DNA of 43,957 nucleotides. Origin: Gracilaria domingensis (lineage: Eukaryota; Rhodophyta; Florideophyceae; Gracilariales; Gracilariaceae). This document shows, piece by piece, positions 1-43,957 of this stretch (positions are counted from its first letter, which is position 1; every line of letters begins with the position of its first letter). A model generated the notes under the pieces. That model saw only the letters and a program-made list of their open reading frames with translations. It was not told where the DNA came from and ran no database searches. The position numbers and the translations under genes were made by a program. The stretch covers positions 31,720-75,676 of the forward strand of contig VCMS01000469.1 of assembly GCA_022539475.1 (NCBI GenBank), read 5' to 3'.

Positions 1-522
1 TAATTTTGGTGAAAAACGCTACTTAGGCGACGGCGTCGCCGCCCTCGCACCAGTAAAGTTCCCCAACCAGGGTGATCCTACTTCAAGGATCATGGCTGTA
101 GCCACTCTCGCCTTCGGCGGTGCACAACTTCTTACCGGAGAGACTCTTCGCTGTCATGGTGCGGGTATCCACCCTGCGTCCCCGCAGAACCCAACTTTGG
201 GAGTGTTTCAGCTTTGTGGTTTGTGTTCGACCCTGTATAGGGAATACCCGGCGACACGCCGTACCTCTCTTATTTCTTTTTCTTTTCCCTCCCTTTCCCT
301 TTCCCCACTCTGTGGTTTCGTCCCTCTTTCGAGGCTGCTACACTCACGTGTGAGTCACACTTCTCCGCTCAACTCTCAACGCTCCGTCGTGAGGGTTTGG
401 CCTCAGTCTTACACCGGGCTAGTTGTGACATCCAGAGAGGCTCTGTTCTCTGGGTTTCCCTCAGTAGAGAAAGATCCCTAACTTCTTCGTGTTGTTTTCC
501 TGCTTGGAGGCATTGCACTACA
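1..522 (+). repeat. 5' LTR, partial (left end outside window)
   Basis: The right boundary is set at the ACA of a TTGCACTACA end. The last ~34 bases (GTTGTTTTCC...GCACTACA) match the inner end of the LTR at 23376-24232, which finishes TTGTTGTTTTCC...GCACCACA. The canonical CA end is followed three bases later by a TGG, as expected for a primer-binding site. The LTR start (TG) must lie left of the window. Small open frames inside it (for example 92-481) are not supported as genes. Confidence 0.75.
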
Positions 523-525
523 AAG

Positions 526-540
526 TGGGCTCCCGACTTA
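526..540 (+). other. Candidate tRNA primer-binding site (PBS)
   Basis: TGGGCTCCCGACTTA lies three bases after the LTR end. Starting with TGG is the hallmark of a site complementary to a tRNA 3' CCA end. I could not identify the priming tRNA; comparing this site with the tRNA set of the organism would settle it. Confidence 0.5.
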
Positions 541-605
541 GAAGACTGACTCACTATTGTGTACCGTCTTTGAGGTTCGTTCTTTTGGAAGTTCCCGTGT
601 AACGG

Positions 606-2815
606 TTGGTGTGGATACCAATGTCTCGGAAGCCCTCCGATGCGGAGCCTGCCATCACTCGCAGTCGTTCCACCAACGGTGGTAATCCAACGAATGGTCG
701 GCCTCCTTCGAGGATACCAGTTCGCCCTGGATCGACCCTGGGTCACAGGCCGTCCTCGCGGATATCTAACCCGCCAGCGCGCGGGACACTTCCTTTTTCC
801 CGGTTGATCCTTCGCACTGATGGGATTGCTCTGGAATCTGCCGTCGCCGAACCGGCTCCTGCCGGGCAGGTGAAGGCTAGCGCCGAAGCATCCCAGTCCC
901 GTCTGGAGAAGATTGACAACCGCCAGGGTACAACCCTGGAAGAGCAGGTTCGCATGTTGCGAGCTGATCACAATTTTCTTATGGAGCCCATGATTTCCTC
1001 GCGGGAGAAGTCCGGACTCTCGGGGAGGAAGTTCGTACATTTCCTCTAAAGGATGTCGCAGGGGATCTCCGTACTCTACGGTCCGATGTCAACTCCGTAC
1101 TGGAATGCATTAGAGGACGCGCTGCCTTCGAAGAACGAATTGAGACACGATTCGATGGGATTCGAAGCCGTCTGGAGACGTTGGAGAAGGCCGCTATCGC
1201 GGAACTCGCCACTCCGTCGGAGCCGGTTGAAGTATCGCATCGCGACAAGAACACCGGTCGGCACAAATCTCGCAGCAGGTGGAAGGTCGAGGAAGACAAT
1301 CAGAACTCCGACTCGGACCCGAGTTCGTCAGACGACGCACCGGATGTTCAGGATAGTTCGGATTAATCCGATTCCTCATCCAAAAATGGTCGTGGAGGGC
1401 ACTCATCACGCTCTAAGCGGTCATCGGCCACCCAAGGTGTTGTTCCTACCCGGTCGAAGGGACGGAAGCACTCCGGGCTGAAGAAGCTGAAGCCGACGAA
1501 CCCGATGTATCGGATGTTAATTTCATACCAGTACTACCGTTTGGAAGATTCCGATCGCACACCCCGTGGGACGGGCAAGGTGAAGGAATGCATCCGTCGT
1601 ATGCAGCTCTCACTGCGTATGCAGACGTTTTCTGGAAGCAACCCAGTCCTGGTGCTTCATTTTCTCGCCCGTTTCGTGGCGGAGGCCGATGTTCTCGGGA
1701 TGAACGAAGGCCAGACCTACATTGCGTTGCCGCATTTATTACGGGGAGTGGCCGAAGACCAGTTCAACTCTGTAAGAGGCTCATCTCGGGCCTCCAAAGG
1801 AGGGGTTACGTGCTGGCCGGAAGCGGTCCAGTACTTGCTGCGCTCGTACGCCACCAACTATGCAATCGGCACGGCCATCCTGGCACTCTGGGACACCCGG
1901 CAGAAGTCTAGAGATGCGGAAACCGACAATTCGGTACGCCTGAACAAGGCTTCTCACCGTTGTGGTAATCCCTACCCTACAGGGGAACGTTGTACGATGT
2001 TCGTCGCCGGCCTCGACCTGGCTATCAAGACCTTGGTCGCCGGCTATTGCGAGGATAAGCGGAAGATTACCTACCTCGAGTTATTCCAGTACGCTCGAGC
2101 GGAACGTGATGCACTTCGTGCGCGAGATCCTGTCCCCAGATCGAAGTCCGCCGAGGCGTTGATGATGGAGACTGGGTTCCCATCTTTGTCGCTGCTAGCG
2201 AGCGAGGCCTCCCCAAAGGAGTATGACAACGTCCAGTTGGCCCAGGAAGGCCTGAGTTCCATTCCAACTACGGAACTACCGTCGACGACGGATGCTTCTT
2301 TCGATACCGCTCGAGACGGTACGCTGCTTTACACAGATTCCAACCATATGAACGAACCAAAAATCCCGTATGCGAAAGGAGCCACCAGTTTCCAACGACC
2401 TGGATGGAAGGACACACGCCCCAGGGTAGGGTTTACCGATTCTCGGAATAGTACCCCGCGTTCGGGAATGACAACGCCGATCTGTCACCTTTGCTATACG
2501 CATGGTCACACTTTGCCGCAATGCCTCCTCTCGATGAGGGATATGCCAATGGTCACGATGAACTATGAAGCTTTGACTCCGGAGGAGAAGAAAACCGTCC
2601 CTATGACGTCGTACTTGCATGCGAAGACGGGCTTCTCTCACGCTGTCGCAGCACCACCGCCGCAGCGGAATGCACAAGCACAGCCCGTGCATCCAAACCC
2701 TCGGCCTGTTGCCAAACCCCATACCGCTAACGCTGGACCCTGCGGCCAGCGAGCCCAAGCACTCGTTGCCGAGGAACCTGAGCAGCCGCCGCAGGCGGAA
2801 GTTCAGGGAAACTGA
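606..2815 (+). pseudogene. gag: gag polyprotein of the first Ty3 element, broken
   Basis: Structural (capsid/nucleocapsid) protein of the retrotransposon particle. It starts at ATG 606 with a basic, low-complexity leader and then a heptad-rich stretch (about 950-1200) likely to form a coiled coil. The frame changes by one base near 1030, and an in-frame TAA sits at 1364-1366 inside an acidic/serine tract. After that the frame is open to 2815. The capsid-like core is about 1505-2250. A CCHC zinc knuckle (C-x2-C-x4-H-x4-C, reading CHLCYTHGHTLPQC) lies at about 2480-2521 and identifies gag. The C-terminus is Pro/Ala/Gln-rich. The pol frame that follows is offset by -1, so frameshifting is the likely mode of pol expression in intact relatives. 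Confidence 0.85.
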
Positions 2816-2853
2816 ACGAGGGAGTCTCCCTTTCGGGAGAGGCCTCCTCAGAG

Positions 2854-5190
2854 TTGACGCTGTTGACACCCGAGGCGTGGTTGCCTCGCTCCCGGGTGAA
2901 AATCCTCTTGAGGAAAGACGCCACAGTCGCGAATTCGGAGCACCTCGGTGTTCTGCGTCGAGCGTGGATACGAGTAAGGAATAACCGGATCCCGGACCGA
3001 ATCATGGTGATGGCTAAGCGAAATTATAAGGTGTACGCTGACCTCGGCTTGAGCCCCCAGTTTATGGTGCGTTACCTGACTGTACTAGACACAGGTGCAG
3101 GTCCGAACTTCATCGTGGAGTGCCTTCTCACACCGCAGTTGCGGGAACGTATGCGCCGCAGCGTGCTCCCTGATGTCGCTGACGCGAATAACAACCCGTT
3201 AACAACGGTGGGAACAATCGACTTATTCCTGCGTTTGGGAACTTCCGCGGTGAGGGTCGACTTCATTGTTTGTCGGTCATTGGCTGCCCCAGTCATTTTG
3301 GGTTGCGATTACTGCGACAGGTTTGTCGATGCAATCAGGCCCCGCCTCAGGCGTGTAGAACTTAGCGATGGTTCATCGGTACCGATCGTCTGTCTTCCGC
3401 TGAAGCGGTCATCGCGGAAGCAAGTCCCACTGCCTGCTGCGCAGCCCCCGACACCGGCGACGCGCGAGTCCACCAAGCTCCGCGTCGCTTCGACAATTCG
3501 CATCCCGCTTGAGTCCCAAGTTATGGTGTCAGTTAATTCCCGTCAACACGGTCTTCGGGTTATTCAACCACTTACCTCGTTGTACGAGAAGTGCCAACTC
3601 GCTGTCGCGAATGGTGTTGTGCAAGTCACACCAAATACTCCGTTTCGGATACTCGTTGCCAATCTCGGCAGCAGCCCCCAGTATCTGGTGAAGAACCAAG
3701 TCATTGGGTCTTTGACAGCGCAACCACTCGCGATGCTTCCGACGAAGATGACGGCTGCCGATGTCCTCGGACTAGTTACCTTCGAAAAGGACGTCGCCTC
3801 ATCTAAGGAGGGGGAGGGAGCTGCAGTTACTGCTGTTTTCGCGGGTACCAATACCGTCGCAACGGAGAAGAAACCGACTGACTCGGAACCACACCCTGTG
3901 TCAGGGACAGAAGAGCGTAAGCCCACGAGCTGCGACAAGGTTGACCCCTTGAAGGCGCTCGAGGAACTTGATCTCGGTAATGTAACGGAATCGCACCGCG
4001 AACGTCTAAGAGACATGTTAAGGGAGTTTACCCCAATGTGGGATGGATCTCTTAGAGAGATAAATGCAACGGAACACCGTATCGATTTGTTACCGAACAC
4101 GCGTCCGGTTTCACAACCCCCTTACAGGGCAGGACTGAAAGCTCGGGAAGAAGAACAGTTTCAAGTGGATAAGATGCTGCGCGCAGGTGTCATCGAACAG
4201 GCGCGATCGCAGTGGGCATCCCCAGTGCTACTGGCTTTCATAGCCAACGGAACCTGGAGGTTCTGTGTCGACTATCGCCGGCTCAATGCCATGACAGTAA
4301 GAGACGCTTACCCAATCCCTCGTATAGACGAGTGCATCGATTCGCTCGGTGACGCTACCGTGTTTACGGCATTGGATGCCAATTGGGGATACTGGCAAGT
4401 CCCCGTCAGGGAGGAAAAGTGCGATAAGACTGCGTTCGTGTGCCACTGGGGCTCCTACCGCTTCAAGAGGATGCCTTTCGGCTTAACCAACCAGCCCGCT
4501 ACTTTCCAGCGTGCCATCGACATCTTGTTGAGCCGCCTCAAGTTTCGGACCTGTCTCGTCTACCTTGACGATATCATCGTGTTTTCCAGTAATCTGGACG
4601 ATCATCTCACCCATGTCAGGGACGTGATGACCACTCTGCGTGATGCAGGAATAACCCTCAAGTTGAGGAAGTGTGAATTCTTCACCGACACCGTCAAGTA
4701 TCTTGGACCCATTATCGGTGCAGGACGGCTGAGGATACGAGGAAGCTCGTGTCAAGTCACTCTCCAAGGCGAAGAAACCGCGTACTCAAACGGAATTACG
4801 CCCCTTCCTAGGCTTGGTAACCGTCTACTGACAGTTTGTACCGAAAGTTTCGAACATTGCGGCTCCCCTTAATGCTCTCTTGCGAAAAGTTCAGCCACCA
4901 AAATCGGACTCCTTCACGCCCGCACAAGCGGAAGCGTTCAACTCCTGGAAGGAGGCTGTTACATCAGCACCGATCCTATCGTTACCAAAACCGGGATTGC
5001 CGTTCTCTGTGGACACGGACTCGAGCGACTACCAAGTAGGTTGGGGGCTGTTCCAAACCACTCCCGAGGGAGAACGAAAACCCATAGGGTACTGGTCACG
5101 TTCGCTTAACGTTCATGAACGGAACTACTCCGTTTCGGAGAAAGAGTGCCTTGCAGTCGTATGGGAATTATCCGCCTTCCGTCTCTATCT
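2854..5190 (+). pseudogene. pol: pol (protease-RT-RNase H) of the first Ty3 element, truncated
   Basis: The aspartic protease is marked by LDTGAGPNFI (about 3087-3116) and a downstream VILGCDYC. Reverse transcriptase shows RFCVDYRRLNA, MPFGLTN and the catalytic YLDDI (about 4561-4575). The RNase H region shows VDTDSSDYQVG and ERNYSVSEKECLAVVW. Compared with the second element, two bases are lost near 4739, and TGA (4829-4831) replaces an Arg codon, so the chain breaks between RT and RNase H. The coding similarity stops at about 5190, before the later RNase H motifs. This is a defective copy. Integrase and chromodomain are missing because the element is cut at the transposon junction. Confidence 0.92.
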
Positions 5191-5217
5191 CGTCTGTGTT
5201 TCCGGGATGCTAGTTTA
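5191..5217 (+). repeat. Left terminus of the first DNA-transposon copy (junction with Ty3)
   Basis: CGTCTGT, nine variable bases, then GATGCTAGTTT, starting exactly where similarity to Ty3 pol ends. Nearly the same 27 bases (about 20 identical) start at 31627, exactly where the other Ty3 element loses similarity. A transposase of the same family begins about 2 kb downstream in both places. I infer that this is the transposon end. The matching right end was not found. Confidence 0.55.
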
Positions 5218-7325
5218 CAGTCCAAAAATCGCAGAAAAAAAATGCTAGTATTTCATATGTTAAATTGCGATTAGTGGAAGTTTGAAGTGGAAGAAAAACT
5301 AGAGTAAACTCCAGATTCTGCAGTATGGTTTGAATGGAATACTAGGCTTGACTTTCAAACTACGAGCTATTTCTAAGAAATATGAAAGTTGCTAGAATCT
5401 TAGAACTAACTTCCATTTCTGCTAGTTCACTAGTACTACCGGTCCATCGGTCCAAAAGAGCCATCGGTCCGAAAGCACGGTGGCAGTTCCATCCTAGCAG
5501 AAATGAATGTTATTGATGCAGTATTGCAGGTTCATGCAAGGTATAGCACCACATGAAAACAGGTCCAAACCGGTCATCGTACACATCTCCACCCTACTTC
5601 CCACCCCCGAAAATCCATTCCGACATCACCAAAAAAGCCCTGTATCATTTGGAAGACAATTACGCATCGAAACTCACCGAATAGATACCCTGAAAATGCT
5701 CTCGTTGCCCTCAATGTAGACATCCCCTTGGTTAGTTTTCTGTTTCCTAGTCTCTTCGTCCATCCCAACATGGAAATAAACACACTTACCTCAACATTCT
5801 TCGCCATCTTCATCTCCCCAACTCCCTCGAAAACATCTCATCTGCACAATTTCCAGCACCGCCACCGATCCATTGCCATCCAACGCACCTGCACATGCAC
5901 AAACACAAGCTAGTCAAATACTCCGTTAGATACTTTTCCATCTTCGAAACTTTCCCAAATGCACACTTATCTACTTACCATGTGTCCCTACCTCACCAAT
6001 AGCCTCAAAAACACGAATCAAACTGTCCCGAAAATCCTGCACATACACATAAAGCAGTAACCAGTTAGCATTCTTATCAGAACTCGAACAAAAACATCTC
6101 GTACTTACCCCGACGCGTACCTTGCCATCCACACCGAACTCTGACGAACAAGAATTTGGAGTAATGGCAAAGAATGATTACCTGGAAGGCCTCCGTTGAG
6201 GAATCATTCTTTCCATGACCCCAAACTCTTGTTCGTCAGAGTTCAGGGTCATTAGCATGATTCCTCTAGAAACCAACCACCCAGCCACATCGTAACCATT
6301 CTCCCTTATCCACTTCACCTCAAAAAACACGTTACACATAGGAAACGAAGTAAACCACCGCCTTCCGCCCCATCTCCATTCCACTTCCAATCCAAAGATC
6401 CCGCACGCTATAACTCCATGAACCTATCGCGCTCATTCTCGCAAACAGCCCCCGCCGCGCAGTCACATATCCCGTTAGCTAACTCTTCGCTCTTCGAAAC
6501 ATTCTCAAATGAACACTCATCTACTTACCATGTGTCCCCTACCTCACCAATACCCTCGACAACACGCATCAAACTGTCCCAAAAGCGCTACGCATACGCA
6601 TACAACATTATCCAGTTAGCATTCACATCAAAAGTCGAACAAAAAGCTTCTCAAACTTACCCATAGCCCCCGCCCAAGACATTCACGCTAACCTGCTTCC
6701 AAATCCTCTCCGTGCGTCTCGCAAAATCACGTAACGTTCCGCAGTTAGACTTCGCAAACACCATCAGCATCAAAAGGTCTCACTTACATTGAACCCATTC
6801 AGTACGCATCCCAAACATAAAAAACCTGAACTACTCCGGTTCCAATCCAAAGATTCCGCACGCTGCAGCTTCATGAACCTGTCGCGCTCATTCTCGCACA
6901 CAGCCGCCGCCGCGCAAAAACACTGGTCAGAGTCGCGCATATTCGCCATATCAAACATTTACGCCTCGACTTACCTGTTTCGCACGTTTCACATCCCAGG
7001 ACAGGACTGTGAGAGGCAACGCCACTGAAGCTCACAGAAGAAGAACTTCAATCGCAGCCACACTGTACGTCAATCATCACCGGCCGCGTAATGCGCCGTC
7101 CGCGAAAATTTTTGAAAGTTGTGTTCAGAAAAGTTGAAATCCTCCCCACACTGAAACATGCAGGAAAGGTACGTAAACGATCACGTGCACGGTGGAGTTG
7201 GTGGCGTATAAACACACTTTATACTCTCCCCTGCAGGGTGCTCCAAGATTCTGCGCCGCACCATCACCACCGACCTCCCTCTGCAAGCAACTTCCCTCAC
7301 TACTTTCATACCCTCTCACCCAACC
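5218..7325. repeat. Non-coding, repeat-rich leader of DNA-transposon copy A
   Basis: No convincing gene in 2.1 kb. TGCTAGT recurs near the left end (about 5208, 5243, 5418). A perfect inverted pair CATTTCTGCTAG/CTAGCAGAAATG sits at 5414-5425 and 5494-5505, enclosing two copies of CCATCGGTCC (5444 and 5461). There are two diverged direct repeats: about 5935-6115 with 6485-6680 (sharing CATCTACTTACCATGTGTCC-like text), and about 6388-6460 with 6840-6915 (sharing CGCGCTCATTCTCGCA). A TATA-like GCGTATAAAC lies at about 7204, some 120 bases before the transposase ATG. Subterminal repeats of this kind are typical transposase-binding arrays in CACTA-type elements, but that role is inferred. Confidence 0.6.
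6136..6244. repeat. Long hairpin (about 43-bp arms)
   Basis: Left arm 6136-6179 starts GAACTCTGACGAACAAGA. Right arm 6202-6244 is its reverse complement with a few mismatches and a one-base length difference. The loop is about 22 bases. It lies inside the leader of transposon copy A. It could be a small MITE-like insertion or a structural element; no flanking duplication was resolved. Confidence 0.8.
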
Positions 7326-10300
7326 ATGCACAACTGTTGTTTCCCCCGCTGCTCATTCCATACACAGTCCCTCGCCTCTCTCGCCCAGCATCAGAAGCGA
7401 TGCAGACACAGGAATGACCCAAACCCGTTTCTCACCCCAACACCTCATCGAGGATCCCACTTCCCTCCCCGAATCAAGCGCCGCAGACTCAACAACACCG
7501 AACCCCCTTCCTTCCCCCCTCTAACCGCCCGTCCGATAACGTAGCACTCGCAGACGAAGACCTTATCTCCAGGAACAGCTTGCTCTCTCCCTACGCTCAT
7601 CCGACGCAGCACAGATACTCAGCCCGCATCACCAACTCGCCTCCCAGTCCCCTTCCACAGGCTCAGGTAACGCCTTCTCCCCCTCTCCACCCTCACAGAA
7701 AGACCACATCCATAACCTCGTCACCTACATATCCTCCATCGCCACAAAACTCGGAAAGCGTTCTGCTGACGAGCTCATCAACATTCTCAAGCAATCCACC
7801 TTTCCCTCTTCCCTCTTCCAGACCTCCATCACTTCCGCTGCCGAATGTCTGAAACTGCACTCCAAAATCTTCGAAGAAACAGTCAGCTCCATTGGGTTCA
7901 CCTCAACCATCATCCATGACAAAAACCATAACTTCTCCGCCACCCTCTACCTCAGGGACCCCGTTCAGGTTCTCCTACAACAACTTCGTCTCGCATCCCA
8001 CAGCAACTCCTTCTTTCATCCAGTCAAACAAGCTTCAAGAACAGGAACTACCGCAATCGCACACCCTATGGCTTCGGAACTCGGCCGCCATGTCGTCCCG
8101 ACTATCAAGAGGCATATCATGCATTCTCCGGACCCCGACGTCATCTGCACGATCCCAGTATCACCGGCACAGACTCGTTCGTCGGCCTCGTTCAACTATA
8201 TTCAGACAAGTCTTCCACCTCTTTGAAAAGTTCTTCTGTTACGTCGTATCCTCTTCACATCACCCTCCTCAATTTCAATGACTCCTTCCGCAGAAAGTGC
8301 ATCACGCAGAACTACACACTCGTCGGATACATACCCACATCCTTCACCTCCGACTCGTCCTCACTGACACAGATTCCTTGGAAGTCGCTCCCTCAACCCC
8401 CAGCGTGACCCGCATTGTGCGCATGCAGCTCGTCCAGGAGTCCCTAGAAACCATCCTCAAACCTCTGTATCATATCGGTATGAAGGGTTTTCCCTTCCGC
8501 GACGCCAAAGGAGTCCTTCGTCAATGCCATCCAGTCATCTCCAACTACAGCGCTGACATCCCCGAAGCCAAGGACATTCTCGCAGTACTTCATGGCACAA
8601 AGCCAAGCAAACCCTGCCACCGGTGTCTCCTCCCTCGTTCAAAACTCAACCTCTACCAACCTACTCTCACAGAGCGAACCCTCTCACACACTTTGCAAAC
8701 CAGAAAAAGACATGATGACCTACTTCTCGAGGCAGATTCTGCTCTCCTCTCCCATAGACCACGGGTTGCAAGGAACCTCAAAGAAGAAGCTGCAGAACTT
8801 CTCCACTCCACCTCTCTCTCTCCATACAAGTCCTTTCTGGAATCTTACCCTCTTCTCAACATCTCTTCACTGCTCACTCCTTATTCAATCTTCTCCTTCG
8901 AGCCCCTTCACAACTTTCACCTTGGCATCTCTAAACTCATCAAACTCGCCACAATCGAACGCCTGAAGTCCGATTCTCTTCACACTTCCGTGGGCTTCAA
9001 TGGATCCTCCAGGTCGTTTCGGTCCATCAGAACATCTATTCTTACTCACGCCAACTCCATCCTAGCTGACATCGAACGCTCGTTTCCGGCTCCAGGGCTT
9101 CATATTGATTTCTCGACATCTGAAAAGGGTAAGTCTCTCAACGGCTTCTTCACCACTGACGGAATCAGAGGCATGCTAGAAGCAAAGGACTATCGCGCCC
9201 TCGACATGGTCTTCCCTTCATCGGTGCATTCTTCGACCGTTGCTGGGTGAAGTATCTCCCGCCCCAATAACCACCATTTTCACCTCTTACGTCGATCTCG
9301 TCAATAACGTTCTTCACTACCACACTGCCCCAGAATGGACTGATGATCGCTTACGCTCTTTGGAGACTCTCATCAAGAACTTCAAGACTCAAACTGTCTC
9401 AGTTTTGGGTCCATACCAGGCCTCCAACTTTCGTACTCTCAAATTCCATCTCCTGGATCACATCATTCCAGACATCCGTCGATACGGAGGCCTCCATTTC
9501 GGTGATGCAGGTGTGTACGAGCACGCGCATCTCCTCTTCAAGAACCACTACCGCCGTACCTCTCGCAGAAGATCAACTGCGCATAAGGAAACAGTGGACT
9601 CAATCCAAGAGTGCAGGATTTCTTACACTCCATCTCGGTAAGGAAACACTTCTCCATGTCTACCAACTCGGCCAGTCGTTTGTCGCAGCGGTGTCCCTCC
9701 ATGGTTCGTGATGGTAGTTCATTCTCCCTCTTCGACATCATCAGGCCGACAAGTATCTACGGTCCCATCCAAACGTCCCGTCATCTGCTCTCACAGATTT
9801 GTTCTCCAAAACTACATTGCAGTTCATCAACCAAATCTCTCGCGACGCCCTCTCTTCCTTCCGTACCCTAAGCTTAGAAACTCTTCAACCGTTGGACAAC
9901 CCCCATGACATCAAAATCACCGTCGTTAACTCCGCTTACATTGTTTCTGGATTCTGCCCCTCGCTGGATGACTACGATCGTCACTTTCAATGCATTAGAC
10001 TGCGAGAGCCGGAGGTCTCTTTGTGTGAACGTATTTTTGCAACCACTTCTTTCCGCCCTTCCAAGTCCCCAAAATTCTCTACCGTCCTGGTTAATGGAAC
10101 TCCTCTCCCGGTTGTGACTTCCCGACCGCATGGGTATGCAAAGTCTTTGCCCTGGTTCGCTTTAGCAGATGTAACCAAAGCAATTCCGATTCTGAATTTG
10201 CCTTTGTTCGCTTCTTCAAGGTAACGGAGCCGTTGGATAACATTGACGAATCCTTGAACTGCATTTCCCTCCGCTGGGCCACGGATGACGAGGAAGATCA

Positions 10301-10634
10301 CACATTGCAAACCTCCAATTCTCTAAAACGGTCAAAACTGCATCTGTATCCCCATGGTTCGGTCTCGTCCCATTCTCTTCGATCAAAGGCTCGGTACACA
10401 TCCTCCGACAAAACTATCCCGCACGCCCCTTTTTCCCTCCATTGCACTGGAAGTTCCACCGATTCTACATTAACAGATTCTATCGCAATCCCCGAGCTCG
10501 TTTACACTACCATCCAATCACCAAACTTTCGTAACGTAAACCATAATGCATTAGTGACGTTCTATCCATTCTCCTCATGTAATCCTTCTTGCACAGACCT
10601 TTCCCTCACATCCCTCTCTGCAGTTATGTCGTAG
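7326..10634 (+). pseudogene. CACTA-superfamily (Plavaka/Tnp2-like) transposase, copy A, frameshifted
   Basis: Probable DDE/RNase H-fold transposase. ATG 7326 opens directly onto a Cys2-His-Cys zinc finger (CCFPRC...QHQKRC), as in copy B. The chain then changes frame repeatedly. About 7700-8025 reads DHIHNLVTYIS...FSATLYLRDPVQ, homologous to copy B. About 8405-9240 carries SADIPEAKDILAVLHGTK followed by PCHRC, then FEPLHNFHLGISK. About 9240-9640 carries KFHLLDH...IRRYGG...YEHAHLLFKNHYRRTSRR. The H/E/H/K...YR.TS pattern is characteristic of Plavaka/KDZ/Tnp2 transposases. The C-terminal part continues in pieces to about 10634. Several frame changes make it non-functional as written, or reflect base-calling errors. 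Family assignment is by motif memory, not by search. Confidence 0.75.
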
Positions 10635-13096
10635 AACATACGGTCTCCCCGACTGCAGCATCCAACATAGCAATCCAGTACAGCTCCGAGCTTCTCAGAG
10701 ATCTCTCCCATAAACACATCTTCTCGGACAGCAAGGTACATTTCCTTTTCGACGGAATCCAGTAAACCACAGTGCCCACCCGGTCATCATTTCCATGCCG
10801 CGCATCTTCAGCATTCGATGGGCCATTTCTGAACTCTGTTGGATAACTCTGCTGCATGCGGACCCTCACGGTCTTCAGTATACTCTCAAGTGCCAGTGGT
10901 AGATATTTCCCGAACAAGTTGGAGAACAACACTTGTCTCTTACCACCTCTCCCTCGTTCAGACTCTGTCGCGCGAACAACGGACGCTATCCAGGCATCAA
11001 GACGTGCCAGATGCATAATTGTTCCATCCACTGGATCCCTCTCTTCGGTATTCCTCGAACTTGTTGTAAAACGTCGTAGCCCATGAACTCACGCAGCACC
11101 TCCAAGCTCAGGCTGTTCCGAAAAAGCAAGTCACATGGTTCATCTTCGGTTGCATGATATGGGTTAAAGCCCGAGAAACATATATCTTCTACCTTCTGAG
11201 TTCTCCACGACGACAGAATCTCACATCCATTTGCATCTTTGGGTAGGAGTTTTTCACGTACCTCTCTGGTTTGTATTTCATACTTGTTCTGCTCCCTTTC
11301 ATCATTTTTTATCGGGGTCCTTACAAGCATGTCGTAACCTAGTCCCATCAATAACTTCTCCTTCGCATGGCGTTTTCGAACACCTATTGCATCACTTAAA
11401 GCCTGTTTCAACCTTCTGCGCAAACAAATGTCGTGCGTTAACTGTTTCACACAGTCATCTTCCATTTTCATTCCTCGGATAGATTCCCAACGTGGCTTCA
11501 TTACCTCCGTCTCCACAATTTGCATCAACAAATGGTCGCCTCCACCACGTACGGATGGCGTGTACGCCCTCATCTCCATGGCAAGATCCATTGGGCACCG
11601 TGGCACTATCTCCTTCCCATCAACAACCAGCACACTGTCGTCTTTCTCAGGTCCAACTGTCTCACTTCGGTTGCCCCAGTTCCTTGCCGGTATACTCATC
11701 TCGAAGCATAGCTCTCTTGTCTCGTCTTTGGCGTATTGAAGTATGGAGTCATAGACGGTCTTCGCAACACCAACAAACTCGTCGTTCACGTCATTGTTGT
11801 ACCGCTTCCTGCTCTTGTTACTGTCACGTTCGTTCCTTTTCCCTCCACGTCTGAGAGCCTCTCTCAAAGAGTGTATGAGAACCTCTTGTTCTCTGACCTT
11901 AACTCAGTTGCTCTATGTTCTTCTGAGCAAGTCGTACGCTCATTTTCAGACTTTGCTTGTCCTCTATTGTACGATACAGATCTCCCTTCAGTTTCCCGAT
12001 CTTTTCCAAAAGCTCGTATCGCGGAGTAAGGGATTCATCTTCATCTTCTTCCATTGCACCATGCAGGGAAAAGCTCCGTGACAAAGCACCACGATCAACA
12101 TCTTTATCGTTCCATACTTCTCTACGGGCGTTTGCTATGACAGGTTGCCGATCGTTCCCCACCCGTCTATTCTCATTTCCATGGTTCGTCCTTCTTCTGA
12201 CCTGATTGAACCTGTTTCTCTGTGACTCACCTGTGACTGGTGTCGGTTGTATCTCGTCTTCGTCTTCGTCTTCCTTGTGTCTGGACCCAATATGAGGGAC
12301 GGAATCATGCCTGCCTTCGATGGGAGCTATATGCGTTGCATTTCCGGCGTCCACGTTATCGTTCGCCTCCACGTTATCCTTGTCCTCGACGTCACTTGGA
12401 TATCTACTGCGTCCGTGGACTCCCGCTCCTTTCTTCCACTGCCTTTCTTGGCACGAGAGACACCCTCATTCATTTTCTCGTTCCTCTTCACTTTTCTCGA
12501 ATCATAACTGTTACGTTCTGTTCCGGCAGCGCTTCTGGGTATCTCCCTATCCCCAGGTTCGGCTCTAGGTTCGGCTCTCACGATGGCGCAATCCACGGTT
12601 TCCATCTCCGCATTGTCATCCGCAGTTCTCACCTTGTCGAAACAATCATCGATACGAGGACCTTCTGTTCCTCCACTGCCTCTTGTCCTCCTTACATTCT
12701 GACGTACAGCCGTTCTTCTCTTATTTCCTTTCATCGCTTTGACATCTACATTTCCATCATCACTGACCCTTGGCTCTTCCATTGCAGCCATGTGGCGTGT
12801 AACAGGCCCACGCATTGCACTATCCTTGGCTTGAACGGTTTCACTTACTGTGCGTTCCGTAGTGCATGTGGAAGCTCCTGACCTCCTTCTCGGTTTTACT
12901 TCCGATACTGTAGATAAGATTTTGGTTTGCGAAGTCCAGCACGAGGTGCTCGGCCTCGGCTACCTCTCCCATTAGTAGCACTACTTCGTGAGACGACCGC
13001 GCTCCTACGTTTGGCCACCCCAGTATCCCAGCGCTCCGGCGGTACCGATGCCTTTCGCGGTTTACCACCTGCATGCTCCGCACGTTGAGGGGCCAT
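10624..13096 (-). CDS. Unknown coiled-coil protein, tail to tail with the transposase; frameshifted
   Basis: Five consecutive minus-strand open stretches (13096/13083-12841, 12815-12327, 12372-11899, 11867-10986, 11031-10624) overlap or nearly abut in changing frames, and read best as one ~820-aa gene broken by small indels. The N-terminal third is basic, with Arg/Lys clusters, then acidic runs (EDEDEDE). About 12020-11850 is heptad-like (YELLEKIGKLKGDLYRTIED, continuing to SLREALRR) and probably a coiled coil. The C-terminal part (11800-10630) looks globular with no family I recognise. Its 3' end overlaps the transposase end by a few bases, a compact arrangement that may mean it is the element's second protein, as TnpA-type proteins are in CACTA elements. 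That role is a guess. Confidence 0.55.
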
Positions 13097-13557
13097 CCGA
13101 GATCCTTCGGCCTTCGTGCGCGGTAGTATTACGGAACAGATATAGAAACGTGAACGATACTGAAGGTATATATTGAGAGTGATATGTGAGGGTCACGTAC
13201 TCGGTGTGCAGGACTGATATGTGAAGGGGAGGGGAATTTAACCTCGTACTGCATATATGGAGAAAAGCATTCTGCAGCATTTGTGGCGGATCGGCATTCA
13301 ATTTTTGGACCTTTCCCGGGTCCATATTCCGGACTTGGTCCGATTTTCCCGGATGTTGCGCCTGCATATACAAGTACGGCACTTTCAACGATCTTTCATA
13401 CCACTATATGCATCAATATGTTACACAGTACAGCTTAGTGTACATATGAGTAGTATTTCTGCAATCATAGCACAAGTGTTCAATACAATTTACTTCAACA
13501 AAAAGCTTTTCTCACTACATTGAGCCCATACGAAGTTCAAGGACATTGTCTGAGAAC
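13097..13557. other. Intergenic region upstream of the coiled-coil gene
   Basis: No supportable gene. It is flanked by the 3' end of the methyltransferase-SET gene (13558) and the 5' end of the coiled-coil gene (about 13096), both on the minus strand, so it should hold the latter's promoter. It contains a stretch rich in CCGG/CCCGGG (about 13312-13355) but no clear TATA box. Confidence 0.5.
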
Positions 13558-16500
13558 CTAGGTTAACCTTTCCCAAGGATATGTGGGTCCATAGTCAACG
13601 TAAATTTCGTCGTGCTCCTTAATGTCCCTTGAGGCCGTGACTACGAGGAGTCTGTAGTTCTCCAAAAGCCCCAAAGTTGTAGCCTGATACTCTGTGGGCT
13701 GGCGAATGAATACATTTGGTTTGCGTGCCATGTTAGAATCCATTTCTTCCAATTCCTTGTCCTCATCACCTTCACGATATGACGCGTCATTGATATAGCC
13801 CGCTACACAGAAAGGAGCAGGAACTATCCAGGCATGACCAGCGTTGACTTCAGTATCATAATGCGGAGAGTGTTGTACATTTGCCCCTTCACCCTCACTT
13901 GCATGCAATACTTCCTGAACCGAGATGCAGTGGCCCCCAGCATTCCGTCTCCATACGTCAAATGTGTGGTATTGCGTCGGCTTAGATCATGATACACCAA
14001 GGTCCCATAAAAGTATCCAATAACCTCCCCTTCGGAAAACGCCCTACTCGTAAATACTCCATTTCCACTTGCTGCATGTTTGATATTCGACTTCTTCACA
14101 TAGAGCCATAGCGATGTCGCCTCGACAGAGAGTAAAGTGTGACTGTCCAACGTAGTCATCTTCCTTGTAAGGCAAGTGGCCACTCATGGAACGGTTTCTC
14201 TTTGTACGTAGTGATAAGACCAGGTTCATTCCAATAGGTGGATAGGTACGACATGATATGGAATGGGAAAGATTGGTACGATGGGAATCCCTTGGGTGCA
14301 TTCCATATAGTCGAAGTCTTTCGTTTCCGTTCAGGAAATTTGGCATCCACCACATAAGACGCTTGAACTACCTCATTCGTAACCGGTTCTTTCATCTTCA
14401 ATTCATTGCGCCACACCTTTCTTGCGTAATGCACAATAGCATTGTGCTTGGCATGAGAAAACACTGCTCATCTTGCTCACATCCAATGAAACGCCGAGGC
14501 CCCTCAATATCCATACATGCCAGCGCGCACGAGAACGTCCCGGAGTAGAGATCAACCACAACATCCCCGGGATTCGAGAACCTCGCTATCAGCTCCATCA
14601 GTAGCTGCCTCGACTTTTGTTCTGGACGAGCCTTCGCGGTTCGAATTCTTCTACCACTCTTCACTCTCCATCGGAGACTCTCCCCAGGCGTAAGATTTGG
14701 AACCTGGTCAATGATAGAATAGTGCCCAGGATAGCGAGCTGAAACGTAGTTGAAGTTCTGATAGTTCACCATTACCTTCTGTTCCGCGTACGGGTTTCCA
14801 TTCCTCACGCCATGCACGGCGTACTCCGTCGCCCCAAACAGGCGAGTAGTATTACGCGCAGGGTTCTTCAAGGGGTTCGAACGAGAACGAATGAAGTTCA
14901 TGGGCGTCGAATCCACTAAGAATGATGCGGTTTTCTTTCCGCTTGCGTCCTCCGACTTGTGCTCTCGCAAAATCTCTTCCCAGTCTCCAAACTGGTCGAT
15001 ACTGCAGAACAAAACGAAATGTCCTCCTGGTCGAAGCATGGATGCCATGATGTCCGCAGTATTGTCCATATCATCGTCAGCCAATCGTCGTACTCGCTGT
15101 CGCGGATGCCATATGGTGGGTCTGTGAGCACGAACTGAACGTTGCCTTCCAAAGATGTATCCGATGGGAAGATAGTACCATGGGCCTCCACCAGTTCGTC
15201 ATATCCGACACAATGCATTGAGAATTGCTTCTCCATGCTTCCTCGCACCACATCTAGAGCATTTAACGTGCGCGTGTCATCAAAGTCATGAGGGGGAGAA
15301 CCCCATCTGGAACGTTATCTTTCGCCCCAACAGAGGCACCAGGTGTATCACCTTCTTCATTGTCGCTATCGAGGATGACGATGACATCGGAGTTAACTGA
15401 GCTTTTCCCTGCGGCGTTCCTCTTGGAGGAGCTCGGAATCTGTATCGAGTCCTCAACCTTAACCGTGACGGTATTACTTCCTCCATCCTGCCCTGAAGGA
15501 GCGGCCCTAGGGATAAGTCGAGATGGTTGGAAGTTATGTACAGACATCGCTTGACGAATAGGAGACACGTACTCTTCGGAGAATACATTGAAACGGGGTG
15601 GTACTCGTGCGGGGCGGCCAGGTCTGAAGCTTTCCAACAAATTCCATCTTGACGTTGGGGACATTTTGTATAGGAAGCCATTCAACACAATCTTGCTGAA
15701 ATCTGCAAGAATTCCTTTGCCAACTCCGTAAGTTGGCGTCGATAGTATCCGGAAGAGTATGAACCCAAGAAACGGTGTCGTTCACATCCAACGTGGGTTT
15801 CATTCTTCCCCCAACGTATGAAAAGCTGACTCCGGACTGTACCCAACAGAGCGGGATTCAATGACATGGAACCCAAGCGACTTCTTTTCTACAAGCAGGT
15901 ATGGCAGCAACATCTGCTCACCATCACCAAAGCCTAAGGTTGAGGCAAAGAAATCCCTCCCTTACAAATCGTTTGCACTGCATGTGCCATCCGTCTCCCG
16001 TGCGTCTCATTCGAAGCTATGTAGTCGTCGACGAACTGCACAGCTCTATGGGTTCCCTTCCCGGTCCTTCCTCTCTTCGCCGCTGGGAGATTTTCTCCGA
16101 AGTTATATGCTTCACGAAAGAGAGATAGAGTAACTGCTGAAAAGAGTGGGAGGCCCAATCCTGAACGTAGTTCTCTTCGTCTGCTTACTGCCTGGACCAT
16201 GTCGTTTGAAAAGTCATTCCAGAAAGCCCGTTCTATGAACGAGTTACCGTTGTCGACATCCTTTTCAAGACTCCAGGTAAACAAATCTCTCACGCGCTGA
16301 TCAGAATTCTCGTCGTCTAGATGAGTGATACGCATATATTTGTAGACCCTGCTCAGAAAACGCACGTCCAGACAGATCTTCGTGAGTTCTTTTGCGGAGT
16401 AGTTTTGGAAAGGACCCTTGACCGCAGTGGTGATGAACTCTCGTGCACATGCCAGGTGTTCACGGTTTGATACAGCGTATTCCACAACTTCCGTGTACCC

Positions 16501-16713
16501 AACTTCACGCGGATTACCAGTACCACTTCTTGAAGCGGCATACGCATCTCGCAACTCAATGAACAACCCCCAACATTTCAAGAAACGCGTTGCCATGCTG
16601 GCTGAATCGAACGACGCGCTAGAGGATGCGCTAGAGGATACCGTGCCGTGGTTCTCATCGGCCAGCACACTCTGCTTAACAGTCCGAGGAGCGTCATTTC
16701 CGGTGGACATCAT
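13558..16713 (-). CDS. Beta-class DNA methyltransferase fused to a SET domain (frames broken by one-base deletions)
   Basis: Predicted ~1,050-aa dual chromatin/DNA methylating protein. ATG at 16713 (MMSTGND) is preferred to the longer open frame starting 16914. Order: unknown N-terminal domain (16650-15960); linker with a SUMO-interaction-like motif VIVILDSDNEE (about 15395-15360); methyltransferase with catalytic FVLTDPPYGIRD (about 15145-15110), MLRPGGHFVLFC, and late SAM-binding GDVVVDLYSGTFS (about 14570-14530). That order (IV before I) defines the beta class, making N6-adenine or N4-cytosine. SET follows (14140-13560): SGNGVFTSRAFSEGEVIGYFYG, YINDA in place of NHSC, and EIYVDYG. The pieces join in nine places by adding one base, near 15960, 15808, 15732, 15711, 15294, 15081, 14464, 14163 and 13918. 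It could be two genes, but the 14464 break lies inside continuous coding. Neighbour: divergent ParB-like gene. Confidence 0.8.
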
Positions 16714-17378
16714 GTAAGAACTGAGAATCGGAAAGGACGCGAAGTAAACGAGTATTGTGAAACGGTAGAAGTTTCGGAGATGTTTAAATCGGTGGGAAGC
16801 GTCGGAAACGTCGGGAAGCGTCGGAAACAATGGTGGAGAGCGCGGTTGCGACGGATTACGAGAACTGAGCGGGTAATGAAATAGAGAGACGAGAGTGGGA
16901 TCTAAACACATCAAACCTGTGGGGCACCTCAGTATGTGCAGTGCATTATATGTCTAGTATGTAAAACCAACGTAGAAAACACTGGGTTCGTACATCTTTG
17001 AACATCGCCCGAGCGCCGTGTGGGAACCGCGGTTCGCCGAGTTCATAGCCGAGATCATAGCTATGATCTCGGCTATGAACTCGGCCAGCCGCGGTTCCCA
17101 CACGGCGCTCGGGCGATGTTCAAAGATGATGAAAGGCGGGGACAGTGGTCAACCAGGACGGAATCAGACATTGATCCAACCATTTATAACCATCAGGAAC
17201 TGTACCCACACTGCTCACGTGGGCATTGCAGCCGTTTTGAACCTGAGTGGTTGCGTCCATTGTGCTCACGCGAGAAAGGGCGGAGATTCGAACACGAGCG
17301 GTTGCAACTTCACGGGAGCAAACGTACGATTTGAACAACACCAGGACTCGTGTATATCACACACACTGGCACCATATA
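16714..17378. promoter_or_regulatory. Divergent promoter region with central palindrome
   Basis: The region separates the minus-strand methyltransferase-SET gene (start 16713) from the plus-strand ParB-like gene (start about 17379). It includes the 136-bp palindrome at 16993-17128. An AT-rich stretch (about 16928-16965, GCATTATATGTCTAGTATG) is a candidate core promoter. No gene of its own is supported. Confidence 0.45.
16993..17128. repeat. Near-perfect 136-bp palindrome (68-bp arms)
   Basis: The arms are 16993-17060 and 17061-17128, with the centre between 17060 and 17061 (GAGATCATAG|CTATGATCTC) and no loop. I found only two mismatched base pairs, both around 17034-17036 opposite 17085-17087. 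The outer ends are CATCTTTGAACATCGCCCGA and its complement. Loop-free palindromes of this size extrude as cruciforms and are normally unstable, so its preservation between two divergent genes is notable. Confidence 0.97.
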
Positions 17379-20300
17379 ATGGATATGAGGGGACTGGGAA
17401 AGGGTCAAATGAGACGCTCTCGAAAGGTGAGAAAGCCTCGACGAACCATGGCACCACAACTTTGGAGCGGGACCAAAAATGCTGAACCGAACGCAGCGAC
17501 GGGGAACGCATCCACAGCTATGATGTCGAAGCCCGCACCAGGCGAAGAAGTGACCTTGTTGTTGGGAGGGGCAGGAGGGAACAAAGCAGCGATTGGGAAA
17601 GCTGTTCTCGTTGAAGTGGACGCTGGTGGAGGGAAGACAACGTTCAGAAGAGAAATGCATGGACATGCTCTGCAGGGAAAACCAGGGGAAGATGTAGTTG
17701 GTATATGGCAGCGAAGATATCTCATGAGCTTGACACTCCCTATCCCTATCCCTCTAAGTGTACCGATGACGATTCTGTTCCGAAGACATTGAAGGACATG
17801 AACAGGCCCGGTTTCTACGCCTGGGACCTGAACTTAATGTCTAAGGTGGGTGACGTCGTAAGCGCTGATGAAGGGGACAAGGGTGCTCCGAGTTCCAAAT
17901 TCGTCGCCCCTGAGAAGCCATCGAATACTGCTGGGAAACGGGTGCGAGTGGTAGAACCTAAAACTCCATCCAGTGCCCGAAAGCGAATACCGATGAAAGT
18001 GGCTCATGTGAAAACCCCGTCGAATGCTAAAAAACCCCAAGGCGGGAAACAAGCGCCAGTACCAAAGCTGAAAACACCATCGAACGTTCACGGTGGTGGA
18101 AAGCAGATGCAAGAATTCAAGATGACCACGACCCCAGAGAGTGCTGTATCGGCATTTAGTAAACAAACTGCTACGATTGTGCAGTCTGGAGCATCGACGA
18201 ACAGCACTGCGGAAGCTATTACTAAGGCTGGAAATCGCAGTGGAGTGACAATGGAAGTGAGTGACGTGGATGAAGATGAAGACGAAGACGTGGTTCTAGT
18301 GAAGGAAAGCCTTGGAAGCAACGTCAATGAACTCTTTGATGAAGGTGATGTGATACCTTCTGATGATGTCGATACGAGTTTAGCGAGTTTGGTATTTGAC
18401 TTAGATCATTACGAGTATGTGTCTGTTGAAGTCGATATTGAGCTCATTCAAGTTCCGGAAATGACTATGAGAGGGTTGTTCCGGCATCATGTCGAGGCTC
18501 TGAAAGAAGAGATTGGACGCAAAAGCTTCTTACAGCCACTTGGGACCATGAGCGTTGCTGTTCTGTCTCAGGATGTGTCCGAGAAGGACATAGTGCAGAA
18601 CAATCGCTTGAAAGTGAATTGTGTGCTGATTGATGGAGCTCATCGTCATGTAGCACTCAAAGAGCTCTGTGAATCTATGCCCAACATTAGAAATCTATGT
18701 GGAGGTCTTTCTGTTTCGCTGTGGAAGAGAAAAGATGGAGAGAAGATGACCACGAGGGAAATCTTGAGCCTTGGCAATGTGCTAAACGATGGATTGGAGC
18801 AAGCTCGTCTTATGGGTTTTGCTGACAAGGTGCATTCTATTGTGTCATTTATAAGCGTCCTGGTTGAGGAAGAGAAGAAGGACTTGAGCAAGATGACGAG
18901 GACCTCTGTCGCAGGTGCACTAAGTGTTTGCGGTATCATTGGCCAGTACAATATCAAGCATTTGGCAAGATTTGCAGAGATGGGGTTGAAGGTGGCGAGA
19001 AGTCCTGGATTGCTGGAACATTTGGAGCGGATTTGTGGGGACTACCATGAGATTGGAATTTCTTGTATATCAAGTGATGAATTCTTTACCATGGATGAGC
19101 ATACAACCCACTTCACGCTCGACGCTCTGGTTGCATATTTTCCAGGAGGCGAGTGTCGAAACTGACGGGTCGTTTTGAAGACGTACGCAAATACTTCTTT
19201 ATCTGCTGCAGGAGGCTTCAATCTTTGGCAGAGGAGCTTTCGAAGAAGAAGAAAGTTACATTGGAAGAAGCGTATGCCATGAAGGTGGAAGTGACAAAGT
19301 TTGAAATGCGCACCGTTCGTGAGTACCTTGCAACACAGGCAGCACGAATTGAAGTACCTTCGAATAAGAAGCTCTGGGAAGGAAGGATTTCGAGAACAGT
19401 CTGGATTGCTCGTGATAAGCTGGCAAAGAATTTAGGGGTGGATATGTTGAAACCTGCCACTGGTACTACGCCGACTGAACCACAGTCTGAGACCAAAGCG
19501 GTAGACGAGTCTACAACGCAGAGAATGGCCACACGTTCGGCAAGTAGGAAGGCCAAAGCGCCAGTGCGCAAGGGCTCTAAGGACTCTGATGTAGAAAGTG
19601 AAGAGAATATGCCATCGAAGACAAGAAGCATGAGGAGTTCAAGACGAAGCCGTCGACGAAGGAATGCAATGAGAGACGTGAACCCTAATCAACGGAAGAA
19701 GTCAAGGACGGAGGGTATTCAATCTGTTCAGGATGAAGTTATCAGTCATCTGCGGAGTCTTGGTGCGAAGGGGGTGACAAACTTGTTGAAAAGTCATCAG
19801 ATATCCATTGGCAGCGACACAGACTCAGATGGAGTACCAATTGTGGTCTCACAAGCAGAGGACACTGACCCGTTCGATTACACAGTACCGCAGGTGTTGG
19901 CGCCAAGTCTGAAGAAGGCTGAAGAAGTAGCATATGAAGGTGACGATTCGTGGCTAAAGTTGGTGAAGACCTTACCAAGCAAGTGGCCGACTGGAGTGGA
20001 GAATGTCATTAAATCTGTGTACCCGTGGATGGGTGCGATAAATCTCCAGAAGCAACACCTAGGCCACTTGTTGGAGCCCAAGGACTTTGAAAGTGTGCAC
20101 CATGCAGTCTTTTGGCATGCAGCGTATCATGGCCATAAACTCCTGAACGCGGCAATGGGAGGCATGGAGGTCGACGAGAAGACGTTATGGGGGGATGCAC
20201 TGAAGAACGACTCTCTTGCGTATGTCTATTTTGTGAAGAAGAACGTCGAGCTTCGAGACAGAGGTTTCTGTATTCTGGACGGCTTTGCATCGGATGGAGA

Positions 20301-20812
20301 GTTGGTGAAGCTGACAGAGAGTTTGAGTAAGCTCATTGACGGGATGTTAGTGTGGAATTACTGGACTTCTTCCGAAGGGATTCGCGAGGGCTCCAGACCT
20401 TAGGATACCAGAGAACCGAATCACAAGGATACTCATCACGCAGGATGGTGGGAGATACATGACTACGAAAGAGCAATAGTGGGATGACATGGAGCAAGCC
20501 GTAGAAAACATTGCTTTGTTGAAGAAGCGGCTTTTACTGGATGGCCCGACTGGGACAGATATGTGCTTTTATGGTTTTACAGATAAAGGGTGGAAAACGA
20601 GAGATGTATGCCGCCGAGAAGGGGGGAGGGTTTATGCACTGCATTGGATGCGCAAGCGCAGCAGTTACATACGGATTCCCGACTTGGCGAATGAAATAAG
20701 CTGCGAAGAAAAGAAGAACCCGGTACTTTATGATGGTGTCCGAAGTGTGTCAGCTTTCCAATTTGGTATTGTGAAGGGTCTATACACAATACGCAGTTAC
20801 TCCAAGCATTAG
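17379..20812 (+). CDS. Large ParB-like-domain protein (broken by indels; probably runs into the gap)
   Basis: ATG 17379 opens on a basic leader. An N-terminal module follows (IGKAVL...FRREMHG...GEDVVG, about 17550-17710), also present in the paralogue at 21813-23055. A frame change near 17730 leads into 17705-19165: a Lys/Pro/Ser-rich linker with repeated K(L/V)KTPS(N) motifs, an acidic DEDEDEDVVLV stretch, then a ParB/sulfiredoxin-like fold (about 18430-18680) with the diagnostic VLIDGAHRHVALKEL. Another one-base loss near 19157 continues it into 19153-20403, including RRSRRRR and a segment GFCILDGFASDGELVKL that faintly resembles the start of 2-oxoglutarate dioxygenases. Further breaks lie near 20380 and 20478. 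The last open frame ends at 20812, 40 bases before the gap. ParB-like domains bind or cut DNA and some hydrolyse CTP; the role here is unknown. Confidence 0.7.
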
Positions 20813-20852
20813 AAGGTTTGTCCAACGGCGGATGTTTGTGAGAAGTTTTTCG

Positions 20853-21578
20853 NNNNNNNNNNNNNNNNNNNNNNNNNNNNNNNNNNNNNNNNNNNNNNNN
20901 NNNNNNNNNNNNNNNNNNNNNNNNNNNNNNNNNNNNNNNNNNNNNNNNNNNNNNNNNNNNNNNNNNNNNNNNNNNNNNNNNNNNNNNNNNNNNNNNNNNN
21001 NNNNNNNNNNNNNNNNNNNNNNNNNNNNNNNNNNNNNNNNNNNNNNNNNNNNNNNNNNNNNNNNNNNNNNNNNNNNNNNNNNNNNNNNNNNNNNNNNNNN
21101 NNNNNNNNNNNNNNNNNNNNNNNNNNNNNNNNNNNNNNNNNNNNNNNNNNNNNNNNNNNNNNNNNNNNNNNNNNNNNNNNNNNNNNNNNNNNNNNNNNNN
21201 NNNNNNNNNNNNNNNNNNNNNNNNNNNNNNNNNNNNNNNNNNNNNNNNNNNNNNNNNNNNNNNNNNNNNNNNNNNNNNNNNNNNNNNNNNNNNNNNNNNN
21301 NNNNNNNNNNNNNNNNNNNNNNNNNNNNNNNNNNNNNNNNNNNNNNNNNNNNNNNNNNNNNNNNNNNNNNNNNNNNNNNNNNNNNNNNNNNNNNNNNNNN
21401 NNNNNNNNNNNNNNNNNNNNNNNNNNNNNNNNNNNNNNNNNNNNNNNNNNNNNNNNNNNNNNNNNNNNNNNNNNNNNNNNNNNNNNNNNNNNNNNNNNNN
21501 NNNNNNNNNNNNNNNNNNNNNNNNNNNNNNNNNNNNNNNNNNNNNNNNNNNNNNNNNNNNNNNNNNNNNNNNNNNNNN
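20853..21578. other. Assembly gap (726 N)
   Basis: All bases are N. Open frames crossing it are artefacts. It probably hides the 3' end of the ParB-like gene and anything lying between it and the second ParB-like gene. Confidence 1.
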
Positions 21579-21812
21579 AGTATGCAAGTGCCGTGAAGCT
21601 TCCAGAAATCGAGCTCCCATCAAATCCGTCTGAGTATACTAGGTACAAAAACTTTCATGTCATGGAGGTGAACTAGCAATTATGTCCGCCTTCACTCATT
21701 CTACAAATTCTGTAGTATTGCTTGAATAAATGAAAGTATGGTATCCAAAAATTTTTTTTTTTTGGCTTGCACATAGCCGTACATTCAATTCTTTGCCACA
21801 TTTTTTAACGAT
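21579..21812. other. Intergenic sequence right of the gap
   Basis: Short AT-rich stretch with a run of T (about 21751-21764). It lies downstream of the minus-strand ParB-like paralogue, and no gene is seen. Confidence 0.5.
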
Positions 21813-23055
21813 TCAATCCACAAAATAGCATTCTTGCCTCCTTACATAGCGTTCCGGAAACACAGACGTCGCTGCCAAATATTGTATAGCTTTCAGACGA
21901 TGCAAACCATCTACAATGAAGCACTTCTTCGTTAGGCGTCCCTTGTCAGTATCCCTCTCTCCCGTAGTAGCATCTTGTAAGGCCACCACTGGAGAACCCA
22001 TCCACTGCAATATCTCCCGCTCTTCCATACTCTTCACAAGGGCTTCAACGTGGCGTTTACTTACTCCACGGAGTAAATTGGGCCGATTGTCCACCAGAGT
22101 GATGTCAACAGTAACGACAACCATCCGGTAGTGATTGAGGTTCACCTTTGGTACCTTCTGGCGAATTCGTCTGTACGTCTTGCTCCGAGTAGGTGTCCCT
22201 TGTGTTCCAGACCGCTCGCCAGAAACACTTGAACGTGCCATTCTTGCGGACAGAAGCACAACGTCATCGTCCTGCTGCTCCGCAGTTTCTGGTGCAGTTT
22301 GGGGTACAGATGGACCAGCTCCTTGTGTGGATTGCGCATCCGCGTCTGGAAGGGGACCTTTCATAATCTCATCTTCCTCTTCTTGCACAGCCTTCCCGTG
22401 CTGAACCCTCTGTCTCGACGCAGAAATTCCCCTTGTGTCGACGGTCTGATTCATCGCAGGAGATGCCCTTTTCGACGCAGTGGGCTTCGTAGCGGAGGTA
22501 GACTTTGTTTGACCTGTCCGCTTCGTACGTAGGGATGATCTCGTCTCCATAGACCGCTTCGTAACAGACGACGGACGTGCCCGCGGAGGTGCTACTGATG
22601 CGCTACCTCTCGGTGTTGATGAACTTCGAATTGGCTCCGTGCGGCTTGTCGGCGTCATCACCTCACTCATAGCGCTCACCGTTCGTCGCTTGGACGCTGG
22701 AATGCTGGCTGCCACCGGTTCCATCATTTTCTCATCCCAAGGAGCGGCCGTCCGGAGATCCTGGATGTATTGGAAGATCCAGGCCCTCCCCCCGGTAAGG
22801 GTAGAAAGTCTGACCGCTTCGACTGATGAGAATATTATGAACCACCACAAGACCTGGGTCCAATTGCTTCCCGTGCAACTCGCGGCGTAGAACACTTCCA
22901 ATTCCATGCAACAACGCTTCCCCGACTATCACCTTTCCTTCATCCTCAATATCCATCTGCAGAGAAACCCGCATTCCACCTTGCAATAATCGAGTGCTCC
23001 GCCGAGTGCGAGGAGTCACGCTTTGCGTACGCTTTTGAACACGAGTTGGCTTCAT
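21813..23055 (-). CDS. Second ParB-like-domain protein (paralogue of 17379-20812), one frame break
   Basis: ATG 23055 (MKPTRVQKRTQS, basic) leads into a module reading VIVGEALLHGIG, RRELHGKQLDPGLVVV and FYPYRG. This lines up with the N-terminal module of the large ParB-like protein. The frame changes between about 22830 and 22750 (indel or small intron) into a basic, Ser/Thr-rich linker. An acidic-hydrophobic EQQDDDVVLLSARM follows. The ParB-like domain comes last (about 22150-21850), with LLRGVSKRHVEALVKSMEE and the signature FIVDGLHRLKAIQYL. The protein stops about 20 residues after the domain, so it lacks the ~600-residue C-terminal half of its paralogue. Placement on the other side of the gap in opposite orientation suggests local duplication. 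Confidence 0.7.
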
Positions 23056-23086
23056 GTTGAACAGCTATTGCAGTGAAAGGTGTATA

Positions 23087-23375
23087 TCAACAATACGCTC
23101 GCTCTGGACGATACAAGAACGGATGCGAGCCTTTAAAAGGCGACTTACGCTGGGCACCCCCGCTTTCGGCAGCTCCTCCCAGCGCACTGCCAGTCTCGTC
23201 CGTGTCCTGTCCGTGGCCGCTCGCACACTGATTGTACGCTTTAGAGTCGTGGAGCTCGCGCAATGATGACTCACGCGAGCAATGGTCGCGTTCTCTAATC
23301 ATGCTCTTCAAATGCTTTGCATAGTAGTCAAGAGTACCCTCATTCACTTCCATGTACAGCCCACTCCCGGAAATA
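23087..23375 (-). pseudogene. Remnant of an unknown gene cut by LTR insertion
   Basis: Minus-strand open frame reading SGSGLYMEVNEGTLDYYAKH, then a Ser/Gly/Gln-rich tail. Upstream it continues into the LTR at 23376, so the real 5' part has been cut away. A strong intron donor (GTAAGT, first base at 23148 on the minus strand) and a possible acceptor (CAATAG ending at 23065) would give an 84-base intron leading into the ParB-like gene. Joining them does not keep that gene's frame, so I treat this as a separate remnant. No family recognised. Confidence 0.4.
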
Positions 23376-24232
23376 TGTGGTGCAAAACCCTCGACGGGAA
23401 AACAACAAGCCGCGTCGCGGACGAGCACCTCAGGGTGTTCAGGCCCTGCTCCCTGTGAAGGGCAGTCGAGCGGCAGAACCCTCCGATAGGGCCAACACGA
23501 GCCGGGTGTAAATCCGGGTGGCCCCGATCTGGGCGTGCAGTCGGAGGTAGAAGGGGTAGAATCGGCGTAGGTATCCGGATGGTTCCGGCGAGCCACAGCG
23601 AGTGGGGGTATCCAGCCCAACGGTATGGGACGACAAAAGATCAACAAACGAGCCGCACTGCGGAGCACTGACTCGCGATAAGCGGGAAAACTCCCGAGAC
23701 AAATAAAACAAACCTACAATGTAGGGCAGAGTAGCGAAAGCCGTAAGACGGAAATGACAACAATAAAATAGATAAGAAAAGTGCCGTGACGACGGATTAG
23801 TACTCCTCAGGGACGGAGGTTGGTTGATCAGCCCGGAATTGCGGCGGTATTCCCCAGGATGGGGCTGGTGACCGTGCGCAAGCGGCAAGAAGATCAGAGC
23901 CAAAGGCCTCGTTGAGGTTTACTTCCCGTACAGTGGCGGCAAGTGCCGCCACTTATATACGGCACTTGAAAATATCAATTAAAATATCTAACTGTCCGGC
24001 GCTGCCGGCCAATACATTACAGGTGTGCAACCGTGGCAGGCTTGCCACGGCGCACCCGCTATCGGGCCAACTTGGCACACGTGTGCAGAAATACTACCCT
24101 TCCTAGGCATACCCCAAAATAGGGGCACTACCCCAGTAGCCTCTCATAACCTGAGGTGTCGAAGCCGGTAACGGATCAACAAACTATGAAAAGCACCTCG
24201 GTGCATCCCCACAAAGGGCGTTTTGCTCTACA
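23376..24232 (-). repeat. 3' LTR of the chromovirus (857 bp)
   Basis: On the minus strand it begins TGTAGAGC directly after the polypurine tract and ends TTGCACCACA, giving TGT...ACA ends. The end matches the LTR end at 522. A TATA box (TATATAAG) lies at 23959-23952 on the minus strand. Just downstream, in the presumed leader of the transcript, is a 10-bp hairpin (23932-23941 with 23944-23953). Another hairpin (CCGTGGCA...TGCCACGG, 24031-24050) lies in the U3 part. Confidence 0.85.
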
Positions 24233-24247
24233 TCTCCCCCTTCTCAG
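24233..24247 (-). other. Polypurine tract next to the 3' LTR
   Basis: On the minus strand it reads CTGAGAAGGGGGAGA, immediately followed by the LTR start TGTAG. A purine run abutting the 3' LTR is where plus-strand DNA synthesis is primed. The same 15 bases recur at 26213-26227. Confidence 0.8.
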
Positions 24248-24285
24248 GCTGAGACACCGACTCCGTCGGCTCGATACGCCTCGCG

Positions 24286-26085
24286 ATGGAGGTATATAAG
24301 GAAGTCTCCCAAGACGGGTCTGCCGAGAACTGTTCGGAGCCACCAACACCTCCGGTGTCAGTAGCGAACCTCGTCATCTCGAGCCCTCCCGTGATGTCCA
24401 ACGCACCGAACGGCCCCCCGTCCTCGACGGCACGCATGCAAGTATCGAACCCGCCGTTCCGGTCTGTTCCTCTCCCGCAGTCGGCGGCTGCCTCCCAGCC
24501 GGGTTCTTCCGGACAAGATCACGCTCCAGCTCAGGCTGGTCCCGCGCCCGTGTGGGATTGGTTCAACGCCGAGATGCCAGCTACGCTGGGTGGATGGCCT
24601 ACCGCAGGCGCGTTACGCATCCGGGATCCCCACCGGCACAGTTTCCTTTTTGCCCAGGCTCCCTGGTTTGACGCCGAAGCCGTTCGGGATACAGAGCTCG
24701 TCGACTCGTACGCTGTCGACGGTCAACTCCCTGGTGGGCTTCCTGCTGACGTTACCCGTTCATGGGACTGGATCGCCCGCGTTGCGGTTATACCGAGCTG
24801 CCTGTTTGTAGGTCGAAACGAGACGAGACAATTCGCTCGCAATGAGATGGCCCGCATTGGGTACGCGCGACACTTCCGAGCTCCGAACGAACATCCGGTG
24901 CCGGCACAGTACCAGTACGATGTGGCACGTTACCGAACTTTCGGCGAGGTCGGCTACGGCGACCATCTAGCCAACGCGTTGGACGAAATTGACCGATATT
25001 CGGATACCGTTCAGCCGCAGCAGGAGTTGATCCTGTGGGCGCGGCCGATCCTTCGCGCCGAGTTCCAGTTCCTTCGCCGTCCTGGACGGTCTCAATTTCA
25101 TGAAGGCCTCCGCTTCGAGAGGAAATGGCGTTCCCGCTTCGGGGTACTGGTGCCGTACCAGTGCACGGAGGTGGAACGCATTGCGCGTCACTCCCATACT
25201 GGGCGATACCTGCCGCTGCCGTCATTCTGGCCTGCGGTCGAAGTCCCACGAGGGTGTCACGTAGAGCTACCGCCCTGCCTAACTTACATAGGCTCGTACT
25301 TCATGAATGATCCGCCTCGCGGCCTGTGGAGCATCCTGGCAACAGAATGGACCGTCCGCGTTGCGGCTTTCCTCCTCATCGAGGCATATGATTCGTACCG
25401 AGTTTGGTTCATCCCGGAACTCATCCGGCAAGCGATCCGAGCGTTGGATCTCTCCGAAGTGCTCGGCTCGGTCCGCAATGCGCGCGAAGCCACCGCGTTG
25501 GTGGACGTCATTGACCAGATTGACTGGAATGAGGTGCCTGCTAGTCAGGTTTCCGACGGGGTCCGTCGGCAGTCGGACCGTTCTCCCGGACGGAACGTCA
25601 ACGCCGGCGACTTCGTATACTTTGACCCATGGATTTGGGAGGTAATTGGTCCCGCTGAGGCGGCTGGTCGCCGCCGAGAGGAGCGATATATCCCGGAAAG
25701 GCACCCGCGTGGGTTCGTATACGTCGACGATGACGGTGATGACCCTGCAGAGGGAGGAAGTCCCATGGATGAGGGGAGCCCAGTGGGGGTTGCCTCGGAG
25801 CCCGACGCTACGGGAGATGACGACGAAGTCGTGATCGTTGACCCGCCCGCTGTAGCGGCTCCCGCTCCGACCGGCCCGTGGGCTCAGGATGTAGCATCCG
25901 CCGTGGGCGGCAGTTCTTCTCTCACTCCGCGAGCGGCGGTCATTCGCGACTTCCTTCGAGGCGTGGGAGTGGCCGTTCCCGATACGGTGACCGACGAGTC
26001 GGAGTTGCAGGCAATAGCGGCACAGCGCTTCTCCGGGGCTCCCGGTAGTGGGGGCACCCCAGGTTCTGGACCGTCCGGCGCGTAA
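24286..26085 (+). CDS. Antisense ORF (599 aa) between pol and the 3' LTR; unknown protein
   Basis: An intact 1.8-kb frame runs opposite to the retrotransposon, starting 54 bases from the LTR and lying between two identical polypurine tracts. The N-terminus is Pro/Ser/Ala-rich (residues 1-85). The middle (85-440) is globular-looking, with many Trp/Tyr/Arg residues (VWDWFNAEMP, SWDWIARVAVIPS, WFIPELIRQAIRAL). The C-terminus is acidic (DDDGDD, DDDEVVIVDPP), followed by a short helix-like LTPRAAVIRDFLRGVGV and a Gly/Pro-rich end. I recognise no family. TATATAAG occurs at about 24293-24300, just after the first ATG, so a later Met (residue 36 or 51) may be the real start. Antisense genes at this position are known in plant Ty3 elements (Grande/Retand type). 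An internal captured gene is the alternative. Confidence 0.65.
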   Translation: MEVYKEVSQDGSAENCSEPPTPPVSVANLVISSPPVMSNAPNGPPSSTARMQVSNPPFRSVPLPQSAAASQPGSSGQDHAPAQAGPAPVWDWFNAEMPATLGGWPTAGALRIRDPHRHSFLFAQAPWFDAEAVRDTELVDSYAVDGQLPGGLPADVTRSWDWIARVAVIPSCLFVGRNETRQFARNEMARIGYARHFRAPNEHPVPAQYQYDVARYRTFGEVGYGDHLANALDEIDRYSDTVQPQQELILWARPILRAEFQFLRRPGRSQFHEGLRFERKWRSRFGVLVPYQCTEVERIARHSHTGRYLPLPSFWPAVEVPRGCHVELPPCLTYIGSYFMNDPPRGLWSILATEWTVRVAAFLLIEAYDSYRVWFIPELIRQAIRALDLSEVLGSVRNAREATALVDVIDQIDWNEVPASQVSDGVRRQSDRSPGRNVNAGDFVYFDPWIWEVIGPAEAAGRRREERYIPERHPRGFVYVDDDGDDPAEGGSPMDEGSPVGVASEPDATGDDDEVVIVDPPAVAAPAPTGPWAQDVASAVGGSSSLTPRAAVIRDFLRGVGVAVPDTVTDESELQAIAAQRFSGAPGSGGTPGSGPSGA

Positions 26086-26595
26086 TTTTCCGGCTCGAGA
26101 TCCCTGACGGGCTGTAGTAGTCCGTAGTAGACCCTGATGATGAGGGGCGAACTCAATAGTTAGAGGTAAACTTCACCAGCCCTGCTGGCTTGGCCCACAT
26201 TTTTCTTCCTGTTCTCCCCCTTCTCAGTGGGCAGTACCTCGTTTGAGGCTGTTGCGAATGGCCCACAAGAGAGGGGTAACTTTTCCGCACAAGCGGCTGT
26301 AGCGATAAAACTTCTTAGTCTTCCTTCCAGTTTCCTGGCTTCTTCTCCTTCTTCTTAGGCTTCTTTCTTCTTTATCTTCTTCTCCACTGTGGTGGCTTCC
26401 GCATTTCGCGGCATGTTTGTTCAGCGAAAAGCTGTCCGCTTAGAGCGGCCTGGTCCGCCTGAGGCGGCTAAGTGATCTCGAGTTAACTTCAAGTTGCATC
26501 CGCTTGACGCCGCATATTCTTGCGTAATGCAATACTGTCCGCATGAGGCGGCATATTCCGTCTGGGACGGCTGTGCTCAATAGAGACGTGGGTGG
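26086..26595. other. Non-coding tail of the chromovirus between the antisense ORF and pol
   Basis: No gene. It holds the second polypurine-like tract (26213-26227), a pyrimidine-rich stretch on the + strand (about 26310-26390, CTTCTTCTCCTTCTTCTT) and several copies of a CCGC(C/T/A)TGAGGCGGC-like motif (about 26440-26570). Confidence 0.6.
26213..26227 (-). other. Second polypurine-tract-like copy
   Basis: TCTCCCCCTTCTCAG on the + strand is identical to 24233-24247. Fourteen of these bases occur once more, inside pol, at 27931-27944. It could be a central or duplicated polypurine tract. Only the copy at 24233 abuts an LTR. Confidence 0.55.
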
Positions 26596-29500
26596 TCAAC
26601 CCACTTGGGCCTTGTCCAGCGTAGCCGGTATCGGTGTCCGTGTGCGACGGTGGTACTGCAAGACCTTCGAGCGAGGCAAGTGCTCAATGGGCTCGTGCGT
26701 ATCCTCTGAAGAGGCGTAGCCGTACCAACGGACTCGATACAGTAGTTCCCCGTCAGGGGCGTAGCCGTGACTTATCAGACGGTCAATGACATACTCCTCA
26801 TCGAGGACCTTCCGCGCAAGATGCGGCTTTGTCGATGTATCCTCTCTCGAGGTGTCGTTGTTACTTCTCCCGTCGTGGGCTTCATTGGTTACTTTCGGCT
26901 TCCGTCCTGACGGCAAGACACCCTGTACGCCAGGCGAGAGCCATTTTGACCATGGTGTTTCCATGTCATTCCGGCTTCCAGAGTTCTGGCTTTCCTTCCC
27001 GTATTGTCGGGCTGTTACCGAGCTTCGGTGTTCTCGAATAGCGAGCTTCCGGCGTTCCGGCAAGATCTCCCGAAGTGAGGGTGAACGGTCCGCAATGCGG
27101 TGTGCCAGCGAGTGGTGCCGTGGCACGTGCCGAGGCGACGCCTTGCCAAGCATTGCTGGCGGTGGGGCCTGCGCCGTTGCACGGCTGTGCGTTGCCGATT
27201 CAAATTCGGAATTTCCGTTTCCGGCGGCCGCAAGCCTTACAGCGGGCACGTGCCCGGCTCGTGTGTTGTCACCCTCCACTGGAGGCGGATCGCCGGCGAA
27301 GCCAGACACTTGGCGCAGCGTGCGCGCGTGTGCAGCGTTGGGCTGCTGCCCACCTACTGTGGCATGTCGGCCTGCTGTTGCGGCGGTTGCCTCCGTGTTT
27401 TCAACGGCTTCATTACTCGATGCTTCAATAAAATCTCCCGAAATCGGGTCTGCCGTAACAACACGGTCTTTCTGGACAGGCTTCTTTTCCGGTCTTCCGG
27501 CTTCTTTTGACGCGAGTGCGCTGCCGCTGCCGGGCTCCGACTGCGGCGGGCATGTACTTTCCGCATTCGACGTGGCTGCTGCGGTGGTTACCACCCTCTT
27601 TTCCGGCGTACCGGTCTCACGCTGCACAGCTGGGGCAGGCTCTTGTCCTTCCGTCTGTGACGGCCGTACAGTGCTATCCGCGGGCGAAGCGGCGACTTCT
27701 GCAGCAGCTACATCCTGGTGTTCTTCCGGTTCTCCGGCTTCGTGCTCCACCGAAGTGGTGCGTTCCTCTTTAGGCTTCCGCGATAACTGCGCGTTTCTCG
27801 CTTCTTTCCGAATCTTCGGCTGTACGTCGCGCGTCCGCGTGCTTTCACCACGACTTGCGTGCGGCCCGGAGGCCTGCAAAGGCACTTCCGTCGACGACGG
27901 CGACAACGAAATCGAGCGACTTACCTCCTCCTCCCCCTTCTCAGTTGGAGCGTCGGGGGTGGTGGTGAGTATCCCCTGAGGGGCCAGTATCCGCGTGTGG
28001 ACATGTGCGGCGTTCGAGACTGGCGGGTTAGCTTCCGGCTTTGCCGGCAAATCAGCAAGTCCGCGGCTAGGATGCGGCAGGACTGACAACGAAGCGCGCT
28101 CTCCCGCTGTCGCGGCTTGGTCCACAGTAGGCGTAGCGCTGTCCGGCGTTTCCGGTTGCTTTTCCTGACGAACAGGCTGTGGCGCAGGCGTTACGCGATC
28201 GCGCGAAAAACGCTCGTGTTCACCCTCAATATCGAGGACAACCGTTGTATCGGTGATAGAAATAACCCTGTAGGGGCCGTCCGCGATAGGAGAGAGCTTA
28301 TGCCTCTTCTCCTTTTCCGGGTTATAGTATTCCTTCCGTAGGAAGGCGTAGTTACCTTCCCTGATTTGAGGGGCATCCCTGCGCATTCGTGCGTCGAAAT
28401 TCCGCTTGTACGCGGCTTGTGCCTTATCGATGTTTTGCCTAACTGTAGGAATGATGTTCTTAAGCCAGGCCTTCCAGGCGTCCCTGTGTAGACGAGGCGA
28501 GGGGAACTTATCCAAAGTTGGCTGTGGCTCGATAGCCACCGAAGGTGGAACGCGTGATAGCACAAGCTCGAACGGCGAGATCTGAGTAGTGCGATGAACC
28601 TGCGTATTGTAGGCATATGTCACCGCATCGGTGTATTGATCCCACTCCGACGGATGTTCGGCAACGAATGTCCGTAATGCATTGAGCATTGTGCGGTTAA
28701 AACGTTCAACCTGCCCATTACTCTGGGGGTGGTATGTTGTCGTAAACCAGTTTTGGATCCGCAAGATGCGGCAAACGTCCTGAAAGAACTTAGCCGTAAA
28801 CTGCGGTCCATTGTCCGATAACAGGTCAATCGGCGGTCCGTAGACAAAAACCCAGTGTGTAACGAAAGCTTGGGCGACCGCACTGGCGGTAACCTTCGTC
28901 AAAGGCACAGTCCGTACCAGTTTAGAAAAACGGTCGGTGATCACAAGTAGAAACCGGTTTCCCCGGCGAGTGCGGATAAACTCGCCGAGCAAGTCAATTG
29001 CCACGAATTCAAGTGGAGCCCTGGCAGGGAACAGTACCAACTTCTTGGAGTACTTCCGCAGCTTGACGCGGTTCTTCGCGCAGTCAGAACATCCACGAAC
29101 AGTGGCATACGCGTCGAAAGCCATTGCTGGCCAGTAAAAGTCCTTCCGTAAGGTGTAGTACAACTTCCTGCCACCAGGGTGGGCTGACAACTTCGCGTAG
29201 TGCGACAAATGCAGTACTCGTGACTGAAGTGAGTGCGGAATCACAATCTGTGGCCTGTTTCCGACGGTTCGGATTAGAAATCCTTGGTCGTTCTCGACGA
29301 AAGGCAACTTTGCTCCACCGTTTAGGCGACTACGAATCTCCGTACAAAAACGGTCGGTGTGCTGCTCCCGGATGAGTTCCTCCGGCTTGATCGGTACGAA
29401 AGAGCCCGGTTCGGGTTTCGTGTCAGACACGGCTAAAACAGCATCGTAGATGTCCCATCCTTCCGATTCTTCATCGGCATCGCTCGAGCCGTCTTCCACG

Positions 29501-31626
29501 AGGAAGCACGGTATCTCCAGATCATCGACTGGCGCAGCTTCAGCCGCTGTTTCCAAGCGGGACAGTGCATCAGCCTGAGTGTTCAGGAGTCCTTTCTTGT
29601 AACGGATTTCGAAGTCGAATTCCGACAAGCGAAGTCTCCACCGCATCAAGCGGCCAGATGGCTCTGCTATAGAGAGTAGCCAGCGTAATGCCGAATGATC
29701 GGTATGGACAATGAAGCGGGTCCCCATAAGATAGGGCCGCAGTGTCTGTAACGCCCAGACAACTGCCAAGCACTCCTTCTCGGATACCGAGTAATTCCTC
29801 TCGTGAACGTTGAGGCTCCTTGACCAATACCCAATTGGCAATCGCTCGCCATCATTGGTGGTCTGGAATAGGGCACAGCCGACTTGGTAGTCGCTCGCAT
29901 CCGTATCTACTGCATATGGCAAACCAGCCCTAGGCAGGGATAAAACAGGTGGCGATGTCACCGCGTCCACGAGCGACGAGAAAGCCGCGACCTTGCGGTT
30001 GTCGAATTCTTCCAGATCGACTGGCTGGCCTTTGCGAAGAAGCTCGTTCAGAGGTGCAGCGATATCCGCAAAGTTCGGAATGAAGCGGCGATACACATTG
30101 CACAAGCCGAGAAAAGATCGGAGTTCCGTCTGCGTCCTCGGATGCTTAGCCTCTTTGAGGGATTTCACGCGTACTTCGTCAATCGAAAGCCGTCCCGGAC
30201 GGATAACATGGCCGAGATACCTGACGGTTTCGGTAAAGAACTCACACTTCTTGAGCTTGAGCGTAATGCCTGCATCGCGTAGGACTCGCATCACATCCCG
30301 TACGTGGGTCAAGTGCTCATCCAGGTTGCTGGAGTAGACAATGATGTCATCCAGGTATACCAGGCAAGTCTTCCACTTAAAGCGGGCTAGCAAAATATCC
30401 ACAGCTCGTTGAAAAGTGGCTGGCGCGTTCGTTAACCCAAAGGGCATCCGATTGAATCGGTACAATCCTTCATGACAAACGAAGGCTGTCTTGTCACGAT
30501 CCTCAGCCCTCACGGGAACTTGCCAATAGCCCCAATTCGCGTCTAGGGTTGTGAACACTTTCGCGTCGCCCAATGAATCGATGCATTCATCCATTCGTGG
30601 GATAGGATACACATCCTTGACCGTAGCCGCGTTTAGCTTGCGGTAATCGATGCAAAATCGCCAAGACCCATCAGCTTTGGGCGCGAGCACCACCGGCGAT
30701 GCCCAAGGTGACTGAGCCGGCTCGATAACTCCAGCGCGGAGCATCTTCTCAACTTGAGCTTTCTCCTCCTGCCGAGCTGTCGGTCCTGCCCTGTAAGGGT
30801 GCTGTGAAATGGGCCGAGTATTCGGTAGCAAATCAATCCGATGTTCGGTAATACCAATCTTACCCAGTGTGCCATCCCACATGGGCGTGAACTCCTCAAG
30901 CATGTGCCGCAATTTATCGCGGTGAGTCTCTGGGACATGTTCAAGATCCAGAGACTCCAGTTCCTGTACTGCCTTATCCTTCGTGTCAGCAGCACTCAGG
31001 TCCGTATCATTACTGTCCGACGAGGTCGGCATTGCCTCCTTCGACAGGCTGCGGTTATTTGCATCCGACGAAGTCGGCGTAGCATCTTCCGACGAACTGT
31101 TCGGTCCAGTCGTTTCGGAATTGTTCCGTTCCGCCTCCCCCTCCTCAGCTTCGAGGATTCCGAGAACCTCGGCAATAGAAACCTGAGTAGGCACTATAGC
31201 CGCAGGGTGCGGAAGCAACGAACCAATAACTTGGCTCCTAACCAACCGTTGAGAAAAACGGCTGAAGTTCGCAACCAGCACCTGAAAAGGCTTCTCGGGT
31301 TCGACGAAAACAATCCCATTAGCGAGGGCAAGCTGATGCTTCTCCTGTAACGCAGGCAACGGTTGTACCGTTTGTAAGCCACATTGTGGGAAGGTCACAG
31401 TAACCCAGACCTGTGATTCAGGCGGGATGGAAATGGGCCGAGCTACTCGGAGCTTTGTAGACTTCCGTTCATCGGCTGTAGGCTTCTGTGCCGCAGGCAA
31501 AGGGACTTGCTTCTTCAGAGCCCGGCGCAGGGGACGCCGAACGATCGGTACAGTAGTCCCATCTTCCATTTCGATGGTTCGCTTCCGCGGTCGAATTGCA
31601 TCGACGAAGCGGTCACAGAAGTCGCA
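26596..31626 (-). CDS. pol: Chromovirus pol: RT, RNase H, integrase, chromodomain
   Basis: Uninterrupted frame of about 1,690 codons. The first ~18 codons (31680-31627) belong to flanking transposon DNA, so the natural N-terminus (gag, protease) is lost. RT spans residues ~300-500 with RFCIDYRKLNA, MPFGLTNAPATFQ and YLDDI (about 442-446). RNase H shows VDTDASDYQVG and RNYSVSEKECLAVVW, then HTDHSALRWL. The integrase zinc-binding H...H...C..C ends in CSDCAKNR. The catalytic core shows D (VAIDLLGEF), D (LLSDNGPQF) and E (QSNGQVERFNR). A GPY/F-type motif (DGPYRVISI) follows, then a ~430-residue Ser/Thr/Pro/Glu-rich linker and a C-terminal chromodomain (EEYVIDRLI...YRVRWYGY...DTHEPIEHL). The usual NTWEP Trp is His. 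The chromodomain should steer integration towards modified chromatin. Coding looks intact. Confidence 0.95.
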   Translation of the reverse strand, partial: CDFCDRFVDAIRPRKRTIEMEDGTTVPIVRRPLRRALKKQVPLPAAQKPTADERKSTKLRVARPISIPPESQVWVTVTFPQCGLQTVQPLPALQEKHQLALANGIVFVEPEKPFQVLVANFSRFSQRLVRSQVIGSLLPHPAAIVPTQVSIAEVLGILEAEEGEAERNNSETTGPNSSSEDATPTSSDANNRSLSKEAMPTSSDSNDTDLSAADTKDKAVQELESLDLEHVPETHRDKLRHMLEEFTPMWDGTLGKIGITEHRIDLLPNTRPISQHPYRAGPTARQEEKAQVEKMLRAGVIEPAQSPWASPVVLAPKADGSWRFCIDYRKLNAATVKDVYPIPRMDECIDSLGDAKVFTTLDANWGYWQVPVRAEDRDKTAFVCHEGLYRFNRMPFGLTNAPATFQRAVDILLARFKWKTCLVYLDDIIVYSSNLDEHLTHVRDVMRVLRDAGITLKLKKCEFFTETVRYLGHVIRPGRLSIDEVRVKSLKEAKHPRTQTELRSFLGLCNVYRRFIPNFADIAAPLNELLRKGQPVDLEEFDNRKVAAFSSLVDAVTSPPVLSLPRAGLPYAVDTDASDYQVGCALFQTTNDGERLPIGYWSRSLNVHERNYSVSEKECLAVVWALQTLRPYLMGTRFIVHTDHSALRWLLSIAEPSGRLMRWRLRLSEFDFEIRYKKGLLNTQADALSRLETAAEAAPVDDLEIPCFLVEDGSSDADEESEGWDIYDAVLAVSDTKPEPGSFVPIKPEELIREQHTDRFCTEIRSRLNGGAKLPFVENDQGFLIRTVGNRPQIVIPHSLQSRVLHLSHYAKLSAHPGGRKLYYTLRKDFYWPAMAFDAYATVRGCSDCAKNRVKLRKYSKKLVLFPARAPLEFVAIDLLGEFIRTRRGNRFLLVITDRFSKLVRTVPLTKVTASAVAQAFVTHWVFVYGPPIDLLSDNGPQFTAKFFQDVCRILRIQNWFTTTYHPQSNGQVERFNRTMLNALRTFVAEHPSEWDQYTDAVTYAYNTQVHRTTQISPFELVLSRVPPSVAIEPQPTLDKFPSPRLHRDAWKAWLKNIIPTVRQNIDKAQAAYKRNFDARMRRDAPQIREGNYAFLRKEYYNPEKEKRHKLSPIADGPYRVISITDTTVVLDIEGEHERFSRDRVTPAPQPVRQEKQPETPDSATPTVDQAATAGERASLSVLPHPSRGLADLPAKPEANPPVSNAAHVHTRILAPQGILTTTPDAPTEKGEEEVSRSISLSPSSTEVPLQASGPHASRGESTRTRDVQPKIRKEARNAQLSRKPKEERTTSVEHEAGEPEEHQDVAAAEVAASPADSTVRPSQTEGQEPAPAVQRETGTPEKRVVTTAAATSNAESTCPPQSEPGSGSALASKEAGRPEKKPVQKDRVVTADPISGDFIEASSNEAVENTEATAATAGRHATVGGQQPNAAHARTLRQVSGFAGDPPPVEGDNTRAGHVPAVRLAAAGNGNSEFESATHSRATAQAPPPAMLGKASPRHVPRHHSLAHRIADRSPSLREILPERRKLAIREHRSSVTARQYGKESQNSGSRNDMETPWSKWLSPGVQGVLPSGRKPKVTNEAHDGRSNNDTSREDTSTKPHLARKVLDEEYVIDRLISHGYAPDGELLYRVRWYGYASSEDTHEPIEHLPRSKVLQYHRRTRTPIPATLDKAQVG

Positions 31627-31654
31627 CGTCTGTCTCTTGCAGATGCTAGTTTTT
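31627..31654 (+). repeat. Left terminus of the second DNA-transposon copy (junction with Ty3)
   Basis: CGTCTGTCTCTTGCA followed by GATGCTAGTTTTT starts on the base after Ty3 similarity ends (the codon for the first Cys of CDFCDRF, 31626-31624). It matches 5191-5217 at about 20 of 26 positions. As there, a related transposase lies about 2.0 kb downstream in the same orientation. Confidence 0.55.
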
Positions 31655-31659
31655 GGCGA

Positions 31660-31759
31660 GGGTCGTCCAGAAATTGGCAAGGGTCGTCCAGTAAATTTTT
31701 TGAAAAAATATCGAGATCAATTATTTCAAAATTTGCAGATAATTGCTTGGGTCGTCCAG
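31660..31759. repeat. Three copies of GGGTCGTCCAG near the transposon end
   Basis: The perfect 11-mer occurs at 31660-31670, 31681-31691 and 31749-31759, all in the same orientation, separated by AT-rich spacers. Subterminal direct repeats near the end of a CACTA-type element are expected transposase-binding sites. They are not seen at the corresponding place of copy A. Confidence 0.75.
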
Positions 31760-32052
31760 AATCTCTGTGGAGTAAATACTGGGGGGTTTTCCACTCGTGC
31801 TAGTTCTTTAGTCGAGGGCTAACCGTATTTCGCGAAGTCTAGGTTCAGTTTCCATTGAGGTGCACATTACACGATACCTTCTGCGGAATGATACCCTGCA
31901 ACGCATGGAATACTAGTGCTAGTACAGATGATCCCCATTATGAAATCATACCGTTTTATTCGTATCTATTCTTCTATCGACCGCTTTTGCTAACCACTAC
32001 TTCGCTATATTACAGGTACCATTTCCCCATAGTGGAGCGGGTGTAGGCGCAA

Positions 32053-32205
32053 TCTGCGGCAGATGCCGCAGACTGCACCTCCACCATAGTGCTGGATCGG
32101 TAGAACACATACGCACTCCGAGAGGATGAGGCGCGAAGCGCCTCATCCTCTCCGTTCCTCATGTAGGGAACCATGCCCAGATGCATGGTTCCCTACTTGA
32201 GGAAC
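32053..32205. repeat. Cluster of three adjacent hairpins
   Basis: (1) TCTGCGGC, loop AGAT, GCCGCAGA at 32053-32072. (2) 15-bp perfect arms at 32120-32134 and 32138-32152 (GAGAGGATGAGGCGC and complement) with a three-base loop. (3) 23-bp arms at 32154-32176 and 32183-32205 (GTTCCTCATGTAGGGAACCA...), one mismatch and a six-base loop. Hairpins 2 and 3 are one base apart. The function is unknown; structured subterminal transposon DNA is plausible. Confidence 0.9.
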
Positions 32206-32246
32206 CTGCACCTGCAACTCGTGAGCTACGTCCGCATCAAAAGTCA

Positions 32247-33000
32247 TTTACCTGTATACGCAAGCAGAAAGTATCCATAAGTTAGTCAATGATCCGTTAG
32301 ATACATTTGAAATGCGATGGAACGTACCATTGATAAAACGAAACAGAAACGTTGCGCTAGAAAAGTCGAGGGACCTGGTAACTCGCATACGGAAGAAGAA
32401 GCAGGAAAGGGATCGGTTAGATTACCAGCCGACCATATCATCGTAAACCGCGAAAGGTGTCGAAGCGAGAACTCACAACCAAGGACACCGAGAATGCCCA
32501 TGCAGCAAACATACCGCAAGACGCGATAAACGAGAATCTAGCCTATATCCCAAACAAGTACCAGAATCGCCTATCCCGAACAGTCAGACAGTAAAACCAC
32601 CAATTTCATTTTGTCTCTCAAGATCGATGATGGATCTGGAGAGATGAAATAAAATTGGTCGTTTACCTGTATACGCAAGCAGAAAGTATCCATAGGTTAG
32701 TCAATGCTCCGTTGGAAACATTTGAATTGCGATGGAACGTACCATTGATAAAGCAAAACAGAAACGTTGCGCTAGAAAAGTCGAGGGACCTAGTAACTCG
32801 CAAAAGGAAGAAGAAGAAGGAAAGTGATCGGTTAGATTACCAGCCCACCATTCATCGTAAAACGCGAAAGGTCTCGAAGCAAGAACTCACAAGCAACGAC
32901 ACCGAGAATGCCCATGCAGCAAACATACCGCAAGATGCGATAAACGAGACAGAAACCTATGTCTCAACCAAGTACCAGAATCCCTATCCCGAACAGGCAG
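32247..33000 (+). repeat. Diverged tandem duplication (~340 bp, 415-bp period)
   Basis: Copy 1 at 32247-32586 and copy 2 at 32662-33000 share long identical stretches such as TTTACCTGTATACGCAAGCA and GAAACGTTGCGCTAGAAAAG, with scattered substitutions and indels. The ~75 bases between them are unique. It lies in the leader of transposon copy B. Confidence 0.92.
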
Positions 33001-33275
33001 AGCTAGAGCCTATGGCGCAACGAAATGAACTATTGGTCGCGTACTTACAGTCGTCGGTTTGGGTTACCGGGTTCCCGTTTTCACCCTTCAACTCGTTCTA
33101 TATCTTGAACAAATAGAAGAAGTTGAGGGTGATTAGCTTATTTCCTGCCGTTTCCATGTCGCAGAGCGCGAAGAAACGCGGTGAGGATTGGTTAGTTTAG
33201 AGCAAAGATACGTGGAAGGATATGGAAGAACGTACGAAAAGACTGCACGGAATACATCCCTGAGATACGGATGAC

Positions 33276-33347
33276 TCCGTCCTACTTCTTCCGCCCTCTA
33301 CTTTATGGAGCCTCCATAAAGTGGAGGGCGGGAAAAAGTACGACGGA
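33276..33347. repeat. Hairpin with ~35-bp arms
   Basis: TCCGTCCTACTTCTTCC...CTTTATGGAG pairs with CTCCATAAAG...GTACGACGGA around a one-base centre at 33311, with a few mismatches. It is about 370 bases upstream of transposase copy B. It is a possible transcription or recombination signal; nothing more is visible. Confidence 0.8.
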
Positions 33348-33717
33348 GCGGAGTATAACGCGATGATATCGATGGCATGGCTCACGACGGTAACGGAAGT
33401 TCGGACGTCGGAGGCGCGGCGGCGGCGGCGAAGGGAAGAGATTTATTTTTCTGTGCGAGATTGGACAAGTGTACAGCGTACAACGTTGGGAAACCACAGG
33501 TTTATAACTAGTGGTAGATAATACGAGAAGTACACCCTTGTGTTGAGGTCGACGTGTACCTACGTTCCTTTTTGAACGAAAGCACGTGATTTAAACTCAA
33601 AATATATTCTCCGTTCTCAGCATGACGTCGATCTTGACTGTCGCTCGACCTCCTTCTCCCTTCGGACGCCCTTCCCTTGCAGTCTTTGTCGTCGTTTCTC
33701 GTTCAGTTCTTCTTCCC

Positions 33718-35361
33718 ATGGTCTACTACTGTACACATAAGAAGCGTGGGTGCCCCTTCGTTACTCGCCGAGGAGTCTTATCCCTTCAACAGCATGTCAA
33801 CCATTGCCCGTTTCGTCTGAAAGCAGCGCTGGAAGACGACAATAGCCGGCCCATTCGGAGAAGCAAGCGTCTCAAGCTTTCCGCACCCGCGCCCGCATCT
33901 TCCGAAACGGTCACTGCCCCTTGTCGCCTTCCCGAGCCTCCAGTGTCCGAGGACATCGTCGACCCCACTCCGTGCGCCCCTCCCATTCCGGACACTTCGC
34001 ATTGTGTTTCTCCTTCCCCGGCTCCCGCGTCATTAGAGCGAGAACACGGAAGCAGTTCCCACCCAGTGCCTTCTGAGGAGGCCCTCGGTGATTTGCATAT
34101 GGATTATCTCACGGTTTGTCTGGCTTCAGTAGCTTCCAACCTTGGTCATCGTGAGGCGGACGAGCTAATTGGGCTACTTCGGGACCCGCGATTCTCGCAA
34201 AAGCGATTCAACGAGACCATAACAAGTTCCAAGCGCTGTACAGAACTGAAGAAGGCCATTTTCGAACGATACGCCTCAAAGGACGGTTTCAATCGCAGAA
34301 CTGTCTCGCCAGAAGGATGTAAGTTCAGCGCCACCCTCTACACGAGAGACCCCGTTCAGACACTTGTGAAACAGCTCCAGTTGGCTAACAACGAAAACAC
34401 ATTCTTCCACCCTATACCTCAGAACCACTCCACGAAAATATCTCACCCCATGTCCGGCTCTCTCGCAAGAGACGCCACCTCAAAACTTAAGGAAATGGTC
34501 ATGGGCTCTTTGGATAGTAGAATAGTGTGGTACTCCCAAGAAATAAGTTACAGCGAATCTTTCGTAGGTCTTCTGCAGGTATACACCGATAAGTCTTCAA
34601 CAACTCTAAAGCAAACATCGCTTACCCCCTATCCTCTTCACCTCATATTTCTCAACTTCTCCGACGAGCTTCGCCGTAAGTGTATCCGTGATGACCTCAC
34701 AGTAGTGGCATACTTCCCTACCACACTGATCGAGGTTTCCGCATCTGAAGCAGACGCAATGCCATTCGTTTCTAGCAAGTCTCTACGCGAGTCCAGGATG
34801 CAAATCCTTCAAGAATCTCTTCGTCAAGTCCTGGAGCCCATTCTAAATCTCACGCAGAAAGGTTTTCAGTTCATCGGCGAAGACAAACTAAGTCGAGTGT
34901 GCCATCCTCTGCTTGCAAGTTATTGTGCGGATATTCCTGAGGCTAAGGACATTTTGTCCATTCTTCATTGGACCAAAACGCAAAGCCCTTGTCATAGATG
35001 CAAAGCCCCTCCCTCATCTTTATGCAGTAATGTTCTTACGTCATTCACTGGACCCTCTCAAAACCACACTAAAAGAGTCAGAAAGACATACTCAGTCATT
35101 CTCGAATATGCAAAGAAAGGCGAGGGAGAAAGAAGTTTACGTCGTGCAAGGGAGAGGAGATCTAAGTCTCATACTCTCATGCGTTCTAATTCCATATCTC
35201 TTATTCTGTCGTCCATCAAAACCTCCTTGACCGTAAGATTCATCCAGGGGTTATTTACATGCAGTCTGTTCGGAACAAGGAGAGCTTTCTTTGAACAGTT
35301 ACGCAACCTGCATCTCGGCATATTGAAATCGATTAATACTCCAGAAATCGAGAGAGTGTAG
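33718..35361 (+). pseudogene. CACTA-superfamily (Plavaka/Tnp2-like) transposase, copy B, 3'-decayed
   Basis: Start at ATG 33718 rather than 33622, because the zinc finger (C...GCPF...QQHVNHC) begins there exactly as in copy A. Open for 548 codons. Shared segments with copy A: DELIGLLRDPRF, FSATLYTRDPVQTLVKQLQ, FFHPI, LLQVYTDKSSTTLK, PYPLHLIFLNFSDELRRKCI, ADIPEAKDILSILHWTK followed by PCHRC, and NLHLGILKSI. The frame stops at 35361 just after that last motif. The C-terminal half (H...H, IRRYG, E..H, YR.TSRR in copy A) is not recognisable downstream. It is the same family but clearly diverged from copy A at the DNA level, so these are old relatives rather than recent copies. Confidence 0.75.
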
Positions 35362-36968
35362 TCAGAGACCCTAAGCACTGCAATAGAATCATCCGCGTCA
35401 CGTTCATTTCGAACGATACGTACTCAAATCCGGAACTTTACAAACGCAAATCTATCTCCCATGCCATGCAACGTTTCTGCCAGAAGTTTGCATATAGATT
35501 TGTCCACGCCGAAGAAAGGCAGGTTACTGAATGAAACCTTCACCAAGGCTGATCTCCTTCGAATGACGGGGGCCAAAGCATACAAAGACATTGACATGTT
35601 TTTCCTTTCATGATGGAATTCTTTGAAATCTGATAGGGAGCGCAGGACACGGCCCCAATGAGAACAATTTTCTCTCAGTACTCGGACGTCGCTTGGACTA
35701 CTTATAGGGGCAATCGTGGCCCATTATGTAGTGAAAGCTCTATTTCGTCTCTTCGGTGGCAGATTGAAGCCTTTAAATGCTCCTCGACGAAGTGGTCGGC
35801 AGCAATTCATAGCATTGGAAGTGGAACTCTGAAGTTTTATCACGGCTCTTAGCAGAAGAAGAACTAAAACCATTGGCAGCATTTTACAGTATCTCCACAA
35901 CACGTCGATTTATGTCTTCTCTTGTAATGTTGGTGACAGGCCTTGTTAATGGGAGGGGAAGCGATGCGATTTCAATATTGGAACAATTGTCATGTGCTAC
36001 AAGCCCAAGCACGCCGGGCTGAGGGGTTTTCATGACTACCATCTGTTTTGCTTTCAGCTACGACTCTTGTCGCGTTTTCCTTCCATAGAGTTTTATACTG
36101 AATGAATGTAGCATATAGGAGCTGTTACAGCCCCCGTTCTCTAGACCTGTGAGGATCATGTAATAGTTAGCTTGTCAGAACTCCATTTATTTCTTTTTAG
36201 TGTTCCGCAGAGAAATCCACTACGACTATAATTCGGAGATTCTATGGTCGTTGAAGGCCTTCATTGCTTTTTACCACCCGTTCGGAACGAACCAATTAAA
36301 TTCAGGTAATAACATAAAACGCCAGAGCTGGTGCGCTCATGCTAGACGATATTACCTCTTCTAAATCATCGGTAGAATTTGTTTCTTCACCGGAAACAAT
36401 GGTGGCGAGTATTTTAGTTAGCTATCTACTGTCGTCACTCTGTTCACCTGCCGCTCATCCCGGCGAATTACTGCTTTCGTGCGTGCGGCTGTTGAGGCGC
36501 TTTTGTAGTTCGTCACCTTGCTGCTTTGAGGAGTGTAAATAGTGTAGTGTGTTAAAACGTACACAACGTGTAGAAAACACATGGTCGTGAGTTCCCTTAT
36601 TAGGTGAGCATTAATTGTATACGAAAACTAGCTGAGTCTTGTCTGATGAATTTATATTGTGCTTGCAACAAAAGGACTGTGAGTAATGCATCAAACTGTG
36701 TTTTTGGAGGTTTTAAAACGCTGAAAAATGGTTTTAATACGAGTAATGGGTGCGTTCTTGAATCGTGCTCTTTAAGCGCTCATAATAATGGAGATTTACT
36801 CTCATTTATGTACAGACGGCGTTGTCTGTACAGCCCTTTTACCTCCCGCCAATTTACGTGGCCAGCAGCGTCCACGTGTTGGCGGGCGGGTGCACCGTAA
36901 TGAATGCGGGAAGTGTCGAGGAAGGTGTTTTGGGAGGTCTCGGCATGGTGCCAAAATGTGGCCAGAAT
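35362..36968. other. Decayed transposon 3' region and intergenic DNA
   Basis: About 35365-35900 probably derives from the 3' half of transposase copy B, since short echoes remain, but it has no frame. About 35900-36800 is AT-richer with no gene seen. A small hairpin (TGTACAGAC/GTCTGTACA, 36809-36832) and another stem (about 36844-36885, CCCGCCAA.../...TTGGCGGG) mark the entry to the palindrome array. I do not support small open frames here. Confidence 0.5.
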
Positions 36969-37410
36969 GTGCCCGCGGGCGTGGGGGGGTCGGTTGTGTT
37001 AGGGTGGCTACCCTAACACAGCCGGACCCCCCCGCCCGCGGGCACGTTTCGGCTGGTTTTTTAGAAAATGTGATATTTTATGCCCGCGGGCGCGGGGGGT
37101 CGGTCGTGTTAGGGTAGCTACCCTAACACGACCGGACCCCCCGCCTGCGGGCACGTTTTGGGCGATTTTTTGAAAAATGTGCGATTTTATGCCCGCGGGC
37201 GGGGGGGTCCGGTCGTGTTAGGGTACCTACCCTAACACGACCGACCCCCCCCGCCCGTGGGCACGTTTTCGGCACATTCTGGTAGCGCCCACAGACCTCC
37301 CAAAACACACACCGCACGCAACGCCGTCCAAAACGTAACCTGCCCGCGGGCACGGTGGTCAAGTTGTGTTAGGGTAGCGACCCTAACACAACTTGACCTC
37401 GCCCGCTGCC
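36969..37410. repeat. Array of four large palindromes centred on TTAGGGTA|NCTACCCTAA
   Basis: The units are centred near 37007, 37117, 37226 and 37377, each about 70-76 bp: 36969-37045, 37081-37154, 37190-37263 and 37342-37410. Each starts GCCCGCGGGC, runs through a G-rich tract and GTGTTAGGGT, then mirrors itself. Units 1-3 are about 110 bases apart, with related AT-rich spacers (GATTTTTTGAAAAATGTG-like). Flanks at about 36928-36968 and 37264-37310 are themselves partly inverted (TGTTTTGGGAGGTCT against AGACCTCCCAAAACA). The array ends only ~25 bases before the ATP-grasp ATG. Confidence 0.95.
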
Positions 37411-37434
37411 AGTACGACAGAATGACATTATGAC

Positions 37435-38753
37435 ATGTCTGACGACGCGCGTCTGCAACAACCCGTCGCCAGCGAACCGCCTTCAACGCGTTCGCGTTCC
37501 CGCCGCGCCTCCGCCGCCACAAACCCCGTCCGCGGCCGACTTCCTCGCGCAGCCGCTTTCCGTCCCACTCGTTCCGCACACCAGTTCATAGAGCTCGATT
37601 TCACAGCATATGACAGCCTGTTCGAGCGCGCTATGGAAGCTATTCTAGAATCCACTGTCGAAGGCGAGTTTGATGCTGTCACCACCTGTTCCGAAAACGC
37701 AGTCCCTTTGGCCGCCCGCATTGCCACCGCGCTTGGAGTGGAGACAAACTCAATCGAAAGCTGTGAGAAGGCTCGCAATAAGCGTAAGACTCGCCAGACC
37801 ATGGCTGAGGCTGGTTTGCCTGTGCCGCGCTTTAGAAGAGTTCTCAAAGTCGATGACATTCCGGCTGCGTGTGATTACGTTGGATTCCCCATCATTCTCA
37901 AGCCTGTGTTTGGCGCTGCCTCGATGGGCGTTACACGTGCCGAATCTGTTCAGGATGCCATGCAATCATATGAGAAACTGTTTGGTACATTTGATGTCGA
38001 GGAGGATACTATCTGGGCTCAGGGAACAGAAATGGTAGTTGAGAATATTATGACGGAGACGAGTTCGATGTGGATATTTTACTTTCTGAAGGCACTGTTG
38101 TCTATGCTAAGGTTTCGGATAACTGGGCTTGCTGGGAGCCATATTTTCAAGAAACAGGCACCAACTGTCCTTCATCCTATCCGGAGACGAAACAGACAGA
38201 AATCGTCAAGCTGGCCATTGACAGTACCCTGGCTTTGGGCTTCCGAAACGGCTGTTTTCACGTAGAATTGCGGTATACCAAACGTGGTCCCCGTCTAATT
38301 GAGGTTAATGCTAGAATGGGCGGTGTCTCTGTTCGCGATGCAAACCTGTTGGCATGGGGGATAGACTTGGTTGAGGAGCACTGCATGACCGCTTTAAAGA
38401 TTCCTATACGACCGCTTATCCCGAAGGAGCCGCTCAAGTTTATGGCAGAGTCTGCTATCAATGTTCCATATTCTGGTGTTATAAACGATGACGACTGGCT
38501 AGCATTTGCTAGGCAAAGCAAGTTGGTGCTGAAGATTGCTTATCTGAAGCATAAAGGAGATAAGGTTTGTGGGCCGGAAGACGGTATTCCCCACTTTATG
38601 GCGGAAATTATCGTTGTCAGCGAACACAGCACGGAGGAGGCAGTCATGGAAATCAAGAAGATTATGGACAGTTGCAAAGTTCCGATTACCCCGCCAATCC
38701 AAGGTAGCGAGCGACCATTTTTCTTCCCGAGCTCCAGTCATCCTTTTTGCTAG
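37435..38753 (+). CDS. Carnosine-synthase-like ATP-grasp ligase, one-base frameshift
   Basis: Predicted ATP-dependent amino-acid/dipeptide ligase, ~440 aa, probably cytosolic. ATG 37435 opens a basic Arg/Ser/Pro-rich leader of ~50 residues. A pre-ATP-grasp domain follows (SENAVPLAARIATALG, then NKRKTRQTMAEAGLPVPRF). The ATP-grasp core has FPIILKPVFGAASMGV (ATP-binding Lys and Gly-rich loop). The frame breaks at about 38043, where one base (a G of a GG pair) seems lost, and resumes with YYDGDEFDVDILLSEG, GCFHVELRY and the metal-binding LIEVNARMGG. GFRNGCFHVEL...GPRLIEVN.RMGG closely resembles animal carnosine synthase (CARNS1) and bacterial L-amino-acid ligases. The substrate cannot be told. 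Its promoter region is the palindrome array. Confidence 0.85.
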
Positions 38754-39189
38754 CTGCCAACTATCCATTGAAGTTTTGACCAATTAGAGTGAAACCCCAA
38801 CAGGACATGAGTCGCATGACATTAGCTTAGCATCTTGTAAGCGAATAAGGGATTCTGACTACCTGCAATGTCTCCAATAAACATACTACGGTGCAAAACT
38901 CTTGCTCCCCACAATTTCTGGCCTCGGAGATTCTTTTTTCCTTTTAAGGCGTTCATCCCTTTGTTGATAGTGTGTCAGGCTGCCAACAGCATTGAGTCAA
39001 TGAGGGTGCCTCCGGTGCGTAAGAAATGATCGAACTAGTGGTGAAGACAATCGTCATGACCGTTGGTCGTGTTGAAAAAATGCAAGTTTAGACATAGTGT
39101 TTGCTTTATGTTTTTTGATATTGGTTAGATAAGTTTAGGCATGTTTTGAATGTTACGGCTACACTAATTGAGACCGCGAGCTAAGTTGT
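38754..39189. other. Intergenic region between convergent genes
   Basis: 3' flanks of the ATP-grasp gene (+) and the vWA gene (-). AT-richer (about 39060-39150, TTTGCTTTATGTTTTTTGA). No gene or recognisable terminator seen. Confidence 0.6.
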
Positions 39190-40238
39190 TTAGTCAATAT
39201 TATCGCTATCAGTGAACCAAGGAGGAAGCTCGCTAGCCCTCCTGGATATTCCTTTCCGAATGTTTTTGTCGGCGGCATTGTTCTTCAAACGAAGAGCATT
39301 ATACACCTGCTTCCTCTTTTCCTTGGCTTTTTCCCTGGACTTCTTCATTCGTTTCCTAATTACCGGTGCGCTTCGCAATACTTGACCGTCAAACCGATAA
39401 TCCGACCTTACAATCATTTCAACAAGTTTCGGCACTAAAGTAACGACATCAGCAACCGAAGAAGCGCTCAAAGACGACTTCCCAGTCCCTAGCTTCGCAA
39501 GCTCAGGGTCCTGGCCCTCTCCAATACCAATTGTAACAACACGTATTCCTAGCTTCTCCATTTCCATTTTCTCTTTGAAAGCAGACTTCAATCCTTGACC
39601 ACCTGCACCACCTTTGGTCAATTCTCCCGCATTTATCAAGACGACACGCCGGAGTCTTCGAGCGTTCAACAGTTGTGTCTGAATGTGCTTGTTCGCGGCC
39701 GGTGGTATTATTTCATACCTGGACCATTTCAAGGCCAGATGGGCTTCCCTACACATCCCATTCATTGCTGGTGGTACTTCTGTTGCTTGCACAGTTGGTG
39801 GCTCTTCGATGTCACCCTCACTTATTGTATGAATATCGTTGTTCTTTTCAGGATCATTAACCAAGCTGTCCACCTTTCTCAACGCATTTCCCCACATTTT
39901 ATCTCCGACTTCGTATATATACATGTCGTTAGTGTCCCAGTTATTTGCATCGCCTTGGAATGAACTCAGAATTCGTCTCCTAACGGCATCGAGATCCCTG
40001 TCGAGCTCAGAAACAACCACGGAGTCATACGCATACTCCACAAATCCAACCCGAGATCCGTCGTGAACTTGCTTTTGTACATTGTCAATCACACCTCCAG
40101 GAGTAGAAAGGATCTCCTTCAGTCTACGATAATCTCTCCACGAGAGGGCACCTGATGAGTCGAAAACGAACAAAAGATCCAGTCTCGGCTTCTCCGCCAC
40201 GGCAGCTCCCCTTTTCCCTTGCTGTGGGAGTTCAGCCC
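39190..40238 (-). CDS. von Willebrand factor A domain, probably the C-terminal part of the serine-rich membrane protein
   Basis: The vWA fold begins RLDLLFVFDSSGALSWRDYRRL (about 40180-40110) and continues through GSRVGFVEYAYDSVVV, RRVVLINAGELTKGG and GIRVVTIGIGEGQDPELAKLG to a Lys/Arg-rich tail (KKSREKAKEKRKQVYNALRLK). The metal-binding DxSxS motif is imperfect: D-S-S-G-A, with Ala for the last Ser. No ATG precedes the domain. The frame is open back to about 40265 (reading SNSELGAELPQQGKRGA) and overlaps the end of the serine-rich frame, so adding one base near 40250 would make both a single protein. Alternatively it is a separate gene using a non-ATG or spliced start. Cytosolic location follows if the fusion and topology are right. 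Confidence 0.7.
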
Positions 40239-42830
40239 CTAGTTCCGAGTTTGATCGCTCTTGGATGAAGATGATGCTCCTAGAGACGGGAAGGAAGGGG
40301 GGTCAGAAGAGTGGGCTGACGTTGAGGAAGTAGCGTCTGATCCCGTAGAATCAGGAGACAACTGACTCAACGCCAAACACATCCCAGGGACAGCTAGCCT
40401 GGTTATCACTTGAGGAGGACGCACACGTGCCGCACCAGGCCTCATAAGGCCAGCAAACTGTCCCCCTACCGCGGCAGCAGCTTCCTGCCCCATTTCCACT
40501 ACTGAGTCCGACAGTTCGGATGCACTTCGCCACACTTGGGCCCATGGTGAGTCGTCATCGTCATCATCATCTGACTCAAAGCTTATCCTGCTCGACATCA
40601 GAATACCTTCATGGTTCGAACTCTCTGAAGGCGATGAGACCGGGGCTTTTCCAAAGTCCGGAAATACTGCACAAGATCTGTAAACCACGACGCCAACAAC
40701 TAGAACGACAACAAGAGAACCTACTGCTATGCCGCTCATACCACCAATGCCTCCAGGAAAAGATCCTCCACCTCTGGAGCTATCCCGACCTGAGTCGGCG
40801 TTACCACTGTCACTCCCTATAACGGGAGATATGAAACGTGGAGAACTACCATCATCGTTGCCTGATTCGCCAGCGGGATCAACCCCAAGTGCAGTTCCAT
40901 TAGGCGAAGGACTCACTGATGGTACCCATGGTTCAAGGCTCACCAGAGACATAGTCGGTGACTCTTCTTCGACAGGTGGGCTTTGTCGCACTATCGGGGA
41001 TGGCAATACACTTGGACTCAAAACAACTGTCGAAGAGGTTTCGTCCACACTTGTCGCAGGATTGGACCCCGAAAGTTGTTCTGAATCAACACCTTCACTA
41101 GGTGACAATAGAACTGGCTCAACCCCGTCCAAACTTGGACTAGGGGAAAAAGATTCCCTCACAGCACTTGCACTCGGCGAAGCAAAGTTATCTACCTCCG
41201 AAGCGGTGAAAGACGGAGAGGTCGGGGGCAAAGAGGGTCCTGATGCACTGACTGACATCAAGTTTGGACTCGGTGACATATCTGGGCCTGCTACTGCACT
41301 ATTGCTTGGTTCCAGAGTGAGACTAGGAACCACTCCAGATGCACTTGACAGAGCTAAGCTCGGGGACAAACTTATTGCTCCCGTTATGCTTCCAAACGAA
41401 GGTGATCCACTACTAAAACTTGTCGATTCGGACAAACTGGGAGAAAACGGGACCCCTGAAACAATTCCAGGAGATGAAGATGGCAACAGCACATCATCCG
41501 AAAACGAACTGCTCGGCGACACAAGTGAACCTGAAAGAGTAGGGACATCCAAACTCACTGAAGCCACAGGACTCAGGCCGACACTGCCAATGGGTTCCAT
41601 AGTTGGGCTCGCTACCACTTCTGTCCCGCTTGCAGCGGAGACACTTGGCAAGACACTTAGTTCCGCCGTAACGATTCCATGCGAAGGAGATATGCTACCC
41701 AAACTGCCAGAAAACGACGAGCTTGGAGAAAGAGAACCAGAGACTGCAGCAGAACCAAGAGCGACGCTCTCACTGACTGAAATCCCCGGGCTCGACCCTG
41801 AAACAATACTCGGTTCCACTGTTGGGCTTACAAACGAGGTACTTGGCGAAACGAATGATCCGGGTACAATCCCAAATGACACTGAAGCAGAAGCAATCCC
41901 GTTCAATACTGAAGAACTCGGTAATACGAGAGATCCTGACGCACCGGGTGATGTTAGTGAATCACTCGGACTCACAAACATTCCCGGGCTTGTCAGTGAG
42001 CTTGTACTTGGTTCCACAGAAAGACTGGGAACTACTCCAGAAGGACTGGACTGAGAAAAGCTTGGAGAAAAGCTCAAGCTTCCTAAAGTGCTTCCAGACG
42101 TGGGTAGACCAATACTGAAACTTGTCGACACAGATACACCCGGGGAGACAAGCGATCCTGATACAATTCCAGGCGACGCAGATGGGGACAGAGGATCACC
42201 CGAATGCGAGGAGCTCGGCCGCAAAAAGGACCCGGACATACCGGCAGACAGACTTGCTCCGCTCACACTTGCAGATATTACAGCACCCAACACGGGAGTA
42301 ATACTGGGTTCTACACTTGGTGTAGAGAGCAAGGAACTTGGTGATATGACAGATCCGGAAGTAAACCCGAACGATGAAGATGCAGACGCTAATCCATCCA
42401 AAAAAGATACACTTGGGGACAGAAAAGAACCTGAGACGGCAGCAGAACCAAGCCCTTCACTAGGACTAACTCCTGTATCACTACTAAGTTCTGCGGTAGG
42501 GCTTGGGGGTGAGAAGCTAATCGACAAAAACGACCCAGAGACGCTTCCGAATGACGTAGATGGAGAAGCTAACCTGTTCGAGAATATAGAACTCGTTGGC
42601 ACAACTGATGCAGATAAGGCAACAGAGGAAACGCTTCCAAATGATGTAGATGGAGAAGCTAACCCATTCGAGAATATAGAACCCGTTGGCACAACTGATG
42701 CAGATGGAGCAACAGAGCCCAACGCTCCATTCTGGCTAATAGGCAAACCAGGGCTGGGAATCACCCCTGGAATAGTCGGGGCGGAGAGGCTAAGAGAAGG
42801 AGACGGTAGGCTGCTAACTGTCCGAGTCAC
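40239..42830 (-). CDS. Ser/Pro-rich single-pass membrane protein
   Basis: Open for 863 codons. Residues 1-690 are a low-complexity Ser/Pro/Val/Gly tract made of degenerate SGS.(L/V)SPS.S and VPTGSIFSNGLASPSTSFGS-like repeats, as expected for a heavily O-glycosylated cell-wall or surface ectodomain. A hydrophobic segment follows (about 697-720, AVGSLVVVLVVGVVVY), then an acidic (DDDDDDD), Ser-rich tail of ~140 residues. No signal peptide is visible at the first Met. Ser-rich coding text continues upstream in other frames, and a Cys-containing stretch (PGVHCCNSLYEINSSY, about 43220-43170) suggests the true 5' end lies near 43.2 kb with frame breaks between. The vWA frame follows directly. Confidence 0.7.
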   Translation of the reverse strand: MTRTVSSLPSPSLSLSAPTIPGVIPSPGLPISQNGALGSVAPSASVVPTGSIFSNGLASPSTSFGSVSSVALSASVVPTSSIFSNRLASPSTSFGSVSGSFLSISFSPPSPTAELSSDTGVSPSEGLGSAAVSGSFLSPSVSFLDGLASASSSFGFTSGSVISPSSLLSTPSVEPSITPVLGAVISASVSGASLSAGMSGSFLRPSSSHSGDPLSPSASPGIVSGSLVSPGVSVSTSFSIGLPTSGSTLGSLSFSPSFSQSSPSGVVPSLSVEPSTSSLTSPGMFVSPSDSLTSPGASGSLVLPSSSVLNGIASASVSFGIVPGSFVSPSTSFVSPTVEPSIVSGSSPGISVSESVALGSAAVSGSLSPSSSFSGSLGSISPSHGIVTAELSVLPSVSAASGTEVVASPTMEPIGSVGLSPVASVSLDVPTLSGSLVSPSSSFSDDVLLPSSSPGIVSGVPFSPSLSESTSFSSGSPSFGSITGAISLSPSLALSSASGVVPSLTLEPSNSAVAGPDMSPSPNLMSVSASGPSLPPTSPSFTASEVDNFASPSASAVRESFSPSPSLDGVEPVLLSPSEGVDSEQLSGSNPATSVDETSSTVVLSPSVLPSPIVRQSPPVEEESPTMSLVSLEPWVPSVSPSPNGTALGVDPAGESGNDDGSSPRFISPVIGSDSGNADSGRDSSRGGGSFPGGIGGMSGIAVGSLVVVLVVGVVVYRSCAVFPDFGKAPVSSPSESSNHEGILMSSRISFESDDDDDDDSPWAQVWRSASELSDSVVEMGQEAAAAVGGQFAGLMRPGAARVRPPQVITRLAVPGMCLALSQLSPDSTGSDATSSTSAHSSDPPSFPSLGASSSSKSDQTRN
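42541..42717. repeat. 90-bp tandem duplication inside the serine-rich gene
   Basis: 42541-42630 and 42631-42717 share ACGCTTCC(G/A)AATGA, GTAGATGGAGAAGCTAAC and GTTGGCACAACTGATGCAGA with few substitutions. They encode two copies of an ASVVPT(G/S)SIFSN-containing unit, a recent in-frame repeat expansion in the ectodomain. Confidence 0.9.
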
Positions 42831-43957
42831 AATCCCCGCGACGAGGCACTTCAGCTCGGAACAGAAGTTAAGCTCGGAAGGCTGCTAACACTCGTAGTAA
42901 CAATCCCTGCTGGTCATGCACCCAAGCTCGGTTGATGTTGACAGACCAGGGTAAAGAATGTTAGAAAGCTCGGAGTAGAGCTCGAGCTCAGCAAAGAACT
43001 CTAGTGAGCCCCGAATTTCGAGCCGGAGCCACTGGCGATCGTACGGCTAACTTCTCGCACCAACTGACAGAGTCACGTCCGGCAAAGAACTTCAGGTACC
43101 GATCATCACTGCCCTGGAGCTGCTTGTAACGCTTAGGTGACATGAGCATGCCGGGTGGCCAGTTCTGGCGATACGAGCTGTTAATCTCGTACAAGCTGTT
43201 GCAGCAATGGACACCTGGCATACGCCGACAACCTAACCACCACCTAAAATCATAATTTATGTTCCTCGGAATTAAATAAACACCTATGGAGCACCTATGC
43301 ACCACTTTGGTTAAACATCACAACCTTCTGAACATCGAACTTTTGGCAATTTTCTACCAGGGAATGGGGGTTGTTTGATCGATTGTTGCCGAGCCCACAG
43401 CGGCGCTGTGCTGGTGGCGCGCACGTTGCGTTGCTGTACCGCCTATCTTTCGGCCCCTTCTCAGTACAAAATGTATACACGTGCGCGTCGGTGCGTGCAA
43501 GTACATTTCGCTCTCGCGCTCATTTGACAAGTGAAAAGCACCAACGTTGGCCGTGCGCAATGGTGACTCCACGCTCATGCGAGTTCTTCTCCGTGATTTT
43601 GAAAAGACGCCAGTGCTCGAGATCTTCAACCTTATAAGCGTACTTGAGTTTGATTTCAACCGTTCAAACCAGTAGTTAAACTATGACTCTCCACTTTTAA
43701 ATGCCATACAACATCCGAGCCATTGTGCTCGCCGTGCTTTTCAGGAGAGCAAGCACAGAGTAGCTCGTCCCCGTCGTACTACTGACGTCCCGCAGTGCAC
43801 CACATGTAGACTATGTCTTTGCTACACAAAACGAAAACCATCTGTTGCTCTTTGCATCGTCCTTCTCACTTGCATTGAATCTCTGCGAGTAAACGTCTAC
43901 TAACAACACAAAAACAACCAACTCGTATCAAAACCCGTCATAGCGGCACGAAAAGGA
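42831..43957. other. 5' flank of the serine-rich gene; possible missing N-terminus
   Basis: Minus-strand frames at 43221-42988 (MPGVHCC..., then WPPGMLMSPKRYKQLQG, then WCEKLA) may be the N-terminal part of the serine-rich protein, separated by frame breaks. Beyond 43300 I see no supportable gene. CTTATAAG at about 43631-43638 is a candidate TATA-type element. Small open frames after 43370 are unsupported. Confidence 0.35.

Follow-up and report, generated by a model that had tools for sequence, protein, structure and literature searches.

A Plavaka-type transposon of the red alga Gracilaria domingensis carries a DNA methyltransferase-SET fusion gene

INTRODUCTION

Can a single protein carry both a bacterial-type DNA methyltransferase and a SET domain, and what kind of gene would encode it? 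The question is raised by a 43,957-nucleotide stretch of the Gracilaria domingensis genome (here referred to as the window), in which a preliminary description had placed the motifs of a beta-class DNA methyltransferase (MTase) and of a SET domain on one stretch of the minus strand. It joined the two into a fusion across one-base frame breaks, the key one near position 14464, and named the rotifer N4CMT protein as the closest known idea. We analyzed this gene, its copies elsewhere in the genome, and the element in which it lies. The features of the window are collected in Table 1.

Table 1. Features of the window (positions in the window; + and - denote the strand)
Feature	Position	Strand	Basis or remark
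Complete copy of the family A transposon, 16,678 bp with its 726 N	5191..21868		Terminal inverted repeats (TIRs) at both ends; long colinear matches to C12, C42, C281, C22, and C266
Left TIR, core CGTCTGTGTTTCCGG	5191..5212	+	91 matches genome-wide
Right TIR, core CGTCTGTGTTTCCGG	21847..21868	-	Inverted repeat of left end
Plavaka transposase, frame-broken; domain piece 8297-9250	7892..10224	+	PF18759, E = 5.7e-15
ORF2, frame-broken in this copy; L014 has it as an open frame of 861 aa (P0005)	10624..12815	-	Conserved in family C
MTase-SET fusion gene, frame-broken in this copy	13558..16713	-	Profile scores and open copies
Beta-class N6_N4 DNA methyltransferase domain (DPPY, DLYSGTFS)	14398..15317	-	Profile score; P0001 residues 591-822
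SET domain (GNGVF, YFYGTLVY, GYINDA, EIYVDYG)	13558..14100	-	P0001 residues 950-1109, SET E = 2.6e-6
Palindrome between the divergent genes, 68-nt arms, 97% complementary	16993..17128		Sequence
Putative ParB-like N terminus and 2OG-Fe(II) dioxygenase C terminus, frame-broken, enters N run	17705..20852	+	Match to P0004
N run inside element, 726 N	20853-21578		C12 carries ~3.4 kb at this place
Second reverse transcriptase piece	2854-4872	+	
Family C ParB-like piece	21869-23375		Adjoins family A right end
Ty3/gypsy polyprotein, open 1694-aa frame	26596-31680	-	Reverse transcriptase, RNase H, integrase, chromodomain
Piece of second Plavaka family (C)	31627-37308		Left end 31627; transposase 33622-35361 (E = 6.7e-17); repeats 36885-37308
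Probable host gene, ATP-grasp ligase-like	37435-38753	+	
Probable host gene, von Willebrand factor A domain protein	39190-40200	-	E = 3.7e-7

RESULTS

The fusion is a single open frame in natural copies

The motifs DPPY, DLYSGTFS, GNGVF, YINDA, and EIYVDYG are all found on the minus strand within the fusion gene of Table 1, as had been described. A window piece at 14398-15084 (minus strand) matches N6_N4_Mtase with an E value of 1.4e-11, above the Pfam cut-off, and a piece at 13558-13908 (minus strand) matches SET with an E value of 8.5e-4, which taken alone is under the cut-off. Because the window copy is frame-broken, the fusion cannot be proved from this copy alone.

Across the genome searched (77.9 Mb, 680 contigs), the MTase piece gave 150 scored matches among 578 candidates, about one-fifth of them at 96 to 99% identity. 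In the same genome, 14 matches to the phycobilisome-linker family PF00427, four of which lie on contig C680, point to a red alga. The copy at C12 (73841-77194, minus strand) holds one open frame of 1118 aa (P0001) in which N6_N4_Mtase (E = 1.4e-14) and SET both lie above their cut-offs, and its fusion gene is 99.25% identical to that of the window across 3341 aligned columns. Open fused frames of 929 to 1121 aa, with both domains over the Pfam cut-offs, occur in natural copies of the same genome, including representatives of family B (P0002, from C157) and family C (P0003, from C56). For P0001, P0002, and P0003, respectively, the scores were 55.0, 53.7, and 55.7 bits with PF01555 (cut-off, 26.7 bits) and 28.2, 23.1, and 32.0 bits with PF00856 (cut-off, 22.4 bits), so the profile searches that had been suggested place both families above cut-off in the open copies. 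With P0003 as the query, 13 of the 51 matches listed are full-length and stop-free; with P0001, 2 of the 50 listed (C12 and C157) are full or near-full length and stop-free, and those in C25, C294, C525, C233, C399, and C22 span residue 31 or earlier to residue 1118 with one stop each. Among 15 aligned members, N6_N4_Mtase reaches an E value of 1e-3 or better in all 15 and SET in 11. BLASTP found 12 database relatives at 25 to 39% identity, which keep the MTase and, in most cases, SET too. The MTase-SET fusion is real, and in natural copies it is one open frame.

Compared with C12 across 13558-16920, 13 single bases are missing from the window, of which 12 fall inside 13558-16713; no extra base shifts the frame within its fusion gene. 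Across 9.4 kb of the element, 31 single bases are missing in the window and 2 in the reverse direction, with 50 substitutions; over the following 3.9 kb, the single-base losses number 23 versus 11. Because only 9 of the 31 missing bases belong to runs of at least three, pure homopolymer error was rejected as a full account of the breaks. The break near 14464 was located correctly: a base missing there in the window is present in all 14 other copies compared, so that among these copies only the window has lost it. Other copies are broken in this region too: 3 of the 14 (C299, C453, and C387) lack a different base ~45 bases away. The loss at about the same place in these three could reflect decay that they share or a read error that recurs. 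The C143, C293, and C8 copies may also carry breaks, farther off than the short stretches fetched from them, as their match to the MTase piece continues in a single frame. Two neighboring genes, with the fusion an artifact of frame breaks, would be compatible with a window copy broken near 14464 and elsewhere and with three other copies broken close by, but the fused frame is single and open in copies from three families as well as in relatives from the database. This refutes two separate genes at the sequence level, and we give that explanation next to no credence. The frame breaks of the window look like long-read deletion errors and/or recent decay rather than gene boundaries.

The MTase is CcrM-like and the SET domain has an altered NH motif

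Motif IV precedes the S-adenosylmethionine (SAM) motif I in all 15 aligned rows, with the motif IV variants DGPY in P0014 and DPPF in P0003 and P0009, and four residues (D597, P599, D787, and G791 of P0001) are invariant across the 15 sequences. The MTase fold matches the beta-class bacterial methylases CcrM, M.BceJIV, and MboIIA, with CcrM the closest, and both N6A and N4C enzymes are among the fold matches. By the usual rule, DPPY points to an N6-adenine target. These features mark the protein as a CcrM-like beta-class MTase, for which an N6-adenine target is predicted because of its DPPY motif.

In the SET domain, the Asn of the NH motif is kept and the His is replaced by Asp in 14 of the 15 sequences, and for this reason SET activity is uncertain. 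The end motif reads Tyr-Gly in 11 of 15 and keeps Tyr in 13 of 15; P0017 is without both. No SET protein appears among the 50 fold matches listed for the fusion protein, because the MTase occupies them. Among Pfam families, Chromo has no match at an E value of ≤1 in P0001 to P0003. An estimate of dN/dS gave a dS of 2.7, near saturation.

The gene belongs to a Plavaka-type transposon

The fusion gene almost certainly sits in a TIR-bounded, Plavaka-type DNA transposon of G. domingensis, roughly 16 to 23 kb long. A host gene is ruled out by the TIRs, the multiple copies, and the transposase. The genes are ordered Plavaka transposase (plus strand), ORF2 (minus), MTase-SET (minus), palindromic spacer, and ParB-2OG (plus). 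A genome-wide search for the TIR with up to two mismatches found 91 termini, versus none for the reversed control. Ten pairs of ends picked from these matches span 13.2 to 23.1 kb, and among the matches listed, the MTase lies inside at least seven of them, Plavaka inside at least eight, and ParB-2OG inside at least five. Together with the window, these pairs gave a sample of 11 copies, in which identical 2-bp flanks are found in 6 (C25, C96, C120, C202, C266, and C277) and differing flanks in 5 (C12, C140, C233, C293, and the window); the probability of 6 matches by chance is 2e-5, for a 2-bp length chosen after seeing the data. The sections of PMC12730594 cited here give Plavaka families target duplications of 2 bp or 2 to 3 bp, with other terminal letters.

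PF18759 gave 123 scored matches among 672 candidates genome-wide, and an open-frame copy of the Plavaka transposase (L009) matches it with an E value of 4.8e-24. By its transposase, the element is thus assignable to Plavaka. The termini of PlavakaA and PlavakaB (TGT..ACA or CATCA..TGATG) are absent, and because its own read CGTCTG..CAGACG, it is placed outside both named lineages. ORF2 has no convincing family match, though it is kept between families A and C.

Family C carries the same gene set as family A, with identities of ~30 to 48% across the family: 47% for the transposase, 37.5% for ORF2 (480 columns), 34% for MTase-SET (whole alignment), and, in the partner protein, 30% for the ParB-like part and 48% for the dioxygenase part. 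By sequence comparison, both architectures (MTase-SET and ParB-2OG) are conserved in distant relatives. In C12, the right end of the element directly adjoins a dioxygenase gene that belongs to a copy of family C.

Around the element, the window holds pieces of other mobile elements and probable host genes (Table 1).

Two candidate sources of the fusion were rejected. For a viral origin, a scan of viral contigs yielded 45 loci from 188 pattern stretches, whose listed matches cover the MTase only; they fall within residues 279-572 of P0006, with none on the SET part. Of the 45 loci, 25 were examined for a specific phage donor; their MTases differ in type, and none could be named as donor. The phage MTase loci L070, L073, L083, and L088 match ParB_N with E values of 1.9e-5 to 2.1e-7, three of the four above cut-off.

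The partner gene and the palindromic spacer

The divergent partner gene is open over 1071 aa in L011 (P0004), of which residues 7-377 correspond to window positions 18029-19141 and residues 377-952 to 19138-20850. Its dioxygenase part has an HxD...H...R motif and, in the relative P0022, a 2OG fold; the 50 matches listed for P0022 are 2OG enzymes other than TET, with which TET is still compatible. Pfam at an E value of ≤10 gave nothing for five of the six partner relatives scanned and only weak unrelated matches for P0026. The N terminus has a DGxHR motif, and its first viral fold matches are ParB/Spo0J, with an E value of 2.3e-4 but TM-scores of 0.12/0.40. The PHROG ParB match is weak (E = 0.018), Pfam has no ParB match for the partner protein, and comparing profiles with those of phage ParB gave no significant result. 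We therefore call this part ParB-like, on the strength of the motif and of a fold with low TM-scores. Most of P0004 used as a query found no match at an E value of ≤1e-3; with the family C partner as the query, 11 proteins were recovered, one of them 98% identical and from G. domingensis. Searches of solved structures with the queries A3 and A4 yielded no meaningful match to the partner.

In the C12 copy, the spacer between the two genes contains nested inverted repeats. The corresponding spacer of family C (L018, 2048-2812), also between divergent genes, has five palindromic units of ~67 nt (GTCGTGTTAGGGTA/TACCCTAACACGAC), which recall clustered binding sites. The spacer palindromes are candidate binding sites for the ParB-like protein.

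DISCUSSION

A proposed role and its alternatives

The gene content, the termini, the many copies, the open fused frames, and the conserved active-site motifs are observed directly. The explanation that we favor as probable is a Plavaka-type transposon whose divergent MTase-SET and ParB-2OG genes act on its own chromatin. The ParB-like protein would bind the palindromes between the two genes, the MTase-SET protein would mark the element's chromatin with 6mA and with histone lysine methylation, and the dioxygenase, as a possible eraser, would strip or further modify a mark. The net effect would be that the element stays expressible, an anti-silencing role that we predict tentatively, with slightly less than even confidence. 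We count as support that several eukaryotes have 6mA and H3K4me3 together (PMC12695648, in the part cited), that fungal CcTET oxidizes 6mA, and that SET or TET genes are known as cargo of other transposons (both from the cited sections of PMC12730594). The two marks need not be coupled, since blocking H3K4me3 with inhibitors in Acanthamoeba barely altered 6mA (PMC12695648, same part).

No C5 DNA methylase (PF00145) was detected in the assembly, in a search that detected 10 of 14 controls, all from prokaryotes, and therefore 5mC silencing, the usual opponent of anti-silencing enzymes, may be absent. Cytosine methylation assays are reported for Gracilaria dura and Gracilariopsis lemaneiformis in the relevant excerpt of PMC9861306. 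A search for MT-A70 gave no matches, and its control was likewise silent. It is conceivable, though we think it unlikely, that in an alga without a detectable C5 methylase the transposon brings a complete epigenetic kit, consisting of a writer of 6mA and histone marks and a palindrome-loaded, ParB-like dioxygenase clamp that edits marks. If so, the element would be an autonomous chromatin domain, and one protein would write both DNA and histone methylation. We know of no other single protein that does so.

The same enzymes might instead control transposition, with the element's own MTase marking the ends or palindromes and so timing the transposase after replication; SET would act on the nucleosomes of the ends. 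Dam times some bacterial elements after replication, and CcrM is a cell-cycle DNA methylase; here, the MTase shares one TIR-bounded unit with a transposase, and its fold is closest to that of CcrM. However, the 22-base terminus contains neither GATC nor GANTC (known target sites, from which that of this enzyme may differ), nothing links the MTase to the element ends, and the SET domain and the dioxygenase are poorly accounted for, which leaves this explanation rather improbable. The fused protein might also put repressive marks on related or rival transposons and thereby limit copy number. According to the cited part of PMC8885841, rotifer N4CMT places 4mC at transposons and is linked to silencing. 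Families do meet in this genome, where one copy of family A directly adjoins a dioxygenase gene of family C. The large number of copies, some of which are recent and open, speaks against such self-limitation, and we consider it quite improbable.

A different doubt concerns the enzymes themselves: the MTase half could be structural or inactive, or SET could methylate a nonhistone protein, for instance the transposase or the partner. The change of the NH motif to ND in 14 of 15 sequences fits this idea, as does the fact that the substrates of SET domains cannot be read from sequence. It is countered by the invariance of D597, P599, D787, and G791 and by the match of the whole MTase fold to known methylases, and we judge it very unlikely. 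An element acting on its own chromatin remains our preferred explanation.

Comparison with known systems

Transposon-borne epigenetic enzymes are already known as a kind. Retrotransposons have captured C5 DNA methylases, which resemble the present gene in being carried by transposons and differ in being 5mC enzymes rather than SET-fused amino-methylases. The bacterial enzymes CcrM, M.BceJIV, and MboIIA share its fold and motif order but have no SET domain, and their identity to the MTase of the fusion is 20 to 22% (VIA rows). Phages have ParB-N6_N4_Mtase fusions (the cited part of PMC12704722; here, L070, L073, L083, and L088), which likewise place both domains on mobile DNA; there, ParB and methylase form one protein, whereas the transposon has two divergent genes, each with a different second enzyme. 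The preliminary comparison with bdelloid rotifer N4CMT holds insofar as both join a bacterial beta-class amino-methylase to a chromatin module in a eukaryote. It fails in that N4CMT, as presented in the cited part of PMC8885841, is a host gene with a chromodomain reader, whereas ours is a transposon gene with a putative SET writer and no chromodomain match. In the open literature, covered by titles and abstract openings, we found no fusion of a DNA amino-methylase with SET and no ParB-2OG transposon protein; the surveys of Iyer and colleagues (eukaryotic adenine methylation; TET/JBP-linked transposons) could already mention them.

The coupling of 6mA with H3K4me3 is described as unsettled in the cited part of PMC12695648. 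Fused writers in many near-identical natural copies make it possible to test directly whether DNA and histone methylation can be written as one act, and they also let one ask whether transposons thereby control their own chromatin. The nearest relatives in kind are the TET/JBP-carrying transposons of fungi, Plavaka among them (Kojima 2025, PMC12730594), which share epigenetic cargo, a Plavaka transposase, and a 2-bp target site duplication. In the sections cited, those elements are fungal with TET/JBP cargo, whereas the present one is from a red alga, carries MTase-SET and ParB-like/2OG genes, and has other termini. Oomycete HarbingerS and MuDR transposons, cited in the same sections, resemble it in their SET methylase cargo but have other transposase families, and no fused DNA methylase is mentioned in those sections. 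With the element described here, the epigenetic enzymes carried by transposons, known as TET in fungi and SET in oomycetes, come to include an amino-type DNA methylase and reach into the red algae.
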